Shown here: positions 1 through 64,000 of the stretch, piece after piece | Layout of the letters: each line of letters starts with the position of its first letter | Numbering within the stretch: position 1 is the stretch's first letter | NCBI RefSeq assembly: GCF_016812035.1 | Contig: NZ_CP069178.1 | Location: forward strand, 496,001-560,000 | Reading direction: 5' to 3' | DNA: 64,000 nucleotides | Source: Bulleidia sp. zg-1006 | GTDB taxonomy: Bacteria > Bacillota_I > Bacilli_A > Erysipelotrichales > Erysipelotrichaceae | The notes under the pieces: generated by a model | The model's input: the letters and a program-made list of their open reading frames with translations, nothing else | The model's database searches: none | What the model was told of the DNA's origin: nothing | Program-made: the position numbers and the translations under genes

Positions 1-2
1 TA

Positions 3-2108
3 CCGGTGGTTGTGGCTGTGAATATGATGGATTTGGTTGATAAGCAAGGCGATAAGATTGACCTAGCTTCTCTACAAGCACAATTGGGTTGCCCGGTAGT
101 ACCAATTTCAGCTTTAAAGGGAACTAATGTTCCGAAAGCGATGGAAGTTGTATTAGAAGCAGTTAAGAAGAAGGAATTACCAACCATTCATCGTTTCACG
201 GATAAAGTCGAAAATTTTTTAACCTCTTTAGAAGAACAATTGGTTTCAATTCCATCGGAACAAAAACGTTGGTATGCGATTAAGTTATTTGAAAAAGATG
301 AAAAAGTTTTAGAAACAATTGATTTCAGTGCTGAACAAAAGCAAGAAATATTGACTGAGATTGAAAAGCTGGAAGCTGAATTGGGAGATGATAGTGAATC
401 TATTATCACCGATGAACGTTATAACGATATTACTAAGTTATTATCCGGTATCTATAAGAAGAATAATTCAGAAGAAAAGAGTATTTCTGATAAGATTGAT
501 ACGGTTGTTACCAACCGCTGGTTAGGTTTACCAATCTTTGCCTTGATTATGTTTATTGTTTACTTCTGTTCGATTCAAACATTTGGTACAAAAGCAACAG
601 ACTGGGTAAACGACGGCTTATTCGGTGATGGTTGGTTCTGGTTAGGCAAAGGTCGTGCTGAATTTGATGAAGCTAGTGCTAACTTCAGTATGGATTCAGA
701 GGCGAAAGAAGCTTTTGAAAATGAGGCTATTGAAAAAGGTTTGATGAAAAAAGAGGGTGAGGAAGTTAAAGTTCTTGACCAAAAAGCGCTTGAAAAATTC
801 ACTGTTTCGACAGAAGTGCATGATGAATCTGGTAAAGTGGTTGAAACACGTGCTGTTGACTTCAAGACTTATGAAAAATATGCAGCTGAAGAAGAACCGG
901 ATGCCCATGACTTCGGTCCATATCAAGTTGGGTTACCGGTTATTTTAGGGGATTTCTTAAAGAGTATTCATACATCAGAATGGGTACAAGGCTTAGTCTT
1001 AGATGGTATCTTAGCTGGTGTTGGTTCAGTTCTTGGTTTCTTACCACAGATGTTAACATTATTCTTCTTCCTTGCTTTCTTAGAAGGTTGTGGATATATG
1101 GCGCGTATCGCTTTCGTGCTGGACCGCCTATTTAGAAGATTTGGTTTATCCGGTAAGAGTTTTATTCCGATGTTAGTTGGAACAGGATGCTCGGTTCCAG
1201 GTATTATGGCTTCGCGTACAATTGAAAGTAATCGTGATCGTCGTATGACAGTTATGACAACTTCCTTTATGCCATGCTCGGCGAAGTTGCCGGTTATTGC
1301 TTTGATTTCAGGTGCTTTCTTTAAGGAATCCGGTTTAGTTGCAACAAGTTCTTATTTCTTAGGTATTGCAGCGATTGTTGTGTCAGGTATCATGCTTAAA
1401 AAGACAAAACGCTTCGCAGGTGATCCGGCACCATTTGTAATGGAATTACCTGCTTATCATTGGCCAACACCATCTTATATTCTTCATTCAATGTGGGAAC
1501 GTGGTTTTTCTTTTGTTAAGAAGGCAGGAACAATTATCTTCCTAGCTTCCGTCTTCATTTGGCTAACATCTCATGTTGGCTATACAGCCCAAGGATTTGC
1601 GATGGTCGAAGAAGCGGATTCTCTATTGGCTATGTTTGGCAATGCTGTGAAGTTTATCTTTGCACCACTTGGCTTTGGCGATTGGCGTGCCGCTGTTGCG
1701 ACAGTGACCGGTTTGATTGCTAAAGAAAACGTTGTATCCACAATGGGTGTGCTTTATGGAGCAGGGGAAGTCAGTGAAAATGGTTGGCAGATTTACCAAT
1801 CCATGAATGCGGCTTTCTTTGGTTCAGCCTTAGCGGGTTACTGTTTCTTAGTGTTCAACTTATTATGTGCCCCATGTTTCGCGGCTATCGGAGCGATTCG
1901 TCGTGAAATGAATGACGTTGGTTGGACTTGGTTTGCGATTGCTTATCAATGTGGTTTTGCCTATGTAGTAGCCTTGATGATTTACCAATTTGGTTTAGCT
2001 ATTCAAGGGAAGATGAACATGGCAGGTTTCATTGTTGCCGTAGTAATTGCGGCAGCTATGTTGTATCAGTTGTTTAAGCCAATGAAGAAACACGTAGTTG
2101 TTGAATAA
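3..2108 (+). CDS. feoB: FeoB ferrous iron transporter, 5' truncated
   Basis: GTP-gated Fe(II) uptake permease of the inner membrane, missing its N-terminus because the gene runs in from before the window. The visible part opens inside the G domain with the G4 motif NMMD and the G5-like SALKG, continues through the helical spacer, and then has the multi-span permease. Both Gate regions are present: a cysteine-containing stretch (GTGCSVPGIMASR, followed by PCSAKLP) and a second one around GLIAKENVVSTMGVLYG. A charged extracellular-type insertion lies at about residues 215-320 of the visible protein. FeoA and FeoC are not seen. A hairpin terminator follows 75 bases downstream. Confidence 0.95.
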   Translation, partial: PVVVAVNMMDLVDKQGDKIDLASLQAQLGCPVVPISALKGTNVPKAMEVVLEAVKKKELPTIHRFTDKVENFLTSLEEQLVSIPSEQKRWYAIKLFEKDEKVLETIDFSAEQKQEILTEIEKLEAELGDDSESIITDERYNDITKLLSGIYKKNNSEEKSISDKIDTVVTNRWLGLPIFALIMFIVYFCSIQTFGTKATDWVNDGLFGDGWFWLGKGRAEFDEASANFSMDSEAKEAFENEAIEKGLMKKEGEEVKVLDQKALEKFTVSTEVHDESGKVVETRAVDFKTYEKYAAEEEPDAHDFGPYQVGLPVILGDFLKSIHTSEWVQGLVLDGILAGVGSVLGFLPQMLTLFFFLAFLEGCGYMARIAFVLDRLFRRFGLSGKSFIPMLVGTGCSVPGIMASRTIESNRDRRMTVMTTSFMPCSAKLPVIALISGAFFKESGLVATSSYFLGIAAIVVSGIMLKKTKRFAGDPAPFVMELPAYHWPTPSYILHSMWERGFSFVKKAGTIIFLASVFIWLTSHVGYTAQGFAMVEEADSLLAMFGNAVKFIFAPLGFGDWRAAVATVTGLIAKENVVSTMGVLYGAGEVSENGWQIYQSMNAAFFGSALAGYCFLVFNLLCAPCFAAIGAIRREMNDVGWTWFAIAYQCGFAYVVALMIYQFGLAIQGKMNMAGFIVAVVIAAAMLYQLFKPMKKHVVVE

Positions 2109-2181
2109 AACCTAAATTAAAAATAAATGATAGTTGAACTATCTATATGACTATTAGTTAGGTGCTTGAATGGTTCTAATT

Positions 2182-2222
2182 AAGGATTGATTTCTATTTT
2201 TGATAGGAATTAATCCTTTTAA
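2182..2222 (+). terminator. Rho-independent terminator after feoB
   Basis: A 16-bp stem with two mismatched or wobble positions (arms 2182-2197 and 2203-2218) with a short loop is followed by a T run. It lies between the feoB stop and the convergent RNase J gene. Confidence 0.8.
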
Positions 2223-2337
2223 TTTTAAGAAAATGAAATGAAACAAGAATAAGGCAGTATGGAGGGTCTTTGGGGAATTTACTGCTATTGGATTGTTAAC
2301 AATAGAAAAACTTCGATTTAGGAGTTTTCGGCAACAT

Positions 2338-2378
2338 AAAAGTAGTAGCCGGCAATCATTTGCCAGCTACTACTTTTC
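2338..2378. terminator. Bidirectional terminator overlapping the RNase J stop codon
   Basis: Arms 2341-2353 and 2362-2374 form a 13-bp stem with one mismatch, flanked by A on the left and T on the right, so it can act in both directions. The RNase J stop codon (2356-2358 on the minus strand) lies in the loop and the last six or so codons make one arm. Confidence 0.8.
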
Positions 2379-4188
2379 TATGAACAAGACGCTTTGTATT
2401 ACGCTGTTTCATCTTTTCTTGAACTTCTTTCATCGCTTCTTTTTGATTTAAGATAACCGGAATGATGATTGGTGTTCGTTTGGTTTTTTGGAATAAGAAG
2501 GGCTCTAAAGAAGACTTAATGCAAGATTTGATTTCACCAAAGGTGGTTCGATTTTGCATGGTCTTTTTAAGGGCTTCATAAACCACTAACTCCGCTTCCT
2601 TTAATAAAGTGTGCGAATCTTTGATGTAGACAAAGCCACGCGAAACAATACTTGGGCGACATAGAATCTTGTTGTAACGAGAGTCAATGGTCACAATTAC
2701 CGATACCAAGCCATTCTCAGCTAGAATTTGGCGATCCTTAATAACGGAAGTACTCAATCCGGAAATATCATTTCCATCCACATAAATTGCATCGGTATGA
2801 ACCTTTTCATTGGCAATAAAGGCTTCATGATTTCTTAAAACAACCACATCTCCATTGGTACAAATGAAACAATGGTCTTCAGGAACACCGGTTAAAACAG
2901 CGGTACGGCAATGTTCTACAAGCATCTTATATTCACCATGATTTGGCATAAACCACTTTGGTTTAATCAAATTCAACATTAACTTTTGTTCCTCAACCGG
3001 AGCATGACCGGTGGTATGAAAAGAAGTCAAAGGTGAATTGGTGACAACGTTAGCACCAACTTTGGTTAACTGGTTGATAACCTCGCCAACCGATTGACCA
3101 TTGCCGGGAATTGGTGAAGAAGAGAATAAGACAGTATCCCCGGGAAGAATCTTAATGAAACGATGAGAGCCATTCGCAATACGACTTAAAGCGGCCATTG
3201 GTTCACCTTGTGAGCCGGTACATACAATACAAATACGATTAGCCGGTAAAGTATTCAATTCATTGCCGGAAATAAAACTTGATTTAGGAATGTTAATAAC
3301 CCCTAACTCACGACCAATTTCAACCACATTTTCCATAGAACGACCAAAGACCGCAATCTTTCGATTACAAGCAACCGCCGCTTCCAGAATTTGATTGACA
3401 CGCAAGACATTTGAAGCAAACGTAGACACTAGTAGACGACCAGGGGTTTTCTTCATTTGTGAAAGGATAGCTTTAGCGACCATTCTTTCTGAAATAGAAG
3501 AACCAGGTACCGAGGAATTGGTGGAATCCGATAACAATAAATCCACACCAATTTGACCAATGTAAGCCATCTTTTGAAAATCAGACGGTTTGCCAACAGG
3601 GGAGTAATCAAATTTAAAGTCTCCGGTTTCAACAATACGACCATTTGGAGTATTAATTAAAACACCCAAAGAGTCCGGAATAGAGTGCACTGTATCAAAA
3701 AAACCAATATTGAAATATTTTGTATTGATGGAAGAATCAGAATCAATTTCAATAATTTTACAAGCTCTAGTTAAACGGTGTTCTGCTAGTTTCTTTTCAA
3801 TCAAACGCTTTGCAAAACGAGGAGCGTAGATTTCTTTTAGACGAATGGTTTTTAAGAAGAAAGGAATACCGCCAATGTGATCTTCATGACCATGAGTAAT
3901 GACCATAGCCTTAATTTTATATTGGTTTTTCACTAAATAAGAGAAATCAGGGATGACATAATCCACACCTAATAATTCGCTTTGAGGGAATAAAACGCCA
4001 CAGTCAATAATAATAATTTCATCATTATGTTCCACACAATACATGTTCATACCGATGGCACCTAAACCGCCCATCGCATAAACCATCGTATCTGTTTCAT
4101 GACGGATGGATTTTGAATAGTCTTCATTTTGAATTACTTTTTTATAAGTATTTATTCTTCTTGGATATCTCATTTTTGTTTCGGACAT
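2356..4188 (-). CDS. rnj: Ribonuclease J
   Basis: Metallo-beta-lactamase/beta-CASP ribonuclease, with endonuclease and 5'-3' exonuclease activity in RNA decay and maturation in Gram-positives. The metal-binding motif HGHEDH is at residues 99-104, and further conserved motifs include the STNSS and CTGSQGEP blocks. At 610 residues it is longer than the roughly 555 of Bacillus RNase J1, through an N-terminal extension of about 30 residues and a basic C-terminal tail. It lies 15 bases downstream of the deformylase gene on the same strand and probably shares its transcript. No strong Shine-Dalgarno is seen before the ATG. Confidence 0.95.
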   Translation of the reverse strand: MSETKMRYPRRINTYKKVIQNEDYSKSIRHETDTMVYAMGGLGAIGMNMYCVEHNDEIIIIDCGVLFPQSELLGVDYVIPDFSYLVKNQYKIKAMVITHGHEDHIGGIPFFLKTIRLKEIYAPRFAKRLIEKKLAEHRLTRACKIIEIDSDSSINTKYFNIGFFDTVHSIPDSLGVLINTPNGRIVETGDFKFDYSPVGKPSDFQKMAYIGQIGVDLLLSDSTNSSVPGSSISERMVAKAILSQMKKTPGRLLVSTFASNVLRVNQILEAAVACNRKIAVFGRSMENVVEIGRELGVINIPKSSFISGNELNTLPANRICIVCTGSQGEPMAALSRIANGSHRFIKILPGDTVLFSSSPIPGNGQSVGEVINQLTKVGANVVTNSPLTSFHTTGHAPVEEQKLMLNLIKPKWFMPNHGEYKMLVEHCRTAVLTGVPEDHCFICTNGDVVVLRNHEAFIANEKVHTDAIYVDGNDISGLSTSVIKDRQILAENGLVSVIVTIDSRYNKILCRPSIVSRGFVYIKDSHTLLKEAELVVYEALKKTMQNRTTFGEIKSCIKSSLEPFLFQKTKRTPIIIPVILNQKEAMKEVQEKMKQRNTKRLVHRKVVAGK

Positions 4189-4203
4189 AAATTAATTAAC
4201 TTT

Positions 4204-4770
4204 CTAGATGACTAATGCGCCATCAACTTTTTTCATAGGATTTTTCTTGTCAATACGATCGTAGAATAAACGACCATCAAAGTGATCCAATTCATGTTGT
4301 AAAACAATCGCTAAATAGCCTCTTGCACGAATGGAAATCATCTTATCACTAGCTAAATCATAGGCTTCTACCGTTACTCTTGCTTTACGAACCACATAAC
4401 CCGGATGATCATTAACAACGGATAGGCAACCTTCTCCAGAACTTAAATAGGCCGGTTGAGCACTCTCGCTAACAATCTTAGCGTTGACTAACATATATTC
4501 ATAATGCACAAGCTCACCATTTTTATCGACATCATCGACAACAACTGCCATCATACGTTTCGGGACACCCACTTGAATAGCACTAATGCCAACCGCCGGT
4601 CTTAAATTGTATTTTTTCGCTTTTTCTTTATCCGTTGAATCTTTGACATATTGCAACATATCACGCAATAAAGAAGCATCTTTCTCACTTAAAGGAAGTT
4701 TCACTTTTTTTGATTTCGTTCGGATGATAGGATCACTATCTTTGACGATGGTATCATTATTAATCAACAT
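4204..4770 (-). CDS. def: Peptide deformylase
   Basis: Removes the N-formyl group from new proteins; cytoplasmic metalloenzyme. All three family motifs are present: VGISAIQVG at residues 60-68, EGCLS at 113-117 (metal ligand Cys115) and QHELDH at 158-163 (ligands His159 and His163, catalytic Glu160). The length of 188 and the internal insertions fit a type 2 Gram-positive deformylase. An AAAGG stretch lies upstream of the ATG. A -10 TACAAT with a TG extension (minus strand, 4792-4797) suggests it is first in an operon with RNase J. Confidence 0.95.
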   Translation of the reverse strand: MLINNDTIVKDSDPIIRTKSKKVKLPLSEKDASLLRDMLQYVKDSTDKEKAKKYNLRPAVGISAIQVGVPKRMMAVVVDDVDKNGELVHYEYMLVNAKIVSESAQPAYLSSGEGCLSVVNDHPGYVVRKARVTVEAYDLASDKMISIRARGYLAIVLQHELDHFDGRLFYDRIDKKNPMKKVDGALVI

Positions 4771-4837
4771 AAAAACCTTTACCTCAATTCCATTGTAGCA
4801 TTTAATTTATTTTATTAAATAAACGTAATTCTTTTCG

Positions 4838-4852
4838 TGCTACTATTATAAC
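4838..4852 (+). promoter_or_regulatory. Extended -10 promoter abutting the ftsW start
   Basis: A TG-C-TACTAT extended -10 element (4838-4846) lies six bases before the ftsW ATG at 4853, so the predicted +1 falls on or next to the start codon. No Shine-Dalgarno is visible, so the message may be leaderless. Confidence 0.45.
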
Positions 4853-6049
4853 ATGAGTATGAAAAAGAAAAGAAGAATGTTGCCATATTTTTATCGTGTT
4901 CCAAAAACGGTGGATTTTATCATTCATCTTTGCGTGATTGGTTTGATGATTTTTGGCTTAATTGCGATTGTATCAGCTTCTATGGGCTTGGTAAATGGTA
5001 ATAATAAAAAGTTAATTGGTATTGCCGGCAAACAGATTGTGTTTTTAATGGTTGGTTATATTTCTATGTGTTTTATGGGCAATCACTTTCGCCTTTCTTT
5101 TTTGAAAACAAAAGCGTTCAATACACTGATTATAACAACGATAGTATTATTGTTTGTACCTTTGGCTTTTAGTGCGGCGGGTGGAGCGAAAGCTTGGATT
5201 CGTCTGGGTCCTGTGACACTTCAACCATCGGAATTCGCAAAGATTGTAACGATTTTAATCATGGCTCGCTTTTTAGGAGATAATCGAAAAAGATACCATA
5301 GTACCTTTGAAATGTTATTAAGACCATTTGGCTATGTGTTAGCGATTTGCTTGATTGTGGCATTACTAGAGAATGACCTAGGATCGGCTTTGATTATCTT
5401 TATCATTTTTTCCGTTATTCTCTTGATTCCAAAACATCCGCAGTTAAAAGCAGTGCAACGCTTCTTTAAGATATCGTTTTGGTTAGGTATTGTGGCAGGA
5501 TATGGTTTGTTGTATACGGGCTTTGGGGAAAGAATTATTTCTTCGGTTATAACGGGATATAAGAAAGCTCGTTTTACAGCTATGTTTAATCCCTTCCATG
5601 ATACCTATGGGGTTGGTTATCAGATTATCAATGGTTTGGTTTCCTTTGCGACCGGCGGTTTAAAGGGTAGAGGGATTGGTCAATCGATTCGTAAATACAC
5701 CGACTTTCCAGCTGTTAATACTGATTTTATTCTAGCTGTTGTGGTTGAGGAAGTCGGGATGATCGGCTTTGGCTTTTTAATGCTATTATATGGGGCTATT
5801 CTATTGCAACTATTCCGCTATGCAATACGTATGAAGAGTGAAGCGGGAAAGATGATTTTAGTGGGTACAGCGATGTATCTATTGGTTCATATGGTCTTTA
5901 ATATTGGTGGAGCTACGGGATTAATTCCTTTGACGGGTGTTCCTTTATTGATGATTTCCGCAGGTGGTTCAAGTACATGGTCATTTATGACCTGTATCGG
6001 TATTTCACAAGCGATTATTTCACAAGTAAATAGAGGAGAAATCCAATGA
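4853..6049 (+). CDS. ftsW: FtsW/RodA/SpoVE-family SEDS glycosyltransferase
   Basis: Polytopic peptidoglycan polymerase of the SEDS family, working with class B penicillin-binding proteins at division or elongation sites. About ten hydrophobic segments follow a basic N-terminus. Characteristic blocks are GGAKAWIRLGPVTLQPSEFAK and the late loop with TGVPLLMISAGGSS. It heads the ftsW-rsmD-coaD-oxidoreductase operon and overlaps rsmD by 4 bases. FtsW, RodA and SpoVE are hard to tell apart by sequence; FtsW is the best guess. The start has no Shine-Dalgarno; an in-frame ATG at 4859 is an alternative. Confidence 0.9.
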   Translation: MSMKKKRRMLPYFYRVPKTVDFIIHLCVIGLMIFGLIAIVSASMGLVNGNNKKLIGIAGKQIVFLMVGYISMCFMGNHFRLSFLKTKAFNTLIITTIVLLFVPLAFSAAGGAKAWIRLGPVTLQPSEFAKIVTILIMARFLGDNRKRYHSTFEMLLRPFGYVLAICLIVALLENDLGSALIIFIIFSVILLIPKHPQLKAVQRFFKISFWLGIVAGYGLLYTGFGERIISSVITGYKKARFTAMFNPFHDTYGVGYQIINGLVSFATGGLKGRGIGQSIRKYTDFPAVNTDFILAVVVEEVGMIGFGFLMLLYGAILLQLFRYAIRMKSEAGKMILVGTAMYLLVHMVFNIGGATGLIPLTGVPLLMISAGGSSTWSFMTCIGISQAIISQVNRGEIQ

Positions 6050-6594
6050 GAATTATCGCTGGAGAATTTCGTTCAAGACCAATTGAAGCACCCAAAGGAA
6101 TGAAAACCAGACCAACGTTAGACAAAGTAAGAGAAGCGGTTTTTTCTATCATAATGAACAATGTTCCGGAATCTTCTTTTTTGGATTTGTATGCCGGAAG
6201 TGGAGCGAATGGCTTAGAAGCTTTATCAAGAGGAGCTAAAAGGGTTGTATTTGTCGAAAAAGACCGTCATGCGCAAAAAATTATTCAAGCCAATATTGTC
6301 TCATTATCTTTGCAAGAAAAAACAAGCTTATTGAAAATGTCAGTGCAACGGGCCTTAGATGTTTTAAAAGGTCAAAACTTTGATTTGGTGTATATGGATC
6401 CTCCTTATGCCAAGCAAGAAAATGAACAGGTCATTCAATTATTGATAGAAAAAGACTTATTAAACTTAGATGGTGTCATCGTGGTAGAGGCAGATCGAAA
6501 CGATGCTTATGCTGAAACAATAGGCAAAATGAAATTATGGAAAAAGAAAGAATATGGAGTTAGTCAACTCTTGTTTTATCGAAAGGAGAAATGA
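6046..6594 (+). CDS. rsmD: 16S rRNA (guanine966-N2)-methyltransferase
   Basis: SAM-dependent methyltransferase modifying G966 of 16S rRNA. The SAM-binding motif DLYAGSGANGLE is at residues 47-58 and the catalytic DPPY at 118-121. Length 182 is normal. Its ATG overlaps the ftsW stop (ATGA), and it is followed by coaD with an overlap; the rsmD-coaD pair is a common Firmicutes arrangement. Confidence 0.95.
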   Translation: MRIIAGEFRSRPIEAPKGMKTRPTLDKVREAVFSIIMNNVPESSFLDLYAGSGANGLEALSRGAKRVVFVEKDRHAQKIIQANIVSLSLQEKTSLLKMSVQRALDVLKGQNFDLVYMDPPYAKQENEQVIQLLIEKDLLNLDGVIVVEADRNDAYAETIGKMKLWKKKEYGVSQLLFYRKEK

Positions 6595-7094
6595 TGAAAG
6601 CTTGTTATCCAGGAACTTTTGATCCAATTACGAATGGTCATTTAGACATTATTGAAAGAGCGAGTAAGATGTTTGAAGAACTCGTGGTACTCATTATGGA
6701 TAATCCTCGTAAGAAATGTACCTTTAGTGTTGAAAAACGAAAAGAAATGATTGAAAAGAGTTTAGCGGATATAGGTCATCCCGTAAATGTTCGGGTAGAA
6801 ATTGGCTATGGTTTAACGGTGAATTACGCAAGGCGTTTAGGTTGTGGAGCGATTATTCGTGGTATTCGTGCAGTTTCGGATTATGAATATGAGTTGCAAC
6901 AAGCCACGGCTAATTTAAGCTTGGATGATGAAGTTGAAACATTATTCTTTATTGCTCGACCAGCCTATTCTTTCTTAAGTTCTTCCGTTTGTAAAGAAAT
7001 TGCGATGAATGGCGGAAAGCTTTATGGCTTTATTCCTTCCCCGATTATTCAAGAAGTGATGGATGAACTCTATATTCCAGTTGAGGAGCTTTGA
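6594..7094 (+). CDS. coaD: Phosphopantetheine adenylyltransferase
   Basis: Joins ATP and 4'-phosphopantetheine to form dephospho-CoA, the penultimate step of CoA synthesis. The nucleotidyltransferase motif GTFDPITNGH starts at residue 6, and the family's YSFLSSSVCKEIA block is near the C-terminus. Two adjacent ATGs exist at 6591 and 6594. The second is preferred because it lies 5 bases after AGGAG and gives the family-typical start MKACYPGTFDP. Confidence 0.95.
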   Translation: MKACYPGTFDPITNGHLDIIERASKMFEELVVLIMDNPRKKCTFSVEKRKEMIEKSLADIGHPVNVRVEIGYGLTVNYARRLGCGAIIRGIRAVSDYEYELQQATANLSLDDEVETLFFIARPAYSFLSSSVCKEIAMNGGKLYGFIPSPIIQEVMDELYIPVEEL

Positions 7095-8056
7095 TGAAGT
7101 GGGGGATTTTAGGCTCAGGGAATATTGCTAAGTGTTTTCTCACAGCAAAGGTCAATGAAGTTGTAGCGATAGCTGGTCGAAACAAAGAAAAATCGTTATC
7201 TTTGCAAAAAGAGTTTTCCATTCCTGTTGTCTATGATAGTTATGGTGAACTGATAAAAAGTGATGTGGATGCGGTGTATATTGCTTTACCACATGGGTTT
7301 CATTATAAATATGCTTTAGAGGCAATGGATGAAGGGAAAGCCGTTCTTATTGAAAAACCAATGGCTTTAAATGAATGGGAAGTGCAATCCCTAATTCTAA
7401 AGGCAAAGGAAAAGAATGTCTTGCTCATGGAAGCTATGAAAACTCGTTATTTTCCGGCTTATCAAGAATTAAAGAAAGCCTTAAAACAAGGTATTATTGG
7501 TGAACTACAATCCATACAAGTCTCTTTTTGTTCACAAGTAGAGACCTCTTTCTTTAAAAAATCTTATCTAAGTGATGCCATTCAAGGTGGAGTGCTTTTG
7601 GATGTGGGTTGTTATGTCTTGAATTATTTGGTGGATTTATTGGGGACCAATATTCCCTTAAAGAAAGTGGATGCTTGCTTTAAAGAAGAGGTGGATGTGG
7701 ACGTGTTAGCTATATTTGAAAGGAGTGGTGTTTCCTTTCAAATGGAACTCAGTCTTGAAAAACCATCTACTCGTTTCGCTATTCTTAAAGGAAATGAAGG
7801 AATGCTTGAAATACCGAATTTCCATCGCCCTAATCATTTCATTTTAAAAAAAGGCAAAGAAGAAAAGGTCTTTGAATACCTTTATGAGGGTAATGATTTA
7901 AGTGCTGAGATAAGAGCTTTTGAAAAAGCTTATGCCCTAGGTCTAAGGGAAGAAGCTTGTATGCCATGGTTAGTCAGCCAACAAATTGCTCATGAATTAG
8001 ACAGGGTGAAGGATGCTTTCACAGCCGATCCAGATGCTTCCGTTTATCGTATGTAA
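7094..8056 (+). CDS. Gfo/Idh/MocA-family NAD(P)-dependent oxidoreductase
   Basis: Cytoplasmic dehydrogenase of the glucose-fructose/inositol dehydrogenase family, substrate unknown. The N-terminal Rossmann motif is GILGSGNIA. The EKPMALN block carries the conserved Lys of the active site, and a C-terminal alpha/beta substrate domain follows. About 320 residues is typical. The ATG overlaps the coaD stop (TGATG), with GAGGAG upstream. It is the last gene of the ftsW operon and a terminator begins in its stop codon. Confidence 0.9.
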   Translation: MKWGILGSGNIAKCFLTAKVNEVVAIAGRNKEKSLSLQKEFSIPVVYDSYGELIKSDVDAVYIALPHGFHYKYALEAMDEGKAVLIEKPMALNEWEVQSLILKAKEKNVLLMEAMKTRYFPAYQELKKALKQGIIGELQSIQVSFCSQVETSFFKKSYLSDAIQGGVLLDVGCYVLNYLVDLLGTNIPLKKVDACFKEEVDVDVLAIFERSGVSFQMELSLEKPSTRFAILKGNEGMLEIPNFHRPNHFILKKGKEEKVFEYLYEGNDLSAEIRAFEKAYALGLREEACMPWLVSQQIAHELDRVKDAFTADPDASVYRM

Positions 8057-8083
8057 ACAGATTTCTAAGGAGGTCTGTTTTTG
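8055..8083 (+). terminator. Terminator of the ftsW-coaD operon
   Basis: Arms AAACAGA (8055-8061) and TCTGTTT (8074-8080) with a T run. The stem begins within the TAA stop codon of the oxidoreductase gene. Confidence 0.7.
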
Positions 8084-8274
8084 TTTGTGGGGAATCGTGA
8101 GTGAATTTTAAAATAAATGAGAAAAGATTGAAAAATGCGATTAGAAGAAATCTATCTCTTGGTCTCATTTTTGTTCTTCCAAAGGTCACTCATGTCTGAT
8201 GAAAAAATATTTAGAAAGTACATATCCACTTAGCATTCTAAAGGTATCTAATAGAATATCCTGCTTCTTTTAAA
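8084..8274. other. Intergenic stretch with no recognised gene
   Basis: AT-rich DNA between the core operon and the IS30-type relic. No ORF with a plausible start, RNA or repeat was recognised here. Confidence 0.5.
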
Positions 8275-8315
8275 GCAAAAATGAAAGAAATTAATCTTAG
8301 ACCTCGTAAATGCTT
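8275..8315 (+). mobile_element. IS30-family transposase relic, left copy of 41-bp repeat
   Basis: This 41-bp segment is identical to 13138-13178. It encodes residues of the type NLRPRKC, the hallmark near the C-terminus of IS30-family transposases (usually RPRKCLNWKTP). Here only the fragment remains, and the sequence diverges right after it at a TATAAT. Confidence 0.7.
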
Positions 8316-8342
8316 TTATAATATCCAGTAATATGGTAAAAT
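8314..8342 (+). promoter_or_regulatory. Predicted promoter of the seven-codon gene
   Basis: An extended -10 (TG-G-TAAAAT, 8334-8342) has a weak -35 TTTTAT 17 bases upstream. A perfect TATAAT also lies at 8317-8322. Start of transcription near 8349 would give a leader of about 19 bases before the small gene. Confidence 0.45.
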
Positions 8343-8367
8343 ATTCACATAAAGGGAAAGGTATACA

Positions 8368-8391
8368 ATGCTGGTTACTTGGGGAAACTAA
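8368..8391 (+). CDS. Seven-residue peptide, candidate RiPP precursor
   Basis: ATG followed by six sense codons and TAA gives MLVTWGN. It has an upstream promoter, an AAAGG Shine-Dalgarno at 8357-8361 (6 bases from the ATG), an in-frame stop just upstream so it cannot be longer, and a 14-bp terminator about 100 bases downstream. It precedes an ABC transporter, a radical SAM/SPASM enzyme and a TIM-barrel protein. Trp is a common target of SPASM-type radical enzymes, so it may be the precursor of a modified peptide. This is inference; the transcript could instead act as an RNA or a leader peptide. Confidence 0.4.
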   Translation: MLVTWGN

Positions 8392-8491
8392 TTTCACAAG
8401 AGTGTGGCTCTTGGAATCTTTAGCTTTCTATTTGGTAGTATATAATTATAATTACAAATCAGATGAGTTATGAGCTTTAGAAATTAGGATG

Positions 8492-8532
8492 ATTATTGGC
8501 AAAGCTTGTTATCAGGCTTTGCCAATAATTTT
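8492..8532 (+). terminator. Strong terminator after the seven-codon gene
   Basis: A perfect 14-bp stem (8492-8505 with 8516-8529), 10-base loop and TTTT. It separates the short gene from the transporter and enzyme genes, so the short transcript would be made in excess and the downstream genes depend on read-through. Confidence 0.8.
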
Positions 8533-8562
8533 AGTGTCCAAACTTAATTGTAGAAAAAATAA

Positions 8563-9297
8563 ATGGTATTAAAAATTATTAAAAATGAGCTAAAAAGAAG
8601 TTTTAAATATAAAGAAAAAATAATATTGAATTATTTTTTTATTATCATAATAGTTTATGCTGAATTTTCTGTTTATACGGGTCTTTTAAAAAATGAAGAG
8701 AGTAATCTGATGTCATATTTGGTGATTGCCAATGTCTTAAATAATTGCTTGCTTACAAATAGACTTCCAAATTTTATACATTTATTAAAAAAGGGAGAAA
8801 TATCCAAATATTATACTTTTCCAAAAGAAATATGGGAAATTATCGTACTTGAAGATATTGCAACTTGTATTGCTGGTTTTGCAGAGAACATATTATTTTT
8901 AATTTTGTTAATGATATTTTTGCAAATTTCATTTTTAAGATGTGCATTTTTTTTGGTATCTATTTTTTTGAGTTTATTGCTGAGTGTATTTGTGGGCGAA
9001 TGCTTCTACTCGTTATCTTTACCGTTAAATAATCACTCTGCTTCCAAAGCACTATTAAACGGTGTTAGTGGTATTTTATCTGGTGGAATCATACCCTTAA
9101 AATATTTGCCACAGCAATTTATAAAGATTTGTTATTTTACTCCATTTGCATTTTTGGTTGATGGACCAGTTCAAGTTTTATTATATGAAAAAAAAGAAAT
9201 TATTATTTTTCAACTAATTTGGTGTAGTGTGCTTGCGCTAATATCATACTATTTGTTTAGGATATTATCTAATAAAACTGAAATATATGGAGGATGA
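8563..9297 (+). CDS. ABC-2 type permease, subunit 1
   Basis: Hydrophobic protein of 244 residues with about six membrane segments, partner of the next permease and ATPase. The paired-permease layout is like DUF990-type (ABC-2) exporters, which move toxic compounds or peptides out. No clear Shine-Dalgarno precedes the ATG. It overlaps the second permease gene. Codon use is very AT-rich (many ATA, AGA and AAA codons) compared with the core genes, which fits acquired DNA. Confidence 0.75.
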   Translation: MVLKIIKNELKRSFKYKEKIILNYFFIIIIVYAEFSVYTGLLKNEESNLMSYLVIANVLNNCLLTNRLPNFIHLLKKGEISKYYTFPKEIWEIIVLEDIATCIAGFAENILFLILLMIFLQISFLRCAFFLVSIFLSLLLSVFVGECFYSLSLPLNNHSASKALLNGVSGILSGGIIPLKYLPQQFIKICYFTPFAFLVDGPVQVLLYEKKEIIIFQLIWCSVLALISYYLFRILSNKTEIYGG

Positions 9298-9299
9298 AA

Positions 9300-10067
9300 A
9301 TGAAAAAAACATTAATGTTGTACCGTGCAAGTCTAACTGGGCAGATAAGTTACAAAAAAAATATGATTCTGGAATTAGTGATTTGGTTTATTTATTCAAT
9401 AATTCCTTTAATTGCTGTCAATTTATTTTTGAAAGGAAGTGTTGCCAGCAATAATAATGTATCTATGCTGGTACATTTTATGTATGGTTCTATTTTGGTT
9501 GCTTATAATTTTGCTAGAATGTTTGCAAGAGGCTTAGATAATTATCAGCAATTATTATTTTCTGGAGATTTAGATATCTATTTTACAAGGCCACTATCGA
9601 TAATATATCAAGTTATAATTTCGGAAATATTTATCAGAAGAATTTCGGGTATCATTGTTGGAATAATATCTATATTAGAAAGCTATAGGCAAGGGTTTGA
9701 GTTATCTATTATAGCTACATTATATTTGATATTAATTTTGGGGATAACTTATATCGGGTTGATGTTAATTGCAGCATCTATATTAACTATAACGACAGAA
9801 GGGACAATGCTAGCTAGTATTTTAGTTGATTCAAGTGCTAATATAGGATTTTATCCAACTACATTATTAAAAAATCCAGCTAAATTTATATATACATTCA
9901 TCGTCCCAATTTATTTTTGTCTATATCTGCCAGTAGATTTGATTAGAAATAGTGATATTGTTTTTTTAGGGTATATATACCCATTTTTCACAATGGTATT
10001 AGTGAATCTAATGGGTATATGTATGTTTAATTATATGTTATTAAAATATCAAAGCAATAATAGGTAA
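9300..10067 (+). CDS. ABC-2 type (DUF990-like) permease, subunit 2
   Basis: About 255 residues with six predicted spans. The block GDLDIYFTRPLS matches the signature that DUF990/ABC-2 permeases show after the second span (G-LD-Y--RPL). Two in-frame ATGs lie at 9294 and 9300; 9300 is preferred because TGGAGG precedes it at 5-6 bases. It is followed after 67 bases by its ATPase. Confidence 0.8.
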   Translation: MKKTLMLYRASLTGQISYKKNMILELVIWFIYSIIPLIAVNLFLKGSVASNNNVSMLVHFMYGSILVAYNFARMFARGLDNYQQLLFSGDLDIYFTRPLSIIYQVIISEIFIRRISGIIVGIISILESYRQGFELSIIATLYLILILGITYIGLMLIAASILTITTEGTMLASILVDSSANIGFYPTTLLKNPAKFIYTFIVPIYFCLYLPVDLIRNSDIVFLGYIYPFFTMVLVNLMGICMFNYMLLKYQSNNR

Positions 10068-10134
10068 AAAGATGTAAAACAAATTTACTAAATATTCAAA
10101 TTTAGAGCTATAGATATTTTGTAATGGAGGAATT

Positions 10135-11037
10135 ATGATAAAACTAGAAAAAATTGTGTTCAACTATAAAGATAAAAAAAGATTATTTAATAATTTAGAT
10201 TTGATAATTAAAGATGGAGAAAGCATTGGAGTTGTGGGTAATAATGGAACAGGGAAGTCGACATTGATTAAATTGATGTTATCTATTTTAAGACCACAGC
10301 AAGGTGATATCTATTTTGGCGATAAAAGTGTTTATAAGTTCAGAAGGAAATTGATGAGTAAAATAGGAGTTGTTTGGGGACAGAGAAGTTCACTTTGGTG
10401 GGACTTATCCATTAGACGAAGTATAGAGATACTTTGTAAAATTTACGATGTCAATCCTGAAAAAATGGTTGAAAATTTAGAATATTATGGTGAAAAAGTT
10501 ACTTTGAAATATTATTGGAATAATTTGCTAAGAAAGGTAAGTTATGGGCAAAGAGTTCAAGCGGACATTATAGCGGTTTTAATAAGAGAACCAAAGTATA
10601 TCTTTTTAGATGAAGCGTTTATAGGGTTGGATTACCACACTAAAGAAACAATAATTGAATTATTATGTGATTATAAACAAACCCATCCGGATTGTATTTT
10701 GGTAATTACATCGCATAATTTTTTAGATATTACAAAATTGTGTGACCGATTACTGATTTTAAGAGAAGATGGTTCTGCCATTGAATATTTAACGAAGAAT
10801 GTATTATCTGTTAAATACACCGAACTTTTGATTGAATTTGATCGAGAAGTTGAACTTTTAGAATCGGAAAATATTGAAATCAATAAAATGAATTCACATA
10901 AGGTTAAAATATTAATTCAAGGTAGAATAAATAATTTTTTGCAGAAAATAAATTGGGACACAGTTTTGTCAATTGATTTAAAAGATAAAACTGTTGATAT
11001 GGTCATAAAAAAAATAGATAAAGGAGATTTACAATGA
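10135..11037 (+). CDS. ABC transporter ATP-binding protein
   Basis: ATPase of 300 residues for the two permeases. Walker A is GNNGTGKST, Q-loop region VWGQRSSLWWDL, signature VSYGQR, Walker B IFLDEAF and switch His in TSHNF. The VWGQRSSLWWDL stretch is typical of ATPases that partner DUF990 permeases. A C-terminal domain of about 80 residues follows the nucleotide-binding fold. GGAGG lies before the ATG, and its end overlaps the radical SAM gene by 4 bases, so export and modification are translationally coupled. Confidence 0.9.
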   Translation: MIKLEKIVFNYKDKKRLFNNLDLIIKDGESIGVVGNNGTGKSTLIKLMLSILRPQQGDIYFGDKSVYKFRRKLMSKIGVVWGQRSSLWWDLSIRRSIEILCKIYDVNPEKMVENLEYYGEKVTLKYYWNNLLRKVSYGQRVQADIIAVLIREPKYIFLDEAFIGLDYHTKETIIELLCDYKQTHPDCILVITSHNFLDITKLCDRLLILREDGSAIEYLTKNVLSVKYTELLIEFDREVELLESENIEINKMNSHKVKILIQGRINNFLQKINWDTVLSIDLKDKTVDMVIKKIDKGDLQ

Positions 11038-12240
11038 GTTTATTTACCTCGGTAAGATTAGAAATCACATCAAAATGCAATTTAAATTGCAAATATTGCC
11101 ATAATTTGGACTTTGCCAACAAAAACAATGATATGACAACGGAAAAAATTAAAGCATTACTTATCTCACTTAAAAAAGAATTAGGAGTTAATAAAGTGCT
11201 TTTGACTGGTGGAGAGCCACTACTTAACAGTGATGTTGTTGAAATTGTGCAACTTTTAACAGACTTAAAAATTAAATCGGATTTAGTTACAAATGGCAAA
11301 TTACTTACTGAAAAGATGATAAATAATCTTTCAAAAGCGGGCTTAAAAAGAATTAGGATAAGTATTGATGGTGTTGGTGATGAACATAATAAATATAGAA
11401 TAGGTAGTAATGTAGAAGAATTGTGGGAAAAGTGTAAATATATTAAAAATAATACTAAAATAAATACTGTTGTTCATACTGTTTCATCTATGCACAATGC
11501 AAACAAAATGTTCGACATATATAAAAAAATTCTTGAGGTTAAGGCGGACAGGTGGCGGATTTTTGATGTTGGATACGAGGGCGCTGCAAATCAAAATATA
11601 AAAGAGCTTGATGTTTCTACATATTATCATGAATTTATGGATCAAATGAGTCGAACACTTAGACACTATATAGAACATAGCCTTATCAATAAATTAGATA
11701 TAGAAGCAAATGGTGTTTTTAAAACAAATCTTTTAACAAAACCACCGATGCTAAATACATATGAAGAAAAAAACAAATATTTCAAAAAGATTTTAAATCT
11801 TTCTCCATGTGCTTATATTCAGCATCAGTCAACTATTAGAAGTGATGGAAAAGGAACACTTTGTCAATTTTTTTCATAATGTACTTTATGACTACCAGAA
11901 ATATAATTTTAATGTGAAAGAAACTTTAAATCATAAAAATTCTTTTGAAGAAAATGAAATACTTCTTAAAGATATCAAGCATTGTGAAAAATGTAAATAT
12001 GTTGTTGTATGCAATTCAGGTTGTAGAGCAAAGGCAAAATATTTGACGGGAAGCGTATACAATCCCGATCCTGTTTTTTGTGTGCTTTTACCTTTATTAT
12101 ACGAAAAAATTGTTCCTATTTTTCCAAATGATTCAAGAGACTCTTTTATTTCTTTTTTAAATCAAGATGGAGAATCTCCATTTTATAATTCAGAAGATCT
12201 TTCGAATTTGATTAAACAGAAAATAGGTAAATCTCTATGA
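11034..12240 (+). pseudogene. Radical SAM/SPASM peptide-modifying enzyme, frameshifted
   Basis: The cluster motif CNLNCKYC (Cys15, Cys19, Cys22) is followed by the GGEPLL and SIDGVG motifs of the radical SAM core. The SPASM domain begins with C-A-Y-I and DGKGTLC, then breaks: a T7 tract at about 11868-11874 puts the stop TAA at 11877. In the +1 frame the same domain continues through CEKCKYVVVCNSGC and DPVFC to 12240. Removing one T restores a 401-residue protein, the normal size of this class. The family makes C-C, thioether and epimer modifications on ribosomal peptides. The interruption could be a phase-variable tract, real decay or a homopolymer sequencing error. Its ATG overlaps the ATPase stop. 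Confidence 0.85.
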
Positions 12241-12959
12241 AATATGGATATGCATTGAAATTAGTTGTGGATGAAAATATAAGAGATGAAATGAATCAAT
12301 ATTTCTCAATGTATGATATTGTTGAAATTAAGGTTAAGAATAAACATTTGGATAATTACATTTTCATAAAACAAATTAACGAATTAATAAAAAAATATAA
12401 TGATAGAATTTCGTTGCATTTAGAAGCTGATTTGATTGAAAACTTTGAGCAAAGAAGTATATATTTTGATTGTATTTTAAAAAAAATAGAAAGAGTAGAT
12501 TTTTTGGTAACACACATTCAAAATAACACAGATGTAAGAGTGATTAACTCTATTTGTGATTTACTTCCAAATAATACAACTATTTTATTGGAAAACGAAA
12601 GTGGAGATGAACAGTTTATTGAAAAAATCAAAAATATAAAGAGTACTATATCAACTTTACATAAAGACAAAGTTAAAATATGTTTTGATTTAGGACATTG
12701 CAAAAAAGAATCTGAAATGCTCAAGACAATTGTAAGTGATAAAAACATGTTAAAAGACGTGGTGGAAATTCATATTCATTCTAATATTCCTAACGAACAT
12801 TCGAGACTGAAGAAAAATGATAAATTAATTTCTGAAATAGTTGGATTTATGAATGTTTGTGAAAATTTAAGAAGAGCGATATTCGAAATAAAAAAGATTG
12901 ATGTATTGAAATATGAAGGTATAGAACAGATAAAATTAATAGATGAAAAATATTCTTGA
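12237..12959 (+). CDS. TIM-barrel protein, sugar isomerase/AP endonuclease 2 fold
   Basis: About 240 residues with the features of the xylose-isomerase-like TIM barrel superfamily: ILLENE, ICFDLGHC, EIHIHSN and FEIK supply the expected Glu, His/Asp, His and Glu metal ligands. Its reaction is unknown. ATGA overlap with the radical SAM gene ties it to that pathway. TIM-barrel proteins act in some RiPP pathways (for example the DUF692 family MbnB), but this protein is not obviously of that family. It is the last gene before the right IS30 relic. Confidence 0.75.
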   Translation: MKYGYALKLVVDENIRDEMNQYFSMYDIVEIKVKNKHLDNYIFIKQINELIKKYNDRISLHLEADLIENFEQRSIYFDCILKKIERVDFLVTHIQNNTDVRVINSICDLLPNNTTILLENESGDEQFIEKIKNIKSTISTLHKDKVKICFDLGHCKKESEMLKTIVSDKNMLKDVVEIHIHSNIPNEHSRLKKNDKLISEIVGFMNVCENLRRAIFEIKKIDVLKYEGIEQIKLIDEKYS

Positions 12960-13042
12960 ATTTTAGGAAGTTGCTGTCATGTTGTGCGTATCTAAATGGA
13001 ATACCATAACAATTGATTTGTGACAAAAAAATATACAAGTTT

Positions 13043-13232
13043 ATGGGTGTTGTAAATTTGGAACTGGAGCGAGCAAAAAATCTTAAAACGATAACCCCAG
13101 ATAGAGGGAAAGGATTTTCTAAGCATACAATGATTAGGCAAAAATGAAAGAAATTAATCTTAGACCTCGTAAATGCTTAAATTGGAAACTCCATATGAGG
13201 TATATCATTCAGTTAAGTTGCAATTGATTTGA
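13043..13232 (+). mobile_element. IS30-family transposase relic, right side
   Basis: Translation gives a piece with KTITPDRGKGFSKHT, matching the ITPDRGKEF motif of the IS30 catalytic domain. In another frame NLRPRKCLNWK follows, then in a third frame TPYEVYHSVKLQL, the usual IS30 C-terminus. At least two frameshifts and an internal deletion make it non-functional. It contains the right copy of the 41-bp repeat (13138-13178). Confidence 0.75.
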
Positions 13233-13307
13233 CAATTCAAGGAGATTTTTAAATTTTTATGGATAAGACCTTATCCATAAGCTTATTATCTAAAGAATAT
13301 TCATTCC

Positions 13308-13958
13308 CTAATCAAATAAGGCAAAGATATTTTGGTAATTGTGGATACAAGCTTTGATATTTGGATGGTGAAGATTTCTTAATTGAGGGGAATCAATCGC
13401 AATCACATCGGCTCCTATTTCTAAGGCGGCTTTAATGCCATGGATAGAATCTTCAAAAACAAGTACTTTATCACTAACCTTTAAATTTTTCATGGCTTGT
13501 TGGTACATTTCTTTCTTATTCGCATAGCTACCATCATCGTAAATAATGCTTTTAGGATCCATCCATTGATCTAAGTGAAAATGCCGAATGTAAAAATCAA
13601 TATTATCCTTGATGGAAGCTGAAGCAATGGTAAAAGGAATATTCTTGTCTTTTAAATAATCCAATAATTCAGGCACACCATCCACTAGTTGAAAAGAAGA
13701 ATCAGCTTCAACATAGGAGCGATATAAAGCTTCTTTTTTCTTTGAAAGATTAGTGTATTCTTCATCACTATAGCGATTTCCCGTTAAGCCCTTTAATAAA
13801 TCAATGTTCGCTAGTCCCCAATACTTTGTTAGAATGGTTTCTAATGTAATAGGACCACAATTTAAGCTTTGTGAGATTGTATCCCAAGCCTTGACATGTA
13901 AATCCGTATCAAATAGTAAAGTTCCATTAAAATCAAAAATCACTGCATTATATTTCAT
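13308..13958 (-). CDS. HAD-superfamily hydrolase, beta-phosphoglucomutase-like
   Basis: Phosphatase or phosphomutase of HAD subfamily IA, 216 residues. Motif I is DFNGTL, with the nucleophile Asp but Asn where most members have the acid/base Asp. Motif II is Ser in TIASAS, and motifs III/IV lie in KVLVFEDSIHGIKAA. AAGGAG lies before the ATG. It is transcribed away from the hrcA operon. The substrate is unknown. Confidence 0.85.
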   Translation of the reverse strand: MKYNAVIFDFNGTLLFDTDLHVKAWDTISQSLNCGPITLETILTKYWGLANIDLLKGLTGNRYSDEEYTNLSKKKEALYRSYVEADSSFQLVDGVPELLDYLKDKNIPFTIASASIKDNIDFYIRHFHLDQWMDPKSIIYDDGSYANKKEMYQQAMKNLKVSDKVLVFEDSIHGIKAALEIGADVIAIDSPQLRNLHHPNIKACIHNYQNIFALFD

Positions 13959-14033
13959 AAATACTCCTTGTTAACACATCTATCATACAAGTAGAGAGAT
14001 AGAAGAAGCAATCCCAAAAAAAGTTGGAAGAAT

Positions 14034-14060
14034 TTAGCACTTAATAGTTGACAGTGCTAA
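14034..14060 (+). promoter_or_regulatory. CIRCE operator (HrcA binding site)
   Basis: TTAGCACTT, nine bases, CAGTGCTAA: the inverted repeat bound by HrcA to repress class I heat-shock genes. It overlaps the -35 of the promoter. Confidence 0.95.
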
Positions 14061-14076
14061 ACGAATGGGATACGAT
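14048..14076 (+). promoter_or_regulatory. Promoter of the hrcA operon
   Basis: TTGACA (14048-14053), 17-base spacer, TACGAT (14071-14076). The -35 lies inside the CIRCE element, so HrcA binding would block polymerase directly. Confidence 0.85.
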
Positions 14077-14121
14077 ACTAGCAGATATTCAATTAGAGTG
14101 CCAATAAGGAGGTGATGTTGG

Positions 14122-15147
14122 ATGCTAACGCCAAGAAGAATTCAAATCTTTAAAGCTATCGTGGATGAGTTCATCAAAACCGCCGAACCGATTGGATCCA
14201 AAGCCTTGCAAGAAAGGTATCACCTAGCTTATTCCAGTGCAACTATTCGTAATGATATGCAAGTATTGGAAGAAATGGGTTATTTAGAAAAGACACATAC
14301 GAGTAGTGGTCGTATTCCTAGTACCATGGGCTATCGTTTCTATTGCGAAACTTTATTGGATGAGTCCAATTTGGATAAGCGCATGGAGGTTGCTGTTCAT
14401 GATGCCTTTGAAGCATCACTTATGAGTGTAGATGAAGCGATTCGTCAAAGTTGTGAAATTGTTTCAGAAATGACTAACATGACGGCTGGAGCAATTGGAC
14501 CAGATGCTTCAAAACAGCACTTAGAACACATTAAATTATTCCCGTTAGATGAAAGAAATGCAGTTTGTGTCTTTATTACTGATCAAGGGCATACGGAAAC
14601 AAGAAACTTTCATTTCAAGCAATCCGTTTCCATTCAAGACTTAGAAACCACAACCGATATTTTGAATCGTCGCTTAAAAGGTGTCGCTTTAACGGAATTG
14701 GCTTTAAGATTAGAAGAAATTAAGCCAGAGCTAAATGCGGTTGTGCAAAGGCATGATGTTTTATTTACTGCGTTTCTAAGAGCTTTCATTCGTTTCGCAA
14801 ACGATACCGTTTACTTCTCTGGGAAAGATAAGGTTTTTTTCCAACCGGAATTTGAAGACATCAATAAGATGAAAAAATTGATGGGTATGTTTGAAGATGA
14901 AAGCATCTGGAAACAAATGGATGAAAATGCGAATGCGGTTGCTCTTACAACAAGGGGCGGTTCGCAATTAACTTGGGTGAATGATTTAGCGATTGTCCGC
15001 TCAAAGTTTCACTTGAATGATGAAGACAGCGGGGAATTAATGGTGGTCGGTCCTAGTCGTATGGAATATGACAGGATTGTGCCACTGCTGGATTATGTGG
15101 CACGCATGATTGAAGAGGCCTATCGAAAGGGAGATGACCATGACTGA
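14122..15147 (+). CDS. hrcA: Heat-inducible transcription repressor HrcA
   Basis: Repressor of the class I heat-shock regulon; binds CIRCE. The N-terminal winged helix (PRRIQIFKAIVDEFIKTAEP) and the segment SSATIRNDMQVLEEMGYLEKTHTSSGR are diagnostic. It has 341 residues and an AGGAGGTG ribosome site. It is the first gene of hrcA-grpE-dnaK-dnaJ-clpB, represses its own operon through the CIRCE site upstream, and overlaps grpE. Confidence 0.97.
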   Translation: MLTPRRIQIFKAIVDEFIKTAEPIGSKALQERYHLAYSSATIRNDMQVLEEMGYLEKTHTSSGRIPSTMGYRFYCETLLDESNLDKRMEVAVHDAFEASLMSVDEAIRQSCEIVSEMTNMTAGAIGPDASKQHLEHIKLFPLDERNAVCVFITDQGHTETRNFHFKQSVSIQDLETTTDILNRRLKGVALTELALRLEEIKPELNAVVQRHDVLFTAFLRAFIRFANDTVYFSGKDKVFFQPEFEDINKMKKLMGMFEDESIWKQMDENANAVALTTRGGSQLTWVNDLAIVRSKFHLNDEDSGELMVVGPSRMEYDRIVPLLDYVARMIEEAYRKGDDHD

Positions 15148-15667
15148 AAAAAATGAAAATGTAGAAGAAAAATTAGAAGAAAGCCCGGTTGAAGAAGAAG
15201 TTGAATTGAGTGCAGAAGAAAAGCTGCAAGCTCAAGTCATAACTTTAGAAGAACAAGTGGCTATCTTGAAAAATGAATATGCAAAAGCCTATGCGGATGC
15301 GGAAAACATGAAGAAACGTTTACAAACAGATTTTGAACAAAGGACAAAATTCCAAATGGCAAATTTTGCGAAAGAATTATTACCGATTTTAGATAACTGT
15401 GAAAGAGCCTTGGCGCAAGAAACACAAGATGAAGCCTATCGCAAAGGTGTGGAGATGATTTATAGTCAACTTCAAAACACTCTAGCGAAAGAAGGTGTTC
15501 AAGAAATTGATGCTTTAAATCATCAATTTGATGGTAGCTTCCATCAAGCTTTAATGAGTGAAGCTAAGGAAGGTGTTGAACCAAACATAGTGATTGAAAT
15601 ATTGCAAAAAGGTTATATGATTAAAGATCGATTATTAAGACCGGCAATGGTTAAAGTTTCAGAATAA
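15140..15667 (+). CDS. grpE: Nucleotide exchange factor GrpE
   Basis: Exchanges ADP on DnaK. An acidic N-terminus and long coiled coil come first, followed by the beta-domain with GSFHQALMSEAKEG and the C-terminal KGYMIKDRLLRPAMVKVS, typical of GrpE. The start at 15140 is chosen because GGGAG lies 6 bases upstream; an ATG at 15134 is too near that site. It overlaps hrcA by 8 bases. Length is about 175 residues. Confidence 0.95.
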   Translation: MTEKNENVEEKLEESPVEEEVELSAEEKLQAQVITLEEQVAILKNEYAKAYADAENMKKRLQTDFEQRTKFQMANFAKELLPILDNCERALAQETQDEAYRKGVEMIYSQLQNTLAKEGVQEIDALNHQFDGSFHQALMSEAKEGVEPNIVIEILQKGYMIKDRLLRPAMVKVSE

Positions 15668-15677
15668 GGAGGACTAG

Positions 15678-17501
<1,824 letters not shown>

Positions 17502-17506
17502 GCAGA

Positions 17507-17530
17507 AGCGGAAGTTAGACTTCCGCTTTC
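17507..17530 (+). terminator. Hairpin between dnaK and dnaJ
   Basis: A perfect 9-bp GC-rich stem (17507-17515 with 17519-17527) and 3-base loop, followed by only a weak T tract. It is more likely a processing or partial-termination element that keeps DnaK above DnaJ than a full terminator. Confidence 0.6.
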
Positions 17531-17549
17531 CTTTAGAAAGGTAGGCAAT

Positions 17550-18686
17550 ATGGCCGATAAAAGAGATTATTATGAAGTCCTAGGTGTCGCTAAATCAGCC
17601 AGTGCTGATGAAATCAAGAAAGCGTATCGCCACTTGGCGAAGAAATACCATCCTGATGTGAACAAAGAGCCGGGTGCAGAAGAAAAATTCAAGGAAATCA
17701 ATGAGGCCTATGAAATTCTTTCCGATCCATCCAAGAAACAAAGTTATGACCAATTTGGTTTTGCGGGTGTTGATCCCAATCAAGCCGGTGGTTTTAGTGG
17801 TGCCGGCTTTGGTGATTTTAGTGATATCTTTGGTTCCTTCTTTGGCGGTAATGGATTTGGTTTCGGTTCTGATTTTGGCGGTTCATCACGGCAAAGAAAT
17901 CGAGCAACGAAGGGGGAAGACCGTTATATGCGCATCAATCTTTCCTTTATGGATGCTTGTTTTGGTAAGAAAGAGACCTTGAATTTAGAGGTGGATGAAA
18001 CCTGTACCCATTGCCATGGAAGTGGAGCGGAAAAGCCAAGTGATGTGGAAACTTGTCCAAGATGTCATGGTTCAGGAAGAGTGATTGGTGTTCAACAAAC
18101 CATCTTTGGTACGATGCAAACAGAAACAGTTTGTCCGGAATGTTCGGGTACGGGTAAGAAGATTCGCAAAGCTTGTCATCATTGTCATGGAGCAGGCTAT
18201 ACCCATGAAAGAGAAAGTGTGGATATAAGTATCCCGGCTGGTATCAATGAAGGTCAATCCTTACGTATTAGTGGTAAGGGTGAAAGAGGTAGAAATGGTG
18301 GTCCAAATGGTGATTTATACCTAGAAGTCCATGTTCTTCCGCATAAACAATTCTTACGAGAAGGTCGTAACATTCATCTTGAAATTCCAATTTCAGCTGT
18401 GGATGCGACTTTGGGTTGTGAGATTGAGGCGCCGACCATTCATGGTGATGTGAAGATGAAAATTCCGGCGGGTACACAAGATGGCACGAAGTTACGCTTA
18501 CGATCCAAAGGTGTTCCTGATGTGCGCAGTCGGGATCAATATGGTGATCAAATTTGTACAGTTAGGGTTCAAGTGGATCAACACTTAACCAAAAAAGAGA
18601 AAGAGCTTTATCAGCAGTTGGCGCAAATCCAACATTCTGGAAAAGGGGATACCCTTTGGGAAAAGTTCAAGAAACAGTTCTCTTAA
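17550..18686 (+). CDS. dnaJ: Chaperone DnaJ (Hsp40)
   Basis: Co-chaperone stimulating DnaK ATPase. J domain with HPD in KKYHPDVN, then a Gly/Phe-rich linker, then four zinc-binding repeats [24 protein letters not shown] and CHHCHGAG, and the C-terminal substrate domains. Length 378 is typical of type I DnaJ. GAAAGG lies upstream of the ATG. Confidence 0.98.
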
Positions 18687-18698
18687 GGAGGAATGGCT

Positions 18699-21248
18699 AT
18701 GAATATCGAACAAATGACAGAAGCTCTTCAAGAGCTTCTTTCTCTTTCTATCGCTTTAGCCCAAAAGCTAAAGCATCCGGAAGTTCAATGTTTGCATTTT
18801 TTACAAAGCGTAGTCGATGAACATGACTTTGATTCTTTGTGGGCTGATTTGGGCATTGATAAAAGAGGGTTTATTCAAGAAATAGCGGATGCTCTGCATA
18901 AAGTCGCAACGGTAGAAGGAAATTATGAACCACGCTTATCTCAAGGTTTGTACCAAGCTTTTCAAGCCGGACAAACTTGGGCCAAGCAACAAGGTGATCA
19001 ATACTTAAGTCAAGGAGCAGTGTTAGTCGGGCTTTTTCAAGGAAATGATTACTTTATTCAAAGTTGGTTAAAGAAACATCAATTAAGTGCTACTCAGATT
19101 GAAGAGGCAGAATTGAAAAGAAGAGGGGGTGTTAAAATGGAAGAAAGAACATCGGAAAGCCAAGTAGAAGCTTTAAAGAAATATGGTCATGACATTGTTC
19201 AAGATGTGAAGGATGGAAAGATTGATCCAATCATTGGTCGTGATGAAGAAATCCGCCGTGTGATGGAAATTTTATCTCGTAAAACAAAGAATAATCCCGT
19301 TCTGATTGGAGAACCGGGGGTTGGTAAAACAGCTATTGTGGAGGGATTGGCTTGGCGTATTATGAATGGTGATGTCCCTTTAGGTTTACAAAATAAGAAG
19401 CTTATTGAACTCGATATGGGAGCCTTAATTGCCGGAGCAAAATATCGTGGTGAGTTTGAAGAACGATTAAAGGGTGTATTGAAAGAAGTGAAAGCCGCTG
19501 CTGGTGAAATTATTTTATTCATTGATGAAATTCATAATTTAGTAGGAGCCGGTAAAACAGAGGGATCCATGGATGCGGCGAACTTATTGAAGCCAATGCT
19601 AGCAAGAGGGGAACTCAAGTGCATTGGAGCGACTACCTTTGATGAATATCGTTTATACATTGAAAAAGATAGAGCCTTGGAACGTCGTTTCCAAAAGATT
19701 ATGGTTAATCAACCATCGGTGGAAGATACGATTTCTATTCTGCGCGGTTTAAAAGAGCGTTTTGAATCGCATCATGGTGTCCGTATTAAAGATGAAGCGA
19801 TTATTGCGGCCGCTACTTTATCTAATCGTTATATTACGGATCGTTTCTTACCCGATAAAGCCATTGATTTAGTTGATGAAGCTTGCGCAACCATTCGTGT
19901 GGAAATGGATTCCATGCCGGCCGAATTAGATGAACTATCGCGTAAAATCATGACCTTACAAATTGAAGAAACTTCTTTGAAGGAAGAAAGTGATGCGAAA
20001 GCGAAAGGGCGTTTAGAAGAAATACAAAAAGACCTCTCTAATTTATCGGAAGAACAGACAGCATTAATGAGCCAATGGAAAGAAGAAAAAGCAAAGGCGG
20101 ATGAGGTCAAACTAGCGAAGGAACAATTGGAAAAAGAAAAGTTGGCTTTAAATCAAGCACAAAATGAAGCTAATTACGAGCAAGCAGCTAAATTAAAATA
20201 CGAAACTATTCCTAATTTAGAAAAGAAAATTCAAGATGCGGAAGAAAATAACCATAACACTTTAATTCAACAGGATGTAGATGAAGATATGGTGGCTAAG
20301 ATTGTATCCAATTGGACACATATTGAAGTTTCTAAACTTTTAAGTACGGAAAGACAAAAGGTGCTTCATTTAGCGGATTATTTGCGTCAAAGAGTGATGG
20401 GGCAAGATGAAGCCTTGGCATTGGTCAGTGATGCCATCTTAAGAGCAAAAGCGAATATTCAAGATGAACATCGTCCGCTAGGTAGTTTCTTGTTTTTAGG
20501 ACCAACAGGGGTTGGTAAAACCGAAGTCGCAAAGGCTTTAGCCGAACAATTATTCGATGATGAAAACAAAATCATTCGTATTGATATGAGTGAGTATATG
20601 GAGAAATTCTCTGTTTCACGTTTGATTGGGGCGCCTCCCGGCTATGTTGGTTATGAAGAAGGTGGTCAATTAAGTGAAGCGGTTCGTCGTAATCCTTATT
20701 CCATTGTCTTACTAGACGAAATTGAAAAGGCTCATCCAGATGTTTTCAATATTCTTCTGCAAGTTTTAGACGATGGTCGCATCACGGATTCCAAAGGAGT
20801 TACAGTTGATTTTAAAAACACCATCATTATCATGACTTCCAATCTGGGCAGTCAATACGCTTTCCAAGAAGGAAACCAAGAGGAAAATTATCGTCGTGAA
20901 ATACAAACTCATTTTAAACCAGAGTTTATTAATCGTATTGATGACATCATTATTTTCCATTCTTTAGATCAAGAAGTATCCAAGAAGATTGCGATGAAGT
21001 TCTTATCCCAACTACAAGCTCGTCTAGCGGATAAGGATGTGCAATTAGAAGTAACGGATGCCGCAAAAGAAAGAATTGTGGCGGTAGGAACGGATCAAGA
21101 ATATGGAGCTAGACCTATGAAGCGTCATATTCAAAAAGAAATTGAAACCAGAGTGGCTCGTGTTCTTTTAGAGAATATAGATGTACAAGGAAAGAAAATT
21201 ATCGTAGATGCGGATGTGTCCGGTTATCAAATTCATTTGCAAGGGTAG
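18699..21248 (+). CDS. clpB: Disaggregase ClpB
   Basis: Hexameric AAA+ chaperone that rescues aggregates with DnaK/DnaJ. It has an N-terminal Clp repeat domain, first AAA module (GEPGVGKT, Walker B FIDEIHN), a coiled-coil M domain rich in Glu and Lys, and second AAA module ([17 protein letters not shown]). The start at 18699 is chosen because the ATG at 18693 touches the AAGGAGG site. It sits 12 bases after dnaJ, so clpB belongs to the HrcA operon here rather than having its own CtsR control. Confidence 0.95.
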
Positions 21249-21269
21249 TTTCAAAAACTACTCTTTTTT
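21243..21269 (+). terminator. Terminator of the heat-shock operon
   Basis: A 7-bp GTAGTTT/AAACTAC stem extended by two pairs, with a T run. The clpB TAG stop codon lies in the left arm. Confidence 0.8.
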
Positions 21270-21305
21270 GGTACATTAGTAACAGAAGTTAGAAAGAGGT
21301 TTCTT

Positions 21306-21803
21306 ATGAATAATGATACATTTCAATGGGCAATGGTATCGGTCTTCGGTTTTTTGGCTGTGTATATGGGTTATTTGAATTTTCGTTGTGCCTCTAAAGT
21401 TAAAATAAAGGATAGACAATGGACCATCATTCGTACCTTAGTATTGGTAATTGCACTTTTAAGCAGTTTGGAATTTTTTGCCGGTTTTTCTGTCTTATTG
21501 CTTATTCGTTATATAGTTACTTTAGTTGCCTGCTTAATTTTCTTTTTCAGCCATGATGGTGTTGGGAATGAGGGTTTCGTTTCCGGCTCTTATTTCTATC
21601 CATATCAGGATGTGAAGGCTTATGATGTGTATAAACAAGCGAAGCGTTTTACGGTTATCTTTATTATCCAAGAGGAAAATCGCAAGCGTAAATTTGAAGA
21701 ATTGACACGTGAAGTAAACTTTGATTTAAAGAATCAGAAAGCAGTAGAACAATTATTAAAAGAGAAAATAGGAAAAAAATATCGTCGTCTAAAGAAACAA
21801 TAG
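21306..21803 (+). CDS. Small membrane protein of unknown function
   Basis: 165 residues. Two to three hydrophobic segments lie between residues 10 and 85, with a soluble, Lys/Arg-rich C-terminal half (about residues 95-165) that may be a cytoplasmic domain. No family was recognised. AGAGG precedes the ATG. It is a single-gene unit, with its own terminator downstream and the clpB terminator upstream. Confidence 0.7.
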   Translation: MNNDTFQWAMVSVFGFLAVYMGYLNFRCASKVKIKDRQWTIIRTLVLVIALLSSLEFFAGFSVLLLIRYIVTLVACLIFFFSHDGVGNEGFVSGSYFYPYQDVKAYDVYKQAKRFTVIFIIQEENRKRKFEELTREVNFDLKNQKAVEQLLKEKIGKKYRRLKKQ

Positions 21804-21804
21804 G

Positions 21805-21830
21805 AGCTACTTTCTAAAGTAGCTTTTTTG
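21805..21830 (+). terminator. Terminator after the small membrane protein
   Basis: AGCTACTT/AAGTAGCT stem (21805-21812 and 21817-21824) followed by a T run. Confidence 0.8.
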
Positions 21831-21834
21831 GTGC

Positions 21835-21882
21835 TTGACTATTTTCGGGAATAGGCTATTATTAAATAGTCAAAATGACTAT
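21835..21882 (+). promoter_or_regulatory. NAD operon promoter and predicted NrtR operator
   Basis: TTGACT (21835-21840) with TATTAT (21857-21862) forms the promoter, putting +1 only about 5 bases before the nrtR ATG at 21875. A palindrome ATAGTCA, AAA, TGACTAT (21866-21882) covers +1 and the start codon. A 10-base inverted repeat (21835-21844 against 21864-21873) also spans the whole promoter. Such a site before a Nudix-type regulator and NAD salvage genes fits NrtR autorepression. Confidence 0.7.
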
Positions 21883-22732
21883 GAAAAAGATATTGAATGA
21901 GAAAGGAGAAAGCTTAGAAGAATTTCTCCAACGTTACGATAGTTCGCACTATGAAAAAGCCAGTCAGACAGCTGATTGTCTTGTTTTTACCGTGGATGAA
22001 GGAAAGTTGAAAGTCCTTTTAATTCAACGAAGAAACCATCCTTTTATTCATGATTGGGCAATGCCCGGCGGCTTTCTAGATATGAATGAAGATTTAGATG
22101 GGGCGGCTTTAAGGGAACTCAAGGAAGAAACCTCTTTGTCAGAGAATATTTACTTTGAACAGCTTTATACCTTTTCTAAAGTAGACCGGGATCCACGAAC
22201 ACGGATTATTACAACCGTATATTTAACGATGGTACCACCATCTTCTATCCCTTTAGCTATGGCGGCAGATGATGCCTTAAATACGACTTGGTTTGAAATT
22301 AGAAAAAAAGTGGAAAGTGTGGATGATGAAAAGAGAATTTCAACCTTGGTGTTGGAATATGAAGATATTTCCATTCGTTACCAAATATGCGATACGGTAA
22401 AAGAAAATTACATTCAAACAAGTTCTACATTATTAAGCAAGACTAAATTAGCAGGGGATCATTATAAAGCCATCAATCGAGCTATGGATTATTTACAAGA
22501 TCGGGTGATGAGTGATGGACTTTTATTTCACTTGTTACCAAAGAATTTTAGTTTGAAAGCAGCCCAATTAGCTTATGAAGCTGTTTTACATAAGAAAGTG
22601 GATACACCAAATTTCCGGCGAGATATACGTAAGTATGTGACCGATATTCAACGTTTTGCAATCCAGAAAGGAAGAAGAGTTAAATTATATCAATACAATC
22701 CATTAACGAAATGGGGGAGGAACTTGAAATGA
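21875..22732 (+). CDS. nrtR: NrtR-like Nudix transcriptional regulator of NAD metabolism
   Basis: N-terminal Nudix domain with the box GGFLDMNEDLDGAAL followed by RELKEET. A C-terminal region of about 90 residues resembles the winged helix of NrtR. NrtR proteins repress NAD genes and are released by ADP-ribose or related NAD products. The next four genes are all NAD salvage or synthesis enzymes, which strongly supports the role. No ribosome site precedes the start; an in-frame ATG at 21881 is an alternative. Since the Nudix box is intact, hydrolase activity cannot be excluded. Confidence 0.85.
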   Translation: MTMKKILNEKGESLEEFLQRYDSSHYEKASQTADCLVFTVDEGKLKVLLIQRRNHPFIHDWAMPGGFLDMNEDLDGAALRELKEETSLSENIYFEQLYTFSKVDRDPRTRIITTVYLTMVPPSSIPLAMAADDALNTTWFEIRKKVESVDDEKRISTLVLEYEDISIRYQICDTVKENYIQTSSTLLSKTKLAGDHYKAINRAMDYLQDRVMSDGLLFHLLPKNFSLKAAQLAYEAVLHKKVDTPNFRRDIRKYVTDIQRFAIQKGRRVKLYQYNPLTKWGRNLK

Positions 22733-23256
22733 AACGATGTTTGGTTGTGGTCGATATGCAAGTGGATTTTGTGACAGGGAGTTTGGGCACAAAAGAAGCA
22801 CCTGAAATTCTAAAGGTTGCTAAAAGAATTATTCAAGAGCCTTATGATGAAATTTATGTGACAATGGATACGCATGATAATCAGTATTTATCCAGTAATG
22901 AAGGTCGTCATTTACCGGTATTTCATTGCGTAAAAGATAGTCCCGGTTGGCAATTAGAAGCTTCAATTGCTGAAGAATTAAATAAGAAGTCTTTTATAAA
23001 AATTGAAAAAAGGCAATTTGGTAGTTTTGAATTGGTAGAAGCGTTAAAGAAAAGCCAACCGGATGAAGTGGATTTTATAGGTATTTGTACCGATATTTGT
23101 GTTTTAAGTAACGCTATTTTAGTGAAAACCGCTTTGTCTGAAAGTACGATTTCTGTTTATGAAAATGCGACAAGTGCCACAAGTCCCTTATTGAAAGAAA
23201 AAAGTTTAGAGGTCTTAAAAATAAATCAAGTGGAAATAAAGGAGTTCCCATTATGA
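22729..23256 (+). CDS. pncA: Nicotinamidase
   Basis: Hydrolyses nicotinamide to nicotinate. Cysteine hydrolase fold with the catalytic Asp in VVDMQVDF, a Lys in the KIEKRQFG segment and the nucleophile Cys in ICTDICV. The start at 22729 is taken because GGGGAGG lies upstream and it overlaps the nrtR stop (ATGA). Length is about 175 residues. It is first in the salvage route pncA-pncB-nadD-nadE. Confidence 0.9.
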   Translation: MKRCLVVVDMQVDFVTGSLGTKEAPEILKVAKRIIQEPYDEIYVTMDTHDNQYLSSNEGRHLPVFHCVKDSPGWQLEASIAEELNKKSFIKIEKRQFGSFELVEALKKSQPDEVDFIGICTDICVLSNAILVKTALSESTISVYENATSATSPLLKEKSLEVLKINQVEIKEFPL

Positions 23257-24773
23257 CAAATATTCAAGTAAACGCATATATTCCGGATGAAGATTATGAT
23301 AATCCAGCGATGGTCACTGACTTTTATGAATTCTCAATGGCAAATTCATTGTTCTTACATGGCTATAAAGATACTGTTATGGTCTTTGATATGTTCTTCC
23401 GAGAAAATCCTGATGACTTAGGCTATTCTATTTCAGCCGGTCAACATAAGTTATTACGCTTTTTAAAAAATTATCATTTCAACAATCAAGATATTCAATG
23501 GCTACTTTACAAGGGAATGAGTGCTGAATTCTGTGACTATTTAAAAACATATCGTTGGAAAGGCGATGTGTATATGTTACGAGAAGGAACGGTGTGCTAT
23601 CCACAAGTACCAATGGTACGGATTGAATGCGATATGGTGGGGGCTATTTTAATTGAAACGTATTTACTTCAAACCATGAACTTTCATAGTTTAATCACCA
23701 CTAAAGCCACTAAGATTACAGGTTTAAGCACCAATCATGAACGCAATGTCATGGAATTTGGTACGAGACGTGCCCAAGGAGCTTCAGCCGGTAATGATGG
23801 AGCTTATGCCTCTATCTTAGGTGGTTGTATTGGTACAGCAAATTGTTTGGCGGAAATGAAGTATGGTCCTGATGTACCGGCAGTAGGAACGATTGCTCAC
23901 TCTTATGTGGAATTCTTTCCAAGTGAATACGAGGCCTTTGAGGCTTATGCTGAAACTTACCCAGATAATGTGTCCTTATTGCTGGATACTTATAGTATCT
24001 TTAATTCCGGTCTGCCCAACTTAATTAAGTTGGATGATGCCATGATTGCGAAGTATCCAAATGATCCAAATAAGCGTGTCAAAGCAGCACGTATTGACTC
24101 TGGCGATTTAGCCCGTGGTTATAAGAAATTAAGAAAAGCTTTGGATGGAGTTGGCAAGAGCTATATTAAATTAGTGGCTTCCAATTCTTTGGATGAAAAG
24201 AAAATGTCAAATATGGAATTATATGAAGGAGCGAAGTTTGATGCCTATGGGGTTGGTGAAAAGTTGATTACCTCTGCTACAGATCCGGTTTTTGGTGGGG
24301 TTTATAAGTTGGTTGCTATCAAGAATGAAGATGGAACTTACACACCAAAGATGAAATTCTCTGATTCAGCTTCAAAAGCCATTATTCCGGGTAAACTAAT
24401 GGCTTGGCGAGTATTTGATGAAGAAGGAAAGGGGCAATGTGACATCATTGCTTTAGACGATGAAGTTTTTGAGAATGGTCAAGAAATTGAAGTGGTGAAT
24501 TTAGATCCGGATGCATTAGAACCGATCATTCGTATCACTCCATTTCACATTGAAAGAATTTTAGTTCCACATATGATTCAAGGGGAAATAGTCTTGGATT
24601 TACCGGATATTCGTGCTAAAAAAGAATACATTCGTGAACAACTTCAATATCGTGTTTGGGAATCAGAATTAAGAACTGAGTTACCGCATCGCCATTATGT
24701 GGATTTAAGTCCTAAATTAGCTAAATTACGTGCTGATTTGTACGAAAAATTATACAAGGAAGCAGGAAAATGA
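23253..24773 (+). CDS. pncB: Nicotinate phosphoribosyltransferase
   Basis: Converts nicotinate and PRPP to nicotinate mononucleotide. The family signature FGTRRAQG and the phosphate-binding region IDSGDLARGYKKLR are present. At 506 residues it is the longer Gram-positive form. It overlaps pncA by 4 bases, with AAGGAG before the ATG, and overlaps nadD by 4. Confidence 0.95.
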   Translation: MTNIQVNAYIPDEDYDNPAMVTDFYEFSMANSLFLHGYKDTVMVFDMFFRENPDDLGYSISAGQHKLLRFLKNYHFNNQDIQWLLYKGMSAEFCDYLKTYRWKGDVYMLREGTVCYPQVPMVRIECDMVGAILIETYLLQTMNFHSLITTKATKITGLSTNHERNVMEFGTRRAQGASAGNDGAYASILGGCIGTANCLAEMKYGPDVPAVGTIAHSYVEFFPSEYEAFEAYAETYPDNVSLLLDTYSIFNSGLPNLIKLDDAMIAKYPNDPNKRVKAARIDSGDLARGYKKLRKALDGVGKSYIKLVASNSLDEKKMSNMELYEGAKFDAYGVGEKLITSATDPVFGGVYKLVAIKNEDGTYTPKMKFSDSASKAIIPGKLMAWRVFDEEGKGQCDIIALDDEVFENGQEIEVVNLDPDALEPIIRITPFHIERILVPHMIQGEIVLDLPDIRAKKEYIREQLQYRVWESELRTELPHRHYVDLSPKLAKLRADLYEKLYKEAGK

Positions 24774-25375
24774 AAGCTCTCTTATTTGCCGGAGCCTTTA
24801 ATCCAGTCACAAAAGCTCATATTGAGTTAGCCAAACTATCTTTAGAACAAACCAAAAGAGACTGTGTTATCTTTTTACCCAGTCAAAGTCATTACATTGA
24901 ACAAGATCAACGAAAAAATTATGCCTTAAGTGCCAATCAACGTTTGGCTTTATTAAGAAAGTGCCAAGAAAATCATCCATGGATGAAAATATCCACCTAT
25001 GATTTAGAACAAAAAGAACAACCTCGTACTTATCAAAGTCTTAAAGCCTTAAAACAAAAAGGTTATGATTGTGCTTTACTATTGGGAGACGATCAATTTT
25101 TAAAAATGGAAAGTACTTGGTTGAATGTCGATAAGATTGCCAAAGAATTTGGGATTGTTTGCTTGGAAAGAGGAAAAAATGTTTTAGAAGAAATGAAAAA
25201 TTCTTCTTTCTTGATGGCTTTAATGCCTTATGTGACAATCATTAAAAGTCCCAATTGGTCAAAAACTATTTCTTCCAGCCAGGTGCGTCTTTGGCTTCAA
25301 GACCAACATCAACACAGAAAAGAATTGGAAGAAGTGTTGCCTTTTTCCTTAGCGGTATTACAGGAGGTGTTATGA
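24770..25375 (+). CDS. nadD: Nicotinate-nucleotide adenylyltransferase
   Basis: Forms deamido-NAD from nicotinate mononucleotide and ATP. Nucleotidyltransferase motifs are GAFNPVTKAH near the N-terminus and ISSSQVR near the C-terminus. Length 201 is normal. It is coupled by ATGA overlaps to pncB and nadE. Confidence 0.92.
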   Translation: MKALLFAGAFNPVTKAHIELAKLSLEQTKRDCVIFLPSQSHYIEQDQRKNYALSANQRLALLRKCQENHPWMKISTYDLEQKEQPRTYQSLKALKQKGYDCALLLGDDQFLKMESTWLNVDKIAKEFGIVCLERGKNVLEEMKNSSFLMALMPYVTIIKSPNWSKTISSSQVRLWLQDQHQHRKELEEVLPFSLAVLQEVL

Positions 25376-27300
25376 AAAATCCTTTTATAAAAATGGCGAG
25401 TGTTTCTTTGGAAACAGCTTTAGGAAATGTGATGGAGAATGTTCGTCAAATCAAGCAATCCTTACAAGAAACCGATGCAAAGCTGGTGGTCTTTCCCGAG
25501 CTTAGTTTAACGGGGTATAGTCTAGGAGATTTATTTCATCAAGATGGTTTATTAAAAGAAGTGATTTTCGGCTTAGAGGAATTAAGAGTATTTAGTCAAA
25601 GCTATCCGCAACAACTCATAGTGGTGGGAGCTCCTTTAATGAAAGAAAATCGTTTATACAATACAGCTGTTTTTATTCAAGATGGTGAGTATAAATTAGT
25701 AGTTCCAAAAACTTTTTTGCCGAATTATCATGAATTTTATGAACTACGTTGGTTTGCGAGTGGAATGGATGTGGATTGTGATTTCATCATGATTGGAAAG
25801 GAAGAAGTTGCCTTTGGTAAACATTACTTGTTAAAAGATGGTGAAATTAAGATTGGTTGTGAGATTTGTGAAGATCTTTGGGTAGTAAATCGTCCATCAA
25901 ATGTCTTGGTCGAAAATGGCGCAAATGTGATTGTGAATTTATCCGCCTCCAATGAAATGATTGGTAAAGCGAAGTATCGCCGTCATCTTGTCCTTCAACA
26001 AAGTGCAATTGGTCATTGTGCTTATATTTATGCTTCAAGTGGATTAGGAGAAAGCAGTACAGACCTTGTGTTTTCTGGTCATTGTATGATTGCCGGTGAA
26101 GGTCATTTATTAAAAGAAATGATTTGGCCATTAAAAAGAACTATCTTAGAAGCTATTGTGGACATGGATAAGATTATCGCAAGTCGTCGTAGTCTAAATA
26201 CCTTTGGAAATGGTTTATTATTTCCTTCTATTGAAGTGGATTTAGGACAAGTAGAAGAAAGTGTTGAGGAGATGGTTTCTTTCTTGCATGAAAATCACTA
26301 TGATGTGAATCCATTCCCCTTTGTGCCAAGGGAAAAGAAGGAACGTATAGAAAGAAGTCGTGCTGTTTTGCAAATGCAGTCAAGGGCTTTATTTCAACGC
26401 TATAAAGCAACCGGCTTAAAGACAGCAGTCATAGGTGTTTCAGGTGGTTTGGATAGCACGTTAGCTCTTTTGGTTCTTCATGAAACAAGGAAGCTTTATC
26501 CAGACTTAAGAATGATTGGTGTAACGATGCCTTCATATGGTAATACAACTAATTATACTTATCAAAATGCCTTAGATTTAATGGAAGCTTTAAACATTGA
26601 AGTAAGAGAAATTCCCATTCAAGAAATGGTTCAGGAACATTTAAAAGCCATTGGTCATCCAACTAGTTACCAAGGGGAAGGAGATACAACCTATGAAAAT
26701 GCTCAAGCGAGAATGCGTACGTATCTATTGATGGATATTGCCAATCAAGAGAAGGGCTTGGTGATTGGTACCGGTGATCTTTCAGAACTGGCTTTAGGCT
26801 GGTGTACGTATAATGGTGACCATATGTCGATGTATGGGGTAAATAGTTCCATCCCCAAGACTTTAGTGAAGTACATATGTGAATCCTATGCTTTAGAAAC
26901 GGAAAATAAAGCTTTATCGGATGTCTTGCATAGGATTGTGAATATACCAATATCACCAGAATTAACCCCGAATCAAAATGGTGAAATTGTGCAAAAGACA
27001 GAAGAAGTAATTGGTAAGTATGATTTGAATGATTTCTTCTTATATCACATGATTCGTTTTGGAAGTAGTGTAAAGAAGTTAGTTACGTTAGCGATGGTAG
27101 CCTATCCATCGCAAAGTAAAAAGGAGATTAAGCTAGCTTTAGAGCGTTTCTTAAAGCGTTTCTTTAGTCAACAATTTAAGCGTTCTTGTTTACCGGACGG
27201 ACCAAAAGTGGGCACGATTTCCTTATCACCAAGAGGGGATTGGCGCATGCCAAGTGATGTAAGTGGGGAAGTTTGGTTGAAGGAATTAAATTGTTTATAA
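25372..27300 (+). CDS. nadE: Glutamine-dependent NAD+ synthetase
   Basis: Amidates deamido-NAD to NAD. The N-terminal nitrilase-type glutaminase domain has the catalytic triad Glu in FPELSLTGY, Lys in VPKTFLPNY and Cys in GCEICEDLW. The C-terminal synthetase has the PP-loop SGGLDSTLAL. The start at 25372 (642 residues) is chosen for its AGGAGG site and 4-base overlap with nadD; a longer in-frame reading upstream lies inside nadD. It is the last gene of the NrtR operon. Confidence 0.95.
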   Translation: MKNPFIKMASVSLETALGNVMENVRQIKQSLQETDAKLVVFPELSLTGYSLGDLFHQDGLLKEVIFGLEELRVFSQSYPQQLIVVGAPLMKENRLYNTAVFIQDGEYKLVVPKTFLPNYHEFYELRWFASGMDVDCDFIMIGKEEVAFGKHYLLKDGEIKIGCEICEDLWVVNRPSNVLVENGANVIVNLSASNEMIGKAKYRRHLVLQQSAIGHCAYIYASSGLGESSTDLVFSGHCMIAGEGHLLKEMIWPLKRTILEAIVDMDKIIASRRSLNTFGNGLLFPSIEVDLGQVEESVEEMVSFLHENHYDVNPFPFVPREKKERIERSRAVLQMQSRALFQRYKATGLKTAVIGVSGGLDSTLALLVLHETRKLYPDLRMIGVTMPSYGNTTNYTYQNALDLMEALNIEVREIPIQEMVQEHLKAIGHPTSYQGEGDTTYENAQARMRTYLLMDIANQEKGLVIGTGDLSELALGWCTYNGDHMSMYGVNSSIPKTLVKYICESYALETENKALSDVLHRIVNIPISPELTPNQNGEIVQKTEEVIGKYDLNDFFLYHMIRFGSSVKKLVTLAMVAYPSQSKKEIKLALERFLKRFFSQQFKRSCLPDGPKVGTISLSPRGDWRMPSDVSGEVWLKELNCL

Positions 27301-27315
27301 ATTTTTCTTTCTATC

Positions 27316-27344
27316 TAGTCAAAAGAAGTGAAATCTGCTAAAGT
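27316..27344 (+). promoter_or_regulatory. uraA promoter
   Basis: TAGTCA (27316-27321), 17-base spacer, TAAAGT with a TG extension (27336-27344). Transcription would start near 27351, just upstream of the attenuator. Confidence 0.5.
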
Positions 27345-27352
27345 ACTGGTAA

Positions 27353-27433
27353 GGTCCTTTAAATTGACACGAGAGGTCAGTAAGGAAAATGGAAATATGT
27401 CATTTATAGTGGCCTGATAAGGTCACTTTTTTT
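27353..27433 (+). promoter_or_regulatory. PyrR-type attenuator in the uraA leader
   Basis: A stem-loop with lower stem TCCTT/AAGGA and upper stem TGAC/GTCA carries the loop ACGAGAG followed by GG, close to the PyrR recognition loop (CNGNGAGG). A terminator follows (27408-27414 with 27421-27427, T run to 27433). This is the layout by which UMP-bound PyrR favours termination of pyrimidine genes. Confidence 0.6.
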
Positions 27434-27451
27434 AGGACCAAAGGAGGATAA

Positions 27452-28732
27452 ATGAAAGAAAGTAATGAAATGATTTTGGACGTTAAGAATAAGCCAGAAG
27501 CATCAAAATGGTTTTTCTTAAGTTTTCAACATGTCTTTGCGATGTTTGGAGCCACGATTTTAGTGCCTATTTTAACGGGCTTTCCGGTTTCTGTAGCTTT
27601 ATTTGCGTCGGGGTTAGGTACGGTATTATATGCGATTATTACACAATTTAAGGTACCGGTTTACTTAGGTAGTAGTTTTGCATATATTGCGGCTGTACAA
27701 ATTGCAGTTAAAGCCATGGGTGGTGCTAAGGATGCGGCTCTTTCCGGCTTATTTTTAGTCGGTTTAATCTATGTGGTTGTTGGTTTGATTGTTAAGTTTG
27801 TGGGTAAAGATTGGGTGGATAAATTATTACCACCAATTGTGATTGGACCAATGATTGCGGTGATTGGATTAGGCTTAGCATCTTCGGCAATTCGTAATGC
27901 CGGCTTGGTACAGGGTGGTAATCCTAGAGCGATGGTGGTTGCGTTTATCACTTTTGTGATAACGGCTTTGATTTCAACAAAAGCAAAGGGTTTCTTTAAA
28001 ATTATTCCTTTCTTATGTGGAATTGTGATTGGTTATGTAGTAGCGATTACTTTTGGAATTGTGGATTTTACGCCTATTAAGCAAGTGCTTCAATCAGGGC
28101 GTTTAGTTGCTCTTCCGGAATTCTTATTGCCATTTCAACTAGGTCATTTTCACCAATGGCACTTCTACTTTGGACCAGAAACGATTGCAGTTTTACCGGT
28201 TGTTTTAGTGACAATTTCTGAACACATTGGTGACCATACCGTTCTTTCTAAGATAGTTGGTAAAAATTTCTTGAAAGATCCCGGTTTGGATCGAACATTA
28301 ATGGGGGATGGTATTGCGACTTCAGTATCGGCTTTATTAGGTGGACCAGCCAATACAACTTATGGCGAAAACACAGGGGTTATCGGTATGACTAAGGTAG
28401 CTTCGATTTATGTGACAGTTGGAGCGGCTTGTATAGCAATGGTGTTATCGATGTTCCCATTGGTATCGGCGGTTATTCAAACCATTCCAAATGCGGTATT
28501 GGGTGGTATGTCCATTCTTTTATATGGAGTCATTGCTTCCAATGGTTTACGTGTTTTAATTGATCATCAAGTTGATTTTAGTGAACAAAGAAACTTAATT
28601 ATTGCTTCGGCGATGTTAGTGATTGGTATCGGTGGAGCCATCTTGCCAATTGGTAGTTTTGTGACTTTGAGCGGAACAGCTTTATCCGCGGTTGTGGGTA
28701 TTATATTAAACTTTATTTTAGCGAGAAAATAA
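27452..28732 (+). CDS. uraA: Uracil permease (NCS2 family)
   Basis: Uracil:proton symporter with about 14 spans, 426 residues. The early motif FQHVFAMFGATILVP is the family hallmark, and the GENTGVIGMTKVAS segment carries conserved substrate-binding residues. AAAGGAGG lies before the ATG. The attenuator upstream supports a pyrimidine rather than a purine substrate. Confidence 0.93.
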   Translation: MKESNEMILDVKNKPEASKWFFLSFQHVFAMFGATILVPILTGFPVSVALFASGLGTVLYAIITQFKVPVYLGSSFAYIAAVQIAVKAMGGAKDAALSGLFLVGLIYVVVGLIVKFVGKDWVDKLLPPIVIGPMIAVIGLGLASSAIRNAGLVQGGNPRAMVVAFITFVITALISTKAKGFFKIIPFLCGIVIGYVVAITFGIVDFTPIKQVLQSGRLVALPEFLLPFQLGHFHQWHFYFGPETIAVLPVVLVTISEHIGDHTVLSKIVGKNFLKDPGLDRTLMGDGIATSVSALLGGPANTTYGENTGVIGMTKVASIYVTVGAACIAMVLSMFPLVSAVIQTIPNAVLGGMSILLYGVIASNGLRVLIDHQVDFSEQRNLIIASAMLVIGIGGAILPIGSFVTLSGTALSAVVGIILNFILARK

Positions 28733-28778
28733 GAAGTTTTAGGGCTTTATGAAATGCTCTTTTTTATAGGTAACGAGC

Positions 28779-28859
28779 CCTGTTGAGTACACAGGTAAAG
28801 AAAAAGAGGCTTATAGCCTCAGTACAAACCACTCGTTTTACGGGTGGTTATGATTTTTT
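28779..28859 (+). other. Three-hairpin structured element, IS200/IS605-end-like
   Basis: Three consecutive hairpins: CCTGT/ACAGG (28779-28795), GAGGC/GCCTC (28806-28820), AACCACTCG/CGGGTGGTT (28827-28849), then a T run. The last could terminate uraA. The whole arrangement recalls right ends of IS200/IS605 elements, where such hairpins also form the TnpB guide RNA scaffold. No tnpA or tnpB remains. The assignment is inference. Confidence 0.4.
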
Positions 28860-28894
28860 GCTCTTTCTCTGGGAAAATATGAAGGAATGCGGTA

Positions 28895-28925
28895 TATTTT
28901 TATAAAGATTATCTTTATAAAAATA
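28895..28925. promoter_or_regulatory. 31-bp perfect palindrome before the XRE regulator
   Basis: Two 15-base arms around a single central T (28910), ending 11 bases before the ATG of the regulator. This is the expected position for an autoregulatory operator of the XRE protein; in RNA it would also fold into a stem next to the ribosome site. Confidence 0.7.
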
Positions 28926-28936
28926 AAGGTGACGAC

Positions 28937-29158
28937 ATGGCGATTAGCTATAATAAACTATGGAAACTACTGATAGATAAAAATATGACTAAAACAGATT
29001 TGAAGAATGTAACCGAATTCATTTCGGTTACATTAGCAAACATAGGTAAGGGTAAGTTTGTAAGCTTAAGAATGATAGACAAAATTTGTGATGAACTGGA
29101 TTGCGATGTGAATGACATTATGGAACATATTGCAAGCGAAAATATTGAAAGAGAGTAG
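28937..29158 (+). CDS. XRE/Cro-type HTH regulator
   Basis: 73 residues consisting of one helix-turn-helix domain: TKTDLKNVTEFISVTLANIGKG is followed by the family-typical LRMIDKICDELDCDVNDIM. AAAGGTGA lies 6-7 bases before the ATG. It stands alone between the palindrome and the lanthipeptide genes, so it is the likely regulator of itself and perhaps of that locus. Confidence 0.9.
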   Translation: MAISYNKLWKLLIDKNMTKTDLKNVTEFISVTLANIGKGKFVSLRMIDKICDELDCDVNDIMEHIASENIERE

Positions 29159-29458
29159 TAAGTCAAGATGATTAATAATATACTAACTTATATTTCGTTG
29201 TTTTCATCCGCAGGGACCGGATGCTGTGAATTTAAACTTGAGGATTTGGAATATATAGTCACAAATTATATACAAATATCAAACTACTAGGTAAATTAAA
29301 ACGCATATTCTGTTATACACATCATCTCATAATCATGAGATAATATAATTATTAACATGATTTATCAACTTTCTAATACGTAAATATATTGAACTTTGCC
29401 AGATTACAAAATTGAAAGTTGCAAAGATGAATTCTAGAATATAGGAGATTAAATACTC
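29159..29458. other. Leader region of the lanthipeptide locus
   Basis: 300 bases without a gene. A small hairpin ATCTCAT/ATGAGAT lies near 29323-29340. Imperfect repeats of AACTTT-like sequence lie closer to lanT. No strong promoter was recognised. Confidence 0.4.
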
Positions 29459-31537
29459 ATGAAAAAAATTATACATTATTCGCAATTCGCAGAAAATGAA
29501 TGTGGCTTATGTTGTATTGCGATGATTTGTTCGTATTATGGATTTTATAATTCAATAGCGTACTATAGAAATTGTGCAAATGTTGGACGTGATGGACTTT
29601 CGCTTCTACAAATACATAATATTTTCGGGAAATTGGGATTTAATTGTAAAGTTTATCAAACCGAAAGAATTGATGAAGAAATGTTTACAAATGGACCACT
29701 CATTATACATTTAACAAGCAATCACTATGTAGTTATTTTAAAGCGACGGAAATTTATTTTTTTATTTGATCCGAATTCACATGAAAAGAAAAAAACCACT
29801 ATTGATTCTATAAATAAAAAATTCAGTGGCTATTATGTCGTTGCTAGTCCTATAAAGAGCGTAGAATATTTTATTAATGACCGCCCAAATATTTTTAAAA
29901 AATTACAAAAATATCTCAATGGTGCACAAAAAATCCTCAGTATTATCTTTTTTCTTTCTTTAATTTCATATCTTTTTTCTGTTTTCTTGCCAGTTCAAGT
30001 TAGCGTGATTTTAAATGCGCTAACAGATTTTGGCGTTGTTGAGAATATATTGACAAAAATAATATTTATATTTATTTTTATTTTAAGTTTTTTTGGCTTA
30101 TCACTTATTAGAAATGGATTATTAGTTAAATTGCAAATATATCTAATCAAAAAAATTAATAATGAAATTATAATGAAACTTATTAATATTAATTTTTCAT
30201 ATTATGATAATCGTAGCAAAGGAGATATTTTATATAGATTATCTTTATCAGATCATTTACAAAATGCGATTAGCTATAATTTTGTGAATTTCTTGTTAGC
30301 TTTTTCTAATTCCGTGGTTATTATGGCATATATTATTTTTATTTATCCAGTTATAATAAAAATTTTAATATTTATATGTCTTATTGTTATAGCAATTATA
30401 GCAATAATAATACATAATAAACTTTTAAAAACTCAAAAAGAATCTCAAAAGAAGAATTTGCAATTTAAGAATTCAGAAACAGATCTTGTTAATAATATGT
30501 ATCAAATTAGATGTGAAAACGTTCAAAATTATTATCAAAATAATTGTCAATTAACCCTAGAACAGTATATTGATTCATTTGAAAAAAATCAAAAAAATGT
30601 ACAATTTAGCAGTTTATATTTAAGCATGTTCTTTTCGTATATTCCATTTTTAATTGTTATTATTTATGCACTTTTGTTTAATCATCAGGTAGGTAGTATA
30701 TTTGTTTTATATTCAATAATTAACACCTTATTCTCACAGTCTTTTATGGCAGTTAGTGAAATAAATTCATTGAGCTTATTATCTGAAACATTTAATTATA
30801 TTGATGATATTATAGATGAAAAGGAAAATGACTATATAAAGGAAAAAAAGTCTGTAGCATTTAAATGTCTAAAACTAGAAAATATTTCGTTTAAGTATAA
30901 TGATAATGGTAGGGATGTGTTAAGTGGTTTTTCATTAGAAATTAACAAATCAGATTTTATTGCAATTGTGGGGGATAGTGGTTCAGGTAAAACAACAATT
31001 ATTAAATTGTTGACTCATCTATATGAACCAAGAACTGGAGCTATTCTAATAAATGGAGATGATTTAAAAAATAATAAAGTTTTTGATTATTCAGTTGCAA
31101 TACTTCCACAGTATCCTTTAACCATAAATGGTACTATAAAAGAGAATTTGGCTATGGATTTAAAAAACATAGAGGATGATGTTTTTTGGGAATGCTTGGC
31201 TGTAGCGCATTTGAAAGAAGAAGTGAATGAACTACCAATGAAATTGGATACAGTTGTTTCTAATTCTGGTACGAATTTTTCAGGCGGACAATTGCAGAGA
31301 CTCTCTTTGGCAAGAGAATTGGTAAAGAATCCGAACTTATTAATCTTTGATGAGGCATTATCCTCACTGGAGGAAGAGGAAGAGATTGCTATTTATGATT
31401 ATCTAAAGAAAATAGGAAAAACATTACTTGTTATTACGCATCGCAAGAACGTTTTGAAAAATTGCAATAAAATATGTGTCATGAACAATGGGAAACTGGA
31501 AAAGAAAGGAGCATATACAGAATTGTATGATAAATAG
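29459..31537 (+). CDS. lanT: LanT-like peptidase-containing ABC transporter (C39)
   Basis: Exporter that cuts a double-glycine leader and moves the peptide out. N-terminal C39 peptidase: Gln9 and the catalytic Cys15 in QFAENECG, His in SNHYVVI, Asp in FDPN. A membrane domain spans about residues 155-435, then an ATPase with GDSGSGKTT, SGGQLQR and LLIFDEALS. The fusion and length (692) match class II LanT. It lies upstream of LanM and the GG-type precursor. GGAG lies before the ATG. Confidence 0.92.
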   Translation: MKKIIHYSQFAENECGLCCIAMICSYYGFYNSIAYYRNCANVGRDGLSLLQIHNIFGKLGFNCKVYQTERIDEEMFTNGPLIIHLTSNHYVVILKRRKFIFLFDPNSHEKKKTTIDSINKKFSGYYVVASPIKSVEYFINDRPNIFKKLQKYLNGAQKILSIIFFLSLISYLFSVFLPVQVSVILNALTDFGVVENILTKIIFIFIFILSFFGLSLIRNGLLVKLQIYLIKKINNEIIMKLININFSYYDNRSKGDILYRLSLSDHLQNAISYNFVNFLLAFSNSVVIMAYIIFIYPVIIKILIFICLIVIAIIAIIIHNKLLKTQKESQKKNLQFKNSETDLVNNMYQIRCENVQNYYQNNCQLTLEQYIDSFEKNQKNVQFSSLYLSMFFSYIPFLIVIIYALLFNHQVGSIFVLYSIINTLFSQSFMAVSEINSLSLLSETFNYIDDIIDEKENDYIKEKKSVAFKCLKLENISFKYNDNGRDVLSGFSLEINKSDFIAIVGDSGSGKTTIIKLLTHLYEPRTGAILINGDDLKNNKVFDYSVAILPQYPLTINGTIKENLAMDLKNIEDDVFWECLAVAHLKEEVNELPMKLDTVVSNSGTNFSGGQLQRLSLARELVKNPNLLIFDEALSSLEEEEEIAIYDYLKKIGKTLLVITHRKNVLKNCNKICVMNNGKLEKKGAYTELYDK

Positions 31538-32288
31538 GGTGAAAGTTGTATCAATTATCGGAAGTTATAGAAATGCGAATTCTTATTCGAGACGAAGTGC
31601 AATATATTTTGGGAATGCCTTAAATCATTACGGTGAATGTATTAACGAAATATTACTTCCCAACGAGTTGCAGATAAATAATTGCATTGGATGCTGCAGA
31701 TGCTTTTCTAATGGAAAATGTTCTTTAACTGATGATATGAATATTGTTATTTCTAAAATGATGGCTTCTGATATCGTTATTTTCTCTGTGCCAGTTTATT
31801 TTCATCAAATATCTGGATACATGAAAACTCTAATTGATCGCCTAGCATTCTTAAGTCACATAATGTATTTTTTGGGGAAAATAGGTGTAGTAATAATTAA
31901 TACAGATAATAATGGATCTGCTGAAGCTGAGCACTATCTGAAAGAGGTTCAGGAGTATTTGGGCTTTTCATGCAAAAGTTGCTTTACCGTATATACAAAT
32001 AACTTAAGTGAAGAAGCACATCGCAGTATTATCAAACATGAAGTAATTAATTTAGTATATGAGCTACATGATGGAACTTTTGCAAGTGAATTGCAACATC
32101 AATTTTATAAGCTTCAAATGAATTCGATGAAAAATAGACCTAATCAAAATAACGAAAAAATCATGTGGCAAAATCTATTTTCCAATAAGGATGAAGTTGG
32201 TTGTGCTATTAAGTATAAAATGTCTGATAGTTTGAAAGAATGGATTCATAATTCATTCACTATATTTGAAAAAGACCAATTGTTTTGA
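31527..32288 (+). CDS. Flavodoxin-fold NAD(P)H/FMN oxidoreductase
   Basis: About 253 residues. The start VVSIIGSYRNANSYSRR is the FMN phosphate loop of the NADPH-dependent FMN reductase family. CIGCCRCFSNGKCSLTDDMN is the Cys-rich motif common in that family. VPVYFHQISGYMKTLIDR follows. The C-terminal part has no recognised domain. It overlaps the lanT end and precedes lanM; a role in reducing dehydroamino acids of the lanthipeptide is possible but only inferred. A GTG at 31539 is an alternative start. Confidence 0.8.
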   Translation: MINRVKVVSIIGSYRNANSYSRRSAIYFGNALNHYGECINEILLPNELQINNCIGCCRCFSNGKCSLTDDMNIVISKMMASDIVIFSVPVYFHQISGYMKTLIDRLAFLSHIMYFLGKIGVVIINTDNNGSAEAEHYLKEVQEYLGFSCKSCFTVYTNNLSEEAHRSIIKHEVINLVYELHDGTFASELQHQFYKLQMNSMKNRPNQNNEKIMWQNLFSNKDEVGCAIKYKMSDSLKEWIHNSFTIFEKDQLF

Positions 32289-32351
32289 GTGATTATAAAA
32301 CAGAAAATAAAACGTTTAAATTAAAGATAGAAGTCTGGAGGAAATGTAATA

Positions 32352-32609
32352 ATGAAAAAAAATAAAAGTGAATATTATCCCAAAGCGAAGGTATGCTTAT
32401 TAAATACTGGGAGATATAATCAAATTCCTGCAAAAGGTAACATTAAAAACGTATATGATGTTGTTTTTGATGTTGGTGATAAATTAATTGAAATATCAAT
32501 TAGTAAGTTCGAATATGATCAATTGAGTATTGGCGATTGTGGTGAATTAGAAATTAATAATAAAGAAATTATAAGATTTTCTAAAAAGATCTCAGCAATA
32601 AAGTCCTAG
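32352..32609 (+). CDS. Small protein of unknown function in the lanthipeptide locus
   Basis: 85 residues, no signal peptide, Lys-rich, with a beta-rich look (YDVVFDVGDKLIEISISKFEYDQL). Not recognised. TGGAGG lies about 10 bases before the ATG. It sits between the flavoprotein and lanM genes on the same strand; an immunity or accessory role is possible. Confidence 0.6.
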   Translation: MKKNKSEYYPKAKVCLLNTGRYNQIPAKGNIKNVYDVVFDVGDKLIEISISKFEYDQLSIGDCGELEINNKEIIRFSKKISAIKS

Positions 32610-32834
32610 CAAATAATTGATATGTATAAAAAATAGAGATATGTGATTGATGAAATAAGATATGTGAGTAAATTAAAAACTAGTTTTTAAACTGTAAGGA
32701 AATTAGTCAACATAAAGTGGTTAGTCTTAGTATTTTGATACTTAAATAAGCGTTTAATGTACTTAAAAAGTTAAATGGGTTAATATGTAAATAGTATATT
32801 TAGTCTGATAATAGTGTATTGAGATGGAGGGAGT
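32610..32834. other. Spacer with 18-bp perfect palindrome before lanM
   Basis: AT-rich gap without a gene. The palindrome TTAAAAACTAGTTTTTAA lies at 32673-32690 and may be a terminator-like stem or protein site. Confidence 0.5.
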
Positions 32835-35554
32835 ATGAACAAAACTAATTTACAGCCATTGATTGATGAAATAATAAAAAATAATTGTGAAAATGAATTA
32901 TTTGAATTAAATAAGTTTTTTTAGAAAATGATTTAAGTATCTTTAAGGATGTAAAAAAAGATATCAACGAAATGGTATACCAGATGATAGTTGAATGTGT
33001 TGTTGATATTTATCAAAGTAAAAGAGAGGTGTACAGAAAACAAGGGTATAATCACGCGGAAAGGATTAATTTTTTCTTTAAAGAAATGGAAGAAACATTC
33101 TTTTATGATGAATTTTCAGCAAAATATCCTGTATTAATAAATCTGATAAATATAAGATGCTTAGATTTTATTGAAGAAATAAAAGAGATCTGTAATTTTT
33201 TTTCTGAGGATTATAATCTTCTCACCGAAACATTACAAATTCCACCAGGAAAAATTAGGGCAATTAAGTGGACAGATGGAGATATTCATTGTGGAAGAAA
33301 TGTGATGATTGTTGAAACAACAAATTGTAAATTGGTATACAAGCCTAACAGTAATTCAAATTTTATACTTTTCTCATCTATTATTGATTTATATAATAAT
33401 ACAAAAGAAAAAAATTATTTAAAATACACGAAGTTTGTAAGTAAAAAAGATCATTTTTGGCAAGAGTATATTACCTTAAAAGTTTTTTCAGAATACGATA
33501 GTGTCAAAAAATACTATTATAAATGTGGAATATTTTTGGCTATTTTTTTGTTATTTGGAACATCTGATTTACATTATGAAAACTTAATAATTCATGATGA
33601 TAATCCATATTTTATTGATTTAGAAACTTTATGTAGAGCAGAGGTAAATAACATTTCGGAATCACAGAAATACCGTGATATTCAGTCAAGTGTAGTATTT
33701 TCTTCTATGTTACCTGTAATTGATCGCAGTAGTGGTTTTGATATTAACTTTAGTGCTTTATTTACGGGAAATATGACTTCTACAAAATTACAGAATTACC
33801 GTCTGGAGGAGGATGAAGAAAATGATTTCCTTTACAAGAAATACTTTGCTTCAGTAAGTAATAGAGCATCCGGTAACTTTTATAATGAAATTGAAATCTC
33901 TCCTGACGAAGTTGAAGAATACCTTTTACGTGGCTTTAATGATGGTGCTGAATTTATTCTTAATAATAAAAGTTATATTCTAGAAATATTAAAAGATCAT
34001 AAACTAAAATATGCGGAGAATCGTCTCATTTTACGTGCTACCCAAATATATGCAAAATTCATTTCTGCAGCTAGAACACCCGAAAATTTGAAATCATATA
34101 TCTCTTATAATAAAATTTTTTCGATTTTGGAAAGAAATTTCGTTGCGGGTAAAAATGGATATAGTCGATGTGAAGATGAAATACATAATTTAAAAAGAGG
34201 TTATATCCCTTATTACTATGTCAATTTGGGAGAAAAAACACTTTTTAGTAATAATATAAAATTGGAAAATTACCTAATAAAATCACCAATTGATTCTATT
34301 ATAGACAAAATGAACATATTTGATAAATCTTATATCGAGTACCAGAATTATTTAATTAAACTATCCCTTAGTACATGGTATAAATCAAATGATTATTTTG
34401 TATATAATCAAGTATCAAAAGATATCTATGACAATAATATGCTCTATGAAGAGATTGATGATTACTTTGAGAGATTAAAAAATTATATAATAGAGATAAA
34501 TGAGAGCGAATGTAATATTCCTATCTTAGAAGTTGCCGGTAACGATTTAAAAATAGGGCTAGTCAATCCTGGTTTATACAATGGTGGCGGGCTTATAATG
34601 CTTTTTTTACAATATGGAAATCACAACAAATATTATAAAAATATTGCAAGGAAATTATTAGAAAATATTTATTCAAACTATTTTCAACAGAAAGTTAATG
34701 ATAGTAATATAAAAGATTTTGGAATGTTTACAGGGATAGGTGGACTGGCTTATTTGGAATACAACGCATATGTCATATCTGGTAATATAATGCATTACCA
34801 TAGGTTTTCAGAAATAATTACTGATATTTTTAATTCTATAGAAAAAAAGGATATAGTTGATTTAACATATTTTTCGGGTCTTTCGGGTGTTATTCGATTT
34901 TTGAATAATTGTAAATTGTCTGAAGAACTTGTGAAAATAAAGAATAAATTAGAGAATAAATTAGAATCACAATATTTAAATGATGAAGGAACTATGAAAT
35001 CAGAATATGGATTATTACATGGTGAATTGGGAATATTATTAGAAGTTTTATCTATATCGAAAAATGCAACTGTAAGGATAAAAGCAAAAAAAGAACTTGC
35101 CTTAATTACTTCTAATTTAAATAAAGATAATAATAAATGGTGTTCGGGTCAATTTGGATTATTTTGTGTTATCTCTTTATTGATTGGTTCAAGAAAAATC
35201 GAGCAAAATTATGAGCATGTATTAAATGAAATCAGTAATTCTTTAAAGAAAATGGAAAATTATACCTTGTGTCATGGAATCGCCTCTGTTATTGATTGTG
35301 CAAATAATAAGCTAGTCAAACAGTCACTAAAGCAAGTGAATTATCATACACCATCGCTTTTGTCTCCGAACGTAATCAACTGGGATAATTATAATTTCCG
35401 TTGCGACATATCTTTTATGTTAGGAGAATCCGGATATATTTATGCGTGCTTATCAAAAAAATATAATAATTTTCCATCCGTTCTTCTATTGGATGTTAAT
35501 TGCATTGAAGCATTTGATAATAGTGAAGTACTGTCATCCACAGTTTCTGGATAA
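32835..35554 (+). pseudogene. lanM: Class II lanthipeptide synthetase LanM, frameshifted near the N-terminus
   Basis: GGAGGG precedes ATG 32835. The frame runs for 29 codons to a TAG directly after a T7 tract (about 32916-32923). One added T, or a -1 slip at TTT-TAG, joins it to the long frame ending at 35554, giving about 906 residues. The dehydratase domain has GDIHCGRNVMI, KLVYKP and GTSDLHYENLI with IDLETL. The LanC-like cyclase has GMFTGIGG and zinc ligands in WCSGQFG and LCHG. The enzyme dehydrates Ser/Thr and forms lanthionine rings. The last 17 or so residues may read into foreign DNA. Phase variation, decay and sequencing error all remain possible. Confidence 0.88.
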
Positions 35555-36176
35555 CGGCGCAAATTCATTGTTAGCATAAATTGAATAATTGATTCCTCAT
35601 ATAGGTAACAGTCAAAATATCCGCGTCCGATGAATCCAAAAGCGACCGCTGTGACATCTCTTTCTTTAACATTTCGCAATATGCAGAGTGTCGGCGATAA
35701 TTTTCGTACAGTGGCTATGCCCCTGTCATACTTTTAGCTTCGCATGCGGAAATTTCTTGGGCAAAATCCGTTTTACCCCCTTTAAGTAAACTTCTTTCGA
35801 ATCATATAGGAATAAACATTTTTGTTACTCTTCTTGCTGTCGATAAGTGCTTCTCATAATTTATGATATGAAGCATCTGTGCTGTTCTCTATCTGAATGA
35901 ACCTGCGTTATATTCTTGCTTGTGCTCATCCTCAAGGAAACATTTCAAGGTTTGCAATATTCTTTTACCTACCACTTTATAATAATTCTTAAATGGCTAT
36001 GGACAAATAGAAGTAATGAATTAAAATATAGTTGAAGATGAGAAGTACTTTAATGTGATACGCAATAGACAAAAATACAGAGAAATATAATCTTACTGTA
36101 TAAAATAAGTTTTGATTGCGATTTATTAGGAATTTCACTGATTATAAATAGAAGTATCGCTAGAAAGGAGGATTTT
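35555..36176. other. Decayed tract between lanM and the precursor gene
   Basis: About 620 bases. The first 200 are richer in G and C than their surroundings and read partly open on the minus strand in two different frames, which looks like a decayed gene from a mobile element. No known family was recognised and no intact gene is seen. Confidence 0.5.
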
Positions 36177-36353
36177 ATGGAAAAAGTTATGAGTCGAGAA
36201 GTTGATTTAGATGAACTTGAATCTTTAGCTCTCGTTGGTGGCAATGATGGTGGAACAGTAAATCCACAGTCGTTTAAAGTTACTATTATTACCATTCTAG
36301 TTACTTGTTTATCAATTACTCAAACTGCCTCAGCAAAAGAAATTTGTGGTTAA
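36177..36353 (+). CDS. lanA: Class II lanthipeptide precursor (LanA)
   Basis: 58 residues. The leader is acidic (REVDLDELESLALVGG) and ends in GG at 21-22, the C39/LanT cleavage site. The 36-residue core has Thr at 27, 36, 39, 43, 48 and 50, Ser at 32, 46 and 52, and two Cys at 44 and 57, enough for two (methyl)lanthionine rings. AAAGGAGG lies 6 bases before the ATG and a strong terminator follows. It lies 620 bases from lanM, past a decayed tract. The core sequence did not match a lantibiotic I know. Confidence 0.85.
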   Translation: MEKVMSREVDLDELESLALVGGNDGGTVNPQSFKVTIITILVTCLSITQTASAKEICG

Positions 36354-36354
36354 C

Positions 36355-36399
36355 AAAAATTAGAGAGGGGGAGAAAGAGTTTCCTCCTCTCTAATTTTT
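36355..36399 (+). terminator. Terminator after the lanthipeptide precursor
   Basis: Perfect 14-bp outer stem (36355-36368 with 36386-36399) with additional inner pairing; ends in a T run. Confidence 0.85.
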
Positions 36400-36497
36400 G
36401 AACGTAATATATTTAACTGATTTCTTGGCGCTTAATGTACATTGTCTAATTAAATTTTTTTTCACTTTATCATAAAATTTTAAAAGGGGTTGATTGT

Positions 36498-37082
36498 ATG
36501 ATTAAATTTTGTGGATGGCTTAAGTCATATAATGAATTAAAAGAAACAGATACTACAAATTATTCAAAAGTATCAATAAATTTAAAAGAAAAAATTATCT
36601 CGCTTATCGTAATTGTCATACCATGTGTTTTGAATTTTTATAGTATGTTACACAGTGCAAAATTCAGTTTATATGAAACTATAATTTTTGATGTCATCGG
36701 TTTATTTATTTTAATTCCTTTGTTTTATTGTCATGAACTCTTGCACTGTATTTCATATTCTAATGAAGAAGAAAAGTGCATTTATGTTTATCAAACTTCA
36801 TTATTGACGTATTGCACAGAGAAGGTTAGTAAAAAGCAAGTGGTGAAAATATTATTATTACCAAATGTGGTTATAACCCTTCCTGTTGTATTTCTAAGCT
36901 TGATTTTACCTTTGTTTTTGAAATATAAGATTTCAAGTATAATATCATTTTTGTTCATACTGGTAGTTGCTGGTTCATATTCAGATATTACAATGCTAAT
37001 TTCAATTTTGAAATATAACAGTAATGCTTATTTTTGCTTTAGTAAAGGAATCTTCTATGTCAATAACTCTGGTCTGAAGTGA
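36498..37082 (+). CDS. DUF3267-like membrane metalloprotease
   Basis: 194 residues with about four membrane segments and the zinc motif HELLH in PLFYCHELLHCISY. A second conserved-looking polar stretch with Asn and Pro (LLLPNVVITLP) follows, as in DUF3267 putative zincins. AAAAGGGG lies upstream of the ATG. Its place right after the precursor suggests a role in immunity or peptide processing, but this is not established. Confidence 0.75.
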   Translation: MIKFCGWLKSYNELKETDTTNYSKVSINLKEKIISLIVIVIPCVLNFYSMLHSAKFSLYETIIFDVIGLFILIPLFYCHELLHCISYSNEEEKCIYVYQTSLLTYCTEKVSKKQVVKILLLPNVVITLPVVFLSLILPLFLKYKISSIISFLFILVVAGSYSDITMLISILKYNSNAYFCFSKGIFYVNNSGLK

Positions 37083-37364
37083 GAAGGTAAATTCCACATC
37101 AGAGATGGGAAGTGGAATTTAGTCTCCATGAAGTTTCGTAAGAGGAGATTGCCAAGAAACATAGTTCATTATCGGCACAGTATGAGGAATTGGAGCATCT
37201 GAAAACTAATATGGATAGCTACCTTGGTATGGATAAAACGAATGAGAAAAAAGAATCGGTCATTGATGTAATTAAGAAGTATCAAAAGAAGTTGAGAGAT
37301 AAATATTTGGTCAGTGTGGTCTTAGGACTACATCGGCTTTTTATATCCGGAATATAACCCTGTC
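37083..37364 (+). pseudogene. Decayed coiled-coil gene fragment
   Basis: An AAATTCCAC/GTGGAATTT hairpin lies at 37089-37120. An open stretch then reads KKHSSLSAQYEELEHLKTNM and continues to a TAA at about 37357 with Lys- and Glu-rich coiled-coil character. There is no start codon with a ribosome site. It resembles the C-terminal tails of mobilisation relaxases, which is weak evidence, and suggests a relic of a mobile element. Confidence 0.4.
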
Positions 37365-37412
37365 TTTAACACTTTCAAGAAAGTAAAAAGTTACGGAAGT
37401 CCTTAATTCAAA
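37365..37412. repeat. 48-bp direct repeat, left copy
   Basis: Matches 40297-40344 with a single mismatch. The right copy continues into the second arm of a hairpin, which this copy lacks. Together they bracket the exporter and secreted-protein module. Confidence 0.8.
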
Positions 37413-37652
37413 TAGCTATATAAAACTATCGTCTAACCTTTTACAATTTTATTTACTTCTTGCTTGCTCTATACGTTTAATTATTTCAAACTATTCACTT
37501 CTAAATTTCTATAGCACCTAGCTTAATTAGATAGACTTTAAATAAATACCAGAACCAATATATGTATACACCTTGGTATTTATTCAAAACATTGCTGATT
37601 TGCCTTAAAATTACATCTTATACCTGAATTAATCATAGTCGTTAAACCAAAA
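37413..37652. other. Non-coding stretch with an 11-bp inverted repeat
   Basis: AT-rich and without a gene. Inverted repeat AATAAATACCA (37541-37551) with TGGTATTTATT (37574-37584), no adjacent T run in either direction; possibly an end of an old element. Confidence 0.5.
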
Positions 37653-38285
37653 TTAAGTTGTCTGTAGAAGAAATTCATCATCAAAAATAAATTCATAATC
37701 TGAAATATACCGTAAATTATCATCAATATGAGTACTAAGAATTGTGATTGTATCTTGTTTTATATCGTTAAAATATTTTTGTGTTTTTTCTATACTGTGC
37801 GTATCTAATGCATTAAAGGGTTCGTCCAATATTAAAACCTTTGGGTTATGAATAAAAGCTTGAATTAAAGACATTTTTTGCTTTGTCCCTAAAGAACAGT
37901 GTTTATATTTTGTATTCTTATAATCTGTCAAATCATAAAAATCAATCCATTTTTTTATTGCTTGCTCATCTACTTTATCGGACATAGTCTTTAACAATCT
38001 TAAATTCTCAATTAATGTTAAATGAGATAGAAACTTAGGATTTTCAATAACTATTCCTGCATTTTCTATGTAGTTGATTTTATCTCTAATACGAACTCCA
38101 TCTTGATAAATGCTGCCATCATCTAAAGAATAATATCCACAAAGTGTTTTTAAAAAGACAGTCTTTCCTGAACCATTTCTCCCCTTTATTAAGTAAAATT
38201 TACCTGTTTCAAAAGTTAAATTAATATTCTTAAATACAAGCAAATCACCAAAACTCTTTTTTGCATCTTGAACAACTAAATTCAT
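37653..38285 (-). CDS. ABC transporter ATP-binding protein
   Basis: 210 residues. Walker A GRNGSGKT, Q-loop in VIENPKF, an unusual signature HCSLGTKQK in place of LSGGQ, Walker B VLILDEPF and switch His in STHID. Such degenerate signatures are common in ATPases of small bacteriocin or lantibiotic immunity exporters. It overlaps the upstream permease by 4 bases (ATGA) and is last in the minus-strand operon. Confidence 0.88.
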   Translation of the reverse strand: MNLVVQDAKKSFGDLLVFKNINLTFETGKFYLIKGRNGSGKTVFLKTLCGYYSLDDGSIYQDGVRIRDKINYIENAGIVIENPKFLSHLTLIENLRLLKTMSDKVDEQAIKKWIDFYDLTDYKNTKYKHCSLGTKQKMSLIQAFIHNPKVLILDEPFNALDTHSIEKTQKYFNDIKQDTITILSTHIDDNLRYISDYEFIFDDEFLLQTT

Positions 38286-38920
38286 ATATATTCCCCTCCC
38301 TCTATATTAAATGTTATAACGATTATTACTATAATCAATACAATCAAAATATATTCATATCCTATAAACAATGAGTATACTAAATGCTTTATTATAAATA
38401 GAATTATGCATATTAATGGATTCTTACTTAATAACGCTATAAAATTATTAAATAAATAGTTTATAATTATAAAAGACAATACACTCAGTATGGAACTAGC
38501 ATCCAATACACCTTTTCCAAATGAATAAATAGGGATCAAAAAAACAGCACCCCAGTATAATAAGTCACACCAATTTAAGCTAAAAAGAATTTTTATTACT
38601 TTTTTTATGTAATCAAGCTTGCTAACAGAATGGTATTTAATAACTTCTTTAAATCCTAAAGTAAGATTGGAAATATTAATAATTGAATCCATTTCCACTA
38701 TAAAATAAATAGAAATTGTTGTAAGAAACTTAATAATATCAAATATTTTTTCACTATTTTGCGGATAAACATAGATACTTTTTATTGCCTGATTCAACCA
38801 TCGTTCCATATCAAAACTATTCCAACTATCAACTTGAACATTAAAAGCCAAAGTGTCAACTAAAAGATAAACAATTAAAATTTTAAAAATTATTAGTGTA
38901 ATACTTTTTAATACTTTCAT
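38282..38920 (-). CDS. Membrane protein, ABC permease subunit
   Basis: 212 residues with about five hydrophobic segments and no recognised family. It is coupled to the ATPase by overlap, and its ATG follows the stop of the next permease directly with GAGGTT at a proper distance. Probably one half of a heterodimeric exporter. Confidence 0.7.
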   Translation of the reverse strand: MKVLKSITLIIFKILIVYLLVDTLAFNVQVDSWNSFDMERWLNQAIKSIYVYPQNSEKIFDIIKFLTTISIYFIVEMDSIINISNLTLGFKEVIKYHSVSKLDYIKKVIKILFSLNWCDLLYWGAVFLIPIYSFGKGVLDASSILSVLSFIIINYLFNNFIALLSKNPLICIILFIIKHLVYSLFIGYEYILIVLIIVIIVITFNIEGGEYI

Positions 38921-39703
38921 TTACTTAACCTCATATTTTCTAGAAGAAAGAATATATACTAAAATCATGATATGAAAAATATAAGGAGACAACATTTTTG
39001 GAATTGATATGTTTCCGTACGAAGTTATCATTATCGAAGACATAGGCACTAAATAAAAAGGTAAAAACCTATATAATATCATCGAACCTATCCAAATAAA
39101 ACTAATAAAAAGTAATGTTCCTTTTATAAAATCAATATAGTCAATCAATATATAATAAAAAAACCCATTAATAATAATTGAAAACATAACTGACAAAACA
39201 GTAAATAGTAAAAAACCATAATCAGAATTAAAAATTTTACTTAATACACTAGAGTTGTCAAATACAAATTCATCTACTACATTGGTGGTAGATCCATTAA
39301 AAAAAATAGACACACTCATTACAAATGAAAAAGCAAATAACACTATTAATGAAGCAAAAACAGCAAATTTCATTTTGCCGAAAAATAATTTCTTATTATA
39401 TGCTTTATTCTTACCAATATTATACTTCAAAAGATTATTCTTAATTTCTTTATAATCATATCCAAGAATAATCAACAGAATTGGTATTAAGAATGATACA
39501 TATGACATAAAATTAAATCTAAGATTTACTAGTGAAATGCTGTCTTTTAAAAGGTAAAGTTTTATCTGAGCACCATCAGAATTCAACAAATCTGGACTAT
39601 TTATATCAAAAAACAATGCTGTATGTATAGTATCTTTAAAAATTAAAAACAAAAACACAAGCACCACTATTAATATAAACTTTTTTTTACTTAATAATTT
39701 CAT
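38921..39703 (-). CDS. Membrane protein, ABC-2-like permease subunit
   Basis: About 260 residues with six hydrophobic segments. One large loop (about residues 35-60 and again 140-165) is polar, as in bacteriocin-type ABC-2 permeases. The ATG at 39703 is preferred; a TTG at 39742 would add 13 residues, and neither has a strong ribosome site. It is first of the three transporter genes, close behind the secreted-protein gene. Confidence 0.7.
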   Translation of the reverse strand: MKLLSKKKFILIVVLVFLFLIFKDTIHTALFFDINSPDLLNSDGAQIKLYLLKDSISLVNLRFNFMSYVSFLIPILLIILGYDYKEIKNNLLKYNIGKNKAYNKKLFFGKMKFAVFASLIVLFAFSFVMSVSIFFNGSTTNVVDEFVFDNSSVLSKIFNSDYGFLLFTVLSVMFSIIINGFFYYILIDYIDFIKGTLLFISFIWIGSMILYRFLPFYLVPMSSIMITSYGNISIPKMLSPYIFHIMILVYILSSRKYEVK

Positions 39704-39752
39704 TGTTTTTTTTATTTGAATAGAAAAGAAGATAAAAGGCAAAATTTATTAA

Positions 39753-40152
39753 TTAATAAGAATCAGGAGACCAACTTCCTGTGATAGCCGCTGAACCGTC
39801 CCACCAATTTTCTCTAGCCATTTTCAAAGAATATATGTATCCTGGTGAAGCCCAGTTGCTGTAAGTAGCTCTTTGACCACATCTTAATGTACTTTGTCCA
39901 CTTCTTTCAGAACCATTCGAATTCAAAAGAACATGCTTAACCCTCATCGGTGCAAGATCTTCACACGGCTTCAAGTTTAAAACATAATAACTTTTATTTT
40001 GTTTTTTTAAATATCCTGTCTTTTGACCAAAATATGTAATTCTAAAATTAGAAAACGCCCCAATAGTTTTTGCCTCAACGTTGCTTGCAAATAAAAAAAA
40101 TAGCACATAGACTAGCCATAAATATTTTTTTAGTTTTATTTAATATCTTCAT
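39753..40152 (-). pseudogene. Secreted bacteriocin-like small protein, frameshifted in the signal peptide
   Basis: GGAGGG precedes ATG 40152. The N-terminus is MKILNKTKK, then a hydrophobic stretch. A T8 tract (minus strand, about 40091-40098) breaks the frame; with T7 the signal peptide runs on smoothly to a cleavage site in NVEA-KTIG. The mature part of about 105 residues has two Cys and ends in GSWSPDSY, after an aromatic ENWWDG stretch. The family is not firmly identified; small secreted proteins with this tail occur next to such three-gene exporters and are bacteriocin-like. The shift may be phase variation, decay or sequencing error. Confidence 0.65.
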
Positions 40153-40193
40153 ATTCAAACACCCTCCATATTGAATGCCTTTCACCCTCAATA

Positions 40194-40223
40194 ATATTAC
40201 ACAAAAAATACATATTAAATCAA
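40194..40223 (-). promoter_or_regulatory. Promoter of the secreted-protein operon
   Basis: On the minus strand TTGATT (40223-40218), 18-base spacer, TAATAT (40199-40194). It would drive the secreted protein and the three transporter genes. Confidence 0.45.
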
Positions 40224-40296
40224 CATAAACTTACCTACAACTGAACTTGATTACTCCTATCTTTAAATCTTGAACAATAAATGCTAAAATCCTATT

Positions 40297-40344
40297 TTTA
40301 ACACTTTCAAGAAAGTAAAAAGTTACGGAAGTCCTTTATTCAAA
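40297..40344. repeat. 48-bp direct repeat, right copy
   Basis: Matches 37365-37412 with one mismatch; its 3' half forms the left arm of the hairpin at 40317-40362. Confidence 0.8.
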
Positions 40345-40362
40345 GGGTTTCGGTAACTTTTT
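40317..40362. terminator. Long hairpin, bidirectional terminator type
   Basis: Outer 10-bp stem AAAAAGTTAC/GTAACTTTTT with inner stem CCTTT/AAAGG. A and T flanks suit termination in both directions. The left direct-repeat copy keeps only one arm. Confidence 0.7.
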
Positions 40363-40370
40363 GATTTTGT

Positions 40371-40402
40371 AGCTAATAGGCGTATATATTATTAGCTTTC
40401 TT
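40371..40402 (+). terminator. Second hairpin
   Basis: AGCTAATA (40371-40378) with TATTAGCT (40390-40397) followed by TTCTTT. Confidence 0.5.
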
Positions 40403-40538
40403 TAATAATGGATTTTAAAGTCTTTCCAGTTATGATTTCATAGTCTGTTCTATACTTAAATTGCACTATACTTATTAAAGTAGACACATTAACCGAATAG
40501 ATATACGGTTATTTTATACACTACAAGAAGGTATCTTT

Positions 40539-40694
40539 ATGTTCACAAGAAATCGTTACGACGAGGATTTCAAACGAACCCTCGTTGAAACAGACAGTGG
40601 AGAAGTTCTTACAGCCAAACAAGTCAAAGAACTTTAGAAACGTATGGCTTAGCTTGTGGAAGAGAATCAAATACTAAAAAAAGCCTTTGTATAG
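40539..40694 (+). mobile_element. IS3-family OrfA relic
   Basis: Opens with MFTRNRYDEDFKRTLVET, like the start of IS3/IS150 OrfA, then after a deletion shows KRMA and LVEENQILKKAF, the leucine-zipper end of OrfA. Two in-frame TAG codons and the shortened middle show it is dead. It ends in an 8-bp ATAGATGG/CCATCTAT hairpin. OrfB is absent. Confidence 0.7.
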
Positions 40695-40746
40695 ATGGCT
40701 TAAATCCATCTATGATAATTTTAATGTATCAAAGACCCGTCTTTTT

Positions 40747-40799
40747 TTGTTCAAAAATAAAATAGGGTATATAATCTATTTAGTTAGTTATAACAAACT
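40747..40799 (+). promoter_or_regulatory. Promoter and operator-like palindrome of the ABC pair
   Basis: TTGTTC (40747-40752), 17-base spacer, TATAAT (40770-40775). An 18-bp inverted repeat with one mismatched pair (40782-40799, core GTTATAAC) starts at the predicted +1, where a repressor would block transcription. No regulator gene is adjacent. Confidence 0.6.
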
Positions 40800-40812
40800 T
40801 TAAGGAGGGAGT

Positions 40813-42570
40813 ATGAAAAAGAAAAAGAAATCCACAGCAACTTGGATTTACGAGTTTGCCGGTGAATATCAATCTTCGTATGTGATTTCTATTGTGTTAT
40901 CACTACTTGGCGTTGCCTTAGCTATTATTCCATATTTATTGATTGCCCAAATGATACAACAACTATTATCCAAACAAATGGATTGGTTAGTCTATCTTCA
41001 TGAGGGTTTCGTTTTAGCGTTACTTTGGTTGCTTAGTGTTTTAGCAAAGAAAGTATCCACAACTTTTTCTCATAGGGCAACCTTTCAAGTTTTAGGAAAT
41101 ATGCGTGAAGCAGTAAGCCTTCATTTATCCAAGATGGAATTGGGAAGAGTGCAGAGCTATTCTTCAGGCACATTAAAGAATATTATGGTCGAGCGCATTG
41201 ATTCCATTGAAACAACATTGGCTCATATTGTTCCCGAAGTGAGTGGGAATATGGTTATTCCAATTCTTATTTTTGTGTATTTGTTTTTTTTGGATTGGCG
41301 TATGGCTTTGATTGCTTTAATTCCATTACCAATTGGTATAACTGCATATATGTTGATGATGAATGGTTATGAAGAGGACTATAAGAATACCATTGATAAA
41401 ACTAAGATTTTAAACGATACAGCGGTGGAATATATTCAAGGTATTGAGGTGATTAAAGCCTTTGGTAAATCCAAAACCTCTTATGAGAAATTCGTTGTAG
41501 CAGCGAAAGAAGGAGCTTCTTGTTATGTGGATTGGATGAATAAACATCGTTATAAACAAAGCACAGCTTTAACGGTTGCACCAAACACTTTATTATTTGT
41601 GCTGCCGTTTGGTTTATGGTTTGTGATGAATGGTTCTTTAAGCACTTATCATTTCATTGTTATTATTCTTTTATCGATGGGTTTATTAACACCATTAATT
41701 ACAATGATGTCTTATTCTGATGACATGGCTCGTATTCGTACGATTGTAGGTGAAGTGGTTGGTATTTTAGAAAATCCAATTCAAAACCATGCCGAATCTT
41801 TAAATCAAAGTGTGGATAATTACCATATTAGTTTAAAGAATGTGCATTTTTCCTATCAAGAAAAGGAAGTGCTACATGGGATTGATTTAGAAATTCCGGA
41901 AGGGAAATTGACTGCTTTCGTTGGTCCAAGCGGGTCCGGGAAATCCACTATTGCGAAATTGATTGCGGCTTTATGGGATGTGAAAGAAGGCTCTATTTCG
42001 ATTGGCTCGGTGAATGGACAAGAGATTCCTTTAAAGGATTATTACCGCTTGGTTAGCTTTGTGTCCCAAGATAATTATTTATTCAATCAAAGTATTCGTG
42101 AAAATATTCGTATGGGCAAACCGGATGCGAGTGATGAAGAAGTAGAGAAAATAGCAAAAGAAAGTGGTTGCCATGAGTTCATTATGGCTTTACCAAATGG
42201 ATACGATACGATTGTAGGGGAGGCAGGTGGTCATTTATCTGGTGGTGAAAGACAAAGAATTGCGATTGCTCGAACGATGATAGCCAATACACCAATTGTG
42301 ATTTTAGATGAGGCAACAGCCTATACCGATCCGGAAAATGAGGCTATTATCCAACAGTCTGTAGCCCAGTTGGTAAAAGATAAAACTTTGATTGTGATTG
42401 CCCATCGTTTATCTACAATTCAAGATGCGGATCAAATTTGTATGATTGAAAAAGGAAAGGTGATTGCACAAGGAAAACATGAAGATTTACTGAACTCTTG
42501 TCCTTTATATCAATCCATGTGGCAAGCGCATATTTCGGTTAAAGATGAAGGAATGGAGGTGGTGAAATGA
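40813..42570 (+). CDS. ABC transporter, fused membrane and ATPase domains, subunit A
   Basis: 585 residues. Six spans in the first 300 residues, then the ATPase: GPSGSGKST, Q-loop VSQDNYLF, signature LSGGERQR, Walker B VILDEAT and IAHRLST. Type IV (exporter-fold) half transporter, made as a pair with the next gene (4-base overlap). Pairs like this include drug exporters and, less often, siderophore importers of the YbtPQ type; the substrate is not clear. AAGGAGGG lies before the ATG. Confidence 0.92.
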   Translation: MKKKKKSTATWIYEFAGEYQSSYVISIVLSLLGVALAIIPYLLIAQMIQQLLSKQMDWLVYLHEGFVLALLWLLSVLAKKVSTTFSHRATFQVLGNMREAVSLHLSKMELGRVQSYSSGTLKNIMVERIDSIETTLAHIVPEVSGNMVIPILIFVYLFFLDWRMALIALIPLPIGITAYMLMMNGYEEDYKNTIDKTKILNDTAVEYIQGIEVIKAFGKSKTSYEKFVVAAKEGASCYVDWMNKHRYKQSTALTVAPNTLLFVLPFGLWFVMNGSLSTYHFIVIILLSMGLLTPLITMMSYSDDMARIRTIVGEVVGILENPIQNHAESLNQSVDNYHISLKNVHFSYQEKEVLHGIDLEIPEGKLTAFVGPSGSGKSTIAKLIAALWDVKEGSISIGSVNGQEIPLKDYYRLVSFVSQDNYLFNQSIRENIRMGKPDASDEEVEKIAKESGCHEFIMALPNGYDTIVGEAGGHLSGGERQRIAIARTMIANTPIVILDEATAYTDPENEAIIQQSVAQLVKDKTLIVIAHRLSTIQDADQICMIEKGKVIAQGKHEDLLNSCPLYQSMWQAHISVKDEGMEVVK

Positions 42571-44300
42571 TTTCTATTATTCGTAAATTCTTTGCTTTTA
42601 GCGATGAAAAGAATCGCAAGAAATTCCATACTTCAATTTTATTAAGTGTTCTAGTGGCTTTTTTTGAATCTTTTAAGATTGGTGCTATTTCACTTTCTTT
42701 ACAAGGAATTGTGCAGAATACCATTGATATGACTTTAATTTTAAAAGTAGTACTTATTCTAGTTGTTGGTACGATTGGAGCGATTCTTGTTCGTGCCAAA
42801 AGCACTATGCTACAAACACAGGGCGGTTATGGTGTTGCTTGTGATAAGCGTATTGAAATTGCGGAACATTTGCGTTACTTTCCAATGGGTTTCTTTAATA
42901 AAAAGAGTTTAGGAGAAATCACTTCAGTCACAACCAATACCATGGAAAATTTAGGAGAAGTTGCGACAAGAGCGGTGATGTTGGTTTCAAGTGGTTTATT
43001 GAATACGTCATGGATTACAGTTGCGATATTTGTTTTTGATTGGCGTATAGGATTGATTCTGGTGACTGGCTTTGGTTTGTATATTCTTTTGAATTATTGG
43101 ATGAATAATAGTTCAAAGGCAATCTCTAAAGCTAAAGTGGATAATACTTCAGAATTAGTTAGTAAGGTTTTGGAACAGGTTCAAGGAATGGCAGAGGTTA
43201 AACAGTTTCAGTTGGTCGGCAAGCAAGCGAAAGAGTTGCACCGACTGATTGCTGAAAATGTGCAAGTGAATACAAAAATGGAATATTCTTTTATTCCATT
43301 CATGGCGGTTCAAAGCCTTTGGATTAAGTGGATTGGTGTTGTGCTAAGTATGGTTTCTATTTGGTTTTATTTGAGCGGTTCCATGGATTTAGCAATGACT
43401 TTATTGATGTTGGTAGCGTCTTTTATGATTTATGAACATTTGGATACGGCCGGTAATTATTCGGCTTTATTGCGCGTGATTGAAAATTGTGTTCATCAAG
43501 CCGGTGAAATTTTAACAATGCCGAGAATGGATATTGATGGTGAAGAGATAGAGCCGGAAAATCATTCCATTGAATTAAAACACGTTACTTTTTCATATCA
43601 AGATGAAAATTTAATTCAAGATATGAATTTGAAAATTCAAGAGAAAACAACGACAGCAATTGTTGGTCCATCCGGTTCCGGCAAGACAACTTTATGTCAT
43701 TTAATAGCTCGTTTCTGGGATGTACAAGAGGGTGAAATTTTATTAGGTGGTCGAAATATCAAAGACTATAGTTTGGATAGTTTAATGAAAAATTTTAGCT
43801 TTGTTTTTCAAAATGTGTATTTGTTCAATGATACGATCGCGAATAATATTCGTTTTGGTCAGCCGGATGTATCCATGGATAAGGTGATTGAAGCCGCAAA
43901 GAGTGCTTGTTGTCATGAGTTTATTATGGCTTTACCAAATGGTTACGATACAATTATTGGTGAAGGTGGTTCTTCTTTATCGGGTGGAGAGAAACAACGT
44001 ATTTCGATTGCAAGAGCTATTTTAAAGAATGCACCAATCATTATTTTGGATGAAGCAACCGCCAATGTGGATCCGGAAAACGAGAAATCTCTGGTACAAG
44101 CTATCCATGAGTTAACGAAAAACAAAACGATTATTATGATTGCACATCGTTTAAAAACCGTTCGTCAAGCCGATCGTATTCTTGTTTTAGATCATGGTCA
44201 TGTTGTTCAAGATGGGAATCATAAATCTCTGATGAACGAAGAGGGGATTTATCAACGCTTTATTCAGGAAAGAAGTCAAGCGGCTAGTTGGAAATTATAA
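42567..44300 (+). CDS. ABC transporter, fused membrane and ATPase domains, subunit B
   Basis: 577 residues, same architecture: GPSGSGKTT, FVFQNVYLF, LSGGEKQR, IIILDEAT and IAHRLKT. Both partners show canonical Walker and signature motifs, so both ATP sites look active. GGAGGTG lies before the ATG. A 13-bp terminator follows. Confidence 0.92.
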   Translation: MISIIRKFFAFSDEKNRKKFHTSILLSVLVAFFESFKIGAISLSLQGIVQNTIDMTLILKVVLILVVGTIGAILVRAKSTMLQTQGGYGVACDKRIEIAEHLRYFPMGFFNKKSLGEITSVTTNTMENLGEVATRAVMLVSSGLLNTSWITVAIFVFDWRIGLILVTGFGLYILLNYWMNNSSKAISKAKVDNTSELVSKVLEQVQGMAEVKQFQLVGKQAKELHRLIAENVQVNTKMEYSFIPFMAVQSLWIKWIGVVLSMVSIWFYLSGSMDLAMTLLMLVASFMIYEHLDTAGNYSALLRVIENCVHQAGEILTMPRMDIDGEEIEPENHSIELKHVTFSYQDENLIQDMNLKIQEKTTTAIVGPSGSGKTTLCHLIARFWDVQEGEILLGGRNIKDYSLDSLMKNFSFVFQNVYLFNDTIANNIRFGQPDVSMDKVIEAAKSACCHEFIMALPNGYDTIIGEGGSSLSGGEKQRISIARAILKNAPIIILDEATANVDPENEKSLVQAIHELTKNKTIIMIAHRLKTVRQADRILVLDHGHVVQDGNHKSLMNEEGIYQRFIQERSQAASWKL

Positions 44301-44303
44301 TTT

Positions 44304-44339
44304 AAGTGATTAAGAGGCAATACTCTTAGTCACTTTTTG
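44304..44339 (+). terminator. Terminator of the ABC pair
   Basis: 13-bp stem with one wobble pair (44304-44316 with 44323-44335), T run after. Confidence 0.85.
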
Positions 44340-44428
44340 AATTCTCTTATCATTATGATTAACAAGCAAAAGGCACACCACTATTATTTAATTAGGCATA
44401 GTTAATAAACACAGATAAAGAGGTATAA

Positions 44429-44611
44429 ATGGATTGTAAACAAACAAGAAAAAATCTATTATATACCTGTCTGCTTGTCGTAGCAATGATTTAGCTTAAA
44501 CAAACACTTATGTTACAAACAATGTCTTTTGAACTTCGTTGGATAATTATCTTACGACAAATCATCGGTTTAAGTATTATTGCTTATTTCATAAAGGAAA
44601 GGAGAGTTTAA
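44429..44611 (+). pseudogene. Small membrane protein interrupted by an amber codon
   Basis: AGAGG lies before ATG 44429. The frame reads 60 codons to TAA 44611 but has a TAG at codon 22, inside a hydrophobic segment (LLYTCLLVVAMI). After the stop a second hydrophobic segment follows. A terminator begins at its end. It looks like a small two-span protein that recently lost function; the family is unknown. Confidence 0.5.
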
Positions 44612-44624
44612 ACGCTCCTTTTCT
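44598..44624 (+). terminator. Terminator after the broken small gene
   Basis: AAAGGAG (44598-44604) with CTCCTTT (44615-44621), inner GTTT/AAAC pairing, then T-rich. Confidence 0.7.
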
Positions 44625-44705
44625 TTTGAAAAACCATTAAAGATCAATAGTGATACAATCGTTATAATGGTTAAAATAGTACTCAAAGCTACCACAATAT
44701 CATCA

Positions 44706-44879
44706 TCACCCGAATCCTTCAATTTTATCATTATTATTTTTTAATCGTTGATGGCTAGAGTGTTGGTTAAAAATATAAGCCGAACAATAAAAGACCAGTA
44801 CTAATAAAACAAGACTAATCATGGCAATTTTAATCATTTGGTTTTTAAGCTTATCTTGAAAGCGAATACTTTTTTCCAT
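44706..44879 (-). CDS. Small single-span membrane protein, possibly a broken longer gene
   Basis: 57 residues with a basic start (MEKSIRFQDKLKNQ), one strong membrane segment and a polar tail. In another frame overlapping its end a further segment with DSGDDD and a second hydrophobic stretch continues to about 44612, so this may be a frameshifted two-span protein. An extended -10 TG-C-TATAAT lies only 7 bases before the ATG. Family unknown. Confidence 0.4.
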   Translation of the reverse strand: MEKSIRFQDKLKNQMIKIAMISLVLLVLVFYCSAYIFNQHSSHQRLKNNNDKIEGFG

Positions 44880-44930
44880 TTGCCCTATTATAGCATTCTC
44901 TTTTCCTGGCTTTTAAGGAATAATAGGAAT

Positions 44931-45836
44931 ATGAAAATGAAAACAATGTCGGATTATTGTCAAGAATTGTTTGGTACGAAAGTCTATCGTTTATCCTTAA
45001 GCACCGGTTGTACTTGTCCCAATCGGGATGGACTTATTGGCTATGGTGGTTGTACTTTTTGTTCAGAAAGAGGAGCAGGTGAATTTGCGAGCCGTCCTAA
45101 AGATATTTCAAGTCAAATCGTAGAAGCTAAAAAGAAAGTGGAAGCTAAATTTCCAAAATCCATTGCTAGAGAAAAATGGAAATATATAGCTTACTTTCAA
45201 TCTTTTACGAATACCTATGGGGATACGAAACGTTTATTATCTTTATTTCAAGAAGCCATCGAAAAAGAAGAAATTGTTTGTTTGGCTATTGGAACAAGAC
45301 CGGATTGCTTACAAGAAGATATGTTAGAAGGTTTAGAAGCTTTAAATAAGATAAAACCCGTTTGGATAGAACTTGGTTTACAGACCATCCATGAGGAAAG
45401 TGCAAAGGCGTTTCATCGTGGTTATTCCTTAGATGTTTTTGAAAAAGCCTATGTGGATTTAAAGAAAATAGGAATGACGGTTATTGTTCATATGATTGTA
45501 GGACTTCCTTTTGAAACAGAAGAAATGATGTATGCTAGTATGCGTTATCTTTCTGATTTAAAACCTAGTTTGGATGGTATTAAAATCCATGGGCTTCATC
45601 TTTTAAAGGGAACACAAATGGCATTGGAATATGAAGAACATCCTTTTCATATCTTTAGTTTAGAAGAATACACAGCGGTTTTAATTCAATGCTTGAAAAT
45701 CCTACCGGAAACTTGTGTCATCCATCGTATGACCGGAGATGGGGATAAGAAAAACTTAATCGAGCCGAAATGGTCAGCGAATAAAAGGCATGTGTTAAAC
45801 TATATTCAACAAGAGATACGAAAGGCAAGTCGATGA
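44931..45836 (+). CDS. YhcC-like radical SAM protein (TIGR01212 type)
   Basis: About 301 residues. N-terminal Cys-rich region TGCTCPNRDG and GGCTFCSERGAG, the altered cluster motif of the YhcC/Elp3-like family, with the later IVGLPFETEEMM block. The reaction is not established. The start at 44931 is chosen for its position after AAGGA and AGG; an upstream in-frame ATG at 44838 would add an unrelated hydrophobic stretch. It overlaps the alcohol dehydrogenase gene by 4 bases. Confidence 0.88.
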   Translation: MKMKTMSDYCQELFGTKVYRLSLSTGCTCPNRDGLIGYGGCTFCSERGAGEFASRPKDISSQIVEAKKKVEAKFPKSIAREKWKYIAYFQSFTNTYGDTKRLLSLFQEAIEKEEIVCLAIGTRPDCLQEDMLEGLEALNKIKPVWIELGLQTIHEESAKAFHRGYSLDVFEKAYVDLKKIGMTVIVHMIVGLPFETEEMMYASMRYLSDLKPSLDGIKIHGLHLLKGTQMALEYEEHPFHIFSLEEYTAVLIQCLKILPETCVIHRMTGDGDKKNLIEPKWSANKRHVLNYIQQEIRKASR

Positions 45837-47002
45837 ATACAAATCTTATACGTTTGAAACAAGCACTTATTAGTCCCATTCAAAAGACGCAATTAAAGTT
45901 CTTACCGAAGCTATACCAAGGGAAAAATACGTTAGTTCAATTCGCCTCAAAGCTAAAAGTGAAAAAGATAATGGTGGTCACCACTTCTGGTTTTATCAAA
46001 CGAAAAACCTTGGAACCATTCTTTATGGCTTTAAAGAATTGTGGAATTGTATATGCGGTTTATGATAAAACGCATCCAGATCCTAGTCTTGAAGACGTGA
46101 AAGGATTAGTGGAGTTTTATAAACAAATTCATGCGGAAGCTTTAATCGCTATTGGGGGTGGCTCAGTGATGGATTGTTCTAAAGTAGCTTTGGCGAAGGT
46201 TTCAAATCCGGAAATATCGTATACGGATGTGATGAAAGGAAAATTGAAGTACCATTTAGATCCATTGTATTGCGTACCAACGACGGCGGGTAGTGGTTCG
46301 GAGGTTTCAGCTGGAGCTGTCATTATAGACGAAAAGATGGGGCGCAAACGTTCTTTAAATCATTTTTTCTTAATTCCTAAGGTGGTGGTTTTAGATCCTG
46401 CTTTATTGCTATCTTTACCAGCTTCTTTAACGGCATATAGTGGAATGGATGCTTTAACCCATGCAATAGAAGCTTATATGAATTATTTCAATAATAAAAA
46501 AACTAAAGCTTATGCCTTAGAAGCGATTGCTCTTATTCATCGTTATTTATATCGTTCTTATCGAAATGGAGAAGATTTAGAAGCAAGAGAGAAAATGCTG
46601 GAAGCCTCTTATAAAGCCGGGATTGCTTTTACGAATAATTATGTAGGTTCTGTTCATGCGCTTTCTCATGGTATAGGGGCTAAATACCATTTACCACATG
46701 GTTATATCAATGCGGTTTGTTTACCAATTGTGTTAGAAAAATATGGGGCTGGTATTCAAACTTCTTTACAAGAAATTGGTTCTGTTATTGGTTTAAAGAA
46801 GGAAGAGGTTATTCCTTGGCTTTCTTCCATGAATGAAAAGATGGATATTCCAAATCATTTAGCTGAAATTCAAACGAAAGATATTCCTTTCTTAGCTAAA
46901 GGAGCGGAAAAGGAGACCAATCCAACCTATCCAGTACCGGTGATTTGGACAATAAAAGATTTTGAAGATGTTCTTTATACCATTCAAGGAGAAAGAAAAT
47001 GA
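45833..47002 (+). CDS. Iron-containing alcohol dehydrogenase
   Basis: 389 residues of the group III metal-dependent alcohol dehydrogenase family. NAD-binding GGGSVMDCSK, then TTAGSGSEVS, and metal ligands around GMDALTHAIEAY and HALSHGIGAKYHLPHG. It reduces or oxidises an alcohol or aldehyde, substrate not predictable. Coupled to the YhcC-like gene upstream and a HAD stub downstream. Confidence 0.92.
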   Translation: MNTNLIRLKQALISPIQKTQLKFLPKLYQGKNTLVQFASKLKVKKIMVVTTSGFIKRKTLEPFFMALKNCGIVYAVYDKTHPDPSLEDVKGLVEFYKQIHAEALIAIGGGSVMDCSKVALAKVSNPEISYTDVMKGKLKYHLDPLYCVPTTAGSGSEVSAGAVIIDEKMGRKRSLNHFFLIPKVVVLDPALLLSLPASLTAYSGMDALTHAIEAYMNYFNNKKTKAYALEAIALIHRYLYRSYRNGEDLEAREKMLEASYKAGIAFTNNYVGSVHALSHGIGAKYHLPHGYINAVCLPIVLEKYGAGIQTSLQEIGSVIGLKKEEVIPWLSSMNEKMDIPNHLAEIQTKDIPFLAKGAEKETNPTYPVPVIWTIKDFEDVLYTIQGERK

Positions 47003-47091
47003 AGTATTTATTCTTTGATATAGATGGTATTTTAGTATCGCCTATGCCCTTAATCAACTGGATTTGTTGGATTGATGAACAATCTTCTTGA
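46999..47091 (+). pseudogene. N-terminal stub of a HAD hydrolase
   Basis: ATGA overlap with the dehydrogenase stop. 30 residues opening MKYLFFDIDGILVS, the motif I region of Cof-type HAD phosphatases, then a stop. The rest of the gene is gone. Confidence 0.6.
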
Positions 47092-47159
47092 AATTTTGGG
47101 TTAGTGGTATATAACTAAAGTAGAAAGGTAGTAAGAGATTGTTACTCTGAAAGGGATTT

Positions 47160-48047
47160 ATGAATACAGAAATGTTAGAGAGAATGTCGTCCGGGTTAGG
47201 CTTTATCGCTGCTTTGGATCAAAGTGGAGGAAGCACACCAAAAGCATTGAAGGCGTATGGACTTAGTGAAGATGCTTGGAAAAATGAAGAAGAAATGTTT
47301 GATTTGGTACACCAAATGCGAACAAGAATTGTTACATCGGCTTCATTTACCAGTGAAAAAATGATTGGTGCTATCTTATTTGAAATGACCATGGAAAGAA
47401 AAGTGAATCATAAATACACCGCTGATTATCTATGGGAAGATAAAGGGGTTGTTCCTTTTTTAAAGATTGATAAAGGTTTAGCTGAGTTAGAAAATGGCGT
47501 TCAGTTGATGAAACCAATGCCGACATTGGATGAATTGTTAGAAAAAGCGGTCAAATATCATATCTTTGGTACCAAAGAACGCTCGGTTATTAAGGAAGCG
47601 AATGAAAAGGGTATTCAGGATGTTGTTTCTCAACAATTTGAGGTGGCTAAGAAAGTGGCTTCGTATGGCTTGGTGCCAATCATTGAACCGGAAGTGGATA
47701 TTCATTGTCCGGAAAAGACAAAGGCGGAGGAGTACTTAAAGAAAGCTTTATTGGCTGAACTTAGTCAATTAGAAGCTGATGTGAAAGTGATGTTTAAACT
47801 CACTATTCCAGATGTGGATAATTATTATGAAGAACTTATGAAAGATAAGCATGTGGTTCGTGTGGTTGCTTTATCAGGTGGTTACTCGCGTGAAGTAGCG
47901 AATGAAAAATTGGCTCGTAATCATGGTTTAATTGCTTCTTTCTCAAGAGCTTTAGTAGAAGGCTTATCTGCTCAACAAACGGATGAAGAGTTTGATGCTT
48001 TATTAGCTCAATCCGCTAATTCAATCTATCAAGCTTCTATTAAATAA
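47160..48047 (+). CDS. fda: Class I fructose-bisphosphate aldolase
   Basis: Schiff-base aldolase of glycolysis, 295 residues. The opening [19 protein letters not shown] and the EPEVDI and FKLTIP blocks (with the Schiff-base Lys) match the Staphylococcus-type class I enzyme. GAAAGGG lies before the ATG. Single-gene unit with its own terminator. Confidence 0.95.
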
Positions 48048-48055
48048 GAACTAAG

Positions 48056-48083
48056 AAAGTCTTCACTATCGTGGAGACTTTTT
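48056..48083 (+). terminator. Terminator after aldolase
   Basis: 11-bp stem (48056-48066 with 48071-48081), 4-base loop, T run. Confidence 0.85.
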
Positions 48084-48202
48084 ATAATAAACAAACTAAA
48101 ATCAATACAAAAGCTAGGGTAGACATGTTGAAACAAGTGTTTGAATTTCAAAAATAAAACGAATTGATTGTGCTAAACTAGTAAAGAAAAAGAGGGTTTC
48201 TT

Positions 48203-49582
48203 ATGAAGACGATTCAGTTTGATCGACCAACATCGGTTTATTTCATTGGTATTGGTGGGGTATCTATGTCCGGTTTAGCTCATATTTTGATAGACCGTGG
48301 CTTTGAAGTTGCCGGTTCGGATGCCCATGGTTCCATGAACACAGAGCACTTAGAAAAAGAGGGTGCGACTATTTTTATTGGTCAAAAAGCGGAGAATATC
48401 ACAAATAAATATAAAGTGGTTGTCTATACAGCTGCTATTCATAGTGATAATCCAGAATATCAACAAGCAATGAAACTGGGTATTCCTTTATTAAATCGAA
48501 AGGATTTATTAGCAGAGGTTATGGCTCACTATCATAACTCAGTTGCGGTTGCGGGAACTCATGGGAAAACAACTACGACGGCTATGTTAAGTTATATCTT
48601 CTTAGCGGCTGAATTGGATCCAACTATTTCTATTGGTGCTAACTTTAAAAAGATACAGGGTAATGTGCGTATTGGGCATAGTGAAGTTTTTTTAGCAGAA
48701 GCCTGTGAATACACCAATTCTTTTTTGGCTTTAAAACCATTAGCTTCTATTATTTTAAACATTGAAGAAGACCACTTAGACTTTTTTAAGGACATTCAAG
48801 ATATTCGCAATTCTTTCCATCAGTTTGTTTTAAAAACATCCAAGGATGGCGTCGTAGTTATCCATTCCGCGATTGATAACGTAGAAGAAATTGTTCAAGA
48901 TTATCCAGGTAAGGTACTTCAATTTGGTTTGTACAAAGGCGATTTGTACACGAAGAATATTCAACATTTAAATCATGGTGGAAATAAGTTTGATGTTTAT
49001 TTGCAAGAAGAGTATTTAGGTTCAATTGAACTATCAGTTGGTGGTCAACACAATATCACCAATGCGTTAGCTGCCATAGCGGTGGCGCTTTCCTTTGACA
49101 TCCGTTTTGAAGCTATTAAAGAAGGGTTGAAGAATTTTCATGGTGCAGACCGTCGTTTTGAAAAAAAAGGCTTTTATAAAGATATTGAAATCATTGATGA
49201 TTATGCTCATCATCCGCAAGAAATCAAGGCGGCCTTAGATATGGCAAAAGATTATCCACATGACCATTTGGTGATAGTATTTCAACCGCATACTTATAGT
49301 CGTACAAAGTTCTTATTTGAAGAATTTGCTCAAGTTTTAAGTCAGGTGGATCAAGTACTACTAGCTCCTATCTATGCGGCAAGAGAAGTTAATGACGGTA
49401 GTATGTCATCTGATTTATTAGCAAAAAGAATTCATGATTTAGGTGGTAATGCCTTAAGCTTAGGAAGCTTTACAGAAATTAAAGATTATTTAAAAAAGAA
49501 TTTAAAAAAGGGAGATCTTTGTTTAACGCTTGGGGCAGGTAATGTCTACGAAATTGGTGAAGAATTAGTCCAAGAGAATTAG
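48203..49582 (+). CDS. murC: UDP-N-acetylmuramate--L-alanine ligase
   Basis: Adds L-Ala to UDP-MurNAc, the first peptide step of peptidoglycan. Opens with the UDP-binding FIGIGGVSMSGLA, ATP loop GTHGKTTTTAML, then DDYAHHPQEI and PHTYSRT. Length 459 is normal. AGAGGG precedes the ATG. Confidence 0.97.
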   Translation: MKTIQFDRPTSVYFIGIGGVSMSGLAHILIDRGFEVAGSDAHGSMNTEHLEKEGATIFIGQKAENITNKYKVVVYTAAIHSDNPEYQQAMKLGIPLLNRKDLLAEVMAHYHNSVAVAGTHGKTTTTAMLSYIFLAAELDPTISIGANFKKIQGNVRIGHSEVFLAEACEYTNSFLALKPLASIILNIEEDHLDFFKDIQDIRNSFHQFVLKTSKDGVVVIHSAIDNVEEIVQDYPGKVLQFGLYKGDLYTKNIQHLNHGGNKFDVYLQEEYLGSIELSVGGQHNITNALAAIAVALSFDIRFEAIKEGLKNFHGADRRFEKKGFYKDIEIIDDYAHHPQEIKAALDMAKDYPHDHLVIVFQPHTYSRTKFLFEEFAQVLSQVDQVLLAPIYAAREVNDGSMSSDLLAKRIHDLGGNALSLGSFTEIKDYLKKNLKKGDLCLTLGAGNVYEIGEELVQEN

Positions 49583-49608
49583 AAAGTGAACATTCACTTT
49601 CTTTTTTC
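49581..49608 (+). terminator. Terminator after murC
   Basis: AGAAAGTGAA (49581-49590) with TTCACTTTCT (49593-49602) and a T run; its right arm also supplies the -35 of the next promoter. Confidence 0.85.
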
Positions 49609-49621
49609 TTTTTAGTACAAT
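49593..49621 (+). promoter_or_regulatory. Promoter abutting the HAD gene start
   Basis: TTCACT (49593-49598), 17-base spacer, TACAAT (49616-49621). The ATG at 49628 lies at the predicted +1 and there is no Shine-Dalgarno, so the message may be leaderless. Confidence 0.5.
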
Positions 49622-49627
49622 AAACAC

Positions 49628-50257
49628 ATGAAAATCATGATATGGGATTTTAATGGCACCATCATTGATGATGTTCAATTATGCATTGATATTGAAAATC
49701 AAATGGCAAAGGATTGGAACTTACAAGTACCATATATAACGAAAGAACTATACCAAGAAAACTTTTGTTTTCCCGTGATTCATTACTATCAAAAGATGGG
49801 TTATGATTTGACGAAGGTTTCTTACGAACAAATTACACATGAATTCCAAAAGCGCTTTGATGAAGGTTATCAAACCATTGATTTATGCCTAGGCTTTCAA
49901 GAAAGAGCGAAAGAGTTTCAACGTCAAGGCTACCGTCAGGTCATCCTGTCCGCTACCCAACAAAATGAACTTGATAAACAAGTTAAAAATTTGAAGATTG
50001 ATGGTTTTTTTGATGATGTGATTGGTATTCAAGACCATTTAGCCAATTCCAAAGTTCAACGAGCTATGGATTGGATGCAAAGCCAACAAATCAATCCTAA
50101 GAATTGTACCTATCTAGGAGATACCGACCACGATTATGAAGTCGCAAAAGCCATTGGCGTTGAAAATATTTATTTAATTGCTCAAGGACACCAATCCTTT
50201 TCGGTTTTAGAAAAAACAGGCGCTCGTGTTTTAAATAGTCTATTGGAGTGGTTTTGA
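49628..50257 (+). CDS. HAD-superfamily hydrolase
   Basis: 209 residues. Motif I DFNGTIIDD (Asn in the usual acid/base Asp position, as in the other HAD gene at 13308), motif II Ser in VILSATQQ, Lys in the NSKVQRA region and motif IV GDTDHDYEVA. A phosphatase similar to phosphoglycolate phosphatase, substrate unknown. Its 3' end touches the radical SAM relic. Confidence 0.85.
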   Translation: MKIMIWDFNGTIIDDVQLCIDIENQMAKDWNLQVPYITKELYQENFCFPVIHYYQKMGYDLTKVSYEQITHEFQKRFDEGYQTIDLCLGFQERAKEFQRQGYRQVILSATQQNELDKQVKNLKIDGFFDDVIGIQDHLANSKVQRAMDWMQSQQINPKNCTYLGDTDHDYEVAKAIGVENIYLIAQGHQSFSVLEKTGARVLNSLLEWF

Positions 50258-50553
50258 AATGTACTACTAAACAAAGATTTTTTTGGAAAAAGCCATATAT
50301 GGATACCTTAATGCAAAGCCAATGGTGTGAAAAGGATGTGGATATGGAATGTGAAAATTGTCCGTATTTATTTTTATGCAATGGAGGTTGTGCCTATAAT
50401 GCTTTTATCCAAGGCACTAAAAAGGAATGTAATAAAGAGTATTTGAGCGTTGCTATGGATAGATTGATTTTAGCGATGGGAAACTATTTGGAAAAAAAGG
50501 GGAACTTGTCGAATGGAATATTTGAAATTAGAACGTTGTTCCAAGAGGTTTGA
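50248..50553 (+). pseudogene. C-terminal relic of a radical SAM/SPASM enzyme
   Basis: About 100 residues holding the end of a SPASM domain: CENCPYLFLCNGGC with a further Cys downstream. The radical SAM core is absent and there is no proper start. It lies directly before a truncated ABC ATPase, so an older modified-peptide locus was probably deleted here. Confidence 0.75.
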
Positions 50554-50719
50554 TAAACAGCCGGTTTTAAAAGAAATTTCCTATTCTTTTTTTACAGGTG
50601 GATATTGCATTAGTGGAGAGAATGGTAGTGGAAAAAGCATACTATTAAAAATGATGATGGGCTTAATCTTACCGGATACGGGACAGGTAACTGTCATCAA
50701 AGAAAAGAGCAGCCAATAA
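50513..50719 (+). pseudogene. Truncated ABC transporter ATPase
   Basis: Starts properly (AAGGGGA 8 bases before ATG 50513) with MEYLKLERCSKRFDKQPVL and has Walker A GENGSGKS. It stops after 68 residues, before signature and Walker B. Overlaps the SPASM relic. A further short open piece to about 50820 has no recognised identity. Confidence 0.75.
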
Positions 50720-50839
50720 TGGAATTGCAACAAAGTACTATGTTGAAAGCAGTTATGAGGTTATCATTGATAAAGATGTATTTTTAAGAATGCAAGCTGA
50801 GAATAGTAAATATACTTAGCAGTGGAAAGGAATGGATGT

Positions 50840-51538
50840 ATGAATAGTGGAATTTTTATGTTGGTAGCAGCTTTGGCTCCTGCCTTTCTCTTATTAAATT
50901 ATGTATATCGGATAGATAAAATAGAATCTGAACCAAAGAAACTTATTTTTAAATTATTAGTTGCCGGAGTATTAGCTGGTTTGGTGGTTATTTATATGGG
51001 TAAATGGCCAAAAGTAATCCTATCTTTATTCGTTAGACAAAGAAATCTATATTATCCTTTTTACTATGCATTTTTTGCGGTTGCTTTGGTTGAAGAAGGA
51101 ATGAAGCTTCTCTTTTTGATGATATTCTCTTGGCGAGATTCAAACTTTAATTATCGTTTTGATGGAATTGTGTATGCAGTGGCAGTTTCGTTAGGTTTTG
51201 CGGCTTTCGAGAATGTTTTATATGTTTATCAATTGGGTTTAAGGGTAGCGTTTGAAAGAGCCTTGTTTTCAATACCGGGGCATTTATGTTTTGGTATAGG
51301 AATGGGTTTAATGTATAGTCACGCTAAGATAATGGAGAAAAAGGGCTATATGGTTCGCAAGTATATTTATCTTATTTTAGCCCTTGTTGTGCCAGTGATT
51401 TATCATGGTTTATACGATGGTACTTTAATGATGAGAAGTCGTTATTATAAGAATATGTTTTACCTTTTTATCATTGTGTTATATTGTGCGTCTTCCTTAT
51501 TAATCCAAATAGGAAGTCGTATGGATAAACGGATTTAA
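50840..51538 (+). CDS. PrsW-like intramembrane protease
   Basis: About 232 residues with seven to eight membrane spans. Family motifs are VEEGMK (EExxK) and FDGIVYAVAVSLGFAAFEN, followed by a His-containing span (VIYHGLYDG). PrsW-type proteases cut anti-sigma factors or related membrane proteins. The start at 50840 is chosen from AAAGGA upstream. No sigma factor gene is adjacent. Confidence 0.85.
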   Translation: MNSGIFMLVAALAPAFLLLNYVYRIDKIESEPKKLIFKLLVAGVLAGLVVIYMGKWPKVILSLFVRQRNLYYPFYYAFFAVALVEEGMKLLFLMIFSWRDSNFNYRFDGIVYAVAVSLGFAAFENVLYVYQLGLRVAFERALFSIPGHLCFGIGMGLMYSHAKIMEKKGYMVRKYIYLILALVVPVIYHGLYDGTLMMRSRYYKNMFYLFIIVLYCASSLLIQIGSRMDKRI

Positions 51539-51608
51539 TGGTATGCAATAGAAAAAAATAAGAAAAAGATTATAATTAAGAAGAAAAATTTTAAAATTGG
51601 AGGCCGGT

Positions 51609-52841
51609 ATGGAAAATAACGCAACATTAGAAGCAAGAAAAATTCTTTTTAGTCCACCAGACATTAGTGATAAAGAAGTGGAAGAAGTGGTTGCGGCTTT
51701 AAAGTCCGGTTGGATTACAACTGGTCCTCGCACGAAATTATTAGAAAAGAAAATTGCGGAATGGATTGGCGTTGAAAAAGCGGTTTGTTTGAACAGTCAG
51801 ACAGCTTGTGCTGAAATGGCTTTACGTCTTTTAGGTATTGGTGAAGGAGATGAAGTGATTACTTGTGCTTATACCTATACAGCATCTGCTTCTATTATTG
51901 ATCATGTGGGTGCTAAGATTGTGTTAGTGGATTGTCAAAAAGATAGTAATTTAATAGATTACGATGCCTTGGAAAAATCCATCACAACCAAAACGAAAGC
52001 CATTATTCCAGTGGATTTATGTGGTGTTCCTTGTAATTACGATCGTTTGTTTAAGATTGTTGAAAGTAAGAAAGATTTATTTCAAGCAAAGAATGATTTG
52101 CAAAAGGCGATTGGTCGTATCGCTATTTGTGCGGATACAGCGCATGCGTTTGGTTCAAGCTATCATGGTAGGATGGTTGGCTCCATCGCTGACTTTAGTG
52201 CTTTTTCTTTCCATGCGGTTAAAAACTTTACTACTGCTGAAGGTGGGGCTTTAACTTGGAAGGATATTCCAGGGGTTTCCAACGAAGAAATCTATAAGCG
52301 TTTACAACTACTTTCCTTGCATGGACAAAATAAAGATGCTTTGTCTAAGAGTAAGCTAGGCTCTTGGGAATACGATATTATTGGTCCTTGGTTTAAGTGC
52401 AATATGACGGATTTGTTGGCGGCTGTCGGCTTAGCACAATTTGATCGTTATCCCGATTTATTGAAAAAAAGAAGAGCTACTAATGAAAAGTATGATTCGG
52501 CTTTTAAACCGTTAGGGATTCAAGTCGTACCACATTATAGTGAAGAATACACATCCACCGGTCATTTATACCTCATTCGCATACCAGGTATTGATGATGC
52601 AGAAAGAAGAGAAATCATTGAACGCTTAGGAGAACAAGGAATTGCTTGTAATGTGCATTATAAGCCATTACCAATGATGACAGCGTATAAGAATATGGGT
52701 TTTGATATGAAAGATTATCCAAATGCCTATAACTATTATCACAACCTAATCACATTACCAAATCATACGTTGATGAGCGAAGAAGATGAGGACTATGTCA
52801 TTTATTGGGTTAAAAAGATTGTTAGCGAATATTTGAAATAA
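51609..52841 (+). CDS. DegT/DnrJ/EryC1-family sugar aminotransferase
   Basis: PLP enzyme that aminates a 4-keto sugar nucleotide. The PLP-Lys is in FSFHAVKNFTTAEGG, with CADTAHAFGS upstream. About 410 residues; start chosen for TTGGAGG 6-7 bases upstream. Next to a CapD/PglF-like dehydratase it would act second: 4,6-dehydration of UDP-GlcNAc, then amination to a 4-amino-4,6-dideoxy sugar. It is first of the glycan operon. Confidence 0.9.
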   Translation: MENNATLEARKILFSPPDISDKEVEEVVAALKSGWITTGPRTKLLEKKIAEWIGVEKAVCLNSQTACAEMALRLLGIGEGDEVITCAYTYTASASIIDHVGAKIVLVDCQKDSNLIDYDALEKSITTKTKAIIPVDLCGVPCNYDRLFKIVESKKDLFQAKNDLQKAIGRIAICADTAHAFGSSYHGRMVGSIADFSAFSFHAVKNFTTAEGGALTWKDIPGVSNEEIYKRLQLLSLHGQNKDALSKSKLGSWEYDIIGPWFKCNMTDLLAAVGLAQFDRYPDLLKKRRATNEKYDSAFKPLGIQVVPHYSEEYTSTGHLYLIRIPGIDDAERREIIERLGEQGIACNVHYKPLPMMTAYKNMGFDMKDYPNAYNYYHNLITLPNHTLMSEEDEDYVIYWVKKIVSEYLK

Positions 52842-52849
52842 GGGGAATT

Positions 52850-53542
52850 ATGTTAGGGATTTTGAAAAAGTGGGACAATTTACCGGTTGAGTTTCAAAAA
52901 GAAGAAATTAAACCTTATTATGAATATTTATGTCAGAAACAATTTAGTCTTATATTAAAGCGTTTGTTTGATATTCTTTTTTCACTGGTCTTGTTAGTAT
53001 TGTTATCACCACTTTTCCTAATTCTTTCCATTTGGATTAAATTGGATTCCAAAGGTCCCATTCTATTTCGTCAAGAAAGAGTGACACAATATGGTCGTAT
53101 CTTTCGTATTCACAAGTTTCGGACAATGGTATCCGATGCAGATAAGGGCAACGTTCAGGTCACAACCTTATATGATAGCCGAATCACAAAAGTAGGTTCA
53201 AAATTAAGAGGACTTCGTTTGGATGAAATTCCACAATTAATTGATATTTTCTTAGGCGATATGTCTTTTGTAGGAACTAGACCAGAAGTGGCTCGCTATG
53301 TGAAACAATATGAAACAGAAATGTTAGCGACGTTGTTGTTGCCGGCCGGGGTAACTAGTGAAGCAAGTATTACCTATAAGGATGAAGATACTTTATTGGC
53401 AAATAGCACTGATGTAAACGAAACTTATGTGAAACAAATTCTACCTAAGAAAATGAAGTATAATCTTCAATATTTGAAAGAATTTCACGTCTTAAAAGAT
53501 TTGCAATTAGTATTAAAAACGATTGTGGCTGTTATAAAGTGA
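52850..53542 (+). CDS. Initiating sugar-phosphate transferase (bacterial sugar transferase family)
   Basis: Transfers a sugar phosphate to undecaprenyl phosphate. 230 residues with one hydrophobic segment, then the family blocks FRQERVTQYGRIFRIHKFRTM and LRGLRLDEIPQLIDIFLGDMSFVGTRPE. This is the monotopic PGT type (PglC/WcaJ catalytic domain). AGGGG lies before the ATG. Given its neighbours the sugar is probably an amino-dideoxy hexose. Confidence 0.92.
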   Translation: MLGILKKWDNLPVEFQKEEIKPYYEYLCQKQFSLILKRLFDILFSLVLLVLLSPLFLILSIWIKLDSKGPILFRQERVTQYGRIFRIHKFRTMVSDADKGNVQVTTLYDSRITKVGSKLRGLRLDEIPQLIDIFLGDMSFVGTRPEVARYVKQYETEMLATLLLPAGVTSEASITYKDEDTLLANSTDVNETYVKQILPKKMKYNLQYLKEFHVLKDLQLVLKTIVAVIK

Positions 53543-53605
53543 AGAATTTGTCATTGTATCAATAAAACTTTATAATTAGAGTGATTTATTAGAAGGAAGT
53601 GTCGT

Positions 53606-55438
53606 ATGAGCAAAATTACAAACTGGATAAAAAAATATAGAGAAGTGTCTTTAGTGATTATTGATACAGTTTTAGTAATTATGGCTTATGGATTGGCTTA
53701 TTTTATTCGTACTGATTTGGGTCGCTTAAGCTATCAAGCAGCTTTTGATTTATTATGGCAATTCATGCTTATTCCGGTTATTTTAAATGTGATTTCCTTC
53801 TTTATATTCCATCTAAATCGTTCTTTATGGCAATACATTTCTTTAGACGAAGTCATTCGTGTTGGTATGGCTTCTTTATTCGGGAATATATGTTGGTTTT
53901 TAGTTGTCATTACGATCAATTTTGAAGACTATTTCCGCTCATTGCCATTGATTGCCCTTATTTTACAAGTTCTTTTAATGGTTGGAGTTCGTATGGCGTA
54001 TCGTTTGTATCGTCGCACAGCTCGTCTACAAAAGAGAAATCATCGTGCTTTGATCCTTGGGGCAGGTCAAGCAGGTGTTATGGCTTTACGAGAAATTATG
54101 AGTTCAAATCGGTATGACTCTCGCGTGGTTGGCTTTGTGGATCGCAATCCTTTGAAAAAGAAACAGATTCTAAATGGCGTATCGGTGCTTGGTACCGATG
54201 ATGATTTACCAGCTATTATTTCTGATTACAATGTGGATACGGCTTATATTGCGATTAAGAATATTACAAAAGAAGACTTGAAAAAATTGATTGAAAAGTG
54301 CCATGAATTGAAATTACGAACACGCATTGTCGGTTTTACCTTCCAAGATGGTGCAAAGAAGGAAACAGCTTCTATTCGTAACATTAAGATGGATGATTTA
54401 TTGGGGCGTGGAGAATTAAATTTGAATAATGAAACGATTGGTACTTTTTTAACCGGGAAGATTGTTGTGGTAACTGGTGCAGGTGGTTCAATTGGTTCTG
54501 AGTTGGTGCGCCAAATCTTCACTTTTAATCCAAAACGTTTAGTGTTAATCGATATTTATGAAAATAATATGTATGATTTACAAATGGAATTGAATATGAA
54601 ATACCACCCTGATAAATCAAAACTAACTTGTTTGATTGGTTCCGTTCGTGATCAAAAGAGAATGGATGAAATCTTTCAAGAGGTTCATCCGGATGTTGTA
54701 TTTCATGCGGCGGCGCATAAACATGTACCATTAGTGGAAGATTCGCCATTAGAAGCCATTAAGAACAATGTCTTTGGAACAAAGAATGTAATTGAAGCTT
54801 CCATTAAGGCTAATGTGGAAAAGTTTGTTTTGATTTCAACGGATAAAGCAGTTCGTACCACCAATGTCATGGGGGCAACGAAACGTATGTGCGAATTATT
54901 GGTGCAAGGTTATAAAGACAATGGTGTTACGAAGTTATGCGCGGTTCGTTTTGGTAATGTATTAGGTTCCAATGGTTCCGTTATTCCTTTATTTGAGAAA
55001 CAAATTGAAAATGGTGGTCCGGTAACCGTTACCGATCCAAATATCATCCGTTATTTTATGACAATACCAGAGGCGGCTCAATTGGTGCTACAAGCGGGTG
55101 CTTTTGCGAATACAGGTGAAATCTTTATCTTGGATATGGGTAAACCGGTTAAGATTTTAGATTTAGCGAAGAATTTAATTGAATTGGCTGGCTATGTGCC
55201 GGGTGAGGATATAGAAATTGTGTTCACCGGCTTAAGACCGGGAGAAAAGTTGTATGAAGAATTACTGTTAGATCCGAAAAAATGTAAGAAAACGAACAAC
55301 AATTTAATCTTTATCACACAACCGGAGGATATATCCATGGATTTAGTAAGCGATAAACTTTCGAAGTTAGAAAATTTATTAGAAACAAATCAGTTTACAA
55401 ATCAGTCAATTATTGATTTGATTACACCATTGAAATAA
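53606..55438 (+). CDS. CapD/PglF-like UDP-GlcNAc 4,6-dehydratase
   Basis: 610 residues. Four N-terminal membrane segments, a nucleotide-binding linker domain (LILGAGQAG), then the short-chain dehydrogenase domain with GAGGSIGSELVRQ and the STDKAVRTTNVMGATKR block in which the usual Tyr is replaced by Met, as in membrane dehydratases of this class. Makes the 4-keto-6-deoxy sugar for the aminotransferase. GAAGGAAG lies before the ATG. Confidence 0.92.
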   Translation: MSKITNWIKKYREVSLVIIDTVLVIMAYGLAYFIRTDLGRLSYQAAFDLLWQFMLIPVILNVISFFIFHLNRSLWQYISLDEVIRVGMASLFGNICWFLVVITINFEDYFRSLPLIALILQVLLMVGVRMAYRLYRRTARLQKRNHRALILGAGQAGVMALREIMSSNRYDSRVVGFVDRNPLKKKQILNGVSVLGTDDDLPAIISDYNVDTAYIAIKNITKEDLKKLIEKCHELKLRTRIVGFTFQDGAKKETASIRNIKMDDLLGRGELNLNNETIGTFLTGKIVVVTGAGGSIGSELVRQIFTFNPKRLVLIDIYENNMYDLQMELNMKYHPDKSKLTCLIGSVRDQKRMDEIFQEVHPDVVFHAAAHKHVPLVEDSPLEAIKNNVFGTKNVIEASIKANVEKFVLISTDKAVRTTNVMGATKRMCELLVQGYKDNGVTKLCAVRFGNVLGSNGSVIPLFEKQIENGGPVTVTDPNIIRYFMTIPEAAQLVLQAGAFANTGEIFILDMGKPVKILDLAKNLIELAGYVPGEDIEIVFTGLRPGEKLYEELLLDPKKCKKTNNNLIFITQPEDISMDLVSDKLSKLENLLETNQFTNQSIIDLITPLK

Positions 55439-55441
55439 AAG

Positions 55442-55479
55442 AAAGTTTAAGCTTGGTTTTAAGCTTAAATTTCTTTTTT
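55442..55479 (+). terminator. Terminator inside the glycan locus
   Basis: 12-bp stem (55443-55454 with 55461-55472, one wobble) and T run, between the dehydratase and first LicD gene. It would lower or separate expression of the distal genes. Confidence 0.75.
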
Positions 55480-55494
55480 GAGGAGGAAAGAGCG

Positions 55495-56373
55495 ATGGAC
55501 ACAAAAAATGAATATGGTATCAGAGAAATACAAGAAAAGTTAATTGGTATTTTAATGTATTTCAAAGAATTTTGTGAAGAGCACGGTTTGAAGTTTGTCT
55601 TAGCAGGTGGCACTTTGTTAGGAGCAGTACGCCATCAAGGAATGATACCTTGGGATGATGATGTGGATGTGTTCATGCTAAGAGAGGATTATGAAAAATT
55701 AGAATCTTTATGGGAAAAGTATGCGGATAAGAATCGTTTTTCATGCGTTCGTTCCAATGATAAAATGAATATTCATCATGCGGTTATTGAAATTAAAGAT
55801 AATAATACAACCTTTATCAATTACCATAATGAAAACAATGATATTCACCAAGGTATTATGATTGATGTCATTCCAGTGGACGATGTGGCGGCGAATCCAA
55901 TTAAACGCTTTTTACAAATTCCTTATGCCATGATGTTTGCGTGTTTCAATTTCCAACGCTTACCAGCTCATAAGAGTAAGTTTATGTATAACATGACAAA
56001 GTTGGCTTTGTCTATGGTGAAATCCTTTGATTATCGTTATCGAATTTGGAAGAAATGTGAAAAGAGAATGTTGGCACTTGGTAAAAAGAACAATGGTCAA
56101 GTCGCCTCTTTTGTGGAGGGCTTAACCATTATGCGTCAACGCTTTCCAAAGGAATGGTTTGAGCATCCGGAACATCTTTTATTTGAAGGAGTACAGATGC
56201 CTGTACCGAAGGATTATAAGAAGTGGCTGGAAGTTTCTTATGGGGATTATATGACACCACCAAAAGAAGAAGATCGAATATTGAGACATAATATTAAGTT
56301 CTATGATATGAAAAATAGTTATAAGATGTATAAGGGTATACAATATTGTGTTGAAAAAGAAGAGGTGAAGTGA
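55495..56373 (+). CDS. licD: LicD-family phosphotransferase 1
   Basis: 292 residues. The LicD core FVLAGGTLLGAVRHQGMIPW followed by DDDVD is complete, with the Asp residues that bind metal. Known LicD proteins transfer phosphocholine or other phospho-groups onto glycans. Start chosen for GAGGAGG upstream; an upstream in-frame start lies inside the terminator. It is 1 base from the second LicD gene. Confidence 0.9.
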   Translation: MDTKNEYGIREIQEKLIGILMYFKEFCEEHGLKFVLAGGTLLGAVRHQGMIPWDDDVDVFMLREDYEKLESLWEKYADKNRFSCVRSNDKMNIHHAVIEIKDNNTTFINYHNENNDIHQGIMIDVIPVDDVAANPIKRFLQIPYAMMFACFNFQRLPAHKSKFMYNMTKLALSMVKSFDYRYRIWKKCEKRMLALGKKNNGQVASFVEGLTIMRQRFPKEWFEHPEHLLFEGVQMPVPKDYKKWLEVSYGDYMTPPKEEDRILRHNIKFYDMKNSYKMYKGIQYCVEKEEVK

Positions 56374-56374
56374 C

Positions 56375-57337
56375 ATGGGAATTAGAGACGCATTGTCCAC
56401 CAGAAAAGCGATGCAAAGTACACCACCGGTGGACATCGTGCATGAAGTGAATGAACAAGAATTGAAACAACTTCAAGCTTGTTTTTTAGAAATTTTAAAA
56501 GATATTGACCGTGTATGTGAGAAACATGGTATTTGTTATATGGCGGCAGGAGGAACCTGTTTAGGAGCCATTCGTCATAATGGTTTTATTCCTTGGGATG
56601 ATGATGTGGATATTCTAATGCCCCATGAAGATTTGAAACGCTTTATTGAAATTTTTGATGAAGAGATGGGGGATAAGTACGAGATGACTTCTCCCAATTC
56701 CAAGTATTATTTAGAAAGCATGATTTCTGCTATTTATAAGAAAAACACTTTAAAAGCAAGCTTCTTTGACTACAATACACCATTCCCAAAAGGTGTTCAC
56801 ATTGATATTTTTCCGATTGAAGCTGTACCAATGAATAAAGTAGCACGTTTCTTTAAGGGCTATTCTGCTATGTTTTTGCAATACATTGCAGTATCCACTT
56901 TGTTCTATCATTATCGCAGTCCAGAAAAGAAACAATTTTTCTATCAAACAAGCGGAGGAAAAATCAACTATCGTATTCGTTGTGTGATTGGTTTTTTATT
57001 CTCTTTCCGTTCGTATAAGAAATGGGGGGATGCCTTTGATCGTTATGTTCAATGGCATAAACCATCGAATTTATGGGCTGTACCGACGGATATGGGTCAT
57101 TATTTTGGTCATATTATGCCGAAAGAAGTATATTATCCACCAGTGAAAGCAACTTTTGAGGATATGCAAATCAATATTCCTCATGATTATGATACGTATC
57201 TTAAAAATCAATACAACGATTATATGACCATTCCACCGGAGGCAGATCGTGAGAAACACTATTCTGTTGGTTTTAGTATGGATTTAAAGAAGGATTTGGA
57301 AGAACATAACGATATTTATTATAAAGGAGACTTATAA
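56375..57337 (+). CDS. licD: LicD-family phosphotransferase 2
   Basis: 320 residues with the same core, MAAGGTCLGAIRHNGFIPW and DDDVDILM, and a longer N-terminus. Two tandem LicD genes recall the licD1/licD2 pair of pneumococcal teichoic acid, where two phosphocholines are added per repeat. GAGGTG lies before the ATG. Confidence 0.9.
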   Translation: MGIRDALSTRKAMQSTPPVDIVHEVNEQELKQLQACFLEILKDIDRVCEKHGICYMAAGGTCLGAIRHNGFIPWDDDVDILMPHEDLKRFIEIFDEEMGDKYEMTSPNSKYYLESMISAIYKKNTLKASFFDYNTPFPKGVHIDIFPIEAVPMNKVARFFKGYSAMFLQYIAVSTLFYHYRSPEKKQFFYQTSGGKINYRIRCVIGFLFSFRSYKKWGDAFDRYVQWHKPSNLWAVPTDMGHYFGHIMPKEVYYPPVKATFEDMQINIPHDYDTYLKNQYNDYMTIPPEADREKHYSVGFSMDLKKDLEEHNDIYYKGDL

Positions 57338-58335
57338 TGAATAGTCCAATTGATATTGTGATTCCTTGGGTGGATGGAAGTGATCCTAATTGGATTCAAG
57401 TGCACAATCAGTATACATCTGATAAGTTATCCGATAATCATGTTTCACGCTATCGAGCATGGGATACTTTTCGTTATTGGTTTCGTGCTATTGAAGAAAA
57501 TGCGCCATGGGTCCGAAAAATTCATTTCTTAACTTTTGGTCATTATCCCCAATGGTTAAATATTCATCATGAAAAAATTCATTTAGTGAAACACGAAGAT
57601 TTCATTCCAAAGGAATACTTACCAACTTTTAGTTCGCATGTAATTGAGTTAAATCTTCATCATATTCCTGATTTGGCTGACCATTTTATCTATTTTAACG
57701 ATGATGTGTATTTGAATTTACCTTGTCAACCGAAAGATTTTTTTGATAATGGCTTACCAAAGGATGCGGCGGTTCTCGGCGTGATAAAAAATAATCTTAG
57801 AGAAAATTTCATGCCATATATTATGTTGAACATGATGGCCTTGATAAATGAAAAATTTGCTAAAAAGGAAGTGATTTCAAAGCATCGTTCTAAGTGGTTG
57901 AGCTTTAAATATGGTCACTTATTATTAAATAATTTGTATTTACTTCCATTCAGTTGTTTTACAGGTTTCCGTAATTTTCATTCTGTTATTTCTTATAATA
58001 AGAAAACATTTGAAGAAGTGTGGCAGACTTATTCGGAGGATTTAAAACAAACCTGTGAACATAGATTTAGAAATAAAGCCGATGTGAATCAATATTTATT
58101 CCGTTATTGGCAATTGGTTTCAGGAGAATTTTCACCAATGAAGCCAAGTTCTGATTATTTTACGATTGGTCACCAAAATTCAGGTACCATCCAAGAGGCA
58201 ATCTTAAAGCCACGTAAAAGAGTGATTTGTGTTAACGATGATCCGGGTGATTTTGATATGGACTTGGAACAGAAGTTCATTGATGGAGCTTTTCAAAAGC
58301 GTTATCCAAATCCATCTTCATTTGAAATTAGGTAA
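57337..58335 (+). CDS. Stealth-family capsular polysaccharide phosphotransferase
   Basis: 332 residues. CR1 is PIDIVIPWVDGSDPNW, CR2 includes HFIYFNDDVYL, and further conserved blocks follow. Stealth proteins move a hexose-1-phosphate, making phosphodiester links in capsules. TAATG overlap with LicD 2, AAAGGAG upstream. Confidence 0.9.
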   Translation: MNSPIDIVIPWVDGSDPNWIQVHNQYTSDKLSDNHVSRYRAWDTFRYWFRAIEENAPWVRKIHFLTFGHYPQWLNIHHEKIHLVKHEDFIPKEYLPTFSSHVIELNLHHIPDLADHFIYFNDDVYLNLPCQPKDFFDNGLPKDAAVLGVIKNNLRENFMPYIMLNMMALINEKFAKKEVISKHRSKWLSFKYGHLLLNNLYLLPFSCFTGFRNFHSVISYNKKTFEEVWQTYSEDLKQTCEHRFRNKADVNQYLFRYWQLVSGEFSPMKPSSDYFTIGHQNSGTIQEAILKPRKRVICVNDDPGDFDMDLEQKFIDGAFQKRYPNPSSFEIR

Positions 58336-58338
58336 ACT

Positions 58339-59871
58339 ATGAAATTAAATCGAGCAAAAAATACAGTAAGAAATGCATCTTGGGGGATGATTTACCGTCT
58401 TGTAACAATATTGGGATCCTTTGTTGTCAAGACAATTATCATTTACCGGCTAGGTTCTGAATACAATGGCTTAGGAAGTTTGTTTACATCCATTCTAAGT
58501 GTTTTGAACTTAGCTAATATGGGATTTAGTTCTTCTTTGGTATTTATGATGTATCGAGCGGTTGTAAATGATGATATGGATACCTTCTGTGCCTTGTTGA
58601 ACTATTTTAAGAAAGTGTATAAGTATGTGGGTTTAGTCATCTTATTTTCCGGTTTAGCACTGGTTCCATTTGTCAAGAATTTAGTGAGTGGTGATTATCC
58701 ATCGAGTATGAACCTAGAGGTTTTATTTGTTATTTATTTATTGGAGACTTCTCTTGGTTACTTGATGTTTTCCTACAATACAGCAATTTTCTCCGCCTAT
58801 CAAAGAGAGGATATTTTCCTAAAGATTTCTTCGATTAAGTCGATTGTGATGTATGTTTTGCAGGTTTTATTCTTATTTTTAATTCCAAATTACTACATTT
58901 ATATGGGTATTTATTTGATGATGGTCATTCCCAATAATGTAGCGATATTATGGATGGCACGAAAAGAATTCCCTGAAATTAGTTGTCGTGGGGAAGTGGA
59001 TGATGAAACAAAGAGGGTCATTAAAAAGCGAGTTCTAACTTTATTTGGTCACAAAGTAGGAAGTACGGTTTTGGTAAGTATTGATAGTATCTTAATTTCT
59101 TCTTTCCTAGGTTTAGCGACTTTATCAAAATATAGTAATTATTACTACATTTTAACAGCAGTGAATGCTTTAATTGAAATTGTGACCAACGGTAGTATTG
59201 CCGGTATTGGCAATAAGTTAATCACCGACAGTGAAGAAGCTAACTATAAAACATTTATTACTCTAAGCTATGGTTGGCTAGGGATTGTTGGAGCGGCTGC
59301 CGCTTGTATGTTATGTATGTATCAACCATTTATTGTATTATGGGTTGGTAAAGATTATCTGTTAAGAAATGATTTGATGATTTTGATTGTTGTTTATTTC
59401 TTTTCTTGGATGTTTCGAATTATGCAGCTAACCTATCGTGATGCGGCCGGTTTATGGACAAAGGATTGGTTAAAGCCATATGTTGGCTTGGTTATCAATT
59501 TAATTGGCAGTATTCTTTGGATTTCCATTACCCATGATATTTCAGGGGTTCTATGGCCAACTATCTTTGTGTTTATCTTTGTTTATTTTCCTTGGGAAGC
59601 TTGGGCTTTGTTTGGTTTCCAATTTAGCTTTGGCTTAAAGGGATATTTAAAGAAGATTGGCTTGTATGTTATGTTAGCGATTGTGGCTTGTTCAGCCGCT
59701 TATGGATTAGCGGAAGTCTTTGTTAAAAACTATGGTTTGGTGGCTATTTTACTTCGTTTCGTGATAGCTATCGTGATTTATGGTATTATTTGGGTTGGGT
59801 TTAGTTATAAAACGAATGAGTTCAAGCATTTGTTGAGTATTGTTTTACGAACATTAAGTAGAAAAAAGTAG
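58339..59871 (+). CDS. wzx: Wzx-type polysaccharide flippase
   Basis: 510 residues, 12-14 spans, of the PST/MATE-like flippase group. The opening KNTVRNASWGMIYRLVTILGSFVVK is common for it. Flips undecaprenyl-linked repeat units to the outside. It starts 4 bases after the Stealth gene. Confidence 0.88.
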   Translation: MKLNRAKNTVRNASWGMIYRLVTILGSFVVKTIIIYRLGSEYNGLGSLFTSILSVLNLANMGFSSSLVFMMYRAVVNDDMDTFCALLNYFKKVYKYVGLVILFSGLALVPFVKNLVSGDYPSSMNLEVLFVIYLLETSLGYLMFSYNTAIFSAYQREDIFLKISSIKSIVMYVLQVLFLFLIPNYYIYMGIYLMMVIPNNVAILWMARKEFPEISCRGEVDDETKRVIKKRVLTLFGHKVGSTVLVSIDSILISSFLGLATLSKYSNYYYILTAVNALIEIVTNGSIAGIGNKLITDSEEANYKTFITLSYGWLGIVGAAAACMLCMYQPFIVLWVGKDYLLRNDLMILIVVYFFSWMFRIMQLTYRDAAGLWTKDWLKPYVGLVINLIGSILWISITHDISGVLWPTIFVFIFVYFPWEAWALFGFQFSFGLKGYLKKIGLYVMLAIVACSAAYGLAEVFVKNYGLVAILLRFVIAIVIYGIIWVGFSYKTNEFKHLLSIVLRTLSRKK

Positions 59872-59895
59872 GTTTCTTTGAGGGGGATGGTAAAG

Positions 59896-61308
59896 GTGAA
59901 AAAAGAATTCTTTGATAAAATTGTTTTACATTATATTTGGATAACCATTGTTGTTTTTACATTGATGATTATTTCACCAGTATTATCTTTTTTGACAAAA
60001 ACACCTTTCTATCATCTTCAAAGTTACCTAGGTATATTTGGGGCACTTCTTTTGGCTGTGGATGTTCTTCTTCAGAGAACTGTTTTTAAAGCCAAGTACG
60101 TGTATTTGCTCTATTTGATTTCTTTTATTGCTCTAATTGCGACAGTTCGGACAAGAGAGTTTGGTATTAAAGATAATTTATTTTCTATTGCTTGGGCAAC
60201 GATTAGTTTTTCTTTGTTTTATTCGATTTCGGCAAGGATTGAGAAGGAAGAATTTATTAAAACGATGGATATGTATATACACCTATTGTTTTTAATTTGG
60301 AGTATTGCTTGTTTGGTTTCCATTGCTCAATTCTTTATGGATATTGGTTATACCTATGTGATTAATCCTTTAGCAGAGGATGTTTCTATTGCTAGACAGG
60401 GTTTCTTACAAAATCGCTTATTTGGCATTTTTGATCCAATCAATCATGCGGCTTATATTTCTTTAATGTTGTTTATTTTAACTCTCTATGAATTCCGTAA
60501 GAAGAGAAAGTTTAAATGGTTGTATAGTATTCCGGCTGTTCTTTTTGTGGTGCATATTATTTTATCCGGTTCAAGAAGCGCCAAGTTTTCATTGTTGATT
60601 TGTTCATTTATTGGTTTTTTCTTATTGTATCGAAGCCATTTTAAGAAAGTAAACTTCAAAAGGACAGTGATTGCCTTAGTTTTGAGTGCTTGTTTTATGG
60701 TAGGAGTGTATTATTCTATAAGGGTATATTCGAATGGTTTATCGACGATTTCTTCGCTATTAAATACGAATAACAGCAAACCTTCGGATAAGGATGTTTT
60801 AGATCGGAATGAAGATTTAAAGGACAATTTTTCTAATAACCGTTTGGCTATTTGGAAGGATTATTTAGACAATTATCGAGAATTTGGCGTGATTGGTCTA
60901 TCTCCCGGTAACTATATGAAATACATAGCTAAAAACCAACCAAATTTATACATTGTTCAATATGTAAAAACGAATTTTCCTGAGAAGTTTGCGGCAGGGG
61001 CGATTTATCATACACATAATGGCTATTTAAAGGTATTTGTTAGTACGGGTTATATAGGCATTCTTTCTTTACTTGCCTTTTTATTATTGAGTTTCAAAGA
61101 TAACTTCTTATATGTGAAAAGGATTACGCATGTGCAAGATTTGTATGTGTTTTCTTTCTTAATCGTTATCTCGGGACTTATTTCAGCTATATTTGATCAA
61201 GGGATTTTCTTCATGGAAAATACACCAGCTTTCTTCTTTTGGATGTTTGCCGGCTTGATTATGAATGGTTTTATTCCAGAATTAGTTAACACAAAGAAAA
61301 GTGTTTAA
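59896..61308 (+). CDS. wzy: Wzy/O-antigen-ligase-type polymerase
   Basis: About 470 residues, 10-12 spans. The large loop with HNGYLKVFVSTGYIGIL is typical of the O-antigen polymerase/ligase family, preceded by a long outside loop. Joins repeat units after flipping. GTG 59896 fits the AGGGGG site 9 bases upstream; ATG 59887 is too near it and is the alternative. Confidence 0.85.
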   Translation: MKKEFFDKIVLHYIWITIVVFTLMIISPVLSFLTKTPFYHLQSYLGIFGALLLAVDVLLQRTVFKAKYVYLLYLISFIALIATVRTREFGIKDNLFSIAWATISFSLFYSISARIEKEEFIKTMDMYIHLLFLIWSIACLVSIAQFFMDIGYTYVINPLAEDVSIARQGFLQNRLFGIFDPINHAAYISLMLFILTLYEFRKKRKFKWLYSIPAVLFVVHIILSGSRSAKFSLLICSFIGFFLLYRSHFKKVNFKRTVIALVLSACFMVGVYYSIRVYSNGLSTISSLLNTNNSKPSDKDVLDRNEDLKDNFSNNRLAIWKDYLDNYREFGVIGLSPGNYMKYIAKNQPNLYIVQYVKTNFPEKFAAGAIYHTHNGYLKVFVSTGYIGILSLLAFLLLSFKDNFLYVKRITHVQDLYVFSFLIVISGLISAIFDQGIFFMENTPAFFFWMFAGLIMNGFIPELVNTKKSV

Positions 61309-61321
61309 GAAGCCTCCTTTT

Positions 61322-61353
61322 AAAAAGTGATTTTCAGTTGGAAATCACTTTTT
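61322..61353. terminator. Bidirectional terminator between wzy and acyltransferase
   Basis: 12-bp perfect stem (61322-61333 with 61342-61353), A and T flanks. Includes the last codons and stop of the acyltransferase. Confidence 0.85.
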
Positions 61354-62329
61354 TTGTTGTGAAGATTTGTTTTCTAATCCAAAGGATTGGATAATCAAAG
61401 ATTTTTTGTGATAAAAGGATACTAATTAAAATGGCTATTAGGTAATAGGAAACCATACCAATAGGGTGTTGATATAGTTGTTTGAAGGAAATAAAATGAC
61501 CAATTATTTTAATTAAAGGCCAGTGATAGAAAAGGACGTTAATGGTTTTTCTACCCCAATGACTAATTCCAGTAAGATGTTTTATTGGTACAAGAGCCAT
61601 GATGGATAAAGACATACAAATTGTTAATCCATAACAGAATAATCGGTGTAAAGGATTGTAATCATTAAATTGTTCAGGGGAAATAGCTCGTCCGGTGAAT
61701 AGATAGCGGAATGGATAAAAGCTATTTAATTTGAAATAGAATAGGAATAAAATAACGGTCAAGAAAATAGAGGCCAGGATTTTCCCTTGCAAGAAAAATT
61801 TTTGTTTTATCACTAAACATCTCTCCGGCTGACAAATAACACCAAGTAAATAGAATGGAAAGAAAACAATAGTTCTTGATAAATATAAGTAATCATTGAT
61901 AGAAGAATCATAAGTAATGAAACAGGCTAAGCAGACAAAAGCAAGAATGAGATAAGTATGATTCTGATCTTTTAGTAATTCGGCTAATAGGGTATAAATA
62001 GCTAAGACAAACATAAACCATGGAATACCACCATCACTCAATAATTTAAAATGGATGCTTTCGTGAAAAAGAAAGGCTAAAAGGACATTGAACATTTTTT
62101 GACTAAAGCCAATACTGATATAGAATAAAATATGCTGTTTGAATTTATCACTTTTATGAAATAAGCCCGATATAAATATAAATAGGGGCATATGAAAGGA
62201 ATAGATACTTAGGTAAAGAAAACGAGCTGTTTTTGATATATCGGTAAATTCATAGGCTAAATGACCAATGACCATAAATATAATTAAAAGGAATTTTAGA
62301 TTATCCCAAAAAGTAATTCTTTTTTCCAT
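61334..62329 (-). CDS. Acyltransferase-3-family membrane protein
   Basis: 331 residues with about ten spans. Opens with FWDNLKFLLIIFMVIGHLAY, which contains the catalytic-type His of acyltransferase family 3. Probably adds O-acetyl or another acyl group to the surface glycan. GAGGTC lies before the ATG. It faces the glycan operon. Confidence 0.88.
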   Translation of the reverse strand: MEKRITFWDNLKFLLIIFMVIGHLAYEFTDISKTARFLYLSIYSFHMPLFIFISGLFHKSDKFKQHILFYISIGFSQKMFNVLLAFLFHESIHFKLLSDGGIPWFMFVLAIYTLLAELLKDQNHTYLILAFVCLACFITYDSSINDYLYLSRTIVFFPFYLLGVICQPERCLVIKQKFFLQGKILASIFLTVILFLFYFKLNSFYPFRYLFTGRAISPEQFNDYNPLHRLFCYGLTICMSLSIMALVPIKHLTGISHWGRKTINVLFYHWPLIKIIGHFISFKQLYQHPIGMVSYYLIAILISILLSQKIFDYPILWIRKQIFTTKKVISN

Positions 62330-62704
62330 AAATTGACCTCAATAAAACACTCATATACTATACCATCTTACTTAAAATAATTTAAATGAAAATATCTTAG
62401 AATTCTACTTTTTATGGGGTGATTTGACGAGGAATTTTTAATTTATTTGAGTGTATTCCAATGGAAAATTAGTTGGTAGACAATAGGTAGAACAAGGATT
62501 TTTTTGATATTGAATGATACTGGAGATATTCTTTTTTATTGTGAAATTCGATGGTCATTTTTACAAACCAATATTTGAAAAAAATCACAGATATACATTG
62601 ACCATTTTTTAGATGTGGTATAATTTTAGCGTTAATAACAAACTATCCTGAATGGTCTTAAAACTTTGCTATTAGCCGTTTAATAAAAAGAAATGGAGAG
62701 TATT
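62330..62704. other. Intergenic region with promoter for the aminotransferase
   Basis: No gene seen. A perfect extended -10 TG-G-TATAAT lies at 62616-62624 with TTGACC at 62598-62603 (short spacer of 15), giving a leader of about 70 bases. Confidence 0.5.
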
Positions 62705-63778
62705 ATGTTAAATTTTACCGTTGGACCTGTCCAATCAAGTGAAGCGGTTCGTGCAATTGGAGCGCAAAATATCCCTTACTTTAGAACACCTGAGTTCTCA
62801 GAGGTTATGTTAGAAAATGAAGCTTTAATCAAAGAATTTACGCAATCCGGTGACCAAGCTCGTGTTTTATTCATAACCGGCTCCGGTACAGCCTCCATGG
62901 AAGCTTCGGTCATGAATATGTTGACGAAAAAGGATAAAGTATTGGTTGTTAACGGTGGCAGTTTTGGTCAACGATTTGTGGATATTTGTAAAATTCATGA
63001 AATTCCTTACACAGAAATTGTTCCAACTGAGTGGCTTGGAATCCAAAAAGAAGACTTGAATAAGTATGAAGGCAAAGATTATACAGCCTTTCTTGTCAAC
63101 ATTGATGAAACATCGACAGGGGTGTTGTATGATATTAAACTTATTTCTGATTTTTGTAAGAGAAATCATTTATTTTTGATAGTGGATTCCATCAGCTCAT
63201 TCTTATGTGATCCATTAAATATGCAGGAATACGAGGTGGATTGTTTGATTACTGGTTCACAAAAAGCTTTAGCTTGTCCCCCCGGTGTTTCGGTTATTGT
63301 ATGTTCACCAAAGGCAATTGAAAGAATTCAAGTCAATGAAGTCAAGAGTTTATACTTTGATTTAAAGCTGGCTTTATCCAATGGGGAACGTGGTCAAACA
63401 CCATTCACACCAGCGGTTGGAACTTTATTGCAAATAAATCAACGTTTAAAAGACATCAAAGCGGCAGGTGGTGTAGAAGCTGAAATTGCTCGTATTCACG
63501 CTTTGGCAGAAGATTTCCGTGAAAAAATTAAGGCTTTCCCATTTGAAATTGTATCAAAGTCTTTACCAAATGCGGTAACCGCCTTAAAACCAACCACCGC
63601 TAACGCTAGTGATATTTTTAGAATCTTAAAAGATGAGTACCAAATATGGGTTTGTCCAAATGGTGGTCTTTTAAAAGAGCTTGTGTTCCGTGTTGGTCAC
63701 ATTGGTGCTTTAACAAAGGAAGATAATACAACTTTAATTAACGCTTTAGCAGATATGCAAAGGCGAAATCTAATTTAA
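62705..63778 (+). CDS. Class V aminotransferase, 2-aminoethylphosphonate transaminase-like
   Basis: 357 residues. Opens with [15 protein letters not shown] like PhnW and alanine-glyoxylate transaminases; [11 protein letters not shown] binds PLP phosphate and the PLP-Lys lies in [15 protein letters not shown]. Start at 62705 is chosen for GGAGAG upstream rather than the ATG at 62693. It is followed by a cytidylyltransferase, so it may make or use an aminated phosphonate or polyol, but alanine-glyoxylate-type activity is possible. Confidence 0.82.
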
Positions 63779-63790
63779 ACGGAGAGAATT

Positions 63791-64000
63791 ATGAAAAAAG
63801 TAATCACTTATGGAACTTATGATTTATTGCATTTTGGTCATATTCGCCTTTTGGAAAGAGCGAAGGAACTAGGCGATTATTTAGTTGTCGGCGTTACTTC
63901 AGATGGTTTCGATAAAATTCGTGGGAAGATAAATGTGCAACAGTCTTTAATGGAAAGAATTGAAGCGGTTAAAGCCACTGGTATAGCGGATGAAATCATT
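63791..64000 (+). CDS. Cytidylyltransferase-family protein, 3' truncated by the window
   Basis: GGAGAG precedes the ATG. The first 70 residues hold GTYDLLHFGHIRLLERA, the nucleotide-binding HxGH motif of TagD-like cytidylyltransferases, and DKIRGKINV. Substrates in this group include glycerol phosphate, choline phosphate and aminoethylphosphonate; the window end hides the rest. Confidence 0.85.
   Translation, partial: MKKVITYGTYDLLHFGHIRLLERAKELGDYLVVGVTSDGFDKIRGKINVQQSLMERIEAVKATGIADEII

Follow-up and report, generated by a model that had tools for sequence, protein, structure and literature searches.

An AT-rich cassette of ABC-2 exporter, radical SAM/SPASM and TIM-barrel genes between IS30 relics in Bulleidia sp. 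zg-1006, preceded by a short ORF of near-chance quality

We analyzed a window of 64,000 nucleotides, positions 496001-560000 of the single-contig 1.545 Mb genome of Bulleidia sp. zg-1006. It contains five co-directional genes in one AT-rich block: permease 1, permease 2, an ATPase, a radical SAM/SPASM enzyme and a TIM barrel (Table 1). The explanation that we favor, with moderate confidence, is that this cassette is an orphan radical SAM biosynthesis and export set of foreign origin, possibly disabled or decayed, and that the seven-codon ORF ahead of it, MLVTWGN, is a leader peptide or a chance ORF. The cassette probably made some modified small molecule.

Table 1. Features of the cassette and its surroundings (positions are those of the window).
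Feature	Position	Strand	Details
Gfo/Idh-type oxidoreductase gene	7091-8056		left neighbor of the cassette block
Upstream IS30 relic	8270-8315	+	46-bp internal piece of the 3' part of the gene; 42/46 identical to L059
Promoter-like site	8315-8342	+	TTTATA-16-TAAAAT, TG before the second hexamer; 9/12 matches
Seven-codon ORF	8368-8391	+	MLVTWGN; Shine-Dalgarno AAAGGGAAAGG
27-aa ORF	8489-8572		overlaps the start of permease 1
Hairpin	8491-8530	+	18 contiguous bp, -25.6 kcal/mol; may act as an attenuator, a leaky terminator or a processing site
ABC-2 type permease 1	8563-9297	+	244 aa; PF01061, 24.1 bits
ABC-2 type permease 2	9294-10067	+	257 aa; PF06182, ABC2_membrane_6
ABC transporter ATPase	10135-11037	+	300 aa; PF00005
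Radical SAM core	11034-11879	+	281 aa, CNLNCKYC; PF04055; frame ends early
SPASM half of the radical SAM protein, other frame	11809-12240	+	TIGR04085; frame open from 11797
T7 run	11868-11874	+	site of the reading-frame change
Xylose-isomerase-like TIM barrel	12237-12959	+	240 aa
14-aa ORF	12979-13023		behind the TIM-barrel gene; Shine-Dalgarno fair, -4.8 kcal/mol
Downstream IS30 relic	13086-13242	+	covers the 3' end of the gene minus an internal stretch of about 130 bp
HAD-like gene	13308-13958	-	right neighbor of the cassette block

Gene content

The G+C content of the cassette block is 27.1%, compared with 37.5% on its left side and 34.0% on its right side. ATGA overlaps of 4 bases occur at three junctions (permease 1/permease 2, ATPase/radical SAM and radical SAM/TIM barrel), and the sole gap between cassette genes is the 67 bp between permease 2 and the ATPase. 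An earlier note on this DNA had reported the last two of these overlaps, which are indeed present; the one between the permeases was not mentioned there and is additional. Profile matches also bear out the exporter, radical SAM, SPASM and TIM-barrel functions that the note had listed, except that the radical SAM enzyme, which it took to be a single ORF, is split between two frames. This frame change was missed in the earlier note, as were the IS30 relics on either side of the cassette and the 41-bp repeat that they contain.

Two ABC-2 permeases, one of them of the ABC2_membrane_6 (DUF990) type, together with the ATPase make up an ABC-2 exporter. Permease 2 matches PF06182 at 48.7 bits against a Pfam cut-off of 22. 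We take this family to be the former DUF990, and the match agrees with the DUF990-like transporter of the earlier note. The ATPase scores 77.2 bits with PF00005 (Pfam). Permease 1 is borderline, as its PF01061 score is slightly short of the Pfam cut-off of 26.9 bits.

Pfam scans of the six reading frames of the region did not detect a peptidase, in agreement with what had been noted before, or a PqqD/RRE-type domain; distant RREs may escape Pfam. An RRE domain or partner is frequent in RiPP clusters and is not universal. No Rfam match in the region reached gathering score, and we regard the three snoRNA matches from that search as chance.

IS30 relics and origin of the cassette

The cassette lies between two IS30 relics which have the same orientation, one on each side. 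We do not read them as a sign of mobility at present, since neither is an intact transposase. Each relic contains one copy of a direct repeat, perfect over 41 bp (8275-8315 and 13138-13178), which is part of the IS30 transposase gene and is found nowhere else in the genome; the upstream piece reaches 5 bp further to the left. The downstream relic matches IS30/ISApl1-type plasmid elements and is 89% identical over 113 bp to L059, an IS30 gene that is intact in a relative (G060). The IS30 identity of both relics rests on these DNA matches, and a Pfam scan of the short pieces gave no match. Taken together, the flanking IS30 relics, the base composition and the absence of the cassette from 316 genomes of the order argue for horizontal acquisition.

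Frame change in the radical SAM/SPASM gene

As sequenced, the radical SAM core and the SPASM domain are each above their profile cut-off and are encoded in two frames. The first frame ends at a stop codon at 11877-11879, and the SPASM half scores 30.5 bits with TIGR04085 against a cut-off of 27. Reading through the shift gives a 401-residue protein that is collinear with full-length SPASM models, with aligned ranges of 6-350 for ScmE, 7-347 for NirJ1 and 7-345 for WgkB. This protein scores far under every SPASM-model cut-off (82.3 bits with the WgkB model, for which the cut-off is 650), and we therefore place the enzyme in no named subfamily. We also rejected viperin, whose models matched, but at 88.8 bits against an NCBIfam cut-off of 180 and with a SPASM half present. 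We left out a structure model made from the radical SAM half as a single sequence, since its quality was low (pLDDT 47).

The frame change may be a sequencing error, a mutation or recoding. Across 13 further runs of 7-8 bases in these genes the frame is unbroken, so there is no general pattern of the kind that a systematic homopolymer error would leave; a single sequencing error at the T7 run is possible. We set aside programmed frameshifting, which is without comparative support. Because the frameshift splits the enzyme, this copy of the gene may be inactive as sequenced.

TIM-barrel enzyme

Judging from its predicted fold, the product of the last gene is one of the xylose-isomerase-like barrels of the AP_endonuc_2 superfamily. 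The AP_endonuc_2 match itself is slightly short of the Pfam cut-off, and there is a weak CbiR match (NCBIfam). Modeled with AlphaFold2 on an alignment of three sequences, the protein has eight alternating strands (mean pLDDT 68, pTM 0.71). For this model, Foldseek ranked a D-tagatose 3-epimerase-like protein first among solved structures and IolI next. Residues H61, H93, E119, D151, H154, H179 and H188 are invariant in comparison with two distant homologues. We take these to be the metal ligands of the Endo IV/xylose isomerase superfamily, and since they have been kept, we believe that the protein is probably an active metal enzyme. We rejected the MNIO (DUF692) family because Pfam at E values up to 1 gave AP_endonuc_2 only, besides one chance match.

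Search for relatives

The locus stands alone in the collections that we searched. No orthologue of the cassette enzymes came to light in about 1,100 genomes, plasmids, phages and viral contigs, or in a single pattern scan that covered 85,000 species and reaches only sequences that hold the motifs used. That scan gave only generic AP_endonuc_2 proteins, one in a sugar-ABC operon (L021) and one among unrelated neighbors (L022). For the TIM barrel, there was no orthologue in relatives, the phylum, the order, one small order and a second class, or in the viral, phage and plasmid collections. For the radical SAM half there was none in the phylum and class, where we saw partial matches only, at about 27-41% identity and in no case next to a comparable operon. 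No matching operon was present in the neighborhoods of 16 weak matches. A loosely similar neighborhood, L035, has glutamine-synthetase-like, two radical SAM, HprK-like and TIM-barrel genes, and its match has only 27% identity over 99 aa. Searching relatives with the flanking genes gave distant paralogues only, at 37% identity or less. All of these absences are limited to the collections searched, with Lactobacillales, Clostridia and other large groups outside the systematic sampling. Some search patterns were steered toward motifs that we judged to be conserved by alignments with invented rows (A1-A5), and these rows are not data. Within this scope, the description of the locus as an unfamiliar radical SAM cassette holds, as the set is absent from the catalogued families and from the relatives reached.

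Short ORF and hairpin

The MLVTWGN ORF had been described as a gene with its own promoter and terminator. The ORF is there, and it has the strongest ribosome-binding site of the leader (-7.5 kcal/mol), comparable to the sites of the neighboring genes. Promoter-like sites of this quality number 33 in the region, against 37.9 expected from shuffles, and so are not above chance; the hairpin has no clear U-tract, which explains why it escapes the terminator scan. We shuffled the leader (247 bp) 500 times with dinucleotides preserved, and 47 of the shuffles (about 9%) had an ATG mini-ORF whose Shine-Dalgarno was at least as good; the number rises to 91 when GTG and TTG starts are counted too. The ORF is thus near chance level and not clearly above it.

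The hairpin, an exceptionally strong one, begins 99 nt past the MLVTWGN stop codon and ends 32 nt ahead of permease 1. Folding of the leader has a z of about -5, with an energy that no shuffle matched. Permease 1 lacks a Shine-Dalgarno and starts close behind the hairpin, so its transcript most likely begins upstream and reads through the hairpin. Folding with the MLVTWGN ORF masked gave no convincing antiterminator and no strong alternative for the 5' arm of the hairpin. With no clear antiterminator and no good U-tract, attenuation is not demonstrated. An arrangement in which a hairpin comes after a short ORF fits a precursor with a leaky terminator and a uORF attenuator equally well. Since this is also the plan of a ribosome-mediated attenuator, MLVTWGN is at least as likely to be a leader peptide as a precursor.

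Interpretation

The genes and their overlaps, the frameshift, the hairpin, the IS30 relics and the isolated position of the locus are observed, whereas the class of product, the order of the reactions, export with its direction, and attenuation are inferred. The operon would have been brought in by IS30 elements or left beside them. Its transcript would begin upstream of the hairpin and read through it, and the short ORF would be a leader peptide, with its translation tuning read-through of the hairpin, or a chance ORF. The radical SAM/SPASM enzyme would introduce a radical modification, and the metal-dependent TIM barrel would do a second step by isomerization, epimerization, lyase or hydrolase chemistry. 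The two-permease ABC-2 exporter would then secrete the product or protect the producer. Counting against this explanation are the lack of a clear antiterminator and of a good U-tract, the good Shine-Dalgarno of the mini-ORF, and the small number of enzymes, two, for a pathway without a peptide substrate.

The substrate might instead be a non-peptide small molecule of primary metabolism, such as a sugar or a nucleoside, with the mini-ORF a functionless chance ORF. This would suit the fold neighbors of the TIM barrel, which are sugar epimerases and isomerases, the presence of non-peptide radical SAM enzymes (MoaA, cytosylglucuronate decarboxylase and BtrN) among the sequence relatives of the radical SAM protein, and a mini-ORF that is not above chance. 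We still find it doubtful, as two enzymes are few, the operon is without a transferase, kinase or ligase, and the strong hairpin is left without explanation. We consider it improbable that MLVTWGN is a leaderless precursor which is modified by the radical SAM and TIM-barrel enzymes and exported by the ABC-2 transporter, with the hairpin keeping peptide transcripts in excess of enzyme transcripts. The order of precursor, hairpin and enzymes is a usual one for RiPPs, and the ORF does have the best Shine-Dalgarno in the leader. Five-codon biarylitide precursors are known (PMC12951456), and MLVTWGN has a W-G pair like that of mature tryglysin B, the seven-mer VNCWGKH (PMC8092268). Tryglysin itself, however, starts as a 21-residue prepeptide and needs an RRE protein and a Lys (PMC8092268), and MLVTWGN is without Lys. 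The shuffles put the mini-ORF near chance, Pfam detected neither an RRE nor a leader or peptidase, the sequenced maturase gene carries a frameshift, and comparative support is absent. The proposal in the earlier note that the heptapeptide is the substrate thus gained no positive support, and the layout also fits a uORF attenuator; we believe that the ORF is more likely regulatory or fortuitous.

It is very improbable, in our view, that another short peptide is the precursor, such as the product of the 27-aa ORF or the 14-aa ORF. Both ORFs exist; permease 1 has no Shine-Dalgarno, and translation of the 27-aa ORF could be coupled to it, while the 14-aa ORF has a fair Shine-Dalgarno (Table 1). 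However, the initiation signals of both are weak, the 27-aa ORF is encoded by the hairpin, so that pairing accounts for its sequence, and chance alone would give about three ATG mini-ORFs in a comparable stretch.

If the heptapeptide were the substrate, there would be RiPP precursors of fewer than 10 codons outside P450 systems, overlooked by gene finders. What is likelier is still a set of a radical SAM enzyme, an epimerase-like TIM barrel and an ABC-2 exporter that has no catalogued family. Some caution is needed, as a short ORF and then a hairpin is equally an attenuator signature. Mini-ORFs with good ribosome-binding sites are frequent in AT-rich leaders, and one locus is therefore insufficient to name a precursor.

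Comparison with known systems

Among attenuators, documented cases include uORFs of 3 and 9 codons (are5sc and tiaA) with a hairpin between them and the gene under control (PMC12421871), and bmrB-bmrCD is a ribosome-mediated transcription attenuator in which bmrCD is an ABC transporter (PMC4191407). The cassette resembles these in its order of short ORF, hairpin and gene. Unlike them, its hairpin is without a good U-tract, no clear antiterminator was found by folding, and what lies downstream looks like a biosynthetic operon.

MNIO (DUF692) RiPP clusters that include a radical SAM enzyme, such as pbs, also differ from the cassette, in which the TIM barrel matches AP_endonuc_2 in Pfam, not DUF692, and has no RRE partner; in the pbs cluster the radical SAM enzyme is B12-dependent (PMC12257519).

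The cassette shares with streptococcal RaS-RiPP operons, above all those of tryglysin (wgkABCD) and streptide, a radical SAM/SPASM enzyme and a transporter in a short operon (PMC8092268, PMC13361665). The mature products of those operons have 7 to 9 residues and MLVTWGN has 7, with the W-G pair in common with tryglysin B. In contrast to them, we saw no RRE protein, leader-bearing prepeptide or Rgg regulator here, and there is a TIM barrel instead. MLVTWGN also has no Lys for a Lys-Trp link. We rejected membership in the tryglysin (WGK) group because of the low WgkB score, the lack of an RRE match and the presence of WGN instead of WGK. Precursor genes can be extremely short, as the biarylitides show, in which a five-codon precursor goes with a P450 (PMC12951456); the chemistry there is that of the P450, whereas here it would be that of a radical SAM enzyme.

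Repeats and mini-ORFs at the radical SAM cassette

The two 41-bp IS30 repeat copies that flank the cassette (window 8270-13242) are identical to each other, and both differ at the same four positions from the intact IS30 of a relative genome, G060. The two copies thus come from a recent common source, although their edges are not alike.

There are two further mini-ORFs at this locus. The 27-aa mini-ORF is encoded by the hairpin and overlaps the start of permease 1 by 10 nt; the 14-aa mini-ORF lies directly 3' of the TIM-barrel gene.

Features in the window, with one neighbourhood from L035
Feature	Position	Strand	Remarks
27-aa mini-ORF	8489-8572		MIIGKACYQALPIILVSKLNCRKNKWY
14-aa mini-ORF	12979-13023		MLCVSKWNTITIDL
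Lanthipeptide-type cluster	29459-37082		class II
C39-peptidase ABC transporter	29459-31537
FMN-reductase-like protein	31488-32288
LanM	32972-35554		DUF4135, LANC_like domains
Candidate precursor	36177-36353		begins MEKVMSREVDLDELESLALVGGNDGG
DUF3267 protein	36498-37082
ABC ATPase, two membrane proteins	within 37653-40106	minus
117-aa protein	39753-40106	minus	secreted-looking
101-aa ORF	50248-50553		CENCPYLFLCNGGC
Radical SAM/TIM-barrel neighbourhood	L035 4474-10951	minus

Other loci

A second neighbourhood that combines radical SAM and TIM-barrel proteins was seen in L035, a locus outside the window. It encodes sugar-kinase-like, glutamine-synthetase-like and HprK-related kinase-like proteins, a TIM barrel of Endo IV/CbiR-like type, one small protein and two radical SAM/SPASM proteins. 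No protein of this set scores as high as the cut-off of a curated family.

Within the window, the 101-aa ORF had no Pfam matches; it resembles a radical SAM protein's SPASM end with the core absent, and is possibly a gene remnant.

The window also holds a lanthipeptide-type cluster, for which the product of 36177-36353 is a possible double-Gly-type precursor. On the minus strand, an ABC ATPase and two membrane proteins adjoin the 117-aa protein, which had no Pfam matches and, judged by eye, resembles lactococcin-972-type bacteriocins.

What the first reader, a model, noticed from the sequence alone, without database searches (positions are those of the whole stretch)
8368..8391. Seven-codon gene MLVTWGN with full expression signals
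The ORF has an extended -10, AAAGG at 6 bases from the ATG, an upstream in-frame stop that fixes its size, and a 14-bp terminator. Such a layout gives a short abundant transcript ahead of the biosynthetic genes, as for RiPP precursors. The single Trp is a plausible radical target.
Basis: partly seen in the sequence, partly recalled or inferred. Interest (0 to 1): 0.7.

Follow-up and report, generated by a model that had tools for sequence, protein, structure and literature searches.

The report
Unproven seven-codon leader ORF
A seven-codon reading frame does sit at the head of a small, horizontally acquired ABC-exporter/radical-SAM gene set, but nothing available shows that it is translated or conserved or makes a peptide product, and its signals could easily arise by chance in this AT-rich DNA.

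Summary
In detail: 8368-8391 reads ATG CTG GTT ACT TGG GGA AAC TAA (MLVTWGN), with AAAGG 6 nt upstream, an in-frame stop at 8350-8352, an extended -10-like site, and an 18-bp hairpin at 8491-8530. Only the hairpin is clearly non-random. The promoter match is not above shuffles, and 11% of shuffled leaders contain a 5-20-codon ATG ORF with an equally good Shine-Dalgarno. Downstream is one apparent operon: two ABC-2 permeases, an ATPase, a radical-SAM/SPASM protein (frameshifted in a T7 run) and an AP_endonuc_2-like TIM barrel. The cassette is 27% G+C in a 37% G+C neighbourhood, is bounded by an exact 41-bp repeat, on the right part of an IS30-family transposase remnant, and is replaced by other genes in the nearest relative. 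The layout resembles microcin C (7-residue M...N precursor, hairpin before the next gene), but the defining MccB enzyme is absent. Most likely: the attenuated leader of a transferred, possibly decaying operon, with an incidental leader ORF. A leaderless heptapeptide RiPP precursor is not excluded (about 17%).

The parts
8275..8315 (.). Left copy of a 41-bp exact direct repeat (shared with the IS30-flanked right end)
   Evidence: only two copies in the genome
8315..8342 (+). Promoter-like site TTTATA-16-TAAAAT with extended -10 TG
   Evidence: not above shuffle expectation
8350..8352 (+). Upstream in-frame TAA
8357..8361 (+). AAAGG, Shine-Dalgarno-like, 6 nt from the ATG
   Evidence: -8.2 kcal/mol duplex with anti-SD
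8368..8391 (+). Seven-codon ORF MLVTWGN plus TAA
   Evidence: no conservation found
8491..8530 (+). 18-bp hairpin, loop of 4, weak U-tract; candidate partial terminator before the operon
   Evidence: single copy in genome
8563..9297 (+). ABC-2 type permease 1 (244 aa), weak SD
9294..10067 (+). ABC-2 type permease 2, PF06182 (257 aa)
10135..11037 (+). ABC ATPase (300 aa)
11034..11879 (+). Radical SAM core (281 aa), ends prematurely just after the T7 run at 11868-11874
11809..12240 (+). SPASM domain in the next frame (TIGR04085), continuation of the radical SAM protein
12237..12959 (+). AP_endonuc_2-like TIM barrel protein (240 aa), no close relatives found
13138..13178 (.). Right copy of the 41-bp direct repeat
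13148..13274 (+). IS30-family transposase 3'-end remnant

Best explanation
The 24-bp ORF lies in the transcribed leader of a horizontally acquired operon (ABC-2 exporter, radical-SAM/SPASM enzyme, TIM-barrel protein) that entered this genome in association with IS30-type elements and may be decaying. Transcription probably starts near 8350, and the 8491-8530 hairpin ends part of it before the permease genes, so the operon runs on read-through. The seven-codon ORF is an incidental or minor leader ORF with no peptide product. Shown: ORF, hairpin, gene content, base composition, flanking repeats, frameshift. Inferred: promoter use, read-through, absence of a product.
For: 11% of shuffled leaders give an ORF with as good an SD. 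Promoter-like matches are at background. The hairpin is far beyond chance and stands 33 nt before the first operon gene, which has a weak SD of its own. Cassette G+C is 0.269 against 0.37 in flanking genes. A 41-bp exact repeat flanks it and occurs only there; the right copy adjoins IS30 sequence. The nearest relative has other genes at this spot. The radical SAM frame is broken. No match to the 7-mer in any other of the 392 genomes searched; one chance match out of frame in a phage gene.
Against: The ORF is first in the leader with a usable SD and precedes a radical SAM enzyme and an exporter, which is how RiPP clusters look. Exactly 7 codons ending in Asn is rare by chance (0.15% of shuffles, post hoc). 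Lack of relatives means lack of conservation is not evidence against function. The frameshift may be a sequencing error in a homopolymer.
Confidence: 0.5

Rival explanations
1. MLVTWGN is a leaderless heptapeptide RiPP precursor, made in excess from a short terminated transcript, modified by the radical-SAM/SPASM enzyme (possibly at Trp5) and the TIM-barrel protein, and exported by the ABC-2 transporter.
For: Position, SD and hairpin match the microcin C layout, where the precursor is 7 residues, starts with Met, ends with Asn, has a strong SD and is followed by a terminator (PMC6495379). Five-residue biarylitide precursors show that tiny leaderless RiPP genes exist (PMC13417212). Radical SAM and exporter are present.
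Against: No MccB: the only ThiF-family gene in the genome resembles TcdA and lies about 390 kb away. No RRE, P450 or peptidase detected in the cassette. No conservation evidence. Radical SAM frame broken. Signals near chance.
Confidence: 0.17
2. The ORF is a regulatory leader peptide: ribosome stalling on it changes RNA folding and releases the terminator in front of the ABC exporter, as for BmrB-BmrCD.
For: Leader ORF, then hairpin, then ABC transporter genes, as in the BmrB system (PMC4191407).
Against: The 5' arm of the hairpin pairs with the upstream leader no better than with shuffles (63% and 80% of shuffles as good). With the ribosome placed on the ORF the hairpin still forms.
Confidence: 0.1
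3. The real precursor gene of the cluster is a different, damaged or missing frame; the cassette end next to the repeat has lost or shifted it.
For: The cassette begins right at the repeat, 53 bp before the ORF, and the radical SAM gene carries a frameshift. A 46-aa ORF (8333-8473) and an open frame without a usual start codon also span the leader.
Against: The 46-aa ORF has no SD (+0.6 kcal/mol). No relative was found that could show an original frame.
Confidence: 0.13
4. The leader RNA itself is the product (a structured small RNA).
For: 8350-8540 folds with z = -5.2.
Against: The hairpin supplies -25.3 of -58 kcal/mol; no Rfam family in the window.
Confidence: 0.07

Closest known systems
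Microcin C (mccA-mccB) type peptide-nucleotide RiPP clusters (PMC6495379)
   Same: 7-codon first ORF, Met start, Asn end, SD, hairpin before the next gene, exporter in the operon
   Different: No MccB ThiF-type adenylyltransferase; radical SAM and TIM-barrel proteins instead; SD only moderate
Biarylitides (five-residue precursor, P450 cross-linked; PMC13417212)
   Same: Minimal precursor gene with almost no room for a leader
   Different: No P450 detected in the cassette; 7 codons
BmrB leader peptide and BmrCD ABC transporter attenuation (PMC4191407)
   Same: Short ORF and terminator in front of ABC transporter genes
   Different: BmrB is 53 aa with the terminator inside it and predicted anti-terminator structures; none found here
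ABC-2 exporter triads (ATPase plus two permeases, PF06182)
   Same: Homologous ATPase and permeases at about 25-35% identity in relatives
   Different: The relatives read in full run ATPase-permease-permease and lie without radical SAM or TIM-barrel genes; here the order is permease-permease-ATPase

Membership tests
Microcin C-like RiPP | Short precursor, usually 7 aa, Met first and Asn last, with SD | tested here: met
   criteria
Microcin C-like RiPP | MccB (ThiF-family) adenylyltransferase next to the precursor | tested here: not met
Microcin C-like RiPP | Transcription terminator between precursor and biosynthetic genes | tested here: inconclusive
   18-bp hairpin present, weak U-tract; termination not measured
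Radical-SAM RiPP cluster | Radical SAM/SPASM maturase in the operon | tested here: inconclusive
   Domains present but split by a frameshift
Radical-SAM RiPP cluster | Precursor recognition element (RRE/PqqD) in the cluster | tested here: not met
   No such domain in Pfam or NCBIfam scans of the cassette proteins
Radical-SAM RiPP cluster | Precursor conserved next to the maturase in relatives | not testable with these tools
   No relatives found
Ribosome-stalling attenuator leader | Competing anti-terminator structure | tested here: not met
Ribosome-stalling attenuator leader | Translation-dependent read-through | not testable with these tools
   needs reporter fusions

The most novel reading that the evidence does not exclude
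A seven-codon leaderless precursor is modified by a radical-SAM/SPASM enzyme without MccB or P450 chemistry and exported by an ABC-2 transporter, on a cassette moved by IS30: a microcin-C-like layout with radical chemistry.
Probability: 0.12. Interest if true: 0.75.

Novelty: new member of a known kind. Interest (0 to 1): 0.27.

Why it matters
If the 7-mer were a radical-SAM substrate it would be an unusually short leaderless one and would show that annotation misses such genes. As it stands, the solid result is more modest: an orphan, IS30-associated ABC/radical-SAM/TIM-barrel cassette at a variable chromosomal spot, headed by an untested leader.

Tried and rejected
Relatives by protein: TIM barrel in 392 phylum genomes and all 315 genomes held of the order, phages, plasmids, viral contigs; weak hits L024 and L025 lie in unrelated genes. 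Radical SAM: only generic 25-38% hits. The genome-contig scans were weak tests: the first used low-conservation peptides, the second a single narrow motif from an alignment that I padded with artificial sequences to steer motif choice. Permease and ATPase: generic exporters without radical SAM genes in the loci examined. Single-sequence AlphaFold model of the TIM barrel: pLDDT 50, fold search uninformative. The 7-mer pattern hit in a viral contig lies out of frame in a phage portal-like gene. One search used a wrongly spaced hairpin pattern; answers that question instead.

Full report
Observation. The window reads ATGCTGGTTACTTGGGGAAACTAA at 8368-8391. AAAGG ends 6 nt before the ATG, and TAA at 8350-8352 is in frame upstream. 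An extended -10-like site with a poor -35 lies at 8315-8342, but promoter-like matches in 8000-13400 are no more frequent than in shuffles (32 against 38.3). The SD duplex energy of -8.2 kcal/mol is within the range of neighbouring genes. Among 2000 dinucleotide shuffles of 8316-8562, 11% contain an ATG ORF of 5-20 codons with an SD at least this good, 1.2% one of exactly 7 codons and 0.15% one of 7 codons ending in Asn. The last two criteria were chosen after seeing the ORF. The hairpin at 8491-8530 is the one clearly non-random element: 18 pairs, loop of 4, -25.3 kcal/mol, unique in the genome apart from its own other strand. Its T-tract is short, and the terminator scan did not list it.

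Surroundings. After the hairpin come two ABC-2 permeases, an ATPase, a radical SAM core and SPASM domain in different frames, and an AP_endonuc_2-like TIM barrel. The frame break lies at a T7 run, 11868-11874; it may be a pseudogene or a sequencing error. The cassette has 27% G+C against 37% in neighbouring genes. A 41-bp exact repeat at 8275-8315 and 13138-13178 occurs only twice in the genome, and the sequence at 13148-13274 matches IS30-family transposase genes. The nearest relative keeps the neighbours at 71-94% protein identity but has three other genes between them. Together this indicates a horizontally acquired cassette at a variable spot, with IS30 involved; the mode of movement is inferred.

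Conservation. I found none for the TIM barrel in all 315 genomes held of the order, a spread of 392 in the phylum, phages, plasmids or viral contigs. The radical SAM protein gave only generic matches. The two scans of the larger genome collection were insensitive. For the second I built an alignment of the window protein with artificial sequences, only to steer which motifs the tool used; it is not evidence of homology. The pattern for MLVTWGN-like ORFs matched none of the other genomes in a set of 392 and one phage gene out of frame.

Mechanism. The layout fits a leader whose hairpin partly ends transcription before an operon whose first gene has only a weak SD. Whether the 7-mer matters is open. 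Microcin C precursors are 7 residues, start with Met, end with Asn, have a strong SD and are followed by a terminator (PMC6495379), and biarylitide precursors are only five residues (PMC13417212), so a tiny precursor is not absurd. But MccB is missing: the one ThiF-family gene in the genome best matches TcdA and lies about 390 kb away. No RRE was detected. A stalling-leader attenuator like BmrB (PMC4191407) is not supported, since the hairpin arm pairs with the leader no better than with shuffles.

Verdict. Real ORF, real hairpin, chance-level expression signals, no conservation evidence, and a possibly decaying orphan cassette. The RiPP reading remains possible but unsupported.

Noticed in passing
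8275-8315 and 13138-13178: Exact 41-bp direct repeat, found only here in the genome, flanking the low-G+C cassette; the right copy runs into an IS30-family transposase remnant.
   Followed up: partly
11868-11874: T7 run at which the radical SAM/SPASM reading frame is broken: pseudogene or homopolymer sequencing error.
   Followed up: partly
L063:5378-7499: The nearest relative carries three other genes between the same two neighbours (two without NCBIfam matches, the third with a weak MamQ match), so the spot between the GFO/IDH/MocA-family and HAD-family genes is variable.
   Followed up: partly
12237-12959: AP_endonuc_2-like TIM barrel with weak CbiR similarity and no relative in any collection searched.
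   Followed up: yes
8333-8473: Overlapping 46-aa ORF in another frame across the leader, without a Shine-Dalgarno.
   Followed up: partly
36354-36400: Another very strong hairpin (21 pairs, loop of 5) seen in the window-wide scan.
   Followed up: no
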